A stretch of DNA of 64,000 nucleotides from the NCBI RefSeq assembly GCF_000211415.1, contig NZ_GL890777.1, positions 19,538 through 83,537 on the forward strand, in the 5' to 3' direction. A model generated the notes under the pieces. That model was given only the letters and a program-made list of their open reading frames with translations, was not told the DNA's origin and did not search any database. How positions within the stretch are numbered: position 1 is the first letter of the stretch; each line of letters starts with the position of its first letter. Below, piece by piece: positions 1-64,000 of the stretch. The stretch is from Enterobacter mori LMG 25706. Lineage in GTDB: Bacteria; Pseudomonadota; Gammaproteobacteria; Enterobacterales; Enterobacteriaceae. The translations under genes and the position numbers were made by a program.

Positions 1-86
1 TAGCGAATCCTCAGGAGCGTACTTTAGTACGTGACTGGGGTGAGCGAGGAAGCCAACGCACAGGCAACTTGAAGTATGACGGGCAT
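1..86. repeat. ERIC element, truncated by the window edge
   Basis: The stretch contains sequence very close to the two conserved arms used as ERIC primers: a gcgaatcctcaggagc-like arm and the gtgactggggtgagcg arm near 31-46. A palindromic tail ending in aacttgaagtatgacggg follows. ERIC elements are imperfect palindromes in transcribed intergenic regions of enterobacteria. This one sits between the gene before wcaE (expected wcaD, outside the window) and wcaE, and its left end is cut off. Exact borders are approximate. Confidence 0.85.
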
Positions 87-104
87 GACGAAATGAGGTG
101 ATTT

Positions 105-851
105 ATGTTTCTAAGCGTCATTACTGTCGCCTTTCGTAACTACGAAGGGGTGGTAAAAACCTGGCGCTCGCTGCGCAACCCGGCGCGCGATCCGAGCCTC
201 ACCTTTGAGTGGATCGTGGTTGATGGCGGTTCGAACGACGGTACGGCTGAGTTTCTGGAAAAACTCAACGGTGAGTTCAACTTACGTTACATCAGCGAGA
301 AAGATAAAGGCATTTACGACGCGATGAATAAAGGCATCGCGATGGCGCAGGGGCGTTACGCCATCTTCCTGAATTCTGGCGATGTGTTCCATGACGACGT
401 GGCCCTGTTTGCCCGTCAGCTCGCCCGCCAGAAAGAGGATGCCTTGTATATCGGCGATGCCCTGCTCGATTTTGGTGACGGAAATAAAGTGCTGCGCAGC
501 GCCAAGCCGGGCTGGTATATCTACCACAGCCTGCCGGCAAGCCATCAGGCCATTTTCTTCCCGGTCGAGGGCCTGAAAAAACAGCCTTACGATTTGCAGT
601 ATAAAGTGTCTTCAGATTATGCACTGACTGCCAGCTTGTACAAATCAGGTTATCCATTCCGTCGAATTAAAGGGCTGGTATCTGAATTTTCCATGGGCGG
701 TGTGTCAACTTCAAATAATCTGGAATTGTGCCAGGATGCAAAAAACGTGCAGCGTAAAATATTACGCGTGCCGGGGTTCTGGGCGGAATTGTCTTATTTT
801 TTACGCCTGAAAACGACAGGTAAAGCGAAAGCCTTATATAACAAAGCCTGA
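105..851 (+). CDS. wcaE: Colanic acid glycosyltransferase WcaE (GT2)
   Basis: This is a 248-residue family 2 (GT-A fold) glycosyltransferase of colanic acid repeat-unit assembly at the cytoplasmic face of the inner membrane. The N-terminus [12 protein letters not shown] is the nucleotide-binding start of the fold. DGGSNDGT near residues 41-48 is the usual second GT2 motif, and NSGD near residue 92 matches the DxD-like metal and donor site. Length equals the E. coli protein as recalled. A GAGGTG ribosome binding site at 95-100 supports the ATG. It is the first complete gene of the colanic acid block here and is followed 16 bases later by wcaF. The sugar it transfers is not evident from sequence. 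Confidence 0.93.
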
Positions 852-867
852 AATATAAGGAAGCCTA

Positions 868-1422
868 ATGCAGGAACTTAACGGATTCTCCGTGCCGAAA
901 GGCTTTCGGGGCGGGAACGGTATTAAGGTGCAGTTGTGGTGGGCGGTTCAGGCGACATTATTTGCCTGGTCTCCGCAAATACTGTATCGCTGGCGAGCCT
1001 TTTTATTGCGTCTCTTTGGCGCAAAAATCGGAAAAAACGTAGTGATTCGCCCCTCGGTGAAAATTACCTATCCCTGGAAATTAACGCTTGGGGATTACGC
1101 CTGGGTAGGGGATGACGCGGTGTTATATACCCTGGGCGAGATTACGATTGGCGCAAATTCGGTGGTGTCGCAGAAGTGTTATTTGTGCACCGGCAGCCAT
1201 GATTTTATGAGTCAGCATTTTGATATTACCGCTTCGCCAATTGTGATTGGTGAAAAATGCTGGCTGGCAACAGATGTCTTTGTTGCACCTGGTGTTTCTG
1301 TTGGCGATGGCACGGTAGTCGGTGCCCGCAGCAGCGTTTTTAAATCGCTACCGGCAAATACAATTTGCCGTGGCAACCCCGCAGTGGTGATACGCGAACG
1401 CGTTGAAACTGAAAAACTTTGA
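868..1422 (+). CDS. wcaF: Colanic acid acetyltransferase WcaF
   Basis: This is a 184-residue left-handed beta-helix acyltransferase that O-acetylates a sugar of the colanic acid repeat unit. Hexapeptide-type repeats run through the second half (about residues 70-165, for example GEITIGANSVVSQKC and GDGTVVGARSSV). The GSHD segment near residue 110 carries the conserved catalytic-type histidine of the NodL/LacA/WcaF group. Upstream wcaE and downstream gmd are on the same strand with short gaps (16 and 21 bases), so it belongs to the wca operon. It is about two residues longer than the E. coli homologue as recalled, and intact. Confidence 0.93.
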   Translation: MQELNGFSVPKGFRGGNGIKVQLWWAVQATLFAWSPQILYRWRAFLLRLFGAKIGKNVVIRPSVKITYPWKLTLGDYAWVGDDAVLYTLGEITIGANSVVSQKCYLCTGSHDFMSQHFDITASPIVIGEKCWLATDVFVAPGVSVGDGTVVGARSSVFKSLPANTICRGNPAVVIRERVETEKL

Positions 1423-1443
1423 TAAGTACAGAGGAATATAAAC

Positions 1444-2565
1444 ATGTCTAAAGTCGCTCTCATCACCGGCGTTACCGGACAAGATGGTTCTTACCTGGCA
1501 GAACTGCTGCTGGAAAAAGGGTATGAAGTACACGGTATTAAACGTCGTGCCTCTTCGTTCAACACCGAGCGTGTTGACCATATCTACCAGGATCCTCACT
1601 CCGCGAACCCGAAATTCCATCTGCATTACGGCGATCTGACCGATTCCTCAAACCTGACCCGCATCCTGCAGGAAGTGCAGCCGGATGAAGTGTACAACCT
1701 GGGCGCGATGAGCCACGTTGCGGTCTCCTTCGAATCCCCGGAATACACCGCCGACGTTGACGCCATGGGTACCCTGCGTCTGCTGGAAGCCATTCGCTTC
1801 CTGGGCCTCGAGAAGAAAACCCGTTTCTACCAGGCGTCCACCTCCGAGCTGTACGGCCTGGTGCAGGAAATTCCACAGAAAGAGACCACGCCGTTCTACC
1901 CGCGCTCTCCGTATGCGGTCGCTAAGCTGTACGCCTACTGGATCACCGTAAACTACCGTGAATCCTACGGCATGTACGCCTGTAACGGCATTCTGTTCAA
2001 CCACGAATCCCCGCGTCGCGGCGAAACCTTCGTGACCCGTAAAATCACCCGCGCGATTGCCAACATCGCTCAGGGTCTGGAATCTTGCCTGCACCTCGGC
2101 AACATGGACTCCCTGCGTGACTGGGGCCATGCGAAAGACTACGTGAAAATGCAGTGGATGATGCTGCAGCAGGACAAACCAGAAGACTTCGTGATCGCGA
2201 CAGGCGTGCAGTATTCCGTGCGTCAGTTCGTTGAAATGGCTGCCGCGCAGCTGGGCATCAAACTGCGCTTCGAAGGTACCGGCGTGGAAGAGAAGGGCAT
2301 TGTGGTTTCCGTGACGGGTCACGACGCACCGGGCGTGAAGCCGGGCGACGTTATCGTTCAGGTTGACCCACGCTACTTCCGCCCTGCTGAAGTGGAAACC
2401 CTGCTGGGCGACCCAACCAAAGCGCATGAAACCCTGGGCTGGAAACCAGAGACCACTCTGCAGGAGATGGTTTCCGAGATGGTGGCCAAAGATCTTGAAG
2501 CAGCGAAAAAACACTCCCTGCTCAAGTCTCATGGCTACGAGGTTGCCATCGCGCTGGAGTCCTGA
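1444..2565 (+). CDS. gmd: GDP-mannose 4,6-dehydratase
   Basis: This 373-residue enzyme converts GDP-D-mannose to GDP-4-keto-6-deoxy-D-mannose, the first step to GDP-L-fucose for colanic acid. It is an extended [13 protein letters not shown] near residues 8-17 is the NADP-binding glycine motif, the catalytic threonine-serine-glutamate segment is in QASTSELYG (about 130-138), and YxxxK lies in [12 protein letters not shown] near residue 160. Length equals the E. coli enzyme as recalled. AGAGGAA lies 7 bases before the ATG. The gene is followed after 2 bases by fcl, the next enzyme of the pathway. Confidence 0.97.
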
Positions 2566-2567
2566 GA

Positions 2568-3533
2568 ATGACAAAACAACGTATTTTTGTCGCCGGTCAT
2601 CGCGGAATGGTGGGTTCCGCGATTGTTCGCCAGCTGGAACAGCGCGGTGACGCAGAGGTGATTGTCCGCACGCGCGACGAGCTGAATCTGCTCGACAGCA
2701 AAGCGGTGCAGGATTTCTTTGCCAACGAACGTATTGACCAGGTGTATCTGGCGGCGGCGAAAGTGGGCGGCATTGTTGCCAACAACACCTACCCGGCAGA
2801 TTTCATCTACGAGAACATGATGATCGAGAGCAACATCATTCACGCGGCGCACCTGCACAACGTGAATAAGCTGCTGTTCCTCGGTTCATCCTGTATTTAC
2901 CCGAAAATGGCGAAGCAGCCGATCGCCGAAAGCGAGCTGCTGCAGGGCACGCTGGAAGCGACCAACGAGCCGTACGCGATTGCCAAAATTGCCGGGATCA
3001 AGCTGTGTGAGTCCTACAACCGTCAGTACAACCGTGACTATCGCTCGGTGATGCCGACCAACCTGTACGGACCGCACGACAACTTCCACCCGAGCAATTC
3101 GCACGTGATCCCGGCGCTGCTGCGCCGCTTCCACGAGGCGACCGCCGAGAACGCGCCGGACGTGGTGGTGTGGGGGCGCGGTACGCCAATGCGTGAGTTC
3201 CTGCACGTGGACGACATGGCGGCGGCCAGTATTCACGTAATGGAGCTGGATCGCGAGGTGTGGCAGGAGAACACCGAGCCAATGCTGTCGCACATCAACG
3301 TCGGTACCGGCGTTGACTGCACCATCCGCGAGCTGGCGCAGACTATCGCGCAGGTGGTGGGCTACAAAGGCCGCGTGGTGTTTGACGCCACCAAGCCGGA
3401 CGGCACGCCGCGCAAACTGCTGGACGTGACCCGCCTGCATCAGCTGGGCTGGTATCACGAGGTGTCACTGGAGCAGGGGCTGGCCAGCACCTACCAGTGG
3501 TTCCTGGAAAACCAGCACCGCTTCCGGGGGTAA
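2568..3533 (+). CDS. fcl: GDP-L-fucose synthase
   Basis: This 321-residue extended SDR, also called WcaG, carries out the 3,5-epimerisation and 4-reduction of GDP-4-keto-6-deoxymannose to GDP-L-fucose, completing the route begun by Gmd. Visible signatures are [10 protein letters not shown] near residue 8 (Rossmann motif with the family-typical GxxGxxG), LGSSCIYP near residue 105, and [13 protein letters not shown] near residue 136 holding the catalytic YxxxK. It is two bases downstream of gmd, consistent with translational coupling, and its stop TAA shares its last base with the first possible start of gmm. Confidence 0.97.
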
Positions 3534-3535
3534 TG

Positions 3536-4015
3536 ATGTTTTTAAGTCAGGAAGATTTTGCCACGGTAGTGCGTTCTACTCCGCTGATCTCAATCGATTT
3601 GATCGTGGAGAACGAACGCGGCGAGTTCTTGCTGGGGAAACGAACCAATCGTCCTGCACAGGGCTTTTGGTTCGTGCCCGGCGGGCGCGTGCAGAAGGAT
3701 GAGACGCTCACCGATGCGTTTGAGCGTCTCACTCTGGCGGAGCTGGGCCTGCAGTTGCCGATGGCGGCTGGCCAGTTTTACGGGGTCTGGCAGCACTTCT
3801 ATGACGATAACTTTTCAGGCACCGGGTTCTCCACGCACTACATCGTGCTGGGGTTCCGCCTGAAGGTGAATGAGGCAGTTCTGCATCTGCCTGATTCTCA
3901 GCATGACGACTACCGCTGGCAGACGCGAGAGGCGCTGCTGGCGAGCGATAACGTTCACGATAACAGTCGAGCGTACTTCCTCGCAGAACGTCAGGCCGAG
4001 GTGCCGGGTTTATGA
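3536..4015 (+). CDS. gmm: GDP-mannose mannosyl hydrolase (Nudix)
   Basis: This Nudix enzyme, also called NudD or WcaH, hydrolyses GDP-mannose and GDP-glucose to GDP plus free sugar and is thought to tune donor pools for colanic acid. The Nudix region is [18 protein letters not shown] near residues 50-67. It departs from the classical GX5EX7REUXEEXGU box in the way known for this family, with R/L/T in place of the REUXEE core. Two adjacent in-frame ATGs (3533 and 3536) fit the family N-terminus MFLSQEDFA. The second gives 159 residues, the E. coli size as recalled. The ATGA at its end overlaps the wcaI start. Confidence 0.93.
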
Positions 4016-5235
4016 AGATCCTTGTGTATGGCATTAACTATTCGCCGGAATTAACCGGCATCGGGAAATACACCGGCGAGATGGTCGAGTGGATGGCGAG
4101 CCAGGGACATGACGTGCGGGTCATTACCGCGCCGCCGTACTACCCGGAGTGGAAGGTGGGCGAGCGCTACTCAAGCTGGCGCTACCGCCGCGAAGAGGGC
4201 GCAGCGACCGTGTGGCGCTGCCCGCTCTACGTGCCAAAACAGCCTTCGACGCTGAAACGTTTAATTCATCTGGGCAGCTTTGCCCTGAGCAGTTTTTTCC
4301 CGCTGATGGCGCAGCGTCGCTGGAAGCCGGATCGCATTATCGGTGTGGTGCCGACGCTGTTTTGCACGCCAGGCATGCGCCTGCTGGGCAAACTTTCCGG
4401 CGCGCGCACCCTGCTGCACATTCAGGATTATGAAGTGGACGCCATGCTCGGCCTGGGAATGGCGGGCAAGGGCAAGGGCGGCAAGGTGGCGAAGCTCGCC
4501 AGCGCCTTTGAGCGCAGCGGGCTGCACAACGTGGATTACGTCTCGACCATCTCGCGCTCGATGATGAACAAGGCGCAGGAAAAGGGCGTCCCGGCGGAGA
4601 GAGTCATTTTCTTCCCGAACTGGTCCGAAGTGGCGCGTTTCCGCGATGTGACAGAGCAAGACGCTCATGCGCTCCGCGCGCAGCTCGGATTGCCTGAAGA
4701 CCAAAAAATCATTCTTTACTCGGGCAACATCGGCGAAAAGCAGGGGCTGGAGAGCGTCATTGAAGCGGCGCAGCAGCTTAGCGAACATCCGTGGACGTTT
4801 GTGATTGTCGGGCAGGGCGGTGGAAAAGCGCGGCTGGAAAAAATGGCCCTCGAACGCGGCCTGACCAACGTGAAATTTTTCCCGCTCCAGTCTTACGAGG
4901 CGCTACCTGCCCTGCTGAAGATGGGCGACTGCCATCTGGTCGTGCAAAAGCGCGGCGCGGCGGATGCGGTGCTGCCGTCCAAGCTGACCAACATTCTGGC
5001 GGTGGGCGGCAACGCGGTGATTACGGCAGAAGCCGAAACAGAATTAGGCCAGCTGTGTAACAGCTATCCCGGCATTGCCGTTTGCGTGGAGCCAGAATCC
5101 GTTCCCGCGCTGGTAGCCGGTATTGAGCAGGCACTCGCCATGCCAAAAGAGAACACGGTGGCACGTGAATATGCCGAACGCACGCTCGAAAAAGAGAACG
5201 TGCTGAGCCAATTTATTGCAGATATACGGGGATAA
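4012..5235 (+). CDS. wcaI: Colanic acid glycosyltransferase WcaI (GT4)
   Basis: This 407-residue GT-B transferase of family 4 acts in colanic acid unit assembly. The N-terminal domain starts with [19 protein letters not shown], a typical acceptor-side glycine-rich loop. The C-terminal domain contains [13 protein letters not shown] near residue 235 and [14 protein letters not shown] near residue 320, the donor-binding loop in the PSKL variant seen in WcaI and WbuB-like proteins, which lacks a classical EX7E. It starts inside the gmm stop (ATGA), indicating translational coupling, and is followed 3 bases later by cpsB. Confidence 0.94.
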
Positions 5236-5238
5236 ATC

Positions 5239-6675
5239 ATGAGTCAAACCACGTTGTATCCGGTTGTGATGGCAGGTGGCTCTGGTAGCCGGTTGTGGCC
5301 GCTGTCCCGCGTGCTCTATCCAAAACAGTTCCTCTGCCTGAAAGGGGACCTCACCATGCTGCAAACGACGGTCAACCGTCTGCACGGCGTGGAGTGTGAA
5401 AGTCCGGTCGTTATTTGTAACGAACAGCACCGTTTTATCGTTGCCGAGCAGCTGCGCCAGCTGAACAAACTCACAGAAAACATCATTCTGGAGCCTGCCG
5501 GTCGTAACACTGCCCCTGCGATCGCCCTGGCGGCGCTGGCGGCAAAACGCAGCAGCCCGAACTGCGACCCGCTGATGCTGGTACTGGCGGCTGACCACGT
5601 CATTCAGCAGGAAGAGGCGTTTCGCGACGCGGTCCGTGCGGCCATTCCTTACGCGGAAAGCGGCAAGCTGGTGACCTTCGGCATCGTGCCGGACCTGCCG
5701 GAAACCGGCTATGGCTACATCCGTCGCGGCAGCGTAACACCGGGCGAAGGCGACAGCGTGGCGTTTGACGTGGCGCAGTTCGTCGAGAAACCGAATCTGG
5801 AAACCGCGCAGGCCTACGTGGCCAGCGGGGAATATTACTGGAACAGCGGCATGTTCCTGTTCCGCGCCGGACGCTACCTGGAAGAGCTGGAAAAATACCG
5901 TCCGGACATCCTGAGCGCCTGCGCGAAAGCGATGGCGGTGGTCGATCCTGACCTCGACTTTATTCGAGTGGATGAGCAATCTTTCCTCGCCTGCCCGGAG
6001 GAGTCCATTGACTATGCGGTCATGGAGCGCACGGCGGATGCCGTCGTGGTTCCGATGGACGCGGGCTGGAGCGATGTGGGGTCCTGGTCATCCCTGTGGG
6101 AGATCAGCGCGCATACCCCGGAGGGTAACGTCCATCACGGTGATGTGATTAGCCACAAAACGGAAAACAGCTATGTTTATGCCGAATCCGGCCTGGTCAC
6201 CACGGTTGGGGTGAAGGATCTGGTGGTCGTGCAGACCAAAGATGCGGTGCTGATTGCCGACCGTAACGCCGTGCAGGACGTTAAAAAAGTGGTTGAACAA
6301 ATCAAGCCCGATGGTCGTCACGAGCCCCACATTCACCGCGAAGTCTACCGTCCGTGGGGCAAGTATGACTCCATCGACTCCGGCGACCGCTATCAGGTGA
6401 AGCGTATTACCGTGAAGCCGGGTGAAGGGCTGTCCGTACAGATGCACCACCATCGCGCCGAGCACTGGGTGGTGGTGGCGGGAACCGCAAAAGTCACCAT
6501 CGACGGCGAAATCAAACTGCTGGGCGAAAACGAATCCATCTACATTCCGCTGGGGGCCACGCACTGTCTGGAGAACCCGGGGAAAATTCCGCTCGACTTA
6601 ATTGAAGTGCGCTCCGGTTCGTATCTGGAGGAGGACGATATCGTTCGCTTCCAGGATCGTTACGGACGGGTGTAG
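5239..6675 (+). CDS. cpsB: Mannose-1-phosphate guanylyltransferase
   Basis: This 478-residue enzyme (ManC) makes GDP-mannose from mannose-1-phosphate and GTP. The nucleotidyltransferase domain opens with [13 protein letters not shown] near residues 12-24 and has FVEKP near residue 180. The C-terminal cupin domain of the type II isomerase kind (about 360-475) carries [12 protein letters not shown], with metal-binding histidines. Whether the isomerase half is active in this family is variable. It works directly with CpsG downstream and feeds Gmd. The gap to cpsG contains a REP element, so the message may be processed or stabilised there. Confidence 0.96.
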
Positions 6676-6689
6676 CGCCTCTGCTTCCT

Positions 6690-6720
6690 GCCCGGTGGCG
6701 CTGCGCTAACCGGGCCTACG
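6690..6720. repeat. REP-type palindrome between cpsB and cpsG
   Basis: The sequence gcccggtggcg..gctaaccgggcctacg forms the imperfect palindrome with the trailing cctacg that characterises REP/BIME units of enterobacteria. It lies in the 110-base gap between two genes of one operon, where such elements can halt exonucleases. A single copy is seen here. A related unit lies after plaP near 53515. Confidence 0.8.
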
Positions 6721-6785
6721 AATGAAAAAAAAGAATTTGGCCATTAATTGGTCAGGGCCAACTGTTGCCTGAAAAAGGGGTCATC

Positions 6786-8156
6786 ATGGAAAAGTTAACC
6801 TGTTTTAAAGCCTACGATATTCGCGGCAAGCTGGGCGAAGAGCTGAATGAAGATATTGCGTGGCGCATTGGCCGCGCATACGGCGAATATTTAAAGCCAC
6901 AAACTATCGTGCTGGGCGGCGACGTGCGCCTGACCAGCGAGTCCCTGAAGCTGGCTCTGGCGAAAGGGCTGCAGGATGCGGGCGTGGACGTGCTGGATAT
7001 CGGCCTTTCCGGTACAGAAGAGATCTATTTTGCCACCTTCCACCTGGGCGTGGACGGCGGTATTGAAGTGACCGCCAGCCACAACCCGATGGACTACAAC
7101 GGCATGAAGCTGGTGCGCAAGGGCGCGCGTCCGATCAGTGGCGATACCGGCCTGCGCGACGTGCAGCGTCTGGCCGAAGCCAACGACTTCCCGCCGGTGA
7201 ACGACGCGAAGCGCGGCAGCTACAAGCAGATCAATTTGCAAAAAGAGTACATCGACCACCTGCTGGGCTACATCAACGTGGCAAACCTGAAGCCGCTGAA
7301 GCTGGTCATCAACTCCGGTAACGGCGCGGCCGGTCCGGTGGTGGATGCCCTGGAAGCCCGCTTTAAGGCGCTGAACGTGCCGGTCACCTTCATCAAAGTG
7401 CATAACACCCCGGACGGCAACTTCCCGAACGGTATTCCTAACCCGCTGCTGCCGGAGTGCCGCGACGACACCCGTAACGCGGTGATTGAGCACGGTGCCG
7501 ATATGGGGATCGCCTTTGACGGTGACTTCGACCGCTGCTTCCTGTTCGACGAAAAAGGGCAGTTCATCGAGGGCTACTACATCGTCGGCCTGCTGGCGGA
7601 AGCCTTCCTCGAGAAAAACCCTGGGGCGAAGATCATTCACGATCCGCGCCTCTCCTGGAACACCGTCGATGTGGTGTCCGCGGCGGGCGGTACGCCGGTG
7701 ATGTCCAAAACTGGGCACGCCTTTATCAAAGAGCGCATGCGTGAAGAAGACGCCATTTACGGCGGCGAGATGAGCGCTCACCACTACTTCCGTGATTTTG
7801 CCTACTGCGACAGCGGGATGATCCCGTGGCTGCTGGTGACCGAGCTGCTGTGCCTGAAAGGGCAGACCCTGGGCGAGCTGGTGCGTGATCGCATGGCGGC
7901 TTTCCCGGCGAGCGGTGAGATCAACAGCAAGCTGGCGCAGCCTGCCGACGCGATTGCCCGCGTGGAACAGCACTTTGCCATTCACGCGCTGGAAATTGAC
8001 CGTACCGACGGCATCAGCATGGCGTTCCCGCAGTGGCGCTTCAACCTGCGCTCGTCCAATACCGAGCCGGTGGTGCGCCTGAACGTGGAATCCCGTGCCG
8101 ACACGGCGCTGATGGAAGCACGAACGAAGGACATTCTGGCGCTGTTGAATCAGTAA
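6786..8156 (+). CDS. cpsG: Phosphomannomutase
   Basis: This 456-residue enzyme (ManB) interconverts mannose-6-phosphate and mannose-1-phosphate, supplying CpsB. It is an alpha-D-phosphohexomutase: the phosphoserine loop is [14 protein letters not shown] near residue 96, the metal loop is DGDFDRCF near residue 242, and the sugar loop [10 protein letters not shown] is near residue 320. The ATG at 6786 (start [14 protein letters not shown]) was chosen over an in-frame upstream start at 6765 because it matches the family N-terminus, gives the E. coli length as recalled, and has AAAAGGGGT upstream. A C-rich hairpin at 8162-8183 follows the gene. Confidence 0.96.
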
Positions 8157-8161
8157 TATTT

Positions 8162-8183
8162 GCCCCTCCCGGTGGGAGGGGGA
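8162..8183. other. GC-rich hairpin in the cpsG-wcaJ gap
   Basis: The sequence gcccctccc ggtg ggagggggaa forms a perfect short stem-loop without a following T-run. It is therefore unlikely to be an efficient intrinsic terminator. It may act as a processing or stabilising structure between cpsG and wcaJ, or be a palindromic repeat remnant related to the one at 61044. Confidence 0.55.
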
Positions 8184-8202
8184 ACCGAATACAGGAACAA
8201 CG

Positions 8203-9597
8203 ATGACGAATCTAAAAAAACGCGAACGAGCGAGAACGAATGCATCGTTAATCTCTATGGTGCAGCGTTTTTCTGATATCACCATCATGGTCGGCGGATT
8301 GTGGGCGGTGTGTCGGATTAGCGGGCAACCGTTCTTATATATGCATCTGCTGATGGCATTGATTGCGCTGGTCGTGTTTCAGATGATCGGCGGGATGACC
8401 GATTTTTCCCGCTCGTGGCGTGGGGTGAAAATCACCACCGAGCTGATGTTGTTGCTGCAAAACTGGACCTTAAGCCTGATTTTCAGCGCCGGGCTGGTGG
8501 CATTCAGCCATGATTTTGATAACCGCCTCGTGACCTATCTCTGCTGGTACCTGTTGACCAGCGTGGGCATGGTGGTGTGCCGTTCGCTGATCCGCTTCGG
8601 TGCGGGCTGGCTGCGCAATCGGGGTTACAACAGACGCTATGTGGCCGTAGCAGGGGATTTGCCCGTCGGCCAGGTGCTGCTCGACAGCTTCCGCAAAGAG
8701 CCTTGGTTAGGTTTTGAAGTAGTGGGGATCTACCACGACGCGAAGCCGGGCGGCGTCCCGTCTGAGTGGGCTGGCAACTACGAGCAGCTTATCGACGACG
8801 CGAAAGCAGGGAAGATCCACAACGTCTATATCGCCATGCAGATGAAAGACGAATCCCGCATTAAGAAACTGATGCGCGAGCTGGCGGATACCACCTGTTC
8901 GGTGATCCTGATCCCGGATGTCTTTACCTTCAACATCCTCCATTCTCGCATTGAAGAAGTGAACGGCGTGCCGGTAGTGCCGCTGTACGATACGCCGCTG
9001 TCCGGTATTAACCGCGTGCTCAAGCGCGTGGAAGATATTGTTCTCTCTTCGCTGATCCTGCTGCTGATTTCGCCTGTACTGTGCTGCATCGCGCTGGCGG
9101 TGAAAATCAGTTCACCCGGGCCGATTATCTTCCGCCAGACGCGCTACGGCATGGACGGCAAGCCGATCATGGCGTGGAAATTCCGCTCTATGAAGGTGAT
9201 GGAAAACGACAAGGTGGTGACCCAGGCGACGCAGAACGATCCGCGCGTGACCCGCGTGGGGAACTTCCTGCGCCGGACCTCGCTGGACGAGCTGCCGCAG
9301 TTCATTAACGTCTTCACCGGCGGCATGTCGATTGTTGGCCCGCGTCCTCACGCGGTAGCCCATAACGAGCAGTACCGTTCACTGATTGAAGGCTACATGC
9401 TGCGCCATAAGGTGAAGCCAGGCATCACCGGCTGGGCGCAGATCAACGGCTGGCGCGGCGAGACCGACACGCTGGAAAAAATGGAAAAACGTATTGAGTT
9501 CGATCTGGAGTACATCCGTGAGTGGAGCCTCTGGTTCGATATCAAGATTGTTTTTCTGACTATCTTCAAAGGTTTCGTGAACAAAGCGGCGTACTAA
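8203..9597 (+). CDS. wcaJ: Undecaprenyl-phosphate glucose-1-phosphate transferase WcaJ
   Basis: This 464-residue polyprenyl-phosphate hexose-1-phosphate transferase starts the colanic acid repeat unit by loading glucose-1-phosphate onto undecaprenyl phosphate. The N-terminal third holds hydrophobic membrane segments (about 15-130). A cytoplasmic CoA-binding-like domain follows at about 140-270. The conserved catalytic domain begins near residue 275 (LKRVEDIVLSSLILLLISPV) with KFRSMK, RRTSLDELPQ and the DE pair, then GPRPHAV and KPGITGWAQ. It is full length and intact, so colanic acid initiation should be possible. wzxC follows after one base. Confidence 0.96.
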   Translation: MTNLKKRERARTNASLISMVQRFSDITIMVGGLWAVCRISGQPFLYMHLLMALIALVVFQMIGGMTDFSRSWRGVKITTELMLLLQNWTLSLIFSAGLVAFSHDFDNRLVTYLCWYLLTSVGMVVCRSLIRFGAGWLRNRGYNRRYVAVAGDLPVGQVLLDSFRKEPWLGFEVVGIYHDAKPGGVPSEWAGNYEQLIDDAKAGKIHNVYIAMQMKDESRIKKLMRELADTTCSVILIPDVFTFNILHSRIEEVNGVPVVPLYDTPLSGINRVLKRVEDIVLSSLILLLISPVLCCIALAVKISSPGPIIFRQTRYGMDGKPIMAWKFRSMKVMENDKVVTQATQNDPRVTRVGNFLRRTSLDELPQFINVFTGGMSIVGPRPHAVAHNEQYRSLIEGYMLRHKVKPGITGWAQINGWRGETDTLEKMEKRIEFDLEYIREWSLWFDIKIVFLTIFKGFVNKAAY

Positions 9598-9598
9598 G

Positions 9599-11077
9599 AT
9601 GAGCTTACGTGAAAAAACCATCAGCGGCGCCAAGTGGTCGGCCATGGCCACCATCGTCATCATCGGCCTTGGGCTGGTGCAGATGACGGTGCTGGCGCGC
9701 ATCATCGATAACCACCAGTTCGGTCTGCTGACCGTCTCGCTGGTGATTATCGCGCTGGCCGATACGCTGTCTGACTTCGGGATCGCCAACTCGATTATCC
9801 AGCGCAAAGAGATCAGTCATCTGGAGCTGACCACGCTCTACTGGCTTAACGTTGGGCTGGGGATCTTCGTGTTCGTACTGGTGTTCCTGCTGAGCGACAC
9901 CATCGCCCGCGTGCTGCACAACCCGGATCTGGCTCCGCTGATGCGTACGCTGTCGTTTGCTTTTGTGGTGATCCCACACGGGCAGCAGTTCCGCGCGCTG
10001 ATGCAAAAAGAGCTGGAGTTCAACAAGATCGGCATGATTGAAACAAGTGCCGTGCTGGCGGGCTTTACCTTCACCGTGGTGAGCGCCCATTTCTGGCCGC
10101 TGGCGATGACCGCCATCCTCGGTTACCTGGTTAACTCTGCCGTGCGTACGCTGCTGTTCGGCTACTTTGGCCGCAAGATTTACCGTCCGGGGCTGCATTT
10201 CTCTCTCGCTTCCGTCTCGTCCAACCTGCGCTTTGGCGCGTGGCTGACGGCGGACAGCATTATCAACTACGTTAATACCAACCTCTCGACGCTGGTGCTG
10301 GCGCGCATTCTGGGCGCGAGCGTGGCGGGGGGCTACAACCTGGCCTACAACGTCGCGGTCGTACCGCCGATGAAGCTGAACCCGATTATCACCCGCGTGC
10401 TGTTCCCGGCGTTTGCCAAGATTCAGGACGACACCGAAAAGCTGCGCGTTAACTTCTACAAGCTGCTTTCCGTAGTGGGGATTATTAACTTCCCGGTGCT
10501 GCTGGGGCTGATGGTGGTCTCCAGCAACTTCGTGCCGCTGGTGTTTGGTGAGAAGTGGAACGGCATCATCCCGATCCTGCAGCTGCTGTGTGTGGTAGGG
10601 CTACTGCGATCCGTGGGAAATCCGATTGGTTCCCTGCTGATGGCAAAAGCGCGCGTGGATATCAGCTTTAAGTTCAACGTGTTTAAAACCTTCCTGTTTA
10701 TTCCGGCAATCATCGTGGGTGGACACATGGCGGGCGCTATCGGCGTTACGCTCGGGTTCCTGCTGGTACAAATTATCAACACCGTGCTGAGCTACTTCGT
10801 GATGATCAAGCCAGTGCTGGGCTCCAGCTACCGTCAGTACATCCTGAGCCTGTGGCTGCCGTTTTATCTCTCCTTACCGACGCTTGCGGTCAGCTATGGC
10901 CTGGGCGTGGTGCTCAGCGGTCATCTGCCGCTGGCGGCGCTGCTGGCGGTGCAGGTCGCCGCGGGTGCGCTGGCGTTCGGCGTGATGATTGTGCTGTCGC
11001 GCAACGCGCTGGTGGTTGAGATGAAGCGCCAGTTTTGCCGTAACGAAAAAATGAAAACGCTGCTTCGCGCAGGCTAA
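9599..11077 (+). CDS. wzxC: Colanic acid flippase WzxC
   Basis: This is a 492-residue polysaccharide flippase of the MOP superfamily with about 12-14 hydrophobic segments spread over the whole length and the family-typical N-terminus SLREKTISGAKWSAMATIV. It moves lipid-linked colanic acid units across the inner membrane. Length equals the E. coli protein as recalled. It starts one base after wcaJ, and wcaK follows 15 bases later, so it is embedded in the operon. It is distinct from the O-unit flippase at 26917, which is AT-rich. Confidence 0.95.
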   Translation: MSLREKTISGAKWSAMATIVIIGLGLVQMTVLARIIDNHQFGLLTVSLVIIALADTLSDFGIANSIIQRKEISHLELTTLYWLNVGLGIFVFVLVFLLSDTIARVLHNPDLAPLMRTLSFAFVVIPHGQQFRALMQKELEFNKIGMIETSAVLAGFTFTVVSAHFWPLAMTAILGYLVNSAVRTLLFGYFGRKIYRPGLHFSLASVSSNLRFGAWLTADSIINYVNTNLSTLVLARILGASVAGGYNLAYNVAVVPPMKLNPIITRVLFPAFAKIQDDTEKLRVNFYKLLSVVGIINFPVLLGLMVVSSNFVPLVFGEKWNGIIPILQLLCVVGLLRSVGNPIGSLLMAKARVDISFKFNVFKTFLFIPAIIVGGHMAGAIGVTLGFLLVQIINTVLSYFVMIKPVLGSSYRQYILSLWLPFYLSLPTLAVSYGLGVVLSGHLPLAALLAVQVAAGALAFGVMIVLSRNALVVEMKRQFCRNEKMKTLLRAG

Positions 11078-11092
11078 TTTTAAGAGGCCATT

Positions 11093-12373
11093 ATGAAATT
11101 ACTTATTCTTGGCAACCATACCTGCGGCAACCGTGGCGACAGCGCCATCCTGCGCGGTTTATTGGATGCAATTAACACCCTTGAGCCCGAGACAGAAGTG
11201 GATGTGATGAGCCGTTATCCGGTCAGCTCATCCTGGTTACTGAACCGCCCGGTCATGGGCGACCCGCTCTACAGCCAGATGAAACAGCACAACAACGCCG
11301 CGGGCGTGATGGGGCGCGTGAAGAAAGTCCTGCGCCGTCGCTACCAGCATCAGGTGCTGCTTTCCCGCGTGACCGATACCGGCAAGCTGCGCAATATCGC
11401 CATTGCCCAGGGCTTTACGGATTTTGTCCGTCTGCTCTCCGGCTATGACGCCATTATTCAGGTCGGCGGTTCGTTCTTCGTCGATCTTTACGGTGTGCCG
11501 CAGTTTGAGCATGCGCTCTGCACCTTTATGGCGAAAAAGCCGCTGTTTATGATCGGCCACAGCGTCGGGCCATTCCAGGATCCGCAGTTTAACCAGCTGG
11601 CGAACTACGTGTTTGGTCATTGCGACGCGCTGATCCTGCGCGAGTCCGTGAGCCTGGACCTGATGAAGCGTAGCGAGATCGACACGTCAAAAGTTGAGCA
11701 CGGCGTGGACACCGCCTGGCTGGTGGATCACCAGGTCGACAATTTCCAGCCGAGCTACGCGGTACAGCACTGGCTCGACGTAGCGGCGAAACAGAAAACC
11801 GTCGCCATCACCCTGCGCGAGCTCGCGCCATTTGATAAACGTCTTGGCACCACGCAGGCGGCGTATGAGAAAGCCTTCGCCGACGTGGTGAACCGCGTGC
11901 TGGACAGCGGATACCAGGTGCTGGCGCTCTCCACCTGTACCGGTATCGACAGCTACAACAAAGATGACCGCATGGTGGCACTTAACCTGAGTCACCTGGT
12001 GAACGATCCTTCGCGCTACCACGTGGTGATGGACGAGCTGAACGACCTGGAGATGGGCAAACTGCTCTCCGCCTGCGACCTCACCGTTGGCACGCGCCTG
12101 CACTCGGCCATTATCTCCATGAACTTCGGCACGCCAGCGATTGCCATTAACTACGAGCACAAATCAGCGGGCATTATGCAGCAGCTTGGCATGCCGGAAA
12201 TGGCGGTCGATATTCGTCATCTTCTCGACGGTTCGCTGGGTGCTATGGTCGGCGACACGCTGGGACAGCTGCCTGCGATTAACGAACGCCTGGCCGTGGC
12301 GGTGAAAGCCGAGCGCGAAAAAGGGATCGGCATGGTGAAATCGGTGCTCGACCGCGTCGGGGAGGAGAAATGA
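11093..12373 (+). CDS. wcaK: Colanic acid pyruvyltransferase WcaK
   Basis: This 426-residue member of the polysaccharide pyruvyltransferase family (CsaB/WcaK type) adds the pyruvate ketal to colanic acid. The N-terminus LLILGNHTCGNRGDSAILRG has the family GNRGD motif. IQVGGSFFVDLYG near residue 125 and GTRLHSAIISMNFGTPAIAI near residue 330 are characteristic, the second carrying the conserved TRLH segment. Its last codons overlap the wcaL start in an ATGA junction. Confidence 0.94.
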   Translation: MKLLILGNHTCGNRGDSAILRGLLDAINTLEPETEVDVMSRYPVSSSWLLNRPVMGDPLYSQMKQHNNAAGVMGRVKKVLRRRYQHQVLLSRVTDTGKLRNIAIAQGFTDFVRLLSGYDAIIQVGGSFFVDLYGVPQFEHALCTFMAKKPLFMIGHSVGPFQDPQFNQLANYVFGHCDALILRESVSLDLMKRSEIDTSKVEHGVDTAWLVDHQVDNFQPSYAVQHWLDVAAKQKTVAITLRELAPFDKRLGTTQAAYEKAFADVVNRVLDSGYQVLALSTCTGIDSYNKDDRMVALNLSHLVNDPSRYHVVMDELNDLEMGKLLSACDLTVGTRLHSAIISMNFGTPAIAINYEHKSAGIMQQLGMPEMAVDIRHLLDGSLGAMVGDTLGQLPAINERLAVAVKAEREKGIGMVKSVLDRVGEEK

Positions 12374-13590
12374 AGGTTGGTTTCTTCTTACTGAAATTTC
12401 CGCTGTCGTCTGAGACCTTTGTACTGAACCAAATCACCGCGTTTATCGATATGGGATATGACGTGGAGATTATCGCCCTGCAAAAGGGGGATACGCAAAA
12501 CACCCATGCGGCGTACACCCAGTATGGGCTGGAAGCCAAAACCCGCTGGCTGCAGGATGAGCCAGGTGGGCGGCTGAACAAACTGCGCTACCGCGCCAGC
12601 CAGACGCTGCGCGGGCTGCACCGTCCCTCGACGTGGCGAGCGCTGAACGTGTCACGCTACGGGGCGGAATCCCGCAATCTGATCCTCTCCGCCATTTGCG
12701 GGCAAACGGCGCAGCCGTATCGTGCGGATGTGTTTATCGCCCACTTCGGCCCGGCGGGCGTGACCGCCGCGAAGCTCCGCGAGCTGGGGGTAATTGACGG
12801 CAAAATCGCGACCATTTTCCACGGTATCGATATCTCCAGCCGGGAAGTGCTGAACCACTATACCCCGGAGTATCAGCAGCTTTTCCGCCGCGGTGACATG
12901 ATGCTGCCCATCAGCGAACTGTGGGCCGGTCGGCTGAAAAAGATGGGCTGCCCGAGCGAAAAAATTACCGTTTCGCGGATGGGCGTCGATATGGAGCGCT
13001 TCACCCAGCGCCCGGTGAAGGTGCCGGGGAAACCGCTGCAGATTATCTCGGTCGCGCGTTTAACCGAGAAGAAAGGGCTGCACGTCGCGATTGAAGCCTG
13101 TCGTCAGCTAAAAGCGCGTGGGGTGGATTTCCACTATCGCATTTTAGGTATCGGCCCCTGGGAGCGCCGACTGCGCACGCTGATCGAACAGTACCAGCTG
13201 GAAGGCTGCGTGGAGATGCCGGGCTTCAAGCCAAGCCATGAGGTGAAGGCGATGCTCGACGAGGCGGATGTTTTCCTGCTGCCCTCCGTGACCGGTGCGG
13301 ACGGTGATATGGAAGGTATTCCGGTCGCGCTGATGGAGGCCATGGCCGTGGGGATTCCTGTTGTATCTACGCTGCACAGCGGGATCCCGGAACTGATCAG
13401 ATCGGAGTATTCCGGCTGGCTGGTGCCTGAAAATAATGCTTTCGCCCTGGCCGATCGCTTAGCGGCCTTCAGCGACATCGACCAGCAAGAGCTGGTACCG
13501 GTGCTGCAAAATGCCCGACAAAAAGTCGAAACAGAATTTAACCAGCAGGTGATTAATCGCCAGTTAGCGAGCCTGCTGCAAACGCTGTAA
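12370..13590 (+). CDS. wcaL: Colanic acid glycosyltransferase WcaL (GT4)
   Basis: This 406-residue GT-B family 4 enzyme is needed for colanic acid unit completion. The N-terminal domain starts KVGFFLLKFPLSSETFVLNQ. The C-terminal donor domain contains ISVARLTEKKGLHVAIEAC near residue 225 and EGIPVALMEAMAVGIPVV near residue 317, a classical EX7E motif. It overlaps wcaK by four bases and lies 12 bases before wcaM. Its exact acceptor and sugar cannot be read from sequence. Confidence 0.94.
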   Translation: MKVGFFLLKFPLSSETFVLNQITAFIDMGYDVEIIALQKGDTQNTHAAYTQYGLEAKTRWLQDEPGGRLNKLRYRASQTLRGLHRPSTWRALNVSRYGAESRNLILSAICGQTAQPYRADVFIAHFGPAGVTAAKLRELGVIDGKIATIFHGIDISSREVLNHYTPEYQQLFRRGDMMLPISELWAGRLKKMGCPSEKITVSRMGVDMERFTQRPVKVPGKPLQIISVARLTEKKGLHVAIEACRQLKARGVDFHYRILGIGPWERRLRTLIEQYQLEGCVEMPGFKPSHEVKAMLDEADVFLLPSVTGADGDMEGIPVALMEAMAVGIPVVSTLHSGIPELIRSEYSGWLVPENNAFALADRLAAFSDIDQQELVPVLQNARQKVETEFNQQVINRQLASLLQTL

Positions 13591-13602
13591 CGCCGAGGTT
13601 GT

Positions 13603-14994
13603 ATGCTGAAAAAGATTACCCGACGCCATTTTGTCTCTTCCTTATCCGTCCTGGCGGCAATGCCGTTGCTGTCGCCGCGCGCCGCGCGGGCAGCCACCGG
13701 GAGGACGGTCTCTGTGGAACAGTACAACAACAGCGACTGGATCGCCGCTTTTAAGCAGGCGTTCTCCGAGGCCGACACCGTTGTGGTACCCGCCGATCTC
13801 GTCTGCGATAACATCAATACCGGGATTTTTATCCCCGACGGTAAAACGCTCCTGATACGGGGTGGGCTCAAAGGCAACGGGCGCGGGCGCTTTGTGCTTC
13901 AGGAAGGCAGTAAAGTCATTGGTGAGGGAGATGGGCGCACGCACAACATCACGTTGGATGTCCGCGGCTCCGATTGCGTCATCAAAGGTCTGGCGATGAG
14001 CGGCTTTGGCCCCGTCACGCAGATCTACATCGGCGGCAAAAAGCCGAGGGTGATGCGCAACCTTCTCATCGATAATATCAACGTGAGCCAGGCCAACTAC
14101 GCCATTTTGCGACAGGGCTTCCATAATCAGGTGGACGGTGCGCGCATTACCAACAGTCGATTTAGCCACCTGCAGGGTGACGCGATTGAGTGGAATGTGG
14201 CGATCAACGACCGTAACATTCTGATCTCTGACCATGTGATCGACAACATCAACTGCACCAACGGCAAAATCAACTGGGGGATTGGCATCGGGCTTGCGGG
14301 AAGTACCTACGACAATGACTACCCTGAAAAGCAGACCGTGAAGAACTTCGTGGTGGCCAATATAACGGGCAGCAACTGTCGTCAGTTAGTTCATGTCGAA
14401 AACGGTAAGCACTTTGTTATTCGCAATATTAAGGCTAAAAACATTACCCCCGACTTCAGCAAAAAAGCGGGAATAGATAACGCCACGGTAGCGATTTACG
14501 GCTGTGATAATTTCGTTATTGATAATGTCGACATGGTCAATAGTGCTGGAATGTTAATCGGTTACGGCGTAATTAAAGGCAACTACCTGTCGATACCGCA
14601 GAATTTTAAGCTCAACGATATTCGCCTGGATAATCGGCAACTTGCCTATAAGCTGCGCGGAATACAAATTTCATCCGGCAACGCGACCTCGTTTGTCGCC
14701 ATCACTAACGTTGACATGCAGCGCGCGACGCTTGAGCTGCACAACAAGCCTCAGCATCTTTTCTTGCGTAACATCAACGTGATGCAGGAAGCGGCCGTGG
14801 GACCGGCGCTAAAAATCAAATTCGATTTGCGTAAGGACGTGCGGGGCAAGTTTATGGCCAAAGACGAAACGCTGCTGTCGCTGGCAAACATTAAGGCCGT
14901 CAATGAAAAGGGGCAAAGCTCGGTGGATATTGACCGGGTTGACCAGCATGTTGTGAATACGGAACGGCTGAATTTTGCGCTGCCGAGTAGATAA
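13603..14994 (+). CDS. wcaM: Colanic acid protein WcaM, exported beta-helix
   Basis: This 463-residue last gene of the colanic acid cluster starts with a twin-arginine type signal ([15 protein letters not shown], then an alanine-rich end near residue 30), suggesting export by the Tat or Sec route. The body is a repetitive parallel beta-helix of pectate-lyase type, with many INNxx/IDNINVS-like turns. Its biochemical role in colanic acid is not established; a polysaccharide-modifying enzyme is an inference from the fold. About 180 bases separate it from galF, where an independent promoter is expected. Confidence 0.9.
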
Positions 14995-15135
14995 TCACCC
15001 GCGGGTAATTTTTGCGACGATTCCTGGTTGGATAATGTGATCTATTCAGATTACAACTACTGTAATTTGTGGTGCCTGGGCGTAACATGAATCCAGAATT
15101 ACAGCAAAACGTACTGGCGAAAACAGGTTTAAAAG

Positions 15136-15143
15136 CTATAATT
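15136..15143 (+). promoter_or_regulatory. Probable galF -10 region
   Basis: A perfect TATAAT is present at 15138-15143, 29 bases before the galF ATG, preceded by AT-rich sequence. The hexamer 17 bases further up (TGGCGA, 15115-15120) matches the -35 consensus only at three positions. The promoter is therefore proposed mainly from the -10 box and its position. Confidence 0.5.
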
Positions 15144-15171
15144 CGTCAACCATTTTAAGGTGGAAGATATA

Positions 15172-16068
15172 ATGATTAATTTGAAAGCAGTCATTCCGGT
15201 AGCGGGTCTGGGCATGCATATGCTGCCAGCCACCAAGGCAATTCCCAAAGAGATGCTGCCGATCGTCGACAAGCCGATGATTCAGTACATCGTCGACGAG
15301 ATTGTTGCTGCAGGGATCAAAGAAATCGTTCTGGTCACGCACTCCTCGAAGAATGCGGTTGAAAACCACTTCGACACCTCTTACGAACTCGAAGCGTTGC
15401 TTGAGCAGCGCGTTAAGCGTCAGCTGTTGGCAGAAGTTCAATCTATCTGCCCGCCTGGCGTGACTATCATGAACGTGCGCCAGGCGCAGCCGCTGGGTCT
15501 GGGCCACTCGATTCTGTGCGCGCGTCCGGTCGTGGGTGATAACCCGTTCATCGTCGTTCTGCCGGATATCATTATTGATACCGCATCTGCGGACCCGCTG
15601 CGTTACAACCTGGCGGCAATGGTGGCGCGTTTCAACGAGACGGGCCGCAGCCAGGTGCTGGCGAAGCGCATGGATGGCGATCTCTCTGAGTACTCTGTCA
15701 TTCAGACGAAAGAAGCGCTGGAGACGGAAGGGCAGGTGAGCCGCATTGTTGAGTTCATCGAAAAGCCGGATCAGCCTCAGACGCTGGACTCCGACCTGAT
15801 GGCCGTTGGCCGCTATGTTCTGAACGCGGATATCTGGGCCGAGCTGGAAAAAACGGAGCCAGGCGCCTGGGACCGTATCCAGTTGACCGATGCGATCGCT
15901 GAACTGGCGAAAAAACAGTCCGTAGATGCCATGCTGATGACCGGCGACAGCTACGACTGCGGTAAGAAAATGGGGTATATGCAGGCGTTTGTGAACTACG
16001 GCCTGCGTAACCTGAAGGAAGGAGCGAAGTTCAGAAGCCGCATTGAGAAGTTGCTGGCTAACGACTGA
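15172..16068 (+). CDS. galF: GalF, UTP-glucose-1-phosphate uridylyltransferase-like protein
   Basis: This 298-residue GalU paralogue marks the left border of the O-antigen locus. The nucleotide-binding segment reads [19 protein letters not shown], where active GalU enzymes have a GTRMLP form. The M-H replacement of T-R is the known hallmark of GalF, which has little own activity and is proposed to modulate GalU and UDP-glucose level. The ATG at 15172 ([12 protein letters not shown]) was preferred to an upstream in-frame start at 15160 because of the family N-terminus and AAGGTGG upstream. A long hairpin terminator follows. Confidence 0.95.
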
Positions 16069-16092
16069 TTTGTCTCTGTCTGTTTGAAAAAG

Positions 16093-16148
16093 CGGCAGTT
16101 ATCATTTGGTGTGTGTAAACATAACCAAAATGGTAACTGCCGTTTTTT
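16093..16148 (+). terminator. Intrinsic terminator of galF
   Basis: A long stem pairs cggcagttatcatttggt (16093-16110) with accaaaatggtaactgccg (16124-16142), followed by a TTTTTT tract. It separates galF transcription from the O-antigen operon promoter region. Confidence 0.85.
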
Positions 16149-16501
16149 GTTATTAATTCTAGTGATAACATGGAGTTATCTGATTCAAATGTGGACTGAT
16201 TTGTAACGATTTGTGCTTGTTTCCGAGTCCATTTAGGACGACAATTAACGCCAGTTTTTCGAGTTGTCCAGTGCCGGCGATAGTCCAGTGGCAGACAACA
16301 AAAATGGAAGTTTCCAATCTCACTCAGTGCACTGGTAGCTGTTAAGCCAGGGGCGGTAGCGTGCCTAATTGTAAACGAAGGCTTTCGTGAAATCCCTGTT
16401 TGTGCGTAAAAATATCATGAGATCTATTGAGGCGACTTGAGTCAGTTAAATCTTACTCAAGCGGTTTTTATTGTAATAACTCGCAACCAACTGGATTAAA
16501 A
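16149..16501 (+). promoter_or_regulatory. O-antigen operon leader region
   Basis: No credible gene lies between galF and legB. The stretch after the galF terminator contains the expected O-antigen operon promoter, which could not be fixed to clear -35/-10 boxes, then the JUMPstart element, and about 140 bases of untranslated leader before the first gene. In-frame upstream extension of legB to a TTG at 16427 is possible but lacks family support. Confidence 0.7.
16325..16363 (+). promoter_or_regulatory. JUMPstart element with ops site (RfaH recruitment)
   Basis: The 39-base JUMPstart consensus is present in full, from cagtgcactggtagctgtta onward. It ends with the ops element ggcggtagcgtg at 16352-16363. 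In enterobacteria ops pauses RNA polymerase and recruits RfaH to suppress polarity in long surface-polysaccharide operons. Its position upstream of legB assigns the AT-rich operon downstream to RfaH control. Confidence 0.97.
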
Positions 16502-17692
16502 ATGGATAATATTCTCCAACTCATTGGGCGTAATAAAGCATTGTTCAGTGAAGATGTCTCAGGAAATGAAATAGAATTAAAGCGAATTGTTTCCGAATCT
16601 CGTTTTTTGGTGCTAGGTGGAGCGGGGTCTATTGGTCAGGCTGTTACTAAAGAAATATTTAAGCGTAACCCAAAAAAACTACACGTAGTTGATATAAGCG
16701 AAAACAATATGGTTGAATTGGTTCGTGATATCCGCAGTTCGTTTGGCTATATTGAAGGTGATTTTCAGACCTTTGCGCTTGATATCGGTTCTGTAGAGTA
16801 TGATGCGTTCATCAAAGCTGATGGTAAATATGACTACGTGCTGAATTTATCTGCACTTAAACATGTTCGGAGTGAGAAAGATCCCTTTACCCTGATGCGT
16901 ATGATTGAGGTCAATATCCTCAACACTGATAAAACCATTGAACAGTCTATTGCTGCGGGAGTTAAAAAATTCTTCTGCGTATCGACCGATAAGGCCGCGA
17001 ACCCGGTCAATATGATGGGTGCTTCAAAGCGTATTATGGAGATGTTCCTGATGCGTAAAAGCGAGCAAATCGCCATTTCAACCGCACGTTTCGCGAACGT
17101 TGCCTTTTCTGATGGCTCTCTTCTGCATGGGTTTAATCAACGCCTTCAGAAGCAGCAGCCGCTAGTGGCACCCAATGATATCAAACGTTACTTTGTTACT
17201 CCTCAGGAGTCCGGTGAGCTCTGTCTGATGTCATGTATTTTTGGTGATAATCGTGATATTTTCTTCCCTAAACTGAGCGAAGCACTGCATCTCATCTCTT
17301 TTGCCGATATTGCCGTCCTTTACCTTAAGCAACGTGGCTACGAACCTCACCTTTGTGAAAATGAAGATGAGGCTCGCGAGCTGGCGAAGACGTTACCAGC
17401 CGAAGGAAAGTGGCCATGCTTGTTTACTTCAAGCGATACAACCGGTGAGAAAGATTTTGAGGAATTTTTCACCGAAAATGAGATGCTCGATATGGAACGT
17501 TTTACCAACCTGGGCATCATTAAAAATGAACCGTTATATGACCCAGCTCTACTGTCCCATTTTGAAAAACGAATTGAAGAGATGAAAAAATCTTTGGAAT
17601 GGAATAAAGACGATATAGTTAAGCTGTTCTTTGAAATGATCCCTGACTTTGGTCATAAAGAAACAGGCAAATATCTCGATAGCAAAATGTAA
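16502..17692 (+). CDS. legB: Nucleotide-sugar 4,6-dehydratase, LegB type
   Basis: This is a 396-residue extended SDR of the FlaA1/CapD/PseB class, predicted to make a 4-keto-6-deoxy hexosamine nucleotide as the first step to legionaminic acid. Seen: GGAGSIGQAV near residues 38-47, SALKHVRSEKDP near 116, and STDKAANPVNMMGASK near 164, where the usual catalytic tyrosine of YxxxK is replaced by methionine as in the FlaA1/WbpM group. A C-terminal extension after about residue 300 makes it longer than PseB-like enzymes (about 330). The ATG at 16502 starts MDNILQLIG. It could also act on UDP-GlcNAc; the neighbouring PtmE homologue favours a GDP-sugar. Confidence 0.82.
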   Translation: MDNILQLIGRNKALFSEDVSGNEIELKRIVSESRFLVLGGAGSIGQAVTKEIFKRNPKKLHVVDISENNMVELVRDIRSSFGYIEGDFQTFALDIGSVEYDAFIKADGKYDYVLNLSALKHVRSEKDPFTLMRMIEVNILNTDKTIEQSIAAGVKKFFCVSTDKAANPVNMMGASKRIMEMFLMRKSEQIAISTARFANVAFSDGSLLHGFNQRLQKQQPLVAPNDIKRYFVTPQESGELCLMSCIFGDNRDIFFPKLSEALHLISFADIAVLYLKQRGYEPHLCENEDEARELAKTLPAEGKWPCLFTSSDTTGEKDFEEFFTENEMLDMERFTNLGIIKNEPLYDPALLSHFEKRIEEMKKSLEWNKDDIVKLFFEMIPDFGHKETGKYLDSKM

Positions 17693-17707
17693 GCAAGGCA
17701 TCCCCGA

Positions 17708-18850
17708 ATGAATATCAAATCAATTATCGAATTTGTTCGCGACGTATACAAGACGGATGAATTTATTCCTTTGCATGCGCCAATATTCAATGGCAACGAA
17801 AAAAATTATGTCTTGGATACACTGGACAGTACATTTGTATCAAGCGTCGGCAAATACGTCGATGATTTCGAGCGAAAGATGGAGTCATATACCGGAACGG
17901 CACGAGCTGTTGCAACGGTTAACGGAACGGCCGCTCTGAGTGCAGCGCTCTATCTTGCGGGTGTTAAGCGGGGCGATCTTGTCATCACCCAGGCATTAAC
18001 TTTTGTCGCAACCTGCAATGCTCTTTATCATCTTGGCGCGGAACCGGTATTTACCGATGTTTCCCCAATAAGCTTAGGCCTGTGTCCTGTCGCGCTTGAG
18101 GACTGGTTATCTGAAAACACTGAACTGACAGAACAAGGCTGCGTACACCGCAAAACGCGGCAGGTTGTGCGAGCTGTAGTGCCTATGCATACCTTCGGTC
18201 ATCCGGTTGAGCTTGATGAGCTTATTGCGGTATGTCAGAAGTGGCACCTTGTTCTTGTTGAGGATGCTGCAGAAAGTCTGGGATCATTCTACAAGGGCAA
18301 ACATACCGGTACGCTCGGTGAGTATGGTGCGCTAAGTTTCAATGGCAATAAAATTATTACCACTGGTGGCGGCGGAATGGTGTTCTGTCGTTCACCAGAA
18401 GCGGGCGTTCGTGCAAAGCATGTCACAACAACTGCTAAGGTGCCGCATCCTTATGAGTTTTATCACGATGAACCGGGTTTCAACTATCGCATGCCGAATC
18501 TTAACGCAGCGCTTGGCTGTGGGCAGATGGAACGCCTGGATTCTTTCCTGAAACAGAAGCGCGATTTGGCAAAGCGTTATGAAGCGTTCTTTGCAGGTTC
18601 AGAATTTAATTTTGTTAAAGAGCCAGACTATGCACAATCTAATTATTGGTTGAATGCTGTCATTTGCGAAAACCTGGATGCGCGTGATGCCATGCTGGCA
18701 GAAATGAACGACGCTAAAGTTATGGTCCGCCCAATCTGGAAACTAATGCATCGCTTGCCAATGTTTGAAAAGGCAATGCGTGATGACCTCAAAAATTCTG
18801 AACAGATCGAAGCTCGTTTGATCAATATACCTAGCTCTCCGATGGAATGA
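17708..18850 (+). CDS. legC: PLP-dependent aminotransferase, LegC type
   Basis: This 380-residue DegT/DnrJ/EryC1/StrS family enzyme is predicted to place the 4-amino group on the keto sugar made by LegB. Conserved features: FIPLHAPIFNGNEKNYV at the start, VNGTAALSAAL near residue 77, VEDAAESLGSFY near residue 185, and the PLP-binding lysine in SFNGNKIITTGGGG near residue 214. It follows legB by 15 bases and overlaps the next gene by four bases (ATGA). The order dehydratase then aminotransferase at the operon front is typical of legionaminic clusters. The end product (UDP- or GDP-linked) is inferred. Confidence 0.86.
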   Translation: MNIKSIIEFVRDVYKTDEFIPLHAPIFNGNEKNYVLDTLDSTFVSSVGKYVDDFERKMESYTGTARAVATVNGTAALSAALYLAGVKRGDLVITQALTFVATCNALYHLGAEPVFTDVSPISLGLCPVALEDWLSENTELTEQGCVHRKTRQVVRAVVPMHTFGHPVELDELIAVCQKWHLVLVEDAAESLGSFYKGKHTGTLGEYGALSFNGNKIITTGGGGMVFCRSPEAGVRAKHVTTTAKVPHPYEFYHDEPGFNYRMPNLNAALGCGQMERLDSFLKQKRDLAKRYEAFFAGSEFNFVKEPDYAQSNYWLNAVICENLDARDAMLAEMNDAKVMVRPIWKLMHRLPMFEKAMRDDLKNSEQIEARLINIPSSPME

Positions 18851-20019
18851 CAGAAATGGGATCAGCAAAACGCAAAGTAGCGGTATTCACAGGTACGCGT
18901 GCTGAATATGGCTTACTCTACTGGCTATTGAAAGATATCCAGGAGGACAACGAGCTGGAGCTTCAGCTACTCGTGAGTGGTATGCATCTCTCACCCGAGT
19001 TTGGAAATACCTGGCAGCAGATCGAGAAAGATGGATTTTTGATTGATGAAAAGATCGAAATTCTACTTTCTTCAGATACACCAGTAGGTACTGCGAAAAG
19101 TATGGGACTTGGGGTGTTGGGTTTTGCTGATGCTTTGAACAGATTAAAACCTGATGTTTTGGTCATACTCGGGGATCGTTTTGAAGCGCTTGCCGCAGCA
19201 CAAACGGCCATGATCCTTCGCATTCCCATCGTGCACCTGCATGGTGGCGAAATTACTGAAGGTGCTTATGATGATGCGATCCGACATGCGATAACAAAAC
19301 TAAGCTATTTACATGGGACCTCAACAGAGGTGTACCGGAATCGCGTTATACAGCTTGGTGAACATCCATCGCGTGTTGTTAACGTTGGTGCAATAGGGCT
19401 GGATCATCTTAAACGTGGGCATTTTATGTCCGTAGATGAATTAGGCCTGTCACTGAAATTTCCGCTTAAAAAGCCATTCTTGTTGGTGACATATCACCCT
19501 GTTACGCTGGGTAAAGAACCAGCAGAAGCGAGTTTTAATGCGTTATTAGCTGCACTTGATGAGTTCCCAGACCATCAGATCATCTTGACCTATCCCAATG
19601 CGGATGACGGTGGGAGAAAGATCATTCCATTGCTTGAAGCCTACGCGACTAAACAACCTGAGCGTGTGCTTGCGATTCCCTCGCTGGGTCAGGTGCGTTA
19701 TCTAAGTGCCGTGAAGCACGCTGCTGCTGTGGTGGGTAACTCCTCCAGCGGCATTATTGAAGTTCCTGCATTTGACGTTCCTACTGTAAACATCGGTGAC
19801 AGGCCAAAAGGTCGACTGGCTGCCCTTAGTGTGTTGAATTGTACTGCGACGACAGAATCGATAACCCAAGCTTTACATGTTGCAGTGTCGCGCAGTTACA
19901 AAAATCGCGATGAAGACATTGTGAATCCATATGGCCAGGGGAATGCAAGTTCAAAAATCATTGAAATGATAAAGTCCATGCATTTTGTTCCCGGTAAGAC
20001 CTTTTACGATATTAAGTGA
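18847..20019 (+). CDS. legG: Hydrolysing nucleotide-sugar 2-epimerase, NeuC/LegG type
   Basis: This 390-residue enzyme inverts C2 and releases the nucleotide, giving 2,4-diacetamido-2,4,6-trideoxymannose, the substrate for the NeuB homologue. Typical NeuC/WecB-like motifs are GTRAEYGLLYWLL near residue 16, LGDRFEALAAAQ near residue 106, HLHGGEITEGAYDD near residue 127 (the NeuC form), and GNSSSGIIEVPAF near residue 298. A NeuC-type epimerase rather than a PseG-type nucleotidase is the main argument for legionaminic over pseudaminic acid. The start ATG overlaps the legC stop. Confidence 0.88.
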   Translation: MTEMGSAKRKVAVFTGTRAEYGLLYWLLKDIQEDNELELQLLVSGMHLSPEFGNTWQQIEKDGFLIDEKIEILLSSDTPVGTAKSMGLGVLGFADALNRLKPDVLVILGDRFEALAAAQTAMILRIPIVHLHGGEITEGAYDDAIRHAITKLSYLHGTSTEVYRNRVIQLGEHPSRVVNVGAIGLDHLKRGHFMSVDELGLSLKFPLKKPFLLVTYHPVTLGKEPAEASFNALLAALDEFPDHQIILTYPNADDGGRKIIPLLEAYATKQPERVLAIPSLGQVRYLSAVKHAAAVVGNSSSGIIEVPAFDVPTVNIGDRPKGRLAALSVLNCTATTESITQALHVAVSRSYKNRDEDIVNPYGQGNASSKIIEMIKSMHFVPGKTFYDIK

Positions 20020-20025
20020 AACTCT

Positions 20026-21099
20026 ATGACGCTTATCATTGCTGAAGCCGGTGTTAATCACAACGGCAACGAAAAACTGGCTTTTGAACTTGTTGATGCT
20101 GCTTACAAGGCCGGGGCTGATATTGTTAAATTCCAGACATTTAAAGCGAAGAACCTTGTGACTGAACAGGCGAAGCAGGCCGATTATCAGGTTGCGAATA
20201 CTCAACGGCAGGAATCGCAGCTAGACATGTTGAGCCGCCTTGAGTTGTCCTGGGAAACGCATCATGCATTGATTAAGCATTGTAACGAATTGGGAATAGA
20301 ATTTCTCTCTACGGCCTTTGACTCAGAAAGCCTGAATTTTTTGGTCAATGAACTGGGGATCAAACGCTTAAAATTACCTTCTGGTGAACTCACCAATGCC
20401 CCTCTGGTGCTTGAGCATGCCAGGACTGGTTGTGACATTATCGTATCAACGGGTATGGCCACCCTTTCTGAAATAGAAGCTGCATTGGGCGTGATCGCTT
20501 TTGGGTATACCTGTTCAGAGGGTGTTGTACCTTGTACCACCGCCTTTGAAAGTGCATATGCAAGCCTCGAAGGACAGAAGGCTCTGAAAGAAAAGGTAAC
20601 TATCCTTCACTGCACAACTGAATATCCTGCGCCAATGAACGAGATTAACCTTAGGGCAATGGATTCCTTAAGAGAAGCGTTCGACCTGCCTGCTGGTTAT
20701 TCCGATCACAGTGAAGGTATAACTATTCCTATCGCAGCAGTTGCACGAGGTGCGGTGATCGTTGAGAAACATTTCACCTTAGACAAAAACATGGAAGGTC
20801 CTGATCATAAAGCCTCACTGGAGCCTGACGAGTTGGCAGCAATGGTGAAAGCTATCCGGCAGATTGAAGTTGCGTTAGGAAACAAAGTTAAAAAACCAAC
20901 TGTTTCAGAAATAAAAAACAAGTCGGTTGCAAGAAAAAGTCTGGTAGCCGCAAAGAAGATCAGTGCGGGAGAACCTTTCACATCATCGAATATTACGATC
21001 AAAAGACCTGGAAACGGTATGTCGCCTTATAGCTACTGGGATATGCTGGAGAAATTATCGACAAAAGAGTATTTACCGGGAGACTTGATTATTGAATAA
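20026..21099 (+). CDS. legI: Nonulosonic acid synthase, NeuB/LegI type
   Basis: This 357-residue sialic acid synthase family enzyme condenses phosphoenolpyruvate with the 6-deoxy-diacetamido hexose to make legionaminic acid. The N-terminal TIM barrel starts LIIAEAGVNHNGNEKLA and holds VKFQTFKAKNL near residue 45 and YSDHSEGI near residue 225. A C-terminal SAF (antifreeze-like) domain follows from about residue 290 (RKSLVAAKKISAGEPFT). It could act on N-acetylmannosamine (making Neu5Ac), but legB, legC and the ptmE homologue would then have no role. Confidence 0.9.
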   Translation: MTLIIAEAGVNHNGNEKLAFELVDAAYKAGADIVKFQTFKAKNLVTEQAKQADYQVANTQRQESQLDMLSRLELSWETHHALIKHCNELGIEFLSTAFDSESLNFLVNELGIKRLKLPSGELTNAPLVLEHARTGCDIIVSTGMATLSEIEAALGVIAFGYTCSEGVVPCTTAFESAYASLEGQKALKEKVTILHCTTEYPAPMNEINLRAMDSLREAFDLPAGYSDHSEGITIPIAAVARGAVIVEKHFTLDKNMEGPDHKASLEPDELAAMVKAIRQIEVALGNKVKKPTVSEIKNKSVARKSLVAAKKISAGEPFTSSNITIKRPGNGMSPYSYWDMLEKLSTKEYLPGDLIIE

Positions 21100-21727
21100 C
21101 AAACCTGTCGTTCTAATAGGCGGTGGTGGGCATGCCAGTGTACTTCTTGATATTCTGCATTCAAATAAGCGTGATGTTATTGCCGTCGTGAGCCCACAGG
21201 ACGTTTCAGAACGGTCGATTTTTTCAGGATTGAAAATACTACACTCAGATGACGATATCTTCCATTACTCAAGTGAAGACATCGAATTAGCTAACGGCAT
21301 TGGTTTGATTCCGCGATCATCACTCAGAAAGAATGTCTCAGAATTCTATGTTTCTCATGGATACCGGTTTGCAAGCATTATTGCGCCAGATGCATTAATA
21401 TCAACACACGCCATCCTCACTGATGGCGTGCAGATTCTTTCCGGAGCGATAGTAAACGCAGGGACTACTATAGGTTGTCATTCAATCATTAATACCCGAG
21501 CAGTTATTGAGCACGATTGTCATTTAGGTGATTACTGTTTTATTGGTCCTGGAGCGGTGCTATGTGGTCAAGTAAACACCGGTGAATCAGTATTTGTTGG
21601 AGCGGGTTCCACAATAGTTCCAGGAATGAAACTAGGAAGTAACTCTATAGTGGGTGCAGGTGCCCTATTGGTACAGTCATTAGAAAATGGACAAGTTTGT
21701 TATCCGGCAAGATCGGTAATCAAATAA
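21092..21727 (+). CDS. legH: Sugar N-acetyltransferase, NeuD/LegH type
   Basis: This 211-residue PglD/NeuD-like acetyltransferase has an N-terminal Rossmann-like domain (VLIGGGGHASVLLDIL near residues 7-22) and a left-handed beta-helix of hexapeptide repeats (about 95-205). In this context it most likely acetylates the 4-amino sugar made by LegC. O-acetylation of the finished acid, as NeuD does in some sialic clusters, is the alternative. It starts with TTG at 21092, eight bases before the end of the upstream synthase. No ATG or GTG fits the family N-terminus, and a GGGAG site nine bases upstream supports the TTG. Confidence 0.82.
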   Translation: MNNKPVVLIGGGGHASVLLDILHSNKRDVIAVVSPQDVSERSIFSGLKILHSDDDIFHYSSEDIELANGIGLIPRSSLRKNVSEFYVSHGYRFASIIAPDALISTHAILTDGVQILSGAIVNAGTTIGCHSIINTRAVIEHDCHLGDYCFIGPGAVLCGQVNTGESVFVGAGSTIVPGMKLGSNSIVGAGALLVQSLENGQVCYPARSVIK

Positions 21728-21747
21728 TGTCTTACAAAAGGTAATTC

Positions 21748-22806
21748 ATGATGCAGCATTGGAAAAATGTGCTGATCCGACCGGACAGTACACTGCGTGA
21801 AGCTCTAGAAATTATTAACCGTGAGGCTCTACGCGTCGCATTAGTTATTGATGATAATAACTACCTGTTAGGCGTTATCACTGATGGTGACATCAGAAGA
21901 GGACTACTGAATAATCTGGTTCTTTCAGCAAAAGCTGAGTTGGTAATGAATACTCAGCCTGTTACAGCGGCAAGTAACGTTTCTTCTGCTGAATTAAATT
22001 CAATGATGAAAGCAAAAGGAATTTTGTCTATACCCATTCTTGATGATGGGAAAGTTGTTGGTCTGGAAACTATCCAGTCAGTAAATGACAAGAAAAAATA
22101 TCCAAACCCTGTCTTTATTATGGCCGGTGGTTTTGGAACAAGGTTAAAACCTTTAACTGATACCTGCCCAAAACCTATGCTGTGTATAGGCGGGAAGCCA
22201 ATATTAGAAACTGTTATTCGTAGTTTTGTTAAGGCAGGCTTCAATAATTTCTATATTTCTACGCACTATATGCCTGAAACCATCAAAGAACATTTTGGCG
22301 ATGGTGAACGTTTTGATTCCAAAATTAATTATGTCTATGAGGAAAACCCTTTAGGTACAGGTGGTGCTTTAGGTTTGCTGCCTGAGGATTTATCTAATGA
22401 TCATCCTTTAATTATGATTAATGGGGACGTCTTGACCAATGTCGATTATGAGCGTTTGATCAAATTTCACATTGAAAGCAAAGCGGATGCAACAATGTGT
22501 GTACGAGAATACGACTACCAAATTCCTTATGGTGTTATCAAAGGAGAAGGTAATAAAATCGTATCGATGGAAGAGAAACCTGTACAAAGATTTTTTGTCA
22601 ATGCAGGTATTTATGTCGTTTCACCAAACATTTTTAAAGCCGTTCCGAAAAATCATCGTGTTGATATGCCAACTCTACTTGAACAGCATATGGCTAATAA
22701 CAAAAACATTCTTATGTTCCCAATACATGAGTACTGGCTGGATATCGGACGAATGGATGATTTCAAAAAAGCTCAGGTTGATTACTTTACCTTAGGTTTA
22801 GATTGA
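21748..22806 (+). CDS. ptmE: Sugar-1-phosphate nucleotidyltransferase with CBS pair, PtmE type
   Basis: This 352-residue two-part protein has an N-terminal CBS-domain pair (about 1-115, with VIDDNNYLLGVITDGDIRRG) and a C-terminal nucleotidyltransferase domain beginning FIMAGGFGTRLKPLTD near residue 125. The same architecture occurs in Campylobacter PtmE, a glucosamine-1-phosphate guanylyltransferase that supplies the GDP-sugar entry to legionaminic acid. That function is inferred here from architecture and neighbours. Two adjacent ATGs (21748, 21751) are possible starts. The stop codon shares one base with the next start. Confidence 0.78.
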   Translation: MMQHWKNVLIRPDSTLREALEIINREALRVALVIDDNNYLLGVITDGDIRRGLLNNLVLSAKAELVMNTQPVTAASNVSSAELNSMMKAKGILSIPILDDGKVVGLETIQSVNDKKKYPNPVFIMAGGFGTRLKPLTDTCPKPMLCIGGKPILETVIRSFVKAGFNNFYISTHYMPETIKEHFGDGERFDSKINYVYEENPLGTGGALGLLPEDLSNDHPLIMINGDVLTNVDYERLIKFHIESKADATMCVREYDYQIPYGVIKGEGNKIVSMEEKPVQRFFVNAGIYVVSPNIFKAVPKNHRVDMPTLLEQHMANNKNILMFPIHEYWLDIGRMDDFKKAQVDYFTLGLD

Positions 22807-23768
22807 TGAAAGCAGCAGCAGTCATAGGATTAGGTAATATTGCAGACAGGCATCGTCGTAATCTTAAAACACTTTATCCAGGCATTAAAGTTTATGCGAT
22901 GTCTGCTTCTGGCCGTAAAGTTCAGGATGGAATAGATAATTGCGATCAGGTTGTAAATACTTTACCTGAACTCTTAAACGCTGTAGATATGGCAATCATT
23001 GCATCACCCGCAACCCTGCATGCTGAGCACGCCATACCCTTTATCAAAGCAGGCGTACCTGTTTTAATTGAAAAACCCGTTACAGTCTCGCTCCCTGACG
23101 CAGAAGCATTGCTGGATGCTGCAACTCGTTTTAACACCGTCGTTGCTGTTGGATATTGTTTGCGATATCTACCCTCTGCACTTTCAGTAAAAAAGGTATT
23201 AGAAGAGAAAAAAGCGGGCACGATTTTCAATGCATTTGTTGAGATAGGACAGTATCTGCCAGACTGGCGCGCGAGAAAAAACTATAAAGACAGCGTCTCA
23301 GCGAGTAAAGCCCTGGGGGGGGGAGCACTCCTCGAGTTAAGCCATGAATTCGATTACACGCGTTGGCTTTTCGGTGAGTTAGATGTTATTCATGCTTCAG
23401 TTCGTAATTGTGGTGTATTAGATATTGATGCCGAAGAAATTGCTGATATTGTTACCATCTCAAAAGATAACGTGATTATCAATATTCACCTTGATTTCCT
23501 GCAAAGAAAAGCATTTAGAAAGTGTAATTTGTTAGGCACGAATGGCCGTATTGAATGGGATCTGATTAACAATCAAGTCAAAATAATTAACAAATCAGAT
23601 GAGTGCCTAGTATATAATGAGCCTCAATATGATAAAAATAAAATGTATTTGGATATGCTAAAGGACTTTGAAAATTATATGCATGGACGTGATAATCAAT
23701 GCATCACTTTGACAGATGCAATTAAAACGTTAGCATTGATTAATAATATTAAAGGAACGGCAGAATAG
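22806..23768 (+). CDS. Gfo/Idh/MocA-family oxidoreductase (PtmF-position gene)
   Basis: This is a 320-residue NAD(P)-dependent sugar oxidoreductase with AAVIGLGNIADRHRRNL at the N-terminus (Rossmann GxGxxA form), the EKPVTVSL segment near residue 94 containing the family EKP motif, and GGGALLELSHEFDYTRWL near residue 169 with the catalytic-type histidine and aspartate. The ATG at 22806 overlaps the ptmE stop by one base. It occupies the same place as the oxidoreductase between PtmE and the CMP-transferase in Campylobacter legionaminic clusters as recalled. Its substrate is not known from sequence. A redox step on a sugar precursor, or C-8 epimerisation together with the SDR at 24473, are possibilities. 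Confidence 0.75.
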   Translation: MKAAAVIGLGNIADRHRRNLKTLYPGIKVYAMSASGRKVQDGIDNCDQVVNTLPELLNAVDMAIIASPATLHAEHAIPFIKAGVPVLIEKPVTVSLPDAEALLDAATRFNTVVAVGYCLRYLPSALSVKKVLEEKKAGTIFNAFVEIGQYLPDWRARKNYKDSVSASKALGGGALLELSHEFDYTRWLFGELDVIHASVRNCGVLDIDAEEIADIVTISKDNVIINIHLDFLQRKAFRKCNLLGTNGRIEWDLINNQVKIINKSDECLVYNEPQYDKNKMYLDMLKDFENYMHGRDNQCITLTDAIKTLALINNIKGTAE

Positions 23769-23769
23769 A

Positions 23770-24489
23770 ATGAAAAATTATGCATTTATATTCGCTCGTG
23801 GTGGTTCTAAAGGACTTCCTGGTAAAAATGTTAAAGAGTTATTAGGTAAACCACTGTTACATTATGCACTCGATATTGCTCAACAGTCTCCATCAATCGA
23901 TAAGGTATTCGTTTCAACAGATGATGCTGAGATAAAAGAAAAAGCATTAGAATTAAAAGACGTCGTTGTCATTGACAGGCCTGATGATCTGTCTGGAGAC
24001 AAAAGTCCGGAATGGTTTGCATGGCGACACGCAATTGGCTGGGTAACAGAGCATTATGGAGAATTTGATCAATTCATCAGTCTTCCTGCGACAAGTCCCC
24101 TGCGTGAAGTGCAGGATGTAGAATGCGCCATTGCAAAACGTGTTCAAACGAAGGCTGATATCTGTATTGCCGTAACACCAGCATCACGCAGTCCCTATTT
24201 TAATATGGTTAAGATTAACCGAGAAGGCATGAACCAACTGGTGATAAGCCCTGAGGGTGATGTCAGTAGACGTCAGGATTGTCCCGATGTGTTTGATATC
24301 ACTACAGTAGTTTATGTTTCAACACCAGAATTCATCCTCAATAATGTTGGGTTATTCTCTGGGACGGTTACTTCGATAGAAGTACCCAAAGAAAGAGCTG
24401 TAGATATAGATGATATTTATGATTTTTATATGGCTGAAACAATTCTGAAAAGAAAAAAGAGATCCACTAAAAATGTTACTAGAAAATAA
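23770..24489 (+). CDS. legF: CMP-nonulosonate cytidylyltransferase, NeuA/LegF type
   Basis: This 239-residue enzyme activates the nine-carbon acid with CTP, giving the CMP-sugar donor. FARGGSKGLPGKNVKEL near residues 8-24 is the signature of CMP-sialate synthetases. SLPATSPLRE near residue 98 and RRQDCPDVFDITTVVYV near residue 165 are further conserved stretches. It lies one base after the oxidoreductase and overlaps the following SDR gene by 17 bases. Preference for legionaminic over N-acetylneuraminic acid is inferred from the pathway genes around it. Confidence 0.86.
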   Translation: MKNYAFIFARGGSKGLPGKNVKELLGKPLLHYALDIAQQSPSIDKVFVSTDDAEIKEKALELKDVVVIDRPDDLSGDKSPEWFAWRHAIGWVTEHYGEFDQFISLPATSPLREVQDVECAIAKRVQTKADICIAVTPASRSPYFNMVKINREGMNQLVISPEGDVSRRQDCPDVFDITTVVYVSTPEFILNNVGLFSGTVTSIEVPKERAVDIDDIYDFYMAETILKRKKRSTKNVTRK

Positions 24490-25240
24490 AAAGATTATTG
24501 TTTTGGGTGCTGGTGGGCTTTTAGGAGCTTGTTTAACGAAAGCATGTATTGAAAATGGAGCTAAGGTCATTGCTGTTGATCTTGATATCAATCATATTAA
24601 GAGCAAATTACAGGCCCAGGGCGTAGTAACCTCTTCTGATGCCGATATCACTTATGCTGAAGTAGATGTGACTAATGAACAGTCTGTCATGGACTTTTTT
24701 AACAGCCTCGTAAATATTGACGGAATTGTCAATGCTACCTATCCAAGAAATAAATCGTATGGTAGCAAATTATTTGATGTTAGTCTTGCTAGTTTCAACG
24801 AAAACTTATCTTTGCATTTGGGCAGTTCATTTTTAATTAGTCAGCAAGCCGCAAAATTATTCTTGCGTCTAAAATCCCCGCTGTCTATGGTCAATATATC
24901 TTCAATATATGGTGTTATTGCCCCTAAGTTTGGTATTTACGATAATACACAAATGACAATGCCGGTAGAATATGCTGCGATAAAATCAGCATTATTGCAT
25001 TTGAATAAATATATAGTTACCTATGTTAATGATAGTGGATTCAGAATTAACTCTGTTAGTCCTGGTGGGATTTTTGACAACCAGCCAGCAGCATTTTGTG
25101 AAGCATATAGAAAGAATACTCACGGAGCGGGGATGCTGGATGTAACTGAAATGACAGGATCAATTGTTTTTCTTCTTTCAGAACAATCAAGATATGTCAC
25201 AGGTCAAAATATTATAGTTGATGATGGCTTTTCACTCTAA
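24473..25240 (+). CDS. Short-chain dehydrogenase (PtmA-like)
   Basis: This is a 255-residue classical SDR. IIVLGAGGLLGACLTKA near residue 8 is the cofactor-binding motif, NISSIYG near residue 140 holds the catalytic serine, YAAIK near residue 163 is YxxxK, and the C-terminus GQNIIVDDGFSL is typical of the family. It overlaps the cytidylyltransferase gene by 17 bases and ends the nonulosonate block. Campylobacter PtmA, also an SDR next to the CMP-transferase gene, is the nearest recalled analogue. The exact reaction is unresolved; see the finding on the oxidoreductase pair. Confidence 0.76.
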   Translation: MLLENKKIIVLGAGGLLGACLTKACIENGAKVIAVDLDINHIKSKLQAQGVVTSSDADITYAEVDVTNEQSVMDFFNSLVNIDGIVNATYPRNKSYGSKLFDVSLASFNENLSLHLGSSFLISQQAAKLFLRLKSPLSMVNISSIYGVIAPKFGIYDNTQMTMPVEYAAIKSALLHLNKYIVTYVNDSGFRINSVSPGGIFDNQPAAFCEAYRKNTHGAGMLDVTEMTGSIVFLLSEQSRYVTGQNIIVDDGFSL

Positions 25241-25334
25241 CAATATTCATGTTTATACTAAATAGTGAGTCTGTTTACTTCATCTGCTTTTAATTCTGTT
25301 CTATATATAGAAAGTACAGGGGTGGTTAAATTTA
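25241..25334 (+). other. AT-rich gap inside the O-antigen operon
   Basis: This 94-base stretch is the largest untranslated break between legB and wzy. It contains TA-rich segments (for example tatatatag near 25303) but no clear terminator or promoter pair. An AGGGGTGG ribosome binding site closes it. It marks the edge between the sugar synthesis block and the transferase/processing block. Confidence 0.5.
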
Positions 25335-26924
25335 ATGTTTTCTAAAATAAAAACGATTCTTCGCTATCTTATGCCCTATCAGCCAGATGTTATTGAAAAT
25401 AAGTTTGTGGAGTTGAACAGTAAATTATGGAAGGCAGAGCCATTAAAAACCCAGACTGATACCGATAATAAATCATTTTGTCTGGTTGAGGGCATTATTG
25501 CCTGCCCGGCCAGTATCATGGATAAAGCAAGGATAGCAAAGGCCATACAGCAAGAAACAGGCTCCGAACCAGTCGTTTTTGTTCGCGGCTTTAATATTGC
25601 AGGGAGTAATGTAAGTCACATATATCAATCCTTTAATATTAATCATTTCTATTGCTGGTGGCGTGGGTTCTTTCATCCGAAAGTCTTTATCCCAGCTATA
25701 GTTGCTACTTCGAAAATAATGTTAGGGGCCAGGTCTGGAGAGGCATTAATCAATTTGAACTACCGAGGTGTGGATATTGGGGATCTTATCTACGATACTT
25801 TAATTCGATTTCGACCAAACGAATACACGGTAAAAAAAATACAATTTAAGCATCTGAGATTGATTTTTAGATCTTTTTTGACATTTCATAATAATGAACT
25901 AATGTTGGCTAAATACAACCCAAAATACCTTGTGACAAGCCACAATGTGTATGCTGAATTTGGCATGCTACCACGTCAGATAAGACATCATAATGCTGGG
26001 GTTATATTCCTCAAGGATATTTATGCTTATAAGTGTTACGGTTCTCAAATTAATGTTAAAGAACACTTTCTTAAGCCAGATTATGAAGGGTTTTTACTGA
26101 ATCTTAAATCAAGCGAATACGTCAACAAGGCGCATAAATACTTTCATGATCGCCTTGAAGGCAATGTCGATCAAATAGATGTAAAAAATGCATTTAAAAA
26201 TAAAAAGAAATATAGCATAGAACAATTGAAAGCGATCTACCCAAGCATTGATACTGAAAAGAAAAATGTTGTTGTTATGTCCCATGCATTTTCAGATTCT
26301 CCACATGTTGGAGAGGGGCTACTATTCAATGACTATTATGATTTCCTTGAGAAAACATTAATTCGACTTAATAAAAATACTAATATCAATTGTTTTGTAA
26401 AAGCACATCCCAGTTCTTATATGTGGAATGAAAAAGGAGGTGTTGAGAGTTTGATTGAAGCTAATAAATTGGATCATATCCATATGATGCCGGTCGACTT
26501 GAATACCAATTCTATTGCAGATTTTGCCGATATTATCGTGACGGCGAAAGGGACTGCTGGTCTGGAATTTTCATGTCTAGGTATTCCCGCTGTAACTGCT
26601 GGAAAAGGATATTATGCTGGGTTCGGTATTACACTTGAACCTGAATCTGTGGAATTATATTATGATATTTTAGACTCGGTTTCGGATCTGACAAATCTTA
26701 GTGACGAAACTCGACAACGAGCCATGGTATTGCTTTATATGGTTTCTTTAAGCAGGAGACATTCTGCAATTCTGCCTAAACAGCACATCATGCCACATGA
26801 AAATTATAGTGACGTCTATCTTGATAAATACAAAGAAATCATTGCTAATATCGAAAGTGAAATCCCAATACGTGATGAATTCTATCAGGAGATTATTAAG
26901 GATGTGGTGAAAAATCATGTTTAA
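25335..26924 (+). CDS. Putative glycosyltransferase, candidate nonulosonic acid transferase
   Basis: This 529-residue protein has no close named relative that I recognise. The C-terminal half resembles GT-B enzymes of the capsule-polysaccharide group (KpsC/KpsS-like): VVVMSHAFSD near residue 315, VKAHPSSY near residue 355 with the His-Pro pair shared by that group and by bacterial sialyltransferases, and TAKGTAGLEFSCLGIPAV near residue 398, a Ser/Thr-Gly donor-site loop. There is no signal peptide or obvious membrane segment, so a cytoplasmic or peripheral enzyme is likely. It directly follows the CMP-sugar genes and overlaps wzx by eight bases. Transfer of the CMP-activated acid to the O-unit is inferred. 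Confidence 0.65.
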   Translation: MFSKIKTILRYLMPYQPDVIENKFVELNSKLWKAEPLKTQTDTDNKSFCLVEGIIACPASIMDKARIAKAIQQETGSEPVVFVRGFNIAGSNVSHIYQSFNINHFYCWWRGFFHPKVFIPAIVATSKIMLGARSGEALINLNYRGVDIGDLIYDTLIRFRPNEYTVKKIQFKHLRLIFRSFLTFHNNELMLAKYNPKYLVTSHNVYAEFGMLPRQIRHHNAGVIFLKDIYAYKCYGSQINVKEHFLKPDYEGFLLNLKSSEYVNKAHKYFHDRLEGNVDQIDVKNAFKNKKKYSIEQLKAIYPSIDTEKKNVVVMSHAFSDSPHVGEGLLFNDYYDFLEKTLIRLNKNTNINCFVKAHPSSYMWNEKGGVESLIEANKLDHIHMMPVDLNTNSIADFADIIVTAKGTAGLEFSCLGIPAVTAGKGYYAGFGITLEPESVELYYDILDSVSDLTNLSDETRQRAMVLLYMVSLSRRHSAILPKQHIMPHENYSDVYLDKYKEIIANIESEIPIRDEFYQEIIKDVVKNHV

Positions 26925-28119
26925 AAAGGGCTTGTTATATATACTCGTAAATTATGCCATTCAATTTATTAATATATTTCTTAGCCTGGTCATGATGAAA
27001 TATCTTCCAACTGCCCAGCTTGGAGATCTTGCACTTGCAAGAACATGGCAGCAGTTCGTCGATTACTCACACCTTGGCTCTCGTTTTTCTTTAGACCGCT
27101 TTATTCCGTTAAGCAAAAATAGGGAAAAAAAATTATTAGTTACAACAGTATTGCTAACGAATATTATAGGGGCATTAACTGTTCTAATAGTTGCATTAAT
27201 TTTCAACCATTCCAATATTACTGTGCTTATTCTTACTCTTTGTGGATTATTCATTTCGATTAGCAATATTGTTAAAGCTTATTATCGAGCAACTAATCGG
27301 ATCGATGAAATGTTATGGCTTGTGATATATTCACAATTTCTGCCAGTTCTTCTTCCGCTTATTATATATATAATTACACATAGTTTTGAAATTTATCTTT
27401 ACACAAGTTTAGGATGTTATGGATTAGCTATAATAAGATTATATCGGATTGAAAGGAATTTAAAAAAGTATCTTATCCTGAAATTATTGTTTAATAGATT
27501 GAAATTCTTATTTAAACCTTCTCTTTTGTTATTTTTAAACGCAATTTTCACTTTCCTATACCTTGTTATGGATAGATTTTTTATTGATGGCACAGGTGGT
27601 CGTGATCAGTTGGGCAATTTTAGTGTTATCATATTTGCTTTCAGCGCGCTTATGATTATACCTTCAACTTGTGCTGAGTTGCTTTTCGTCAAAGTTATTA
27701 AACAGTGTAGTCAGACTGGAAGATGTTTATTCATTAAAGAATGTCTTATTATGTTTTCTGTTACTCTGTTGGGTGTGATAATTGCGAATGTAGTAATGAA
27801 GTTTTTCATTGAAAACTTCACAAAATATGGATATCTTATTCCTGAATTACATTTAGCCACTCTTGCTGTAATTCCCTTTGCATTTACAGCAATTTACTAT
27901 CATGTGATGAATGGATTAGATCTTCGTAAGCAAATGGTAGCTGTTAGTGCTGCGGTCTGTCTTATTTTAATTGCGTATTATTGTATTCCTGTGTTCACTC
28001 ATGTGAAATTTGAGCTTCATGATTATTTGTATGCGAAGCTGGCAACAGGATGGTTAGTATTGCTTGGCTATGTTTTTTTTATTTTGCGTGTAAAAATTGG
28101 TGCGCATCATAAAAAATAA
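26917..28119 (+). CDS. wzx: O-unit flippase Wzx
   Basis: This is a 400-residue, very hydrophobic protein with about 11-12 membrane segments over its length, in the pattern of MOP-superfamily flippases. It starts LLYILVNYAIQFINIFLSLV with the first helix and has the loop YRATNRIDEMLW near residue 123. Codon use and base composition are strongly AT-rich, as usual for wzx and unlike the colanic wzxC at 9599. It overlaps the preceding transferase gene by eight bases. The role is flipping lipid-linked O-units across the inner membrane. Wzx rather than Wzy is judged from the helix distribution and soluble loops. Confidence 0.85.
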   Translation: MFKKGLLYILVNYAIQFINIFLSLVMMKYLPTAQLGDLALARTWQQFVDYSHLGSRFSLDRFIPLSKNREKKLLVTTVLLTNIIGALTVLIVALIFNHSNITVLILTLCGLFISISNIVKAYYRATNRIDEMLWLVIYSQFLPVLLPLIIYIITHSFEIYLYTSLGCYGLAIIRLYRIERNLKKYLILKLLFNRLKFLFKPSLLLFLNAIFTFLYLVMDRFFIDGTGGRDQLGNFSVIIFAFSALMIIPSTCAELLFVKVIKQCSQTGRCLFIKECLIMFSVTLLGVIIANVVMKFFIENFTKYGYLIPELHLATLAVIPFAFTAIYYHVMNGLDLRKQMVAVSAAVCLILIAYYCIPVFTHVKFELHDYLYAKLATGWLVLLGYVFFILRVKIGAHHKK

Positions 28120-28138
28120 ATTCTCGGTAGAATTTAAT

Positions 28139-29395
28139 ATGATCTCAATTGCTTTCTTCGTACTAGCCCTAACCATTTATTCACTAATAGTATTTAAAAC
28201 AAAAGATATAATTCATCCCATAGGTATTGGGATCATCTTTTGGTTTTTTTCTGCATCTCTTTCCACAATAGATGTTCTTTATGATCCTCAGTTGCAGTCA
28301 GAGTTAAGTTTTGAGACGCTAGCGGCTATTTTTCTTGCTGGCTTATTCTTTACGCTTCCTTTTTTATTCTCAAAGAGAATAGATAAAGCTATTTTTAGTT
28401 ATCAGCGGTTCGATTTTAATCTTATCTATCGCGTAGTATTTAACTTTATCGTCCTTTTATCTATAATTACATTTTTAATGCGATTTGGTACGATGCTAAC
28501 TCACCCTCCGCTCCTCTCCGGTGCCGGTAGTGATTTGAAATCATTGGTTCCTAATGCGCCTCCGTTATTAAATTTTATCGATGTATCTATGCCGTACATC
28601 GCTCTGACTGCTCTTTTCGAACTCAAATACTCATATCGACTAAGACGCGGACGAAGGATTCTACTTATTTTCTTTGCCATTTTCACAATTGTTGCTGCGT
28701 TAATTTATAAAGTTTCCAGAGGCGAGTTTTTAGTATTTATGATGGGTGCTATTTATATTCTTTTAATTCCACGTAAAATTACCTTAGGATTCAAGCAATT
28801 AATGATGGTAATGCTGCCGATGGCGCTACTCTTATATATTGGTGCAATGCGAATTTCTGAAACAAGCCGTGCATCAACTCAATTTGGCGAGGGAGTGGCG
28901 AATTCGCTCTTCAGTCAAATTTACACCTATGTGGCAATGAACTTCCAGAATCTGAATTTGCTGGTTAATTCATCTTTCGAACCGACTTATATATGGGGAG
29001 GGCTTAAGTTTTTACTCAAACCATTCTTTGGTTCTTATTATGATAATAACTCAATAGGTTTCTCGGATTATGAAGTTAGTTTTTTCAATGCCAAAACCTT
29101 TATCTACTATTTTTATAACGACCTAGGATTGGCTGGGGTGATAATTTATTCATTTGTAATTGGTCTTTTGCTTCAGGTGATTTATAACAAAACGGCTTGC
29201 AATGTTAAGTATTGTCTTTTACAGGCATGCTTTATGAAGGCTATTATTTTTATGTTGTTCGGTAATTATTTTTTTGGAGAGTTTGTGTTAATTATCCCTT
29301 ACGGCATTGTACTTTTCCTTTTACTGCTTATTCCTAAAGTCGAAGTTAAGAGGATAGAAGCTAAACCTATCCCTAATCATTTCAATAATAATTAA
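28139..29395 (+). CDS. wzy: O-antigen polymerase Wzy
   Basis: This is a 418-residue integral membrane protein with about 10-12 predicted helices and a larger periplasmic loop (about residues 245-305, including the ESRASTQFGEGVANS-like region), the usual Wzy layout. It has no strong sequence signature, as expected for polymerases. Position next to wzx and AT-rich composition support the call. ATG at 28139 was chosen. An in-frame TTG at 28097 would overlap wzx by 23 bases and add 14 polar residues, and cannot be excluded. Confidence 0.82.
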   Translation: MISIAFFVLALTIYSLIVFKTKDIIHPIGIGIIFWFFSASLSTIDVLYDPQLQSELSFETLAAIFLAGLFFTLPFLFSKRIDKAIFSYQRFDFNLIYRVVFNFIVLLSIITFLMRFGTMLTHPPLLSGAGSDLKSLVPNAPPLLNFIDVSMPYIALTALFELKYSYRLRRGRRILLIFFAIFTIVAALIYKVSRGEFLVFMMGAIYILLIPRKITLGFKQLMMVMLPMALLLYIGAMRISETSRASTQFGEGVANSLFSQIYTYVAMNFQNLNLLVNSSFEPTYIWGGLKFLLKPFFGSYYDNNSIGFSDYEVSFFNAKTFIYYFYNDLGLAGVIIYSFVIGLLLQVIYNKTACNVKYCLLQACFMKAIIFMLFGNYFFGEFVLIIPYGIVLFLLLLIPKVEVKRIEAKPIPNHFNNN

Positions 29396-29448
29396 TGAGT
29401 ATTTATGGCAGGAAGATATCTAAGCTATTTCAGTAAAAGGACATATTG

Positions 29449-30549
29449 ATGAGTTTGCTGATTAATGCATCGAACCTGTATGTAGGTGGTGGTGTTCAGG
29501 TCGCAGTTTCTGTATTAGAGGAATTAACTAATTCTAAGCGACAGTTTATTGCAGCGGTTTCCCCCTTAGTTGCAAGACAACTTTCGGAAGCAGCATTGAT
29601 AAATTGTCTAATCATTGACAAGACACCATCAAATATTTTTAACTTTAAATCAAGAAGAACCTTAGATAAAATAGTAGCTGAAAATAACATCAGCAAGGTG
29701 TTCACTATTTTTGGCCCCAGTTACTGGAACCCCAAAGGCGTTAAACATGCCGTAGGCTTTGCTTTGCCATGGTTGATTTATGATACACGCCGAGTGTTTT
29801 CTAAATTGACTTTTGCTGAAAAAGCAAAGAAAATTTTATTAATGTGGTTACAGCCTTATTTCTTTAAAAAAAATGCAGACCTTATCTTTGTTGAAACCGA
29901 CGATGCTAAAGATAAAATTATTGAGCGTTATCATTTTCCGCAGAGTCATGTCGTCACTGTTTCAAATACTATAAATGCGATTCTTCAAAACGCTAAATTA
30001 TATGATAATAGCGTCATTAGCTCTTTACCGGTAAAGGAGGACGGTGATGTTTACCTTTTGACAATATCACATGATTATCCGCACAAAAATTTAAATGTTA
30101 TTCCTATGTTACTCGACAGATTGCCTAGTAATTATAAGTTCGTAGTTACGCTGCGTACTCCAATGGAAAATATCCCACAGCAATACCAGCATCGTATAAT
30201 TAACGTCGGCCCAATCAAAGTTAATCAATGCCCGGCGTTATATCATTTTTGTGATGCTCTATTTTTACCTACGTTACTGGAATGCTTTAGTGCCAGTTAT
30301 GTAGAGGCTATGTATTTCAAAAAAACTATCTTTACATCAGATTTATCGTTTGCGCATACAGTATGCCATGATAGCGCATTCTACTTCGATCCCTATTGTG
30401 TTAATGATATCTGCGATAAGATCATTTCCGGGATGGAGAATGTGAAGGATAGAGCGATAAAACAAGAAAAGGCCGATCAGCTTTTTTGCCAGCTACCAAC
30501 GGCGAGGGAAAGGGCCTTAATGTATATGCACAGTATTGACAAGTTATAA
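29449..30549 (+). CDS. Glycosyltransferase family 4
   Basis: This is a 366-residue GT-B enzyme. The N-terminus SLLINASNLYVGGGVQVAVS has the glycine-rich acceptor loop. LLTISHDYPHKNLNVIPMLL near residue 204 is the start of the donor domain. LLECFSASYVEAM near residue 283 gives the EX7E pattern. It follows wzy after 53 bases and has AAAAGGA upstream of the ATG at 29449 (a TTG one codon earlier is less likely). It should add an internal sugar of the O-unit, whose identity is not visible. It is the last of the AT-rich genes before the fnl module. Confidence 0.83.
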   Translation: MSLLINASNLYVGGGVQVAVSVLEELTNSKRQFIAAVSPLVARQLSEAALINCLIIDKTPSNIFNFKSRRTLDKIVAENNISKVFTIFGPSYWNPKGVKHAVGFALPWLIYDTRRVFSKLTFAEKAKKILLMWLQPYFFKKNADLIFVETDDAKDKIIERYHFPQSHVVTVSNTINAILQNAKLYDNSVISSLPVKEDGDVYLLTISHDYPHKNLNVIPMLLDRLPSNYKFVVTLRTPMENIPQQYQHRIINVGPIKVNQCPALYHFCDALFLPTLLECFSASYVEAMYFKKTIFTSDLSFAHTVCHDSAFYFDPYCVNDICDKIISGMENVKDRAIKQEKADQLFCQLPTARERALMYMHSIDKL

Positions 30550-30569
30550 GATTTCATAAGAGGTGTTAA

Positions 30570-31604
30570 ATGTTTTCAGATAAAGTGCTTTTGATTACTG
30601 GTGGTACAGGTTCATTTGGCAATGCGGTATTAAAACGATTTCTTAATACCGATATTAAAGAAATTCGAGTTTTCTCGCGCGATGAAAAAAAGCAAGACGA
30701 TATGCGCAAGAAATATAATAGTGAGAAACTTAAATTTTATATAGGGGATGTGAGGGATTATCGCAGTATTCTCAATGCCAGTCGTGGCGCTGACTTCATC
30801 TACCACGCCGCAGCACTTAAACAAGCGCCATCATGCGAGTTCCATCCGATGGAGGCAGTTAAGACTAACGTCCTCGGAACTGAAAATGTTCTTGAAGCTG
30901 CGATTGCCAACGAAGTTAAACGTGTCGTTTGCTTAAGCACTGATAAAGCTGTTTATCCTATCAATGCTATGGGTATTTCGAAAGCAATGATGGAAAAAGT
31001 GATGGTCGCAAAATCACGTAATGTTAATAGCGACAAAACTGTGATTTGCGGTACTCGTTACGGCAACGTGATGGCTTCCCGTGGTTCAGTCATTCCCTTG
31101 TTCGTTGATCTGATCAAAGCGGGTAAGGCGCTGACGATCACTGACCCAAATATGACCCGTTTCATGATGACGCTTGAAGATGCTGTTGATTTGGTCCTAT
31201 ATGCGTTTGAGCATGGCAATAATGGTGATATTTTTGTTCAAAAAGCACCAGCCGCAACGATTGAAACATTAGCTATTGCTCTGAAAGAGCTTCTTTACGT
31301 TGAGCAACATCCCGTCAATGTTATCGGTACGCGGCATGGTGAGAAACTTTATGAAGCGCTGCTCAGCCGTGAAGAGATGATTGCCGCCATCGACATGGGT
31401 GATTATTACCGTGTTCCACCTGACCTGCGCGATCTTAACTATGGAAAATATGTTGAACAAGGTGATAGCCGTATCTCTGTTGTTGAGGATTATAACTCGC
31501 ACAATACGCAGAGACTGGATGTTGAAGGGATGAAAACACTTCTTCTGAAATTACCATTTATTCGCGCATTGCGCGCGGGTGAACATTACGATCTGGACGC
31601 CTGA
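30570..31604 (+). CDS. fnlA: UDP-GlcNAc 4,6-dehydratase/5-epimerase FnlA
   Basis: This 344-residue enzyme starts UDP-L-FucNAc synthesis from UDP-GlcNAc (C4,6-dehydration with C5 and C3 epimerisation steps). LITGGTGSFGNAVLKRFL near residue 8 is the NADP motif. HAAALKQAPSCEFHPMEA near residue 78 and STDKAVYPINAMGISK near residue 130 carry the family signature, with Met in place of the YxxxK tyrosine. Length and order fit the FnlA/WbjB/CapE group. It begins the fnlABC-wbuBC module, visibly less AT-rich than the genes before it, with one base to fnlB. Confidence 0.93.
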   Translation: MFSDKVLLITGGTGSFGNAVLKRFLNTDIKEIRVFSRDEKKQDDMRKKYNSEKLKFYIGDVRDYRSILNASRGADFIYHAAALKQAPSCEFHPMEAVKTNVLGTENVLEAAIANEVKRVVCLSTDKAVYPINAMGISKAMMEKVMVAKSRNVNSDKTVICGTRYGNVMASRGSVIPLFVDLIKAGKALTITDPNMTRFMMTLEDAVDLVLYAFEHGNNGDIFVQKAPAATIETLAIALKELLYVEQHPVNVIGTRHGEKLYEALLSREEMIAAIDMGDYYRVPPDLRDLNYGKYVEQGDSRISVVEDYNSHNTQRLDVEGMKTLLLKLPFIRALRAGEHYDLDA

Positions 31605-31605
31605 C

Positions 31606-32709
31606 ATGAAAATCCTGATTACTGGAGCTGATGGCTTTATCGGACGTAACCTGTGCTTACGCCTTCAGGAAGCAGGGTACAGTGACCTTGTTAAGATTGA
31701 CCGTGGTTCAAGTGCGGCTGAGCTGGAAAATGGCCTACAAGAAGCTGAATTTGTCTATCATCTCGCGGGTATCAATCGACCTAAAAACGTCGAAGAGTTT
31801 GCCGAGGGGAATAGCAATCTGACTCAACAGATTGTGGATACTCTTTTAGCCAAGCATAAAAGCATACCTATTATGATCAGTTCTTCCATTCAGGCTGAAC
31901 TGGATAATGCTTATGGTCAAAGTAAAGCTGCAGCTGAAAAACAGATTGAACGCTATGCAGCTGAAAGCGGTGCAGCATACTTTATTTATCGTTACCCGAA
32001 TGTTTTTGGTAAATGGTGCAAGCCTAATTACAATTCGTTCGTGGCAACCTTCTGTCATAATATTGCCAATAACATCAATATTACGATCAACGATTCTTCC
32101 GCGCCTGTAAATCTTGTATATATTGATGATGTTTGTACTGATGCTATAAAGCTCTTGTCTGAAAAGGTTAAAAGCGGGTACAAAACTGTCGAGCCAGTAT
32201 ATTCGACGACAGTAGGTGAGGTGGCGGATTTACTTTATCGCTTCAAAGAAAGTCGTTCCACTCTTGTCACCGAGGCTGTAGGTACAGGGTTCACCCGCGC
32301 GCTTTATTCGACGTGGTTAAGTTATCTACCTGCCGATATGTTTGCGTACTCAGTTCCCTCTTACGAGGACGCCCGAGGGGTCTTTTGCGAGATGTTAAAA
32401 ACCCCTTCAGCGGGGCAGTTTTCATTTTTCACCGCACATCCCGGCATTACACGTGGTGGTCATTATCATCACACAAAAAATGAAAAGTTTCTGGTCATTC
32501 GCGGCCAGGCATGCTTCAAGTTTGAACATGTGATTACCGGCGAGCGATATGAACTGAATGTTACCTCAGATAATTTCAAAATCGTTGAAACAGTTCCCGG
32601 CTGGACGCATGACGTTACAAATATTGGAAATGATGAATTGATAGTTATGCTCTGGGCAAACGAAATTTTCAATCGTGATGAGCCTGATACTATTGCGAGA
32701 CCTCTGTAA
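31606..32709 (+). CDS. fnlB: UDP-sugar reductase/epimerase FnlB
   Basis: This 367-residue bifunctional enzyme (WbjC/CapF type) has an N-terminal SDR reductase (ILITGADGFIGRNLC at residues 3-17, short YGQSKAAAEK near residue 104) and a C-terminal cupin from about residue 250 with GGHYHHTKNEKFLVIRG, the metal-binding histidines. In CapF the cupin epimerises and the SDR reduces to the L-talo product. ATG at 31606 was chosen over an in-frame start 27 bases upstream inside fnlA, by family N-terminus. Its TAA stop shares a base with the fnlC start (TAATG). Confidence 0.93.
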   Translation: MKILITGADGFIGRNLCLRLQEAGYSDLVKIDRGSSAAELENGLQEAEFVYHLAGINRPKNVEEFAEGNSNLTQQIVDTLLAKHKSIPIMISSSIQAELDNAYGQSKAAAEKQIERYAAESGAAYFIYRYPNVFGKWCKPNYNSFVATFCHNIANNINITINDSSAPVNLVYIDDVCTDAIKLLSEKVKSGYKTVEPVYSTTVGEVADLLYRFKESRSTLVTEAVGTGFTRALYSTWLSYLPADMFAYSVPSYEDARGVFCEMLKTPSAGQFSFFTAHPGITRGGHYHHTKNEKFLVIRGQACFKFEHVITGERYELNVTSDNFKIVETVPGWTHDVTNIGNDELIVMLWANEIFNRDEPDTIARPL

Positions 32710-33839
32710 TGAAAAAATTAAAAATTATGTCTGTTGTTGGCACGCGTCCTGAGATTATCCGTCTGTCACGCGTTCTTGCTAAGCTTGATGAACACTGCGA
32801 ACATATTCTTGTCCATACTGGTCAAAACTATGATTATGAGCTCAACGAAGTGTTCTTTAATGACCTTGGTGTACGAAAACCCGATTACTTTTTAAATGCT
32901 GCCGGGAAAAATGCTGCAGAAACTATCGGTCAGGTTATCATCAAAGTGGATGAGGTACTCGAATCCGAAAAGCCTGAAGCAATGTTGGTGCTAGGTGATA
33001 CTAACTCTTGTATTTCTGCTATCCCGGCCAAGCGTCGTAAAGTGCCTATCTTCCATATGGAAGCCGGCAACCGTTGTTTCGATCAGCGCGTCCCGGAAGA
33101 GACCAATCGACGCATCGTCGACCATACCGCTGACATCAATATGACCTATAGTGATATCGCACGTGAATATCTTCTGGCTGAAGGCCTCCCAGCAGCTCGA
33201 ATTATTAAAACCGGTAGCCCAATGTTTGAGGTACTTACGCATTACATGCCTCAAATCGATAATTCGGATGTCCTCTCGCGACTGAACCTGCGTCCGGGCG
33301 AATTCTTTGTCGTTAGCGCGCATCGTGAAGAGAATGTTGATTCTCCCAAACAACTCGTCAAGCTTGCAACCATTCTCAATACTATTGCTGAAAAATATGA
33401 TTTGCCGGTTATTGTATCCACTCATCCGCGGACACGTAATCGTATTAACGAGCAAGGGATTGAATTCCACCCAAATATTAATCTGCTGAAACCTTTAGGT
33501 TTCCATGATTACAATCATCTGCAGAAAAACTCTCGTGCTGTGCTGTCTGACAGCGGTACGATCACTGAAGAATCCTCCATTATGAATTTCCCAGCGGTAA
33601 ATATTCGGGAAGCACATGAGCGTCCAGAGGGCTTTGAAGAAGCCTCTGTCATGATGGTGGGTCTGGAGTGTGAACGTGTTTTACAGGCACTGGATATTCT
33701 GGCAACACAGCCTCGTGGAGAAGACCGTCTTTTACGACAAGTCAGTGACTACAGCATGCCTAATGTGTCGGATAAAGTCGTCAGAATCGTTCACTCTTAT
33801 ACAGATTATGTCAAGCGAGTCGTCTGGAAAGAATACTGA
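32709..33839 (+). CDS. fnlC: UDP-2-acetamido-2,6-dideoxy-L-talose 2-epimerase FnlC
   Basis: This 376-residue non-hydrolysing 2-epimerase of the WecB/WbjD/CapG group completes UDP-L-FucNAc. Seen: MSVVGTRPEIIRLSRV near residues 7-22, LGDTNSCISAIPAKR near residue 95, HMEAGNRCFDQRVPEETNRR near residue 117 (the form typical of WbjD-like enzymes), and SDSGTITEESSIMNFPAV near residue 278. It is distinct from the hydrolysing epimerase at 18847. Start and stop overlap both neighbours by one base, indicating tight translational coupling. Confidence 0.93.
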   Translation: MKKLKIMSVVGTRPEIIRLSRVLAKLDEHCEHILVHTGQNYDYELNEVFFNDLGVRKPDYFLNAAGKNAAETIGQVIIKVDEVLESEKPEAMLVLGDTNSCISAIPAKRRKVPIFHMEAGNRCFDQRVPEETNRRIVDHTADINMTYSDIAREYLLAEGLPAARIIKTGSPMFEVLTHYMPQIDNSDVLSRLNLRPGEFFVVSAHREENVDSPKQLVKLATILNTIAEKYDLPVIVSTHPRTRNRINEQGIEFHPNINLLKPLGFHDYNHLQKNSRAVLSDSGTITEESSIMNFPAVNIREAHERPEGFEEASVMMVGLECERVLQALDILATQPRGEDRLLRQVSDYSMPNVSDKVVRIVHSYTDYVKRVVWKEY

Positions 33840-35050
33840 TGAAACTTGCTTTAATCATAGATGATTACCTGCCCAATAGTACGCGAGTTGGTGCAAAAAT
33901 GTTTCATGAGTTGGCTCAGGAATTTATTCTCCGTGGGCATGATGTTACTGTAATTACACCTGACACCCGTCTCCAGGAAGATGTGTCTTTTGACACCTTC
34001 CAGGGGGTCAAAACATGGCGTTTCAAAAGCGGGCCTCTCAAGGATGTGAGTAAAATTCAACGTGCCATTAATGAAACGCTTCTTTCCTATCGGGCCTGGA
34101 ACGCCATTAAAGGCCAGATAAAAAAAGAAACTTTCGATGGGGTAGTTTATTATTCGCCATCCATTTTCTGGGGGCACTTAGTTAAGAAAATTAAATTCCG
34201 TTGCCAGTGTCCGGCTTACCTGATTTTGAGGGATATGTTCCCGCAATGGGTGATAGACGCTGGCATGTTAAAAGCCGGTTCTCTCATCGAACGCTATTTC
34301 CGTCTTTTCGAAAGAACGTCTTATCGTCAGGCAAACCGTATTGGGCTGATGTCAGATAAGAATCTTGACGTCTTTCGGATGACCAATAAAGGTTATCCTT
34401 GTGAGGTTTTGCGTAACTGGGCTTCTCTTACGCCGTCGGTACCACCACAGGGTTATATATCATTGCGTCAGCGTCTTGGCCTTGAAGATAAAGTTATTTT
34501 CTTCTATGGAGGGAATATCGGTCATGCGCAGGATATGGGGAATCTGATGCGTCTTGCCCGAAAAATGGCTGTGCATCCGCAAGCCCACTTTTTATTTATT
34601 GGGCAGGGAGATGAAGTTGAATTAATCAATTCTTTAGCTGCCGAGTGGGCATTGCCTAACTTCACGTACATGGCATCTGTCAATCAGGATGAATTTAAAT
34701 TTATCCTGTCGGAAATGGATGTTGGCCTTTTTTCACTTTCCGCCAGACATTCATCTCACAATTTTCCAGGAAAATTGCTAGGATATATGGTTCAGTCCTT
34801 ACCTATATTGGGCAGTGTGAATGCTGGTAATGATTTGCTTGATGTCGTTAATCAAAATAATGCCGGATTAATTCATATTAATGGTGAGGATGACAAACTG
34901 CATGAGTCCGCACTGCTAATGCTTAAAGATGTTTCCGCGCGTCGCCAATTCGGCTTAGGTGCGAATGTATTGTTGAAAGAACAGTTCTCAGTCGAGTCTG
35001 CGGCCCAGACTATAGAAATGAGGTTAGAGGCGTTTAATGCGACTAATTGA
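33839..35050 (+). CDS. wbuB: L-FucNAc transferase WbuB (GT4)
   Basis: This 403-residue GT-B family 4 enzyme closely resembles WbuB of E. coli O26-like clusters, where it transfers L-FucNAc. It starts KLALIIDDYLPNSTRVGAKM. The donor domain has FFYGGNIGHAQDMGNLMRLA near residue 221 and the FPGKLLGYM loop near residue 307 in place of EX7E, as in WcaI-like transferases. It follows fnlC with a one-base overlap (TGATG) and overlaps wbuC by 14 bases. Assignment as FucNAc transferase follows from the fixed linkage fnlABC-wbuB. Confidence 0.9.
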   Translation: MKLALIIDDYLPNSTRVGAKMFHELAQEFILRGHDVTVITPDTRLQEDVSFDTFQGVKTWRFKSGPLKDVSKIQRAINETLLSYRAWNAIKGQIKKETFDGVVYYSPSIFWGHLVKKIKFRCQCPAYLILRDMFPQWVIDAGMLKAGSLIERYFRLFERTSYRQANRIGLMSDKNLDVFRMTNKGYPCEVLRNWASLTPSVPPQGYISLRQRLGLEDKVIFFYGGNIGHAQDMGNLMRLARKMAVHPQAHFLFIGQGDEVELINSLAAEWALPNFTYMASVNQDEFKFILSEMDVGLFSLSARHSSHNFPGKLLGYMVQSLPILGSVNAGNDLLDVVNQNNAGLIHINGEDDKLHESALLMLKDVSARRQFGLGANVLLKEQFSVESAAQTIEMRLEAFNATN

Positions 35051-35435
35051 TACTCATCAGCTTGAAGCCTTATACGAACAAGCCAGGCATTCTGCACGCT
35101 TGCGCGCTCATCTTCTAATGCATAACTCACACCAGGATAAAGTGCAGAGGTTGCTCATTGCTCTGGTTCAGGGCAGTTATGTCGACCCGCATTTCCACGA
35201 ACTCCCTCATCAATGGGAAATGTTTATCGTTATCCAAGGGCAAGTGCAGGTTTGCTTGTATGGCAAAGATGGCGAAATAATTAATCAGTTTGTCGCCGGA
35301 GAGAATACGGCAATAAACGTAGTCGAGTTTTCTCCGGGTGATATACACAGTGTTGAATGTCTATCTCCGAGAGCACTAATGATGGAAGTGAAAGAGGGAC
35401 CTTTTGATCCTTCCTTTGCCAAGGCGTTCATCTAA
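35037..35435 (+). CDS. wbuC: WbuC family cupin metalloprotein
   Basis: This is a 132-residue small cupin with the metal-binding segment VDPHFHELPHQWEMFIVIQG near residue 43 and a second histidine in FSPGDIHSVEC near residue 100. WbuC regularly follows wbuB in clusters with L-FucNAc, yet its reaction is not established. A role in FucNAc synthesis or its control is only inferred from linkage. Its start lies 14 bases before the wbuB stop. It is the last gene of the O-antigen block before gnd. Confidence 0.88.
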   Translation: MRLIDTHQLEALYEQARHSARLRAHLLMHNSHQDKVQRLLIALVQGSYVDPHFHELPHQWEMFIVIQGQVQVCLYGKDGEIINQFVAGENTAINVVEFSPGDIHSVECLSPRALMMEVKEGPFDPSFAKAFI

Positions 35436-35548
35436 CGCCCCTCTGAATCGCATCTTCCGCTATCTACTCAGGCTCATCCTGAGTTAACATCTAAGCCACA
35501 TTTCAAGCCGCGCACAGTCGCGGCGACCACACCTGACAGGAGTATGTA

Positions 35549-36955
35549 ATGTCCAAGCAACAGATCGGCGTTGTCGGTATGGCAGTGATGGGGCGCAACC
35601 TGGCGCTCAATATCGAAAGCCGTGGTTATACCGTCTCCGTTTTCAACCGCTCCCGTGAAAAAACCGAAGAAGTGATTGCCGAGAACCCAGGTAAGAAACT
35701 GGTTCCTTTCTATACGGTTAAAGAGTTTGTTGAGTCTCTCGAAACGCCACGTCGTATCCTGTTAATGGTGAAAGCGGGCGCGGGTACCGATGCTGCTATC
35801 GATTCACTGAAACCGTATTTGGATAAAGGCGACATCATTATTGATGGCGGCAATACTTTCTACCATGACACTATTCGTCGTAACCGTGAATTGTCAGCTG
35901 AAGGCTTCAACTTCATCGGTACCGGTGTGTCCGGTGGTGAAGAGGGTGCCTTGAAAGGCCCATCTATCATGCCTGGCGGTCAGAAAGAAGCGTATGAGCT
36001 GGTCGCACCAATCCTGACTAAAATTGCAGCTGTTGCTGAGGACGGCGAGCCGTGCGTGACCTACATCGGTGCTGATGGTGCTGGCCACTACGTTAAGATG
36101 GTTCACAACGGTATCGAATACGGCGACATGCAGCTTATTGCAGAAGCGTACTCCCTGCTGAAAGGCGGCCTGAACCTTTCTAATGAAGAGCTGGCTGAGA
36201 CCTTCACCGAGTGGAATAAAGGCGAACTGAACAGCTACCTGATCGACATCACCAAAGATATCTTCACCAAGAAAGATGAAGAGGGGAAATACCTGGTTGA
36301 TGTGATTCTGGATGAAGCAGCGAACAAAGGCACCGGTAAATGGACTAGCCAGAGCTCGCTGGATCTGGGCGAGCCTCTGTCTCTGATCACTGAATCCGTA
36401 TTTGCTCGCTACATCTCCTCTTTGAAAGAGCAGCGCGTTGCGGCATCTAAAGTGCTGTCTGGTCCGCAGGCCAAGCCGGCTGGTGATAAAGCTGAATTCG
36501 TTGAGAAAGTTCGTCGTGCTCTGTATCTGGGTAAAATCGTCTCTTATGCACAAGGTTTCTCTCAGCTGCGTGCCGCTTCAGACGAAAACAACTGGGATCT
36601 GAACTACGGCGAAATCGCGAAGATCTTCCGTGCTGGCTGCATAATTCGCGCCCAGTTCCTGCAGAAAATCACAGATGCCTACGCTGAAAATGCCGGCATC
36701 GCGAATCTGCTGCTGGCACCGTACTTCAAGAAAATCGCGGACGAATACCAGCAGGCGCTGCGTGACGTGGTTGCTTACGCCGTGCAGAACGGTATTCCGG
36801 TGCCGACCTTCTCCGCTGCGGTGGCGTACTATGACAGCTACCGTGCCGCCGTACTGCCAGCGAACCTGATTCAGGCACAGCGTGATTACTTTGGTGCGCA
36901 TACGTATAAACGTACGGATAAAGAAGGTGTTTTCCACACCGAATGGCTGGATTAA
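35549..36955 (+). CDS. gnd: 6-phosphogluconate dehydrogenase, decarboxylating
   Basis: This 468-residue pentose phosphate enzyme oxidises 6-phosphogluconate to ribulose-5-phosphate with [23 protein letters not shown] near residue 7 is the cofactor site, FNRS near 32 fits NADP preference, and [16 protein letters not shown] near residue 127 and [14 protein letters not shown] near residue 183 are catalytic stretches. It is a right-hand flank of the O-antigen locus, often carried along in recombination at it. AGGAG lies 7 bases before the ATG. A small hairpin (35467-35483) precedes it, and a strong terminator follows. Confidence 0.97.
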
Positions 36956-36981
36956 TCTGATTTAGTTTTGCCATATCATCA

Positions 36982-37010
36982 AGCCCGGTAGAGATACCGG
37001 GCTTTTTTAT
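36982..37010 (+). terminator. Intrinsic terminator of gnd
   Basis: The stem agcccggta..taccgggct with a four-base loop is followed by TTTTTT. It lies 26 bases after the gnd stop and before rfbB. Confidence 0.9.
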
Positions 37011-37049
37011 CACACCCAATCCACTTACTTTATAAACGGACTAGATTGC

Positions 37050-38138
37050 GTGAAAATTCTTGTTACTGGCGGTGCCGGTTTTATCGGTTCTGCAGTTATC
37101 CGACATATCATCAGCAATACTCGGGATAGCGTTGTTAACGTTGATAAATTGACCTATGCCGGTAATCTGGAATCCTTGCGTGAGGTAAGCGATAGCGAAC
37201 GCTATGTCTTTGAGCATGCTGATATATGCGACAAAGAGGCAATGGAGCGGATTTTCGCCATGCATCAGCCTGATGCCGTCATGCATTTGGCAGCGGAGAG
37301 CCACGTTGATCGTTCTATTACCGGTCCTGCTGCATTTATTGAAACCAATATTGTGGGTACCTATGTCCTGTTGGACATCAGTCGCGCTTACTGGTCCTCA
37401 TTGGATGAGTCGGCAAAATCCGCATTTCGTTTTCACCACATTTCAACAGATGAAGTATATGGCGATTTACCCCATCCTGATGAGCATCAGGACGGAAATC
37501 CGTTGCCGCTCTTTACAGAGAAAACGTCATACGCGCCAAGTAGCCCTTATTCAGCCTCAAAAGCATCCAGCGATCACCTGGTTCGCGCGTGGATCCGCAC
37601 CTACGGCCTGCCAGGGATAGTGACAAACTGTTCAAATAACTACGGCCCTTTCCATTTTCCGGAAAAACTTATCCCGCTTGTCATATTGAATGCACTTGAA
37701 AACAAAGCCTTACCCATTTACGGCAAGGGAGATCAAATCCGTGATTGGCTGTATGTGGAAGATCACGCGCGAGCCCTCTATACCGTCCTGACCACTGGTC
37801 AGCCCGGCGAAACGTACAATATCGGTGGGCATAATGAGAAGAAAAATATCGACGTTGTACATGCGATTTGCGATCTGCTGGATGAAATTGTCCCTAAGGA
37901 AAAATCCTACCGGGAACAGATAACCTATGTGGCTGACCGCCCCGGCCACGATCGCCGTTACGCGATAGATGCTCATAAAATCGGAACAGAGTTAGGCTGG
38001 AAGCCAGAGGAAACGTTTGAAAGTGGGATTCGCAAAACGATTGAGTGGTATTTGAACAACGCTGAATGGGTCTCTAATGTTAAAAGTGGTGCCTATAAGG
38101 CATGGATTGAGCAGAATTATGGGGAGCGTAAGTCATGA
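37050..38138 (+). CDS. rfbB: dTDP-glucose 4,6-dehydratase
   Basis: This 362-residue extended SDR makes dTDP-4-keto-6-deoxyglucose. [18 protein letters not shown] near residue 3 is the NAD motif, [11 protein letters not shown] near residue 131 contains the catalytic Thr-Asp-Glu, and [15 protein letters not shown] near residue 167 has YxxxK. It starts with GTG at 37050, which fits the family N-terminus [10 protein letters not shown]; its upstream site is weak. It overlaps rfbA by four bases. The usual partners rfbC and rfbD are absent from this window, so dTDP-rhamnose synthesis is not complete here. Confidence 0.95.
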
Positions 38139-39016
38139 CGAAGCGTAAAGGCATCATCCTCGCTGGCGGATCTGGCACGCGTCTTTACCCGGTGACGATG
38201 GCGGTGAGTAAGCAGCTGCTGCCGATTTATGATAAGCCAATGATCTACTACCCGCTTTCCACACTGATGCTCGCGGGCATTAGAGACATTCTGATTATCA
38301 GTACTCCACAAGATACGCCGCGTTTTGAACAACTGCTTGGCGATGGGAGTCAGTGGGGACTTAACCTACAATACAAAGTACAACCAAGCCCAGACGGTCT
38401 GGCGCAGGCTTTTATTCTTGGCGAAGAGTTTATCGGTGAGGACAATTGTGCGCTGGTCCTGGGGGACAACATTTTTTATGGGCATGATCTTCCGAAACTG
38501 CTTGAAGGTGCGGCTGGACAGGAAGAGGGCGCGACCGTGTTCGCTTATCATGTAAGCGACCCAGAGCGGTATGGCGTTGTTGAGTTTGACAAAGACGGTA
38601 CAGCGATTGGCCTTGAGGAGAAACCTCAACACCCCAAAAGTAACTACGCGATTACGGGTCTCTATTTTTACGATAACGATGTCATAGAGATGGCCAAAAG
38701 TTTACGTCCATCCGATCGTGGCGAGCTGGAAATCACCGACATCAACCGCCTCTATATGCAGCAGGGGCGGTTATCTGTGGCGCTGATGAGACGCGGTTAT
38801 GCATGGCTGGATACGGGAACCCACCAAAGCATGATTGAGGCAAGTAATTTTATTGCCACCATCGAAGAGCGTCAGGGTCTCAAGGTGTCTTGCCCGGAAG
38901 AGATAGCATTCCGCAGAGGCTTTATCGATTCGGATCAACTTCGGCTTTTAGCGGAGCCACTCAAGAAAACGGGTTACGGGCAATATCTATTAAATCTGAC
39001 CAAGGGATTAGTCTGA
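38135..39016 (+). CDS. rfbA: Glucose-1-phosphate thymidylyltransferase
   Basis: This 293-residue enzyme makes dTDP-glucose from dTTP and glucose-1-phosphate, the substrate of Rfb[21 protein letters not shown] near residue 8 is the nucleotide-binding signature, [15 protein letters not shown] near residue 109 holds the metal-binding aspartate, and [18 protein letters not shown] near residue 161 is conserved. It starts within the rfbB stop (ATGA). No rfbC or rfbD follows; instead a 239-base gap leads to ugd. Confidence 0.96.
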
Positions 39017-39255
39017 TTTGAATCTTGCCATCATTGATCATTTTTGGGCATGTGTAATCGTTGAAAGCAGCATTGAGGCTGGTGAGAAGGCAGTTTATCC
39101 GTCGTGTTGACGGCCTGTGCTTATGAATTTATCCACTGCCCAGACAGGACATGAACCTTGACAGCGAAATGGCATTAGCGATAAAAAACCACCAGTTAAC
39201 TATTGTGGTGGGATTTTGAATGTCACCAGAAACTCATACTGAAGAAGTCAAGTAA
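39017..39255 (+). other. Intergenic stretch between rfbA and ugd
   Basis: No gene can be supported. An open TTG-initiated frame of 30 codons (39018-39110, ending in a TGA) directly follows the rfbA stop and could be the relic of a lost gene, but it is too short to identify. A weak hairpin ccacca/tggtgg (39189-39211) with TTTT nearby lies before ugd. Confidence 0.5.
39158..39185 (+). promoter_or_regulatory. Possible ugd promoter
   Basis: A perfect TTGACA (39158-39163) is followed after 16 bases by GATAAA (39180-39185), four of six matches to the -10 consensus. It lies about 70 bases before the ugd ATG. ugd expression is commonly set by regulators such as PmrA, RcsB and PhoP, whose boxes I did not identify here. 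Confidence 0.45.
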
Positions 39256-40422
39256 ATGAAAATAACAATCTCCGGAACCGGTTATGTTGGTCTCTCAAAC
39301 GGTATTCTTATCGCACAACACCATGAGGTGGTTGCGCTTGATATCATTCAGGCCAAAGTGGATATGCTTAATCAGAAGAAGTCTCCGATTATCGATAAAG
39401 AAATCCAGGACTATCTGTCAAACAAACCGTTAAATTTCCGTGCCACAACGGACAAAGAAGATGCCTACCGCGACGCAGATTTCGTCATCATCGCTACACC
39501 AACGGATTACGACCCTAAAACCAACTACTTCAACACATCAACCGTAGAAGCGGTGATCAAAGATGTTATCGCAATCAACCCAAATGCGGTGATGATCATC
39601 AAATCGACCATTCCGGTAGGCTTCACCAAATCGATTAAAGAAGAGTTGGGTATTGATAATGTCTTCTTCTCGCCTGAGTTTCTGCGCGAGGGCAGGGCGT
39701 TATACGATAACCTGCACCCATCCCGAATCGTGATCGGTGAGCGTTCTGAGCGTGCGGAGCGCTTCGCCGCACTGCTGCAGGAAGGCGCAATCAAGAAGGA
39801 TATTCCGGTACTGTTCACTGACTCCACCGAAGCTGAGGCGATCAAGCTCTTTGCCAATACCTATCTGGCAATGCGCGTGGCCTACTTCAACGAGCTGGAC
39901 AGCTATGCAGAGAGTCTGGGCCTGAACACCCGCCAGATCATCGAAGGCGCGTGCCTCGACCCCCGTATCGGTAACCATTACAACAACCCGTCGTTTGGTT
40001 ACGGCGGCTCCTGTCTGCCCAAAGATACCAAGCAGTTGTTGGCAAACTATCAGGCGGTGCCAAACAACCTGATTTCTGCCATTGTCGATGCCAACCGCAC
40101 GCGTAAAGACTTCATCTCTGATTCGATCCTTGCGCGTCAGCCGAAAGTGGTGGGCGTCTATCGTCTGATCATGAAGAGCGGCTCTGATAACTTCCGCGCT
40201 TCTTCTATTCAGGGGATCATGAAGCGTATTAAGGCGAAAGGCGTGCAGGTCATTATCTATGAACCAGCGATGCAGGAAGACGAGTTCTTCCATTCTCGCG
40301 TAGTTCGCGATCTGGACGTTTTCAAGAAAGAAGCGGATGTGATTATCTCGAATCGTATGGCGGAAGAGCTGGCAGACGTGGCGGATAAGGTTTACACCCG
40401 CGATCTGTTTGGTAGCGACTAA
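39256..40422 (+). CDS. ugd: UDP-glucose 6-dehydrogenase
   Basis: This 388-residue enzyme oxidises UDP-glucose to UDP-glucuronate with two [20 protein letters not shown] near residue 4 is the NAD-binding motif, and [18 protein letters not shown] near residue 247 contains the catalytic cysteine and adjacent lysine. UDP-GlcA feeds colanic acid, the 4-amino-arabinose pathway, and, through the convergent epimerase next door, UDP-galacturonate. A shared bidirectional terminator separates the two genes. Confidence 0.97.
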
Positions 40423-40441
40423 TCTCCCGTCTACCGCACAC

Positions 40442-40472
40442 AAAAAACCCGGCTCATGCGCCGGGTTTTTTG
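40442..40472. terminator. Bidirectional terminator between ugd and the epimerase gene
   Basis: The palindrome aaaacccggc tcat gcgccgggtttttt is flanked by A-run and T-run, so it can end transcription from ugd (plus) and from the convergent gene (minus). Confidence 0.9.
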
Positions 40473-40474
40473 TA

Positions 40475-41479
40475 TTAAACCTTATAGAAATTACGGTACC
40501 AGTCGACAAAGTTCTTCACTCCGTCTTTTACCGAGGTCTGCGGTTTAAAACCAATCACGTCATATAACGCCTTCGTATCGGCGCTGGTTTCCAGCACGTC
40601 ACCGGGCTGGATGGGCATCATGTTTTTCTCTGCCACTTTACCTAACGCGTCTTCCAGCGCGGTAATGTAATCCATCAGCTCGACAGGCGAGCTGTTGCCG
40701 ATGTTGTAGACGCGATACGGTGCGGAGCTGGTCGCTGGCGAACCGGCCTCGACGGTCCAGTTCGCATCGGCCTGAGGGATCACATCCTGCAGACGGATGA
40801 TCGCTTCAGCGATATCATCGATGTAGGTGAAGTCACGCTTCATCTTGCCGTAGTTGTAGACGTCAATACTCTTGCCTTCAATCATCGCTTTGGTGAACTT
40901 GAACAGCGCCATGTCCGGGCGTCCCCAAGGACCGTACACCGTAAAGAAGCGAAGCCCGGTTGTCGGCAGGTTGTAGAGATGCGAGTAAGTGTGCGACATC
41001 AGCTCGTTGGCTTTTTTGGTCGCTGCATACAGTGAAACCGGGTGATCCACTGAGTCGTCAGTTGAGAACGGCATCTTACGGTTCAGGCCGTAAACGGAGC
41101 TGGAAGAGGCATACAGGAGGTGCTGAACCTTGTTATGGCGGCAGCCTTCCAGCACGTTGAGATGGCCAACCAGGTTAGCATCTGCATAGGCGTGCGGGTT
41201 TTCCAGCGAGTAGCGAACGCCTGCCTGCGCGGCCAGATGGATCACACGGTCAAATTTCTCATTGGCGAAGAGTGCGGCCATGCCTTCACGATCGGCTAAA
41301 TCCAGCTTTTGGAAGGAGAAATTCTCGGATGTGAGCAGATCAAGACGCGCCAGCTTGAGATTAACGTCGTAGTAGTCATTCAGATTATCAATCCCAATGA
41401 CGTGATGACCTGCCTCCAGAAGCCGCTTGCTAACATGCGAACCGATAAAACCTGCTGCGCCAGTAACCAAAAATTTCAT
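40475..41479 (-). CDS. UDP-glucuronate 4-epimerase
   Basis: This 334-residue extended SDR converts UDP-glucuronate to UDP-galacturonate. [18 protein letters not shown] near residue 4 is the NAD motif, YASSSSVYG near residue 122 has the catalytic Ser region, and [13 protein letters not shown] near residue 149 carries YxxxK. The N-terminal [14 protein letters not shown] stretch is the Uge/Gla/LpsL form rather than GalE. GAGGAAAGAT precedes the ATG. It is convergent with ugd, whose product is its substrate. Use of galacturonate (capsule, lipopolysaccharide core or other) is inferred, since no galacturonosyltransferase lies in the window. Confidence 0.88.
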
Positions 41480-41672
41480 ATCTTTCCTCGTTAACGCTTC
41501 GTTCCTGTTGATGCTCAGCGCATCAGATTATGTCTATGATAACCCGTTGCTCATAAGTTACATAACCCATCTTTCCGATATAACTCATCGTATTCCTATA
41601 GAAAAATTGCCAGCAACAGATACACTATGGGAACATGATTTCTTTTGCCCTTTTTGATCTGTTAGGGATTGT

Positions 41673-42653
41673 ATGACGCAAAACAACAATAACCTGGTCC
41701 CGCGCAGTAACGACCCGGAGCAAATTGATTTACTTGATTTAGTGCTACAGCTGTGGCGTGGGAAGTGGATTGTCGGTGCTTTTATCGTTGTATTTATTGT
41801 GCTTGCCGCAGGTTATTTAACCGTAGCTAAAGAGAAATGGACCTCTTCAGCGATCATTGCCCAGCCTGACGCTGCACAAATTGCAACATATTCTAACGCG
41901 CTGAACATCCTCTATGGCGGTGCCGCACCTTCAATGCTTGATATTCAGACCCGCGCTATTGGTCGTTTTAACTCTTCCTTTTCTGCCTTATCTCAGGCAC
42001 TTGAAAATCAGGCTGCCCCAGAGAAATTGACCATTGAGCCGACGGTTAAGGGGCAATCTCTGCCGTTAACTGTCTCCTATACGAGCGAATCCGCAGAAGC
42101 CGCGCAAAAACAACTCGCTCAGTATATCCAGCAGGTTGATGAGCAAACTGCAAAAGAGCTGACGCTCGACCTCAGGGATAACCTCAAACAACAGATCACA
42201 ACCCTGAATGATTCTCTGGAAAACCAGGAGAAGGTGTCTCAGGAGCAAAAAGATCTTCGTATCAAACAGATTGCGGAAGCGCTTAAAAACGCGGAAGCGA
42301 CAAAAATCACCACCCCGCAGATCCAACAAACGCAGGATGTGACGCAAGAAACCATGTTCCTGTTAGGAAGCGAAGCCTTAAAATCAATGTTAGACAACGA
42401 AGCATCGCGTCCTCTTGTCTTCTCAGGCACATACTATCAGACCAAACAGAATTTACTCGATATCCAGAACCTGAACGTGAACCCCGAAACTATCCATGTC
42501 TATCGCTACGTGATGAAGCCGAATCTGCCTGTTACTCGCGATAGCCCGAAAAAAGCCATCACCCTGATTCTTGCCGTACTGCTGGGCGGGATTATCGGTT
42601 CTGGTGTAGTACTGGGCCGCAACGCGCTGCGTAACTACAAGCCAAAAGCCTGA
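41673..42653 (+). CDS. wzzB: O-antigen chain length determinant WzzB
   Basis: This 326-residue polysaccharide co-polymerase sets modal O-chain length with Wzy. It has two membrane helices bracketing a periplasmic, partly coiled-coil domain: WIVGAFIVVFIVLAAGYLTV near residue 32 and AITLILAVLLGGIIGSGVVL near residue 293, the second preceded by the proline-rich PNLPVTRDSPKK typical of Wzz. It lies outside the O-cluster, as in E. coli, next to the his operon, and is convergent with it. Confidence 0.94.
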   Translation: MTQNNNNLVPRSNDPEQIDLLDLVLQLWRGKWIVGAFIVVFIVLAAGYLTVAKEKWTSSAIIAQPDAAQIATYSNALNILYGGAAPSMLDIQTRAIGRFNSSFSALSQALENQAAPEKLTIEPTVKGQSLPLTVSYTSESAEAAQKQLAQYIQQVDEQTAKELTLDLRDNLKQQITTLNDSLENQEKVSQEQKDLRIKQIAEALKNAEATKITTPQIQQTQDVTQETMFLLGSEALKSMLDNEASRPLVFSGTYYQTKQNLLDIQNLNVNPETIHVYRYVMKPNLPVTRDSPKKAITLILAVLLGGIIGSGVVLGRNALRNYKPKA

Positions 42654-42662
42654 TTCGCAGAC

Positions 42663-42694
42663 AAAAAAAGACCGGGTTTCCCCGGTCTTTTTTT
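42663..42694. terminator. Bidirectional terminator between wzzB and hisI
   Basis: The hairpin agaccggg..cccggtct is flanked by an A-run on the left and a T-run on the right, serving wzzB (plus) and the end of the his operon (minus). The hisI stop lies in the T-run. Confidence 0.92.
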
Positions 42695-43297
42695 ATTTAT
42701 GGCGCTTACGTAAGTTCTCAATCACCGCCGTTAAATCCAGCTCCTGATCCTGCAGCAGCACCAGCAGGTGGTACATCAAATCCGATGCCTCGTTAGTCAG
42801 CTCGTCCCGGTCATGCACCGTCGCCGCCAGCGCCGTTTCGACGCCTTCTTCGCCCACTTTCTGCGCTATGCGCTTGGTTCCGCTGGCGTACAGCTTCGCG
42901 GTATACGAACTTTCAGGGTCAGCCGTTTTACGTTCAGCCAGAAGCTGCTCAAGCTGGTAAAGGAACAGCCACTGGTGGCTCGCCTCACCAAAGCAACTGC
43001 TGGTCCCTTTGTGGCACGTCGGCCCAATCGGGTTTGCCAGCACCAGCAAGGTATCGTTATCGCAGTCAGGGGTAATGCTGACCACGTTCAGGAAATGACC
43101 CGAGGTTTCGCCTTTGGCCCACAGGCGTTGTTTGGTGCGCGAGAAAAAGGTCACCTTACCGCTGTCGAGCGTTTTTGCCAGCGCGTCCTGGTTCATATAC
43201 CCCAGCATCAGCACTTCTCCTGAAACAGCATGCTGTACAACTACCGGCAATAATCCGTCAGTCTTTTCCCAGTCCAGCTGCGCCTGTTGTTGCTCTG

Positions 43298-43304
<7 letters not shown>
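42693..43304 (-). CDS. hisI: Phosphoribosyl-AMP cyclohydrolase / phosphoribosyl-ATP pyrophosphatase
   Basis: This 203-residue bifunctional enzyme (HisIE) catalyses the second and third steps of histidine synthesis. The N-terminal cyclohydrolase half contains [20 protein letters not shown] and [11 protein letters not shown] (about 75-105) with zinc-binding cysteines. The C-terminal pyrophosphatase half has [13 protein letters not shown] near residue 150 and a helical all-alpha nucleotide pyrophosphohydrolase pattern. It is the last gene of the operon and overlaps hisF by seven bases. Confidence 0.97.
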
Positions 43305-48809
<5,505 letters not shown>

Positions 48810-48814
48810 GGCCA

Positions 48815-49714
48815 TTACTCCATCATCTTCTCAATTGGCAGCACCAGAATAGAGCTTGCGCCCAGTGACTTCAGCTTTTCCATGGTTTCCCAGAACAGGG
48901 TTTCGCTGCTCACCATGTGCATCGCCACGCGCTGCTGATCGCCTGCCAGCGGCAGAATGGTTGGACGCTCAGCACCCGGGAGCAGGGCAATCACTTCGTC
49001 CAGGCGCTCGGTCGGCGCGTGCATCATGATGTATTTGGATTCACGCGCCTGAATCACGCCCTGAATACGGGTCAGCAGTTTGTCGATGAGCTGCTGCTTG
49101 GCATCGGCCATGTCGCCGTCGCGCTGAATCAGGCAGGCTTTGGAGCGGTAGATAACCTCCACTTCGCGCAGACCGTTCGCTTCCAGCGTCGCGCCGGTAG
49201 AGACCAGGTCACAAATGGCGTCAGCCAGACCCGCACGGGGTGCCACTTCAACAGAGCCGTTCAGCAGGCAGGATTTAAACTGCACGCCTTTCTGGTCGAG
49301 GTAACGCTTTAACAGGTGAGGGTAAGAGGTGGCGATACGCTTGCCGTTCAGCGCAGCCGGGCCGTCCCACGCTTCATCGACCGGCGTAGCCAGCGACAGG
49401 CGGCAGCCGCCGAAGTCCAGACGACGCAGGGTGAAGTAACGCGGGTCTTCGCCCTGCGCGCGGCGGGTCAGCAGCTCTTCTTCCAGCACGTTTTCGCCAA
49501 TGATGCCGAGATCAACGACGCCATCCATCACCAGGCCAGGAATATCGTCATCACGCACGCGCAGAATATCGATAGGCATATTTTCAGCCAGGGCAATCAG
49601 GCGCTGGGTGTGCAGGTTGATTTTAATCCCGCAGCGGGCCAGCAGTTCGCGTGAATCGTCACTCAAACGGCCTGATTTTTGAATAGCTATGCGTAAACGT
49701 GAGTTATCTAACAT
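48815..49714 (-). CDS. hisG: ATP phosphoribosyltransferase
   Basis: This 299-residue long-form HisG catalyses the committed step, condensing ATP and PRPP, and is feedback-inhibited by histidine through its C-terminal ACT-like domain (about 225-299). [19 protein letters not shown] at the start, then [19 protein letters not shown] near residue 168 (PRPP-binding loop). GAGGAAT precedes the ATG. It is the first structural gene after the attenuator. Confidence 0.97.
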
Positions 49715-49759
49715 TCTTTATTCCTCGTTAACCTGTTTTAACCTGTCTGAATGCGGTCC

Positions 49760-49797
49760 AAAAAAAAGCCCCCGGAAGATGATCTTCCGGGGGCTTT
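49760..49797 (-). terminator. his operon attenuator terminator
   Basis: The perfect palindrome gcccccggaagat g atcttccgggggc (49768-49794) is followed on the minus strand by a run of eight T. It lies between hisL and hisG and is the terminator arm of the classical his attenuator. Confidence 0.95.
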
Positions 49798-49858
49798 CTC
49801 TTGCGTTCGCGCACCACTGGAAGATCCAAACGTCTTCCAGCACACATCGCCTGAAAGA

Positions 49859-49909
49859 CTAGTCAGGATGATGGTGGTGATGGTGGTTTTTAAATGGAAC
49901 GCGTGTCAT
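49859..49909 (-). CDS. hisL: his operon leader peptide
   Basis: This 16-codon frame reads MTRVPFKNHHHHHHPD and is translated upstream of the attenuator. Ribosome stalling at the histidine codons when charged His-tRNA is scarce prevents terminator formation. The recalled E. coli peptide has seven consecutive histidines; here position 8 is asparagine (AAC), leaving six. It is preceded by a purine-rich ACGAGAAT site and too short for routine gene finders. Confidence 0.96.
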   Translation of the reverse strand: MTRVPFKNHHHHHHPD

Positions 49910-49948
49910 ATAAATTCTCGTTGAATGCTTATGCATCTGATGTCTTTT

Positions 49949-49978
49949 AACCTAAACCACTTGCCCGGCAGATTGCAA
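49949..49978 (-). promoter_or_regulatory. his operon promoter
   Basis: On the minus strand, TTGCAA (49978-49973) is separated by 18 bases from TAGGTT (49954-49949), followed by AAAAGACATC. This matches the hisp1 promoter layout with its TAGGTT -10 box recalled from E. coli and Salmonella. It lies about 40 bases before hisL. Confidence 0.8.
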
Positions 49979-50082
49979 GGGCTTTTTGTGATCATTAATT
50001 CATTTCATATTGATGCTATGAATTGTGTGTTCTGCCGGGCTGGCGTAGCCTTAATACAAGCATGTGTAAGCGGAGAGTTTTC

Positions 50083-50907
50083 ATGAAAAAGGTCGCAATT
50101 GTCGGTTTAGGATGGTTAGGAATGCCGCTGGCGATGTCATTAGCCGCGAAAGGCTGGCAGGTGACCGGGAGCAAAACCACGTCGGATGGGGTAGAAGCCG
50201 CACGCATGTGTGGCATCGAGGGCGTTGAGCTGCGCCTTGAGCCCGAACTGGTTTGTGATGCTGACGATCTGGATGCGCTGATGGATGTCGATGCGCTGGT
50301 CATTACCTTACCCGCCCGTCGCAGCGGGCCGGGAGAGTCTTTTTATCTGCAGGCGATGCAGGAGATTGTTGACAGCGCGCTGGCGCATCACATCCCGCGC
50401 ATCATTTTCACCAGTTCCACCTCAGTCTACGGTGACGTTGAGGGAACGGTGAAGGAAAACAGTGAACGTCAACCGGTAACCGCGAGTGGTCGGGTGCTGA
50501 AAGAGCTGGAGGACTGGCTGCATAACCTGCCGGGCACTCAGGTAGATATCCTGCGTCTGGCCGGGCTGGTGGGGCCGGGTCGTCATCCTGGACGGTTCTT
50601 TGCCGGAAAATCGGCTCCGGATGGACAACATGGCGTCAATCTCGTCCATCTTGAGGATGTTATTGGGGCAATTGAGTTGCTATTACAGGCTCCGAAGGGT
50701 GGGCACATCTATAATATATGTGCACCCTCTCATCCATCGAGAAGTACCTTCTATCCGCTGATGGCTCGTCAATTGGGTCTGGCTCCGCCAGTCTTTGGCG
50801 ATGCGAAAGGGGAAGGGAATGGCAAAATTGTTGATGGCAATCGAATTTGTCATGAACTGGGATTTGAGTATCAGTATCCCGATCCGCTGGTGATGCCCAT
50901 GGAATAA
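50083..50907 (+). CDS. yeeZ: YeeZ, NAD(P)-binding SDR-like protein
   Basis: This 274-residue protein of the extended SDR group is of unestablished function. KKVAIVGLGWLGMPLAMSLA at the start is a Rossmann GxGxxG motif, and FTSSTSVYGDVEG near residue 112 resembles the SDR serine region, but no clear YxxxK is seen. The ATG at 50083 matches the E. coli start. It is divergent from the his operon, and its stop lies about 40 bases before yeeY, so the two may be cotranscribed. Confidence 0.92.
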   Translation: MKKVAIVGLGWLGMPLAMSLAAKGWQVTGSKTTSDGVEAARMCGIEGVELRLEPELVCDADDLDALMDVDALVITLPARRSGPGESFYLQAMQEIVDSALAHHIPRIIFTSSTSVYGDVEGTVKENSERQPVTASGRVLKELEDWLHNLPGTQVDILRLAGLVGPGRHPGRFFAGKSAPDGQHGVNLVHLEDVIGAIELLLQAPKGGHIYNICAPSHPSRSTFYPLMARQLGLAPPVFGDAKGEGNGKIVDGNRICHELGFEYQYPDPLVMPME

Positions 50908-50948
50908 TGCCATCGGCGGAGACGATCGCACACCGTAAGGGGGCGAAG

Positions 50949-51878
50949 ATGAAACCGCTGCTGGATGTTCTTATTATTCTGGATGCGCTGGAAAAAGAGG
51001 GAAGCTTCGCCGCGGCGTCAGCGAAGCTTTATAAAACGCCTTCGGCGCTCAGCTATACCGTGCATAAACTTGAAAGCGATCTGAACATTGAACTGCTGGA
51101 TCGTTCCGGGCATCGCGCGCGTTTTACGCGAACCGGACAGATGCTGCTGGAAAAGGGGCGTGACGTTCTCCATACGGTTCGCGAACTGGAAAAACAGGCC
51201 ATCAAACTTCATCAGGGCTGGGAAAACGAACTGGTGATCGGCGTGGATGATACCTTTCCCTTTTCTCTCCTGACGCCGCTGATCGAAGCGTTCTATCAGC
51301 GCCACAGCGTGACCCGGTTAATATTCATTAATGGTGTGCTGGGCGGCTCCTGGGATGCCCTGACGCGGGGCAGGGCGGATATCATCGTTGGGGCACTGCA
51401 TGAGCCCCCCCAGTTGAGCGATTTTGGCTTTGCGCGACTGGGTATACTGGAGCAAATTTTTGCCGTCGCGCCCCATCATCCGCTGGCGAATGAACCGGAG
51501 CCCATTAACCGCCGTATTATTAAAAACTACCGTGCCATTGTGGTGGGTGACAGCTCCCGGCCTGAATGTGGCGTCTCTTCGCAGCTGCTTGATGAGCAAG
51601 AGGCGATTACCGTGTTTGATTTTAAAACTAAGCTGGAGTTGCAAATAAGCGGTCTGGGGTGCGGCTATTTGCCGCGCTATCTGGCGCAGCGCTTTATTGA
51701 TAGCGGTGCGCTTGTTGAAAAACAGGTACTTGCTCAAAGCAGCAACGAATCGGTTTGGGTGGGCTGGAATGAACAAACTGCCGGGCTTCCCAGCGCATGG
51801 TGGCGGGACGAAATTTTAGCAAATAGTGCTATCGCTGCAGTTTACTCTCAGGGCAGCGTCGAGAAATCAGCCAGTTAG
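50949..51878 (+). CDS. yeeY: LysR-family regulator YeeY
   Basis: This 309-residue transcription regulator has an N-terminal winged helix-turn-helix (about 1-60, SFAAASAKLYKTPSALSYTV) and a C-terminal substrate-binding-like effector domain from about residue 90. The ATG at 50949 matches the recalled E. coli length; an in-frame start at 50907 overlaps yeeZ and has no family support. Targets are not known. The putrescine importer gene lies downstream on the same strand after 271 bases. Confidence 0.92.
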   Translation: MKPLLDVLIILDALEKEGSFAAASAKLYKTPSALSYTVHKLESDLNIELLDRSGHRARFTRTGQMLLEKGRDVLHTVRELEKQAIKLHQGWENELVIGVDDTFPFSLLTPLIEAFYQRHSVTRLIFINGVLGGSWDALTRGRADIIVGALHEPPQLSDFGFARLGILEQIFAVAPHHPLANEPEPINRRIIKNYRAIVVGDSSRPECGVSSQLLDEQEAITVFDFKTKLELQISGLGCGYLPRYLAQRFIDSGALVEKQVLAQSSNESVWVGWNEQTAGLPSAWWRDEILANSAIAAVYSQGSVEKSAS

Positions 51879-52149
51879 AAAAAAGAAAATTGCCCGGTGC
51901 GTTGCAAACTATTGCCTTTTGTATCTGATGTGGGGCAAAATGCCGCCGCTGCAAACAAATGAATAATCGACGATATAAAAGGCGTCGGTTATTTTTTTTT
52001 GCATGTACGAAACGAAACTAAAAACCAAGAGGCCGGGCTTCGTACCGGATAGATATTTACTAAAATCCGACAGTTGTTGTCGCTGAGGAAGAAAGAAATG
52101 GGGCAATTTTTCGCTTACGTGGCGGTTATTACCGTAAAGGAGAATAACT
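51879..52149 (+). promoter_or_regulatory. Intergenic region before plaP
   Basis: A 271-base region without a gene lies between yeeY and plaP. It should hold the plaP promoter. No convincing -35/-10 pair or terminator was found by eye. An AAAGGAG ribosome binding site stands directly upstream of the plaP ATG. Confidence 0.5.
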
Positions 52150-53508
52150 ATGTCGCATAACGCAACTCCAAACACCTCTCGCGTGGAATTACGTAAAACG
52201 CTTACGTTGATTCCGGTTGTTATGATGGGCCTTGCCTATATGCAACCGATGACGCTGTTCGATACATTCGGTATCGTATCAGGCCTTACTGACGGTCACG
52301 TTGCAACGGCGTACGCCTTTGCGCTGGTCGCCATTCTCTTTACAGCGCTGAGCTACGGAAAACTGGTTCGCCGTTTCCCGTCTGCAGGCTCTGCCTACAC
52401 CTATGCTCAGAAATCCATTAGCCCGGCGGTTGGCTTTATGGTGGGCTGGTCATCTCTGCTGGACTACCTGTTCATGCCGATGATCAACATTCTGCTGGCA
52501 AAAATTTACTTCGAAGCGCTGGTACCTTCCGTACCGTCGTGGATCTTCGTGGTGGCGCTGGTGGCCTTTATGACCATCTCTAACCTGCGCAGCATCAAGA
52601 CCGTGGCTAACTTCAACACCCTGATTGTTATTCTGCAGATGGGTATCGTTGCGGTTATCGTGGGGTTGATCATTTACGGCGTGTCCCACGGTGAAGGCGC
52701 AGGTACGCTGGCCAGCACCCGTCCGTTCTGGTCTGAAGGCGCGCACGTTGTGCCGATGATCACCGGTGCGACCATCCTGTGCTTCTCGTTCCTGGGCTTC
52801 GACGGTATCTCTTCTCTGTCTGAAGAGACCAAAGACGCCGAGCGCGTGATCCCAAGAGCAATTTTCCTGACCGCGCTGATTGGCGGCATGATCTTTATCG
52901 GTGCTTCCTACTTCCTGCAGCTGTACTTCCCGGACATCTCTCGCTTTAAAGAGCCGGACGCATCACAGCCTGAAATCATGCTGTATGTTGCAGGGAAAAC
53001 CTTCCAGTGGGGTGTGCTTATCTTCTCCAGCGTCACCGTACTGGCATCCGGTATGGCGGCACACGCAGGTGTTTCTCGCCTGATGTACGTTATGGGTCGT
53101 GACGGTGTGTTCCCAACCCGTTTCTTCGGCTACGTTCATCCGAAATGGCGTACCCCGGCGTGGAACGTACTGCTGGTTGGCGCAATTGCACTGATGGCCA
53201 TTAAGTTTGACCTGGTGACTGCAACCGCGCTGATTAACTTTGGTGCGCTGGTGGCGTTTACCTTTGTTAACCTCTCGGTGATCTCTCAGTTCTGGATCCG
53301 CGAGAAGCGTAATAAAACGCTGAAGGACCACTTCAACTATCTGGTGCTGCCAATGTGTGGCGCGCTGACGGTGGGTGCGCTGTGGATTAACCTGGAAGAG
53401 AGCTCAATGGTTCTGGGTCTGATCTGGGGTGCTATCGGTCTGATCTATCTGGCTTGCGTAACCAAAAGCTTCCGCAACCCGGTACCTCAGTACGAAGATG
53501 TTGCGTAA
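52150..53508 (+). CDS. plaP: Putrescine importer PlaP
   Basis: This is a 452-residue APC-superfamily amino acid/polyamine transporter with 12 hydrophobic segments (formerly YeeF). [20 protein letters not shown] near residue 14 starts TM1, [20 protein letters not shown] near residue 206 is the TM6 motif with FGFxG-like break, and [10 protein letters not shown] near residue 387 is a cytoplasmic loop. The protein is nearly collinear with the E. coli proton-driven putrescine importer. Annotation rests on that similarity. Confidence 0.94.
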
Positions 53509-53514
53509 TAGTGT

Positions 53515-53546
53515 GTCGGGTGGCGGCTACGCCTTACCCGACCTAC
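53515..53546. repeat. REP-type palindrome after plaP
   Basis: The sequence gtcgggtggcggctacgccttacccgacctac is a typical REP unit with the cctac tail. A second short hairpin cccgc..gcggg follows at 53559-53572 before the terminator. Confidence 0.82.
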
Positions 53547-53573
53547 AAAACACGTAGACCCGCGCCAGCGGGC

Positions 53574-53608
53574 AAAAAAAGCCGGAGACAATGTCTCCGG
53601 CTTTTTTG
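53574..53608. terminator. Bidirectional terminator between plaP and sbcB
   Basis: The palindrome gccggagaca..tgtctccggc is flanked by seven A and six T, able to end both convergent transcripts. Confidence 0.93.
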
Positions 53609-53618
53609 TACCCATCAC

Positions 53619-55055
53619 TCAAACAATCTCTTGCGCATACTGGAACAGGGATTTCAACAGCGCCTGTTTCTCAGCATTCCCTTCATACTGGCCGTAAAGC
53701 ATTTCCAGCTCTTGCGCATAGCTGTTGAGAAATTCCGGTGTAAACACGTTACGTCGATGCTGCAGCCAGCGTTCCTGCTCCACTTCGTCCAGAGTACCCG
53801 GGTAGTTTCGCGCCCGGTAATTGAACATCAGCTTTTCAATGCGCTTATCTGCAAAGGTAATATCCAGTGCCGGTAAATTACGCGGCTCGGTTTGCAGGAC
53901 GATATTCATCGCTGCGCGATCGGCATCGCTGAAGAAACCGTTATAAAGCTGTGCGTCGACGTTCTCAGACGGTACAAACGGCTCGGCTTCCGCAAAGATA
54001 GCGACCACTTTTTCCCGTACCTGCGGGTTGTCGCGCAGCACCTTCAGGTTATCCAGACAGTGCTGACGATTAATACCCAGCCTGTCAGCATCTTCCGGTC
54101 GCAGCGTATTGGCCTGCGCCAGCACCGGACATTTATTGATGTGAACCAGCTTCACCGGTACCGCAGGTAGATCGCCGAGCTCGTTTTTCGGTGTGTAAAG
54201 CCGTTCACGCAGCGTATCGCTGTCCAGTTCCAGCAGCGGGGAGATATCGCCCGCCAAATCCACCATGATAACGGCATTACGATTGTCGGGATGCCATGCC
54301 AGCGGCGCAACCCAGCTGGTATTGCCGCGCCACGCACCGAACATCCCGGAGATGTGTACCAGCGGCTTCATCTGCGGTACATCAATGAGCGTAGTCAGCT
54401 TCTGTTTGCTGCGGTGACTCAACAGATACTCAAACAGACGCGGCTGGGCGGTTTTCACCAGCTTTGCCATGGCAATGGTGGCATAGACGTCTGCCATCGC
54501 GTCGTGAGCATTGCTGTGCTCGATGCCGTTGGCGCGCGTCAGGTGTTCAAGCCTGAAACTCGGTAGGCCATCCTCGTTCTCCGGCCAGTTAATGCCTTCA
54601 GGACGCAGGGCATAACAGGCGCGCATAATATCGAGTAAATCCCAGCGCGAATTGCGGTTCTGCCAGCTCCAGGCATAGGGGTCGTAGAAGTTGCGGTAGA
54701 AGATATTGCGCGTCACTTCATCATCGAAACGGATGTTGTTGTAACCGACCACGCAGGTATGGGGAACGGTAAACAGATCGTGGATGCGGCGGGCAAACTC
54801 CGCTTCGCTCACGCCTTTTTCCCGTGCTTCCTGCGGTGTAATGCCCGTAACCATCACCGCGCCCGGCTGCGGCAGATAATCATCCGCGGGCCTGCAGTAA
54901 AAGACCTCTGGCTCGCCAATGATGTTGAATTCGTCGTCGGTACGGATGGCAGCAAACTGCGCCGGTCTGTCCAGCGCCGGGTGGGTGCCAAAGGTTTCGT
55001 AATCGTGGAACAAAAAAGTTGGGCGCGCGGCAGAATCAGACACCAGTAATATCAT
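53619..55055 (-). CDS. sbcB: Exodeoxyribonuclease I
   Basis: This 478-residue 3'-5' single-strand DNA exonuclease acts in recombination and mismatch repair. The DEDDh exonuclease motifs are visible: FLFHDYETFGTHP near residue 15 (Asp, Glu), GYNNIRFDDEVTRN near residue 98, and EHSNAHDAMADVYAT near residue 173 (His, Asp). An SH3-like and a helical domain follow. The first residues (MILLVSDSAARP) differ from E. coli, and the start is the only suitable ATG near the catalytic domain. It is divergent from dacD. Confidence 0.95.
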   Translation of the reverse strand: MILLVSDSAARPTFLFHDYETFGTHPALDRPAQFAAIRTDDEFNIIGEPEVFYCRPADDYLPQPGAVMVTGITPQEAREKGVSEAEFARRIHDLFTVPHTCVVGYNNIRFDDEVTRNIFYRNFYDPYAWSWQNRNSRWDLLDIMRACYALRPEGINWPENEDGLPSFRLEHLTRANGIEHSNAHDAMADVYATIAMAKLVKTAQPRLFEYLLSHRSKQKLTTLIDVPQMKPLVHISGMFGAWRGNTSWVAPLAWHPDNRNAVIMVDLAGDISPLLELDSDTLRERLYTPKNELGDLPAVPVKLVHINKCPVLAQANTLRPEDADRLGINRQHCLDNLKVLRDNPQVREKVVAIFAEAEPFVPSENVDAQLYNGFFSDADRAAMNIVLQTEPRNLPALDITFADKRIEKLMFNYRARNYPGTLDEVEQERWLQHRRNVFTPEFLNSYAQELEMLYGQYEGNAEKQALLKSLFQYAQEIV

Positions 55056-55253
55056 CCTGTAAAAAATTCACGACGCTATGGTAAACGATCGCGCTAAGCA
55101 GTCCGAATAAAAAGCGCGGTCATGCGTGAAATTTGCGAGACAGCGTCAGAGAAAAATATGCTCTCTGTCACATTTTTTTGCAATTAAGGCAGGTAACGAC
55201 AGCAGAACTCCCGTAAAAAGGTCATCGATTTTTAATGACCTGAGGATATACCG

Positions 55254-56420
55254 TTGAAACGCCGTCTGTTTATTGCTGTTTCTTTACTTGCTTCGAGTAT
55301 CACATCTGCGCTGGCTGCCGATCCGCTGGATTTCTCCCCGCAGCCACCTGCCATCCAGGCGGGGTCCTGGGTGCTGATGGATTACACTACTGGTCAGATA
55401 TTAACGGCGGGCAACGAACATCAACAGCGTAATCCGGCAAGCCTGACCAAGCTGATGACGGGCTACGTCGTCGACCGCGCTATCGACAGCCATCGCATCA
55501 GCCCGGATGATATCGTCACGGTTGGGCGCGACGCGTGGGCGAAAGGTAACCCGGTATTTGACGGATCGTCTCTGATGTTTCTGAAAGAGGGCGATCGCGT
55601 TTCCGTTCGCGATCTCAGCCGGGGCCTGATTGTCGACTCCGGTAACGATGCCTGCGTGGCGCTGGCCGATCACGTCGCGGGTGGCCAGCCGCAGTTCGTG
55701 AATATGATGAATGACTATGTGCAAAAGCTGAACCTGCGCGACACCCATTTCGAAACCGTTCACGGACTGGATGCGCCTGGGCAGCACAGCTCCGCTTACG
55801 ATCTGGCCGTTCTCTCCCGCGCGATCATTCACGGTGAGCCAGAATTTTATCATATGTACAGCGAGAAGAGCCTGACCTGGAACGGGATCACCCAGCAGAA
55901 CCGCAATGGCCTGCTGTGGGATAAAACCATGAATGTGGACGGTCTGAAAACGGGGCATACCTCCGGTGCGGGCTTTAACCTGATTGCCTCCGCGGTGGAC
56001 GGGCAGCGTCGCTTGATCGCCGTGGTAATGGGCGCAGACAGCCCGAAGGGGCGTGAAGATCAGGCGCGCAAGCTCCTCCACTGGGGACAACAGAACTTTG
56101 ATACGGTGCAGATCCTGCACAGCGGTAAAAAAGTGGGGACCGAGCGGATCTGGTACGGTGATAAAGAACAGGTAAACCTGGGAACCGATCAGGACTTCTG
56201 GCTGGCCTTGCCAAAAGCGGAAGTACCGAACATTAAGGCTAAATACGTACTGGATACAAAAGCGCTGGAAGCCCCAATTGCCGCCCATCAGCGGGTCGGT
56301 GAAATTCAGCTGTACGACCGCGATAAGCTGGTGGCGCACTGGCCGCTGGTCACGCTGGAACGCGCTGATAAAGGCGGTATTTTCTCCCGCCTGAGTGATT
56401 ATCTGCATCACACCATCTAA
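55254..56420 (+). CDS. dacD: D-alanyl-D-alanine carboxypeptidase DacD (PBP6b)
   Basis: This 388-residue low-molecular-mass penicillin-binding protein trims peptidoglycan stem peptides. The signal peptide covers residues 1-21 (KRRLFIAVSLLASS..ALA, cleavage near ALA-AD). Active-site motifs are SLTK in NPASLTKLMTGY near residue 63, SGN in VDSGNDACVAL near residue 126, and KTG in GLKTGHTSGAG near residue 228. A C-terminal amphipathic tail anchors it. It starts with TTG at 55254 after a GAGGATA site; the E. coli gene is also recalled to use TTG. Confidence 0.95.
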   Translation: MKRRLFIAVSLLASSITSALAADPLDFSPQPPAIQAGSWVLMDYTTGQILTAGNEHQQRNPASLTKLMTGYVVDRAIDSHRISPDDIVTVGRDAWAKGNPVFDGSSLMFLKEGDRVSVRDLSRGLIVDSGNDACVALADHVAGGQPQFVNMMNDYVQKLNLRDTHFETVHGLDAPGQHSSAYDLAVLSRAIIHGEPEFYHMYSEKSLTWNGITQQNRNGLLWDKTMNVDGLKTGHTSGAGFNLIASAVDGQRRLIAVVMGADSPKGREDQARKLLHWGQQNFDTVQILHSGKKVGTERIWYGDKEQVNLGTDQDFWLALPKAEVPNIKAKYVLDTKALEAPIAAHQRVGEIQLYDRDKLVAHWPLVTLERADKGGIFSRLSDYLHHTI

Positions 56421-56503
56421 CCATTTTGAGCAGACTGGCAGGGTTGCGAGTCTGCTCACATAATAAACACTCCTCGTTTGCCGATAATATTCATTCTGCT
56501 TTA

Positions 56504-56523
56504 TAGTGTATAAATATACAGTA
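56504..56523 (+). promoter_or_regulatory. LexA-binding (SOS) box upstream of sbmC
   Basis: TAGTGTATAAATATACAGTA matches 18 of 20 positions of the extended SOS box TACTGTATATATATACAGTA. It ends 15 bases before the sbmC ATG. sbmC is a known LexA-controlled gene in E. coli, so the site is likely functional, although the left CTGT reads GTGT. Confidence 0.82.
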
Positions 56524-56538
56524 ATAAATGGAGGCAGT

Positions 56539-57012
56539 ATGGACTACAGCATCAAGCAGCAACAGAAACGTAAAATCGCAGGTTTTCACCTTGTTGGGCC
56601 GTGGGAAAAAACCGTTAAGCAGGGCTTTGAACAACTGGTCATGTGGGTGGATGGGCGTCACATTCAGCCGCTGGAGTGGGTAGCGGTTTACTACGATAAT
56701 CCTGATGAGGTCCCGGCAGAAAAACTGCGCTGTGACACTGCCGTCACGGTACCCGACGACTTTATCATTCCCGATAACAGTGAAGGGGTGATGATGACCG
56801 AAATTGTGGCCGGGGATTATGCGGTCGCGACGGCACGTGTTGAAAATTACGACTTTGCGACCCCGTGGTATCAGTTCTTTAATTCCCTCCTGCAGGACAA
56901 TAAGTACCAGATTGCTCCAAAACCCTGCTTCGAACGCTATCTTAATGATGGTAATGCAGATGGCTACTGGGACATTGAGATGTTCGTCGCGGTAGAGCAT
57001 AAAGCGGGTTAA
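56539..57012 (+). CDS. sbmC: DNA gyrase inhibitor SbmC (GyrI)
   Basis: This 157-residue protein of the GyrI-like/SOUL-type fold inhibits gyrase supercoiling and protects from gyrase poisons such as microcin B17. The N-terminus [20 protein letters not shown] and the block [11 protein letters not shown] near residue 71, then [14 protein letters not shown] near residue 112, are characteristic. ATG at 56539 with GGAGG upstream was preferred over one at 56506, which would overlap the SOS box. It follows dacD and precedes yeeA. Confidence 0.94.
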
Positions 57013-57103
57013 CCCTGTAAAAAGTGGGATTTTTAGCCGGGGGCGATCCACCCGGCTGAAAACACAGTACAATTGTGATTTGCCGTGTAGCTGGAGAGCG
57101 GGT

Positions 57104-58162
57104 GTGCGTCCCGACAAATCATTAACGCCGTTTGAAATTCGGTTGTACAAACACTACCGCGTGGTGCATGGGTGTCGCATCGCGCTGGCGTTCGTGTTGA
57201 CGTTTGTACTGGTTCGCTTGCTGGATGTTCCTGAGGGGACGTGGCCGCTGATTACGCTGGTGGTCGTGATGGGGCCCATCTCCTTTTGGGGAAACGTTGT
57301 TCCGCGCGCGCTTGAGCGAATTGGCGGGACCGTTTTAGGCTCCGCCCTTGGGCTAATCGCCCTGAAACTGGAGCTGATCTCCTTTCCTGTCATGCTGGCA
57401 TGGTGCGGTGCCGCCATGTTCCTCTGCGGCTGGCTGGCGTTGGGCAAAAGACCGTATCAGGCATTGCTGATTGGGATTACTCTCGCGGTGGTGGTCGGTG
57501 CGCCCGCCGGGGATATGACTACGGCGCTGTGGCGAAGCGGGGATGTGGTGCTCGGCTCGTTGCTGGCGATGCTGTTTACGGGGATCTGGCCGCAACGCGC
57601 CTTTCTGCACTGGCGCATCCAGATGGCGAATTACGTGACGGCATTTAACCGTGTCTATCAGGCCGGCTTTTCCCCGAATCTGGTTGAACGGCCACGGCTG
57701 GAAAAACACCTGCAGAAGATCCTCAATGATGTCGTCAAAATGCGCGGCCTGATCACGCCCGCCAGCAAAGAAACCCATATTCAGAAAGCGATTTTCGAAG
57801 CCATCCAGACGGTAAGCCGCAATCTGGTCTGCATGCTTGAGCTGCAGATCAACGCGCACTGGGCCTCGCGTCCCAGCCATCTGCTGATGCTTAATGCGCA
57901 GACCCTCAAAGAGACCCAGCAGATGACGCAGCAAACGCTGCTGACCATCGCCCATGCGCTCTATGACGGCAACCCGCAGCCGATACTGGCCAACAGCGAG
58001 CGACTGAATGAGATCGTCGCGGAGCTGAAGCAGCTAATCAATGAACGCCAGAGCGATAACGTGGCGGAAACGCCCATTCATGGCTACGTCTGGCTGAGTA
58101 TGGAGCTGGCGCGGCAGCTAGAGCTGTTATCGCATCTTATTTGCCGGGCGCTGCGCAAATAA
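57104..58162 (+). CDS. yeeA: YeeA, FUSC-family inner membrane protein
   Basis: This is a 352-residue protein with a membrane half (about 25-165, five to six hydrophobic segments, with MGPISFWGNVVPRALERIGG) and a cytoplasmic helical half. It resembles fusaric acid resistance/aromatic efflux (FUSC) proteins. Its substrate is unknown. It starts with GTG at 57104, eight bases after GGAG, giving the same length as recalled for E. coli; an in-frame upstream start at 57080 lacks family support. Confidence 0.92.
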   Translation: MRPDKSLTPFEIRLYKHYRVVHGCRIALAFVLTFVLVRLLDVPEGTWPLITLVVVMGPISFWGNVVPRALERIGGTVLGSALGLIALKLELISFPVMLAWCGAAMFLCGWLALGKRPYQALLIGITLAVVVGAPAGDMTTALWRSGDVVLGSLLAMLFTGIWPQRAFLHWRIQMANYVTAFNRVYQAGFSPNLVERPRLEKHLQKILNDVVKMRGLITPASKETHIQKAIFEAIQTVSRNLVCMLELQINAHWASRPSHLLMLNAQTLKETQQMTQQTLLTIAHALYDGNPQPILANSERLNEIVAELKQLINERQSDNVAETPIHGYVWLSMELARQLELLSHLICRALRK

Positions 58163-58309
58163 AAGGCGTATGTGACGCCTGCTGCTTCGATTCAGCAGCA
58201 ATTGGGGTTATGATAGATTTAAACGATATACTCATTGTCATTCGCAGCCGCTGTCTGTTACAACGGTTGCCTTAACGAATCCGACTCTCACCTTATCAGG
58301 GGTGTAAAA

Positions 58310-58645
58310 ATGGAAACTACCAAGCCTTCGTTCCAGGATGTTCTGGAATTCGTCCGCCTGTTCCGCCGCAAAAACAAACTGCAGCGTGAAATCCAGGACG
58401 TTGAGAAGAAGATCCGTGACAACCAGAAACGTGTTCTGCTGCTCGACAACCTGAGCGACTACATCAAGCCAGGCATGAGCGTTGAAGCTATTCAGGGCAT
58501 CATCGCCAGCATGAAGAGCGATTACGAAGACCGCGTTGATGACTACATCATCAAAAATGCTGAGCTGTCTAAAGAGCGTCGCGACATCTCCAAGAAGCTG
58601 AAAGTGATGGGCGAAATCAAAAACGCTGAAGCAAAAAGCGAGTAA
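58310..58645 (+). CDS. yeeX: YeeX, DUF496 helical protein
   Basis: This 111-residue, highly conserved, charged alpha-helical protein of unknown function has [19 protein letters not shown] near residue 22, suggesting a coiled coil. It is nearly identical to E. coli YeeX. ATG at 58310 was chosen over an in-frame start at 58235, which adds residues without family support. About 147 bases with two short hairpins (58164-58180, 58181-58199) separate it from yeeA. A terminator follows. Confidence 0.93.
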
Positions 58646-58660
58646 TCGCTGCGAATTGTG

Positions 58661-58693
58661 AAAAAGGCTCTCTGGTGACAGAGAGCCTTTTTT
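58661..58693. terminator. Terminator between yeeX and the convergent cyclotransferase-like gene
   Basis: The stem aggctctc..gagagcct is flanked by AAAAA on the left and TTTTTT on the right. It can serve both convergent genes. Confidence 0.9.
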
Positions 58694-58694
58694 A

Positions 58695-59027
58695 TTACGC
58701 AGAGCGCGGCTGTAGCTGATAAATCCAGGCCTTAACCTGTTTACCCTCAAGGGTGGTCACTATGACCTCAACCCGATCGTAGCCGTCTTCAAACTCATCC
58801 AGCATTTGCCAGTGTGCGGCAAGGTTATCAGAGATAAACAAATAGCCTTCGACGCGGGGCCCGTCCGGGTGGAGCACAATCCCCGGGAAATCCGCTGCTG
58901 CGCCCCAGCCGCGTTCGTAAAACGTGCCGGATACGAAGCCAGCGAGCCATTCACCGCCAATGTTTTCAAGAATATGCGCGTTAGAGTGACCGGGGCGTAG
59001 AGTGCCGTAAACAAACAGTGCGTCCAT
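58695..59027 (-). CDS. Gamma-glutamylcyclotransferase (AIG2/GGCT)-like protein
   Basis: This is a 110-residue small BtrG/AIG2-like domain protein. ALFVYGTLRPGHSNAHIL at residues 3-20 is the family-defining YGTLR loop, and MLDEFEDGYDRVEV near residue 76 carries the usual acidic residue. Such proteins cyclise gamma-glutamyl compounds, but the substrate is not known here. It differs from E. coli YtfP as recalled. It is convergent with yeeX and lies just downstream of the left tRNA-Asn on the same strand. Confidence 0.82.
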   Translation of the reverse strand: MDALFVYGTLRPGHSNAHILENIGGEWLAGFVSGTFYERGWGAAADFPGIVLHPDGPRVEGYLFISDNLAAHWQMLDEFEDGYDRVEVIVTTLEGKQVKAWIYQLQPRSA

Positions 59028-59045
59028 TTATCCTCACCGGAAAAG

Positions 59046-59073
59046 CAAAAAGCCCGCTCGAAAGCAGGCTTTT
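59046..59073 (-). terminator. Terminator of the left tRNA-Asn
   Basis: On the minus strand, AAGCCTGC TTTCGA GCGGGCTT followed by TTT forms a hairpin directly after the tRNA. It resembles the one after the right tRNA-Asn. Confidence 0.85.
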
Positions 59074-59080
59074 CTAAATG

Positions 59081-59156
59081 TGGCTCCTCTGACTGGACTC
59101 GAACCAGTGACATACGGATTAACAGTCCGCCGTTCTACCGACTGAACTACAGAGGA
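59081..59156 (-). tRNA. tRNA-Asn (anticodon GTT)
   Basis: This 76-base tRNA starts TCCTCTGTAGTTCAGTCGG on the minus strand. The acceptor stem is TCCTCTG/CAGAGGA, the anticodon loop is CTGTTAA with anticodon GTT, the T-arm is GGTTCGAGTCC, and CCA is encoded. It is identical in its body to the copy at 60876, which lies in opposite orientation. Confidence 0.98.
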
Positions 59157-59172
59157 ATCGTTGTGGAGGCTT

Positions 59173-59200
59173 ATCTTAGCGGCGAAAAAAGTTTTGTCAA
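59173..59200 (-). promoter_or_regulatory. Promoter of the left tRNA-Asn
   Basis: On the minus strand, a perfect TTGACA (59200-59195) stands 16 bases before TAAGAT (59178-59173), about 17 bases upstream of the tRNA 5' end. Confidence 0.8.
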
Positions 59201-59272
59201 ACCTGATCTTAGGGAAAATCGACTGACTGCTGATTCTGTCGTCAGTTTGTTGTAAATCCAAACATCTTTTTT

Positions 59273-60772
59273 ATGGAAATACTTTGCAGGATAGCCATTT
59301 CTCCCCCATCATTTGAAATGGAGTTTCAACTTTTCTCGCTAAGGTCCATTTTGAACGTCACTGCCCCCTTACGCCAGGCGATCATGCGCACGCCCTGGTA
59401 TGCAAAACGTAAAAGTTATCGTGTTCTGTTCTGGCGTGAAATCACCCCCCTTGCTGTGCCTATTTTCCTGGAGAATACCTGCGTACTGCTGATGGGCGTG
59501 CTAAGTACGTTCCTGGTCAGTTGGTTGGGCAAAGAGGCGATGGCAGGGGTAGGGCTGGCGGACAGCTTTAACATGGTGGTGATGTCTTTCTTTGCCGCCA
59601 TCGATCTGGGTACAACGGTCGTCGTTGCCTTTAGTCTGGGGAAACTTGACCCGAAGCGCGCGCGCGAGGCGGCACGCCAGTCGCTGATGATCATGACCAT
59701 CTTTTCGATCGTTCTGGCGGCGGTTATCCATTACTACGGCAAAGAGATTATTGATATTGTCGCGGGTGAGGCGACCAGTGAGGTAAAAGACCTTGCGCTG
59801 ACATACTTGGAAATGACGGTGTTGAGCTATCCGGCGGCGGCTATTGCCCTGATTGGTAGCGGTGCGCTGCGCGGGGCGGGCAATACCAAAATTCCGCTGC
59901 TGATCAACGGCGGGATGAATATCCTGAACATTATCATCAGTAGTGTACTGATTTATGGGGTCTTTTCCTGGGACGGTCTGGGGTTTGTTGGTGCTGGCCT
60001 TGGCCTGACTATTTCACGTTACATTGGCGCGGCAGCGATTATCGGCGTGCTGATGACGGGGATCACCCCGTCGCTGCGCCTCACGCTGAAAAGCTATTTC
60101 AGGCCGTTTAACTTTGCCATTATCTGGGAAGTGATGGGCATCGGTATTCCGGCCAGCATTGAGTCGGTGCTGTTCAACGGCGGCAAGCTGCTCACGCAGA
60201 TGTTTGTGGCCGGTATGGGAACGGATGTTATCGCCGGTAACTTTATCGCCTTCTCCATCGCCTCGCTGATTAACCTGCCGGGCAACGCCCTTGGTTCCGC
60301 CTCCACGATTATCACCGGCAAACGGCTCGGGAAAGGGCAGATAGGGCAGGCGGAGCGTCAGCTCCGGCATGTCTTTTGGCTATCGACCATTGGGCTGACA
60401 ATGATAGCCTGGGGAACCGCGCCTTTTGCCGGGTTGATGGCCTCGTTTTACACCCACGAAAACGATGTTAAAGAGGTGGTTAAGATCCTGATTTGGCTCA
60501 ACGCCGCGTTTATGCCGATCTGGGCCGCGTCCTGGGTGTTGCCCGCTGGCTTAAAAGGCGCGCGCGACGCCCGGTTTGCCATGTGGGTATCCATGCTCGG
60601 GATGTGGGGTTGCCGCGTGGTGGCGGGTTATACGCTGGGGATTATGCTGGGAATGGGCGTTGTAGGGGTCTGGCTGGGTATGTTCCTGGACTGGGCCGTA
60701 CGCGGTGCACTGTTCTACTGGCGCATGGTAAGTGGGCGTTGGTTATGGAAATATCCACGGAAGAATGCCTGA
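59273..60772 (+). CDS. yeeO: MATE-family exporter YeeO
   Basis: This 499-residue multidrug and toxin extrusion family transporter has 12 hydrophobic segments. E. coli YeeO is linked to flavin (FMN/FAD) and peptide export. VLFWREITPLAVPIFLENTC near residue 50 begins TM1, and SGALRGAGNTKIPLLINGG near residue 203 is the MATE motif. It is flanked by inverted tRNA-Asn genes as in E. coli. The start is uncertain: the ATG at 59273 has no clear ribosome binding site, and later ATGs at 59318 or 59384 are possible. Confidence 0.92.
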   Translation: MEILCRIAISPPSFEMEFQLFSLRSILNVTAPLRQAIMRTPWYAKRKSYRVLFWREITPLAVPIFLENTCVLLMGVLSTFLVSWLGKEAMAGVGLADSFNMVVMSFFAAIDLGTTVVVAFSLGKLDPKRAREAARQSLMIMTIFSIVLAAVIHYYGKEIIDIVAGEATSEVKDLALTYLEMTVLSYPAAAIALIGSGALRGAGNTKIPLLINGGMNILNIIISSVLIYGVFSWDGLGFVGAGLGLTISRYIGAAAIIGVLMTGITPSLRLTLKSYFRPFNFAIIWEVMGIGIPASIESVLFNGGKLLTQMFVAGMGTDVIAGNFIAFSIASLINLPGNALGSASTIITGKRLGKGQIGQAERQLRHVFWLSTIGLTMIAWGTAPFAGLMASFYTHENDVKEVVKILIWLNAAFMPIWAASWVLPAGLKGARDARFAMWVSMLGMWGCRVVAGYTLGIMLGMGVVGVWLGMFLDWAVRGALFYWRMVSGRWLWKYPRKNA

Positions 60773-60828
60773 CAAATGCGCGAAATGGAGAATAAATCGG
60801 CAAACGAACGGAAATCTGCATTCTGCCT

Positions 60829-60857
60829 TTGACATCATCGGGGAGCATCGATAATAT
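60829..60857 (+). promoter_or_regulatory. Promoter of the right tRNA-Asn
   Basis: TTGACA (60829-60834) stands 17 bases from TAATAT (60852-60857), with a CGCCCC discriminator typical of stable-RNA promoters, about 18 bases before the tRNA. Confidence 0.85.
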
Positions 60858-60875
60858 TCGCCCCGTTCACACGAT

Positions 60876-60951
60876 TCCTCTGTAGTTCAGTCGGTAGAAC
60901 GGCGGACTGTTAATCCGTATGTCACTGGTTCGAGTCCAGTCAGAGGAGCCA
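60876..60951 (+). tRNA. tRNA-Asn (anticodon GTT)
   Basis: This 76-base tRNA has the same body as the copy at 59081-59156, on the plus strand. Cloverleaf arms, GTT anticodon, GGTTCGAGTCC T-arm and encoded CCA are all present. Together the two copies form an inverted repeat around yeeO. Confidence 0.98.
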
Positions 60952-60956
60952 AATTT

Positions 60957-60989
60957 GAAAAGCCTGCTTTTAAAGCAGGCTTTTTGCTT
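60957..60989 (+). terminator. Terminator of the right tRNA-Asn
   Basis: The stem aagcctgc tttta aagcaggctttt with a T-run follows the tRNA directly. Confidence 0.9.
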
Positions 60990-61008
60990 TTCTGCGCAAG
61001 GTAAATGC

Positions 61009-61034
61009 AAAACGGCAACCGAGTTGCCGTTTTT
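61009..61034. terminator. Second hairpin terminator near the tRNA-Asn
   Basis: aaaacggcaac cga gttgccgttttt is a perfect stem with A-run and T-run. It lies between the tRNA and the convergent aminopeptidase gene and may end the latter's or read-through transcripts. Confidence 0.82.
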
Positions 61035-61043
61035 AGTGTGTGC

Positions 61044-61086
61044 ACCCTCTCCCGTGGGAGAGGGCTGGGGTGAGGGCACCAGCCCG
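61044..61086. repeat. Palindromic repeat of the ccctctccc..gggagaggg type
   Basis: A perfect palindrome ccctctcccgtgggagaggg is followed by gctggggtgagggcaccagccc. This is a short intergenic repeat type common in enterobacterial genomes as recalled. It lies directly beyond the 3' end of the aminopeptidase gene. Confidence 0.7.
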
Positions 61087-61095
61087 CACAATGCA

Positions 61096-62868
61096 CTATC
61101 CGTTCATACGAATCGGCGCCGTCGCCTCAATTAGCCACGGACGCGCATCGCTATCCACCAGCGGTGACAATGCCTCCCGTACCTGCTGATGATATTCATC
61201 CAGCCACTGCTTTTCCTGCTCGCTCAACAGATGCAATTCCACCTGGCTTAGGTCAATCGGGATCAGCGTCAGCGAGGCAAATTTGCAGAACCCCGGGCGG
61301 CTTTCCATAATCTCTACCTGATTTTCAATGCGAATGCCGTGGCTATCACCCAGATAGTAGCCCGGTTCGATGGTCATGATATTCCCCGCCACCAGCGGCC
61401 ACGGGTTGACCTTTTTGGCGATGCGATGTGGGTTTTCATGGATCAGCAACTGATGCCCCACGCCGTGCCCGGTACCGTGATCGTAATCCAGCCCCATCTC
61501 CCACAGCGGACGACGGGCGAAGGCATCCAGTTGATGTCCCTGAGTTCCTGAAGGGAACTGCAGGGTAATGAGTGACAGGAAGCCTCTCAGCACGGCGGTA
61601 TAGTGTAGGCGCTGCTGCGGATCGACTTTACCCCACGCCAGCGTGCGCGTGGCATCGGTGGTGCCGTTGTGGTACTGGCCACCGGAGTCATTCAGATAAA
61701 AATGGTCATGTCCGATGGACTTGTTACTTGCTTCGCTTGAGTGGTAATGGCACATTGCCGCATTGCTCGACGACGCGGAAATGGTCGCAAAACTCTGCTC
61801 AATAAAACCGGGCTGTTGCCTGCGGAACGCCAGCTGTTGTGCCTGTACCTCCAGTTCGGTCAACGGTTTCCCTGCCGCCACGCGTCGTGGAACTTCCCGA
61901 CTCAGCCAGGCAAGAAAATTAACCCACGCGGCACCGTCCTGATGATGGCATTCGCGATAGCCTGCCAGCTCCATCGGGTTTTTCGTGGCTTTCATCAGGG
62001 TGATGGGGTTGGTCTGCCAGACGATCTCTCCCTGCGGCTCGATGGCAAAGCGCAATGCAACAGGCGCAGAATCTGCATCGACCAGCACCCGTTTGCCCGC
62101 AGCCTGCTGCTGGCAGCGTTCAATAAACGCCCTCTGCGGGGCGAGAGTGAAAGCATCACGCACGGGAGCCGGCAACGCGGTGAGCTTCGCATCGTCAACA
62201 AACCACTCCACGCTACCATCACGGCTGAGCAGGGCGAAGGAGAGAGGAACCGGGCTAAAGGGGATATCTGATCCACGCACGTTCAGCAGCCAGGCGATAT
62301 TGTCCGGCAGCGTCACGGCGAGGAAATCAGCATTGTGTTCTGCCAGCACGGCGGCAACATGCTGACGTTTTTCTGCGCTGCTTTCACCGCTGACCTCAAC
62401 GGGCATTTCGCGGATAAGCCCTGCTGGCGCCGCTGGGCGGTCAGTCCACAGCGTGTCAAACGGCGAGGCATCCAGAGGCACCAGCTCGCACGGCGTGGCA
62501 GACAGCTGCTCAAACTCTGAATTTGTCATCAGCATCGCGTCAAAGCCAATGCGCGTCCCTGCCTCCACGTTTTTCGCCAGCCACTCAGCCAGCGGTTCGT
62601 TGTGAAGATGGTGGATCTCAATCTCGTCCATATTGACCTGAACGCGGGCCTGAACCTGATAACGTCCATCGACGAAGAGTAGCGCTTTGTCTTTCAGCAC
62701 CAGAGCCAGACCGGCCGAGCCGTCAAAGCCCGTCAGCCAGGCCAGCTTTTCGTCGTACGGGGCGCAGTATTCGCTCTGCCAGGCATCCGCACGCGGAACA
62801 ATCATTCCGTCGAGATGACTGGCTTCAAGCCAGTGGCGCAGGGCAGAGAGCGGTGATGTGGTTTGCAT
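61096..62868 (-). CDS. Three-domain aminopeptidase P (M24 family)
   Basis: This is a 590-residue Xaa-Pro aminopeptidase with the long three-domain layout of eukaryotic APP1-like enzymes: two creatinase-like N-terminal domains (about 1-150 and 160-300) and a C-terminal pita-bread domain. Metal ligands are visible: DSGGQYHNGTTDATRT near residue 395 (two Asp), HGTGHGVGHQLLIHENPHR near residue 470 (His), TIEPGYY near residue 504 and RIENQVEI near residue 517 (two Glu). It is larger than E. coli PepP or PepQ and cleaves N-terminal residues before proline by family inference. It lies 15 bases after amn on the same strand. Confidence 0.92.
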   Translation of the reverse strand: MQTTSPLSALRHWLEASHLDGMIVPRADAWQSEYCAPYDEKLAWLTGFDGSAGLALVLKDKALLFVDGRYQVQARVQVNMDEIEIHHLHNEPLAEWLAKNVEAGTRIGFDAMLMTNSEFEQLSATPCELVPLDASPFDTLWTDRPAAPAGLIREMPVEVSGESSAEKRQHVAAVLAEHNADFLAVTLPDNIAWLLNVRGSDIPFSPVPLSFALLSRDGSVEWFVDDAKLTALPAPVRDAFTLAPQRAFIERCQQQAAGKRVLVDADSAPVALRFAIEPQGEIVWQTNPITLMKATKNPMELAGYRECHHQDGAAWVNFLAWLSREVPRRVAAGKPLTELEVQAQQLAFRRQQPGFIEQSFATISASSSNAAMCHYHSSEASNKSIGHDHFYLNDSGGQYHNGTTDATRTLAWGKVDPQQRLHYTAVLRGFLSLITLQFPSGTQGHQLDAFARRPLWEMGLDYDHGTGHGVGHQLLIHENPHRIAKKVNPWPLVAGNIMTIEPGYYLGDSHGIRIENQVEIMESRPGFCKFASLTLIPIDLSQVELHLLSEQEKQWLDEYHQQVREALSPLVDSDARPWLIEATAPIRMNG

Positions 62869-62883
62869 GGTTTTTCCTTGTTA

Positions 62884-64000
62884 TTAGCGGAACGGCGGCT
62901 CGTTGAAGGTACGCAGCTTGCGTGAATGCAGCTTGTCGCCCTCCGCGCGAAGTAAATCAATCGCACGAATACCGATCTGCAGATGCTCAGAGATAGCCCC
63001 TTCGTAAAAACGGTTGGCCTGGCCCGGCAGTTTGATTTCGCCGTGCAGCGGCTTATCGGAGACGCACAGCAGCGTGCCGTAAGGGACGCGGAAGCGATAT
63101 CCCTGCGCGGCAATGGTGGCGCTCTCCATATCAATCGCCACCGCGCGGCTCAGGTTGAAACGCAGCGCGGAAGCGGAGTAGCGCAGCTCCCAGTTGCGGT
63201 CATCCGTCGTCACTACCGTGCCGGTACGCAGGCGCTGCTTAACCTCTTCACCCGGCATACCGCTGACCTCTTTGGTGGCGTCATAGAGCGCGCGCTGTAC
63301 TTCGGCGATGCTTGGGATCGGGATGTCCGGCGGCAGTACCGCGTCCAGTACGTGGTCATCACGCAAATAGGCGTGGGCCAGCACGTAATCGCCAATCAGC
63401 TGGCTTTCGCGCAGGCCACCGCAGTGGCCAATCATCAGCCATACGTCCGGACGCAGGACCGCCAGATGGTCGCAGATGGTTTTGGCGTTTGACGGGCCCA
63501 CGCCGATGTTGATCAGCGTAATGCCCTGTCCGTCGGCGGTGATCAGGTGCCACGCGGGCATCTGGTGTTTTTTCCACGCCAGGTCGGAGATAGCCTGCTC
63601 GGGCGCTTCGGTCTCCGCGGTGATCCAGATCCCGCCCGCGCAGGAAAGGGCGATGTAAGGGCTGTCCGGATCGAGAATTTGGCTACAGCCCCAGCGGACA
63701 AACTCATCCACGTAGCGGGTGTAGTTGGTGAACAGCACAAACGGCTGGAAGTGCTCCGCAGGTGTGCCGGTGTAGTGACGCAGGCGCGCCAGGGAGAAGT
63801 CCACGCGGCGAGCATCAAAGTGCGACAGGGGAGAAAATTCAGCCGGGTGATAGATGCCGTCAGCCGTCTCATCGCCAATCTGGGAAAGCTCGGTGGTCGG
63901 GAAGTGGCGCGTCAGCCCCGCGCTCATGGAGCGATCCAGCGTCAGCGCCGAGCCGTCTATCACGTACGGATAAGGGATTTCGTGCAGCGAAGGTTCCACA
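62884..64000 (-). CDS. amn: AMP nucleosidase, N-terminus cut by the window
   Basis: This is the 3' part (372 codons seen) of a protein of about 484 residues. AMP nucleosidase hydrolyses AMP to adenine and ribose-5-phosphate. The N-terminal AMN domain is partly present. The C-terminal nucleoside phosphorylase-like catalytic domain shows ITLINIGVGPSNAKTICDHL and MIGHCGGLRESQLIGDYVLA, and VAIDMESATIAAQGYRF with the purine-binding Glu-rich segment. A GTG near 63999 is an internal valine, judged from the E. coli alignment, not the start. The aminopeptidase gene follows 15 bases downstream. Confidence 0.95.
   Translation of the reverse strand, partial: VEPSLHEIPYPYVIDGSALTLDRSMSAGLTRHFPTTELSQIGDETADGIYHPAEFSPLSHFDARRVDFSLARLRHYTGTPAEHFQPFVLFTNYTRYVDEFVRWGCSQILDPDSPYIALSCAGGIWITAETEAPEQAISDLAWKKHQMPAWHLITADGQGITLINIGVGPSNAKTICDHLAVLRPDVWLMIGHCGGLRESQLIGDYVLAHAYLRDDHVLDAVLPPDIPIPSIAEVQRALYDATKEVSGMPGEEVKQRLRTGTVVTTDDRNWELRYSASALRFNLSRAVAIDMESATIAAQGYRFRVPYGTLLCVSDKPLHGEIKLPGQANRFYEGAISEHLQIGIRAIDLLRAEGDKLHSRKLRTFNEPPFR

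Follow-up and report, generated by a model that had tools for sequence, protein, structure and literature searches.

For the O-antigens of Escherichia coli O108 and O61, 8eLeg5Ac7Ac, the 8-epimer of legionaminic acid, is the published sugar according to titles cited in PMC3628348, and that of the E. coli O161 O-antigen is legionaminic acid (Leg). For Acinetobacter baumannii the available part of PMC9676051 gives lgaABCDEFG for Leg and lgaABCDEF with elaABC for 8-epilegionaminic acid (8eLeg), the core Leg genes being kept while lgaG is swapped for three genes including the putative oxidoreductase ElaA. The conversion of Pse to 8ePse in vivo is described, in the accessible text of PMC12053666, for EpaA, which has CMP-transferase and reductase domains, and the SDR EpaB, both phage-borne on prophages. 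In Aliivibrio salmonicida 8eLeg5Am7Ac is reported and the NeuA gene is a pseudogene (PMC7371886).

We analyzed a window of 64,000 nucleotides from Enterobacter mori LMG 25706, in which nine ORFs, all open and back to back, were found by ORF analysis on the + strand at 16502-25240, between galF and gnd. These are a LegB-like (Elg1-like) dehydratase (16502-17692; Polysacc_synt_2; 95% identical to the O108 protein), a LegC-family PLP aminotransferase (17708-18850; DegT_DnrJ_EryC1; NCBIfam model TIGR04181 passed with 531.3 bits, cut-off 420), a NeuC-type hydrolysing epimerase, LegG-like (18847-20019; Epimerase_2; TIGR03568, 477 bits, cut-off 236), a NeuB-type synthase, LegI-like (20026-21099; NeuB and SAF; NeuB/NnaB model TIGR03569, 498 bits, cut-off 400), a NeuD/PglD-type acetyltransferase with a TTG start and a predicted LegH role (21092-21727; PglD_N/Hexapep; NeuD subfamily model TIGR03570, 193 bits, cut-off 161), a PtmE-like CBS and nucleotidyltransferase protein (21748-22806; CBS, NTP_transferase), a Gfo/Idh/MocA dehydrogenase with a TTG start (22803-23768; GFO_IDH_MocA), a CMP-transferase of the O108 (Elg7) type (23770-24489; CTP_transf_3) and an SDR (24473-25240; adh_short_C2), for which the unnamed oxidoreductase NF006619 was the sole model passed (337 bits, cut-off 255). 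No NCBIfam cut-off was reached by the dehydratase, PtmE-like, Gfo/Idh and CMP-transferase proteins, and the dehydratase and CMP-transferase carry the expected Pfam domains.

The first-pass annotation had listed the same nine families and placed them as a legionaminic-type module at the head of the O-antigen operon, and both statements are borne out by the open frames, the Pfam domains, the LegC, NeuC and NeuB scores and the galF-gnd setting. A pseudaminic acid pathway, which that annotation had named as evidence against its own reading, was rejected because the window proteins stayed under the NCBIfam cut-offs of PseC (206 bits, cut-off 424), PseI (262, cut-off 340) and PseF (116, cut-off 206). 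Judged by sequence, the enzymes are of the Leg type, neither pseudaminic nor Neu5Ac. Upstream lies an exact ops 12-mer (16352-16363, + strand; with up to one mismatch allowed, chance would give 0.36 matches) in what we take to be a longer JUMPstart region (16325-16363), and it is at the ops element that RfaH acts in O-antigen operons. The G+C content is 0.36-0.47 in the locus against 0.57-0.59 at 9-14 kb.

The locus matches the E. coli O108 cluster. Of 5426 E. coli genomes, five align with 100% of the query at a DNA identity of 81%, and each of these is listed with O108 wzx/wzy. From galF to gnd the gene content and order are the same, and all 20 compared proteins are 76-97% identical. Behind the nine genes there follow, all on the + strand, a Capsule_synth-family glycosyltransferase (PF05159; 25335-26924), orthologous O108-like wzx (26917-28119) and wzy (28097-29395), each 82% identical, a glycosyltransferase (29446-30549; 76%), fnlA-fnlB-fnlC for predicted UDP-L-FucNAc synthesis (30570-33839; 92-97%), a family 4 glycosyltransferase (33839-35050; 89%) and wbuC (35037-35435; 83%). 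By its genes this is an O108-type O-antigen locus outside E. coli, in another genus. Given this collinearity and the published O108 8-epimer, we predict 8-epilegionaminic acid (8eLeg5Ac7Ac) as its sugar, and the nine genes are predicted to make CMP-8-epilegionaminic acid as the sugar-making head of the locus. The first-pass annotation had listed this isomer beside legionaminic acid as enterobacterial options, but had not singled it out, and it is the O108 match that points there.

Two further E. coli clusters were compared, 23 E. coli genomes having matched and five, one per type seen, having been examined. The O61 cluster keeps the same nine sugar genes in order and has published 8eLeg, but it is without fnlABC, its transferases, wzx and wzy differ from those of the window, and its cassette proteins are just 50-65% identical. 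The O161 cluster shares LegB, LegC, NeuB, NeuC, the PtmE-like gene and a CMP-transferase with the window, but this CMP-transferase is of another type, Gfo and SDR are missing, and a different acyltransferase-like gene stands where the window has NeuD. The comparison of gene order with enterobacterial O-antigen loci, suggested by the first-pass annotation, thus returned an identical nine-gene order in O108, O61 and further gamma-proteobacteria, and because it is so repeated the arrangement is not due to chance.

The distribution of the last three genes was surveyed in a first set of 86 loci taken from the best 80 of 305 LegC relatives, of which 79 were counted after seven with no detected CMP-transferase were dropped (L039, L040, L041, L063, L065, L071, L089). 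Within this set from the best 80 of 305 relatives, the O108-type CMP-transferase forms a separate clade in 30 of the 79 Leg-type loci, a Gfo gene adjoins it in 30/30, an SDR in 29/30, and the trio is uninterrupted in 28/30 (the window and 27 others), while Gfo accompanies other CMP-transferase types in 0/49. A second set of 53 loci, reduced to 34 by removing 19 with a LegC at least 99% identical to one of the first set, gave the cassette in 13/13 against 0/19, two loci without CMP-transferase being unscored. Only three of the examined loci have a published sugar; the cassette is missing from the Leg maker O161 and present in the 8eLeg makers O61 and O108. That Gfo/Idh, CMP-transferase and SDR belong together as one cassette is a new observation. 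Partial exceptions are L069, with a cassette-like SDR beside another CMP-transferase type, and L122 and L123, with distant Gfo-like genes (61 and 42 bits) and SDR-like genes (215 and 206 bits) beside other CMP-transferases. A class-wide search found a cassette-like SDR in 5 of 369 genomes, the window's own counted; from it come, besides L122 and L123, L120, with the complete nine-gene order, and L121, probably L073 again by equal scores, and it gave no direct proof of the Acinetobacter ela gene order in these 369 genomes. Other oxidoreductase sets were seen behind other CMP-transferases in L076 and L098.

Trees were drawn by a quick method with 79 rows (LegG 75, NeuD 61), and distance correlations covered 27 loci. 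The presence of the cassette changes once on the CMP-transferase tree, and 21, 19, 17, 18, 17 and 14 times on those of LegB, LegC, LegG, LegI, NeuD and PtmE. The module is therefore a mosaic, whose last three genes swap as a unit across differing backbones. The Gfo proteins keep the EKP and GG-H-D motifs in 30/30, the structure model of Gfo has a pLDDT of 95, and UDP-sugar dehydrogenases, GnnA and WlbA for example, are among the structures that it matches best. The SDR motif pattern is kept in 27/29, and the two misses (L073, L075) retain YxxxK. PDB sequence searches with the three cassette proteins returned distant relatives alone at the E-value limits set.

We consider it probable that this O108-type head makes CMP-8-epilegionaminic acid through a three-gene cassette which likely inverts C8 and activates the product. 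Legionaminic acid would come from the six core genes. At C8, one dehydrogenase of the cassette would oxidise the hydroxyl group, giving a ketone which the other would reduce on the opposite face, and the 8-epimer would be accepted by the partner CMP-transferase. The inversion would follow the synthase step and take place no later than CMP activation, since it is the CMP-transferase that changes with the Gfo-SDR pair and not the synthase; a simpler alternative, bearing on this timing point alone, is that the CMP-transferase merely hitch-hikes by lying between Gfo and SDR. The A. baumannii SDRs are 66-67% identical to that of the window and the Acinetobacter CMP-transferases 68-69%, although lga/ela serves a capsule and the window locus an O-antigen. 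EpaA and EpaB, as far as described in PMC12053666, offer a parallel in which a CMP-transferase domain goes together with an SDR and a further reductase, and in which C8 of a nonulosonic acid is the target; they differ in having an aldo-keto reductase fused to the CMP-transferase in place of Gfo/Idh, and Pse as substrate. The Capsule_synth-type transferase at 25335 would be the likely enzyme adding the sugar to the O-unit; its family occurs in 6 of the 86 loci from the best 80 of 305 LegC relatives, 6/6 with the cassette, and its model (pLDDT 82, 5 sequences) gave Foldseek TM values of 0.16-0.26, too weak for naming the donor.

Campylobacter is reported as a Leg maker, and its PtmF and PtmA homologues are the main conflict for a late inversion. 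The available part of PMC4481668 gives 46% and 36% identity of PtmF and PtmA to Plesiomonas proteins and assigns PtmA to the opening part of the pathway, the GDP-sugar segment; by its published table Plesiomonas has the cassette, and the sugar is called Leg. The terms 'NMR' and '8-epi' are absent from PMC4481668 as available, so the Plesiomonas sugar may be either isomer. Yersinia ruckeri ATCC 29473 (L034) also has the cassette, and the accessible literature on Y. ruckeri serotype O1 speaks of legionaminic acid with no isomer named. An unlikely but arguable alternative is that Gfo and SDR act early, supplying a GDP-linked hexosamine, with the C8 configuration set elsewhere. The PtmA assignment speaks for it, as do the position of Gfo after the PtmE-like gene and the GnnA and WlbA matches, and the Campylobacter literature puts PtmF early too. 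Yet 49 of the 79 loci from the best 80 of 305 LegC relatives, O161 included, have the PtmE-like and core genes without Gfo, and the cassette goes with the late CMP-transferase, on whose tree it changes once, rather than with PtmE, where it changes 14 times.

That the window makes plain legionaminic acid, the Gfo-SDR pair altering another position or another O-unit residue, we regard as improbable: the homologous pairs of Plesiomonas and Campylobacter, reported Leg makers in the sources available, and the sets of L076 and L098 would agree with it, but the O108 locus is collinear from end to end, its transferases, Wzx and Wzy are orthologous to those of the window, and the O108 sugar is published as 8eLeg. 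The least likely reading, with very little chance of being right, is that the dehydratase inverts hexose C5 (the future C8) like PseB or FnlA and makes late epimerisation unneeded. Polysacc_synt_2 has inverting members and the best NCBIfam match is FnlA, although at 94.7 bits it is far under the cut-off of 730. The LegB active-site motif is the same without the cassette (49/49, O161 included) and with it (28/30, the remaining two with one conservative change each), no LegB residue splits the two groups (largest frequency difference 0.33), and the LegB tree is out of step with the cassette (21 changes, against a mean of 24.6 after shuffling). The dehydratase was hence rejected as the stereochemical switch, and the late inversion by the cassette is kept as our preferred reading.

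The first-pass annotation had also suggested that an intact module came in horizontally, its gene order being close to that of the Campylobacter flagellin-glycosylation block. The order ptmE-ptmF-ptmB-ptmA is as it gave, and PtmF and PtmA are related to Gfo and SDR (PMC4481668, available part), but the window SDR scores 199.8 bits against the cut-off of 350 for the Campylobacter PtmA equivalog NF050062, and C. coli LegF is just 31% identical to the Plesiomonas Elg7-like protein in the same source. A PtmA-family search matched in 14/14 control genomes, none over the cut-off, and is uninformative as a control. The closest relatives found belong to enterobacterial O-antigen loci (O108 at 76-97% per protein, Lelliottia LegC at 92%) and the module is a mosaic; with Campylobacter compared through the PtmA model and the published table, the import of an intact block from there is unsupported. 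An older tie is conceivable, and the module may have an ancient link to Campylobacter.

There is an even chance that the trio is a C8-epimerase cassette of general use that is exchanged horizontally and, by replacing a plain CMP-transferase, turns a Leg locus into an 8eLeg locus. Its presence would then predict the isomer, and several sugars called Leg on mass or gene content alone, that of Plesiomonas flagellin among them, would really be 8eLeg. The stereochemistry at C8 is invisible to mass spectrometry alone, and if the cassette inverts C8 the sequence would suffice to predict it in enterobacteria, vibrios and shewanellas. If true, both oxidoreductases encoded in the O61 and O108 clusters would have a function assigned, and the placing of the related Campylobacter PtmA (and PtmF) at an early step would become directly testable.

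The nine consecutive genes reported at 16502-25240 by the first-pass annotation were borne out; these genes, here called LegB, LegC, LegG, LegI, NeuD, PtmE-like, Gfo/Idh, CMP-transferase and SDR, are all intact on the + strand, with overlaps or gaps of at most 20 bases. galF and an exact ops element (16352-16363) lie upstream, and the 3′ side carries, in order, a Capsule_synth-family glycosyltransferase, wzx, wzy, a glycosyltransferase, fnlA-fnlB-fnlC, a second glycosyltransferase, wbuC and gnd, the downstream names being borrowed from the collinear O108 record. Across LegB-wbuC the genes have a G+C content of 0.32-0.47, compared with 0.57-0.59 at 9-14 kb. The genome comprises 23 contigs and 4.96 Mb; its Gfo is present in 2 of the 61 genomes searched of the genus, its own counted, and close named Gfo and SDR relatives (90-91%) come from Enterobacter cloacae, which makes Enterobacter the probable genus. 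An rmlB-like and an rmlA-like gene, named from translations, were also seen between gnd and ugd (37050-39016), with neither rmlC nor rmlD beside them within the stretch listed.

The aminotransferase (LegC family), epimerase (NeuC-type) and synthase (NeuB-type) score above curated cut-offs, and the PseB, PseC, PseI and PseF models all fall under their own cut-offs on the window proteins. The dehydratase, PtmE-like nucleotidyltransferase and CMP-transferase have the expected domains, with no curated model above cut-off for any. The locus matches five E. coli loci at 81% identity over 100% of the query, each listed as having the O108 wzx and wzy and one of them opened, and from galF to gnd 20 of 20 compared proteins are 76-97% identical to those of O108 (Wzx and Wzy 82%). 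5,7-Diacetamido-8-epilegionaminic acid is published in the O108 and O61 O-antigens, according to reference-list titles and the O61 passage of PMC3628348. The legionaminic-type pathway first proposed stands as to its enzymes, but the most economical reading of the sequence is a predicted O108-like unit with 8eLeg5Ac7Ac rather than plain legionaminic acid. The locus is a further member of an already known type of cluster. In the open-licence PMC passages retrieved, the Gfo-CMP-transferase-SDR block was not found described as a C8-inverting unit in enterobacteria, though the primary O61, O108 and O161 papers may have proposed it; in the same passages, Acinetobacter papers come closest. A second E. 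coli locus type (L002, 2995-20472), seen in four genomes (H6-H9) of which one was opened, combines these nine genes with fnlABC; the record gives its flippase and polymerase no O-type name, and it is perhaps an O-type without a name.

The distribution of the Gfo-CMP-transferase-SDR cassette was surveyed in 86 loci (80 from named genomes, the best 80 of 305 via LegC, plus the window and five E. coli loci), each scanned with every window protein. A CMP-transferase was detected in 79, being window-like (243-534 bits) in 30; Gfo lies directly 5′ of it in 30/30, and SDR occurs in 29, directly 3′ in 28, an extra ORF intervening in locus L053 and no SDR being found up to the contig end in L048. The CMP-transferase of the other 49 is a different one, scoring no more than 119 bits against the window's; Gfo is in none of them at a 100-bit threshold, and a related SDR is in one, L069. 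LegC was found by a second search in 52 of 394 genomes of the order, the window's own counted; the remaining 53 loci were all retrieved, and 34 of them proved new by LegC identity. The cassette is in 13 of these, complete and in the same order in 13/13; Gfo and SDR at threshold are in 0/19 with another CMP-transferase, and two have no CMP-transferase.

Other gene sets were also observed. In L069 (16669-20280), which has no Gfo, genes for a class III aminotransferase, a CN_hydrolase and the cassette-like SDR come after the other CMP-transferase. E. coli NT1F31 (L024, 12780-19800) has a Leg-type cluster without cassette amid IS elements; pppA and sslE are about 8.7 kb away, and neither galF nor gnd adjoins it in the stretch shown. 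The Capsule_synth-type transferase (window 25335-26924) is in six of the 86 loci (window, L001, L029, L032, L045, L079), all with the cassette; L123 has a weaker relative. In L076 (15053-18277) and L098 (15400-18607) another CMP-transferase precedes two SDRs flanking a 323-325 aa protein, which has a Gfo/Idh domain in L076, covered by the domain scan; these genes may form a separate modifying set that occupies the same site.

Some evidence stands against C8 inversion by the cassette. The Campylobacter sugar is reported as legionaminic acid. The homology table of PMC4481668 gives Campylobacter PtmF/PtmA as homologues of the cassette Gfo/SDR and places the cassette in Plesiomonas shigelloides 302-73, whose flagellar sugar that paper names legionaminic acid; a search of its text returned neither 'NMR' nor '8-epi'. 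Either the Campylobacter enzymes act otherwise, or the Elg7-type CMP-transferase decides the outcome, or the cassette reading is wrong. L122 and L123 carry distant Gfo-like and SDR-like genes beside other CMP-transferases, and these exceptions, with L076 and L098, confine the strict cassette rule to the close family.

In minimum-change counts on quickly built trees of these loci, which do not stand for dated events, cassette presence changes 21 (LegB), 19 (LegC), 17 (LegG), 18 (LegI), 17 (NeuD) and 14 (PtmE) times, against shuffled-label means of 20-25, and once on the CMP-transferase tree, where the 30 separate with support 99; a single clade of the 30 is rejected for LegC and PtmE. None of the six upstream enzymes has a single residue that tells the two groups apart (the maximum frequency differences, enzyme by enzyme, are 0.33-0.54), whereas several CMP-transferase residues do so fully. 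In 27 carriers, distance correlations among Gfo, CMP-transferase and SDR are 0.76-0.80, and those of the three with LegB, LegC and LegG are 0.24-0.55; LegI (0.62-0.64), PtmE (0.67-0.75) and NeuD (0.70-0.86, the highest with Gfo) are nearer to the cassette. By these comparisons the cassette moves as one unit. This pattern is as expected if the module had its 3′ end replaced repeatedly, with break points not always at Gfo.
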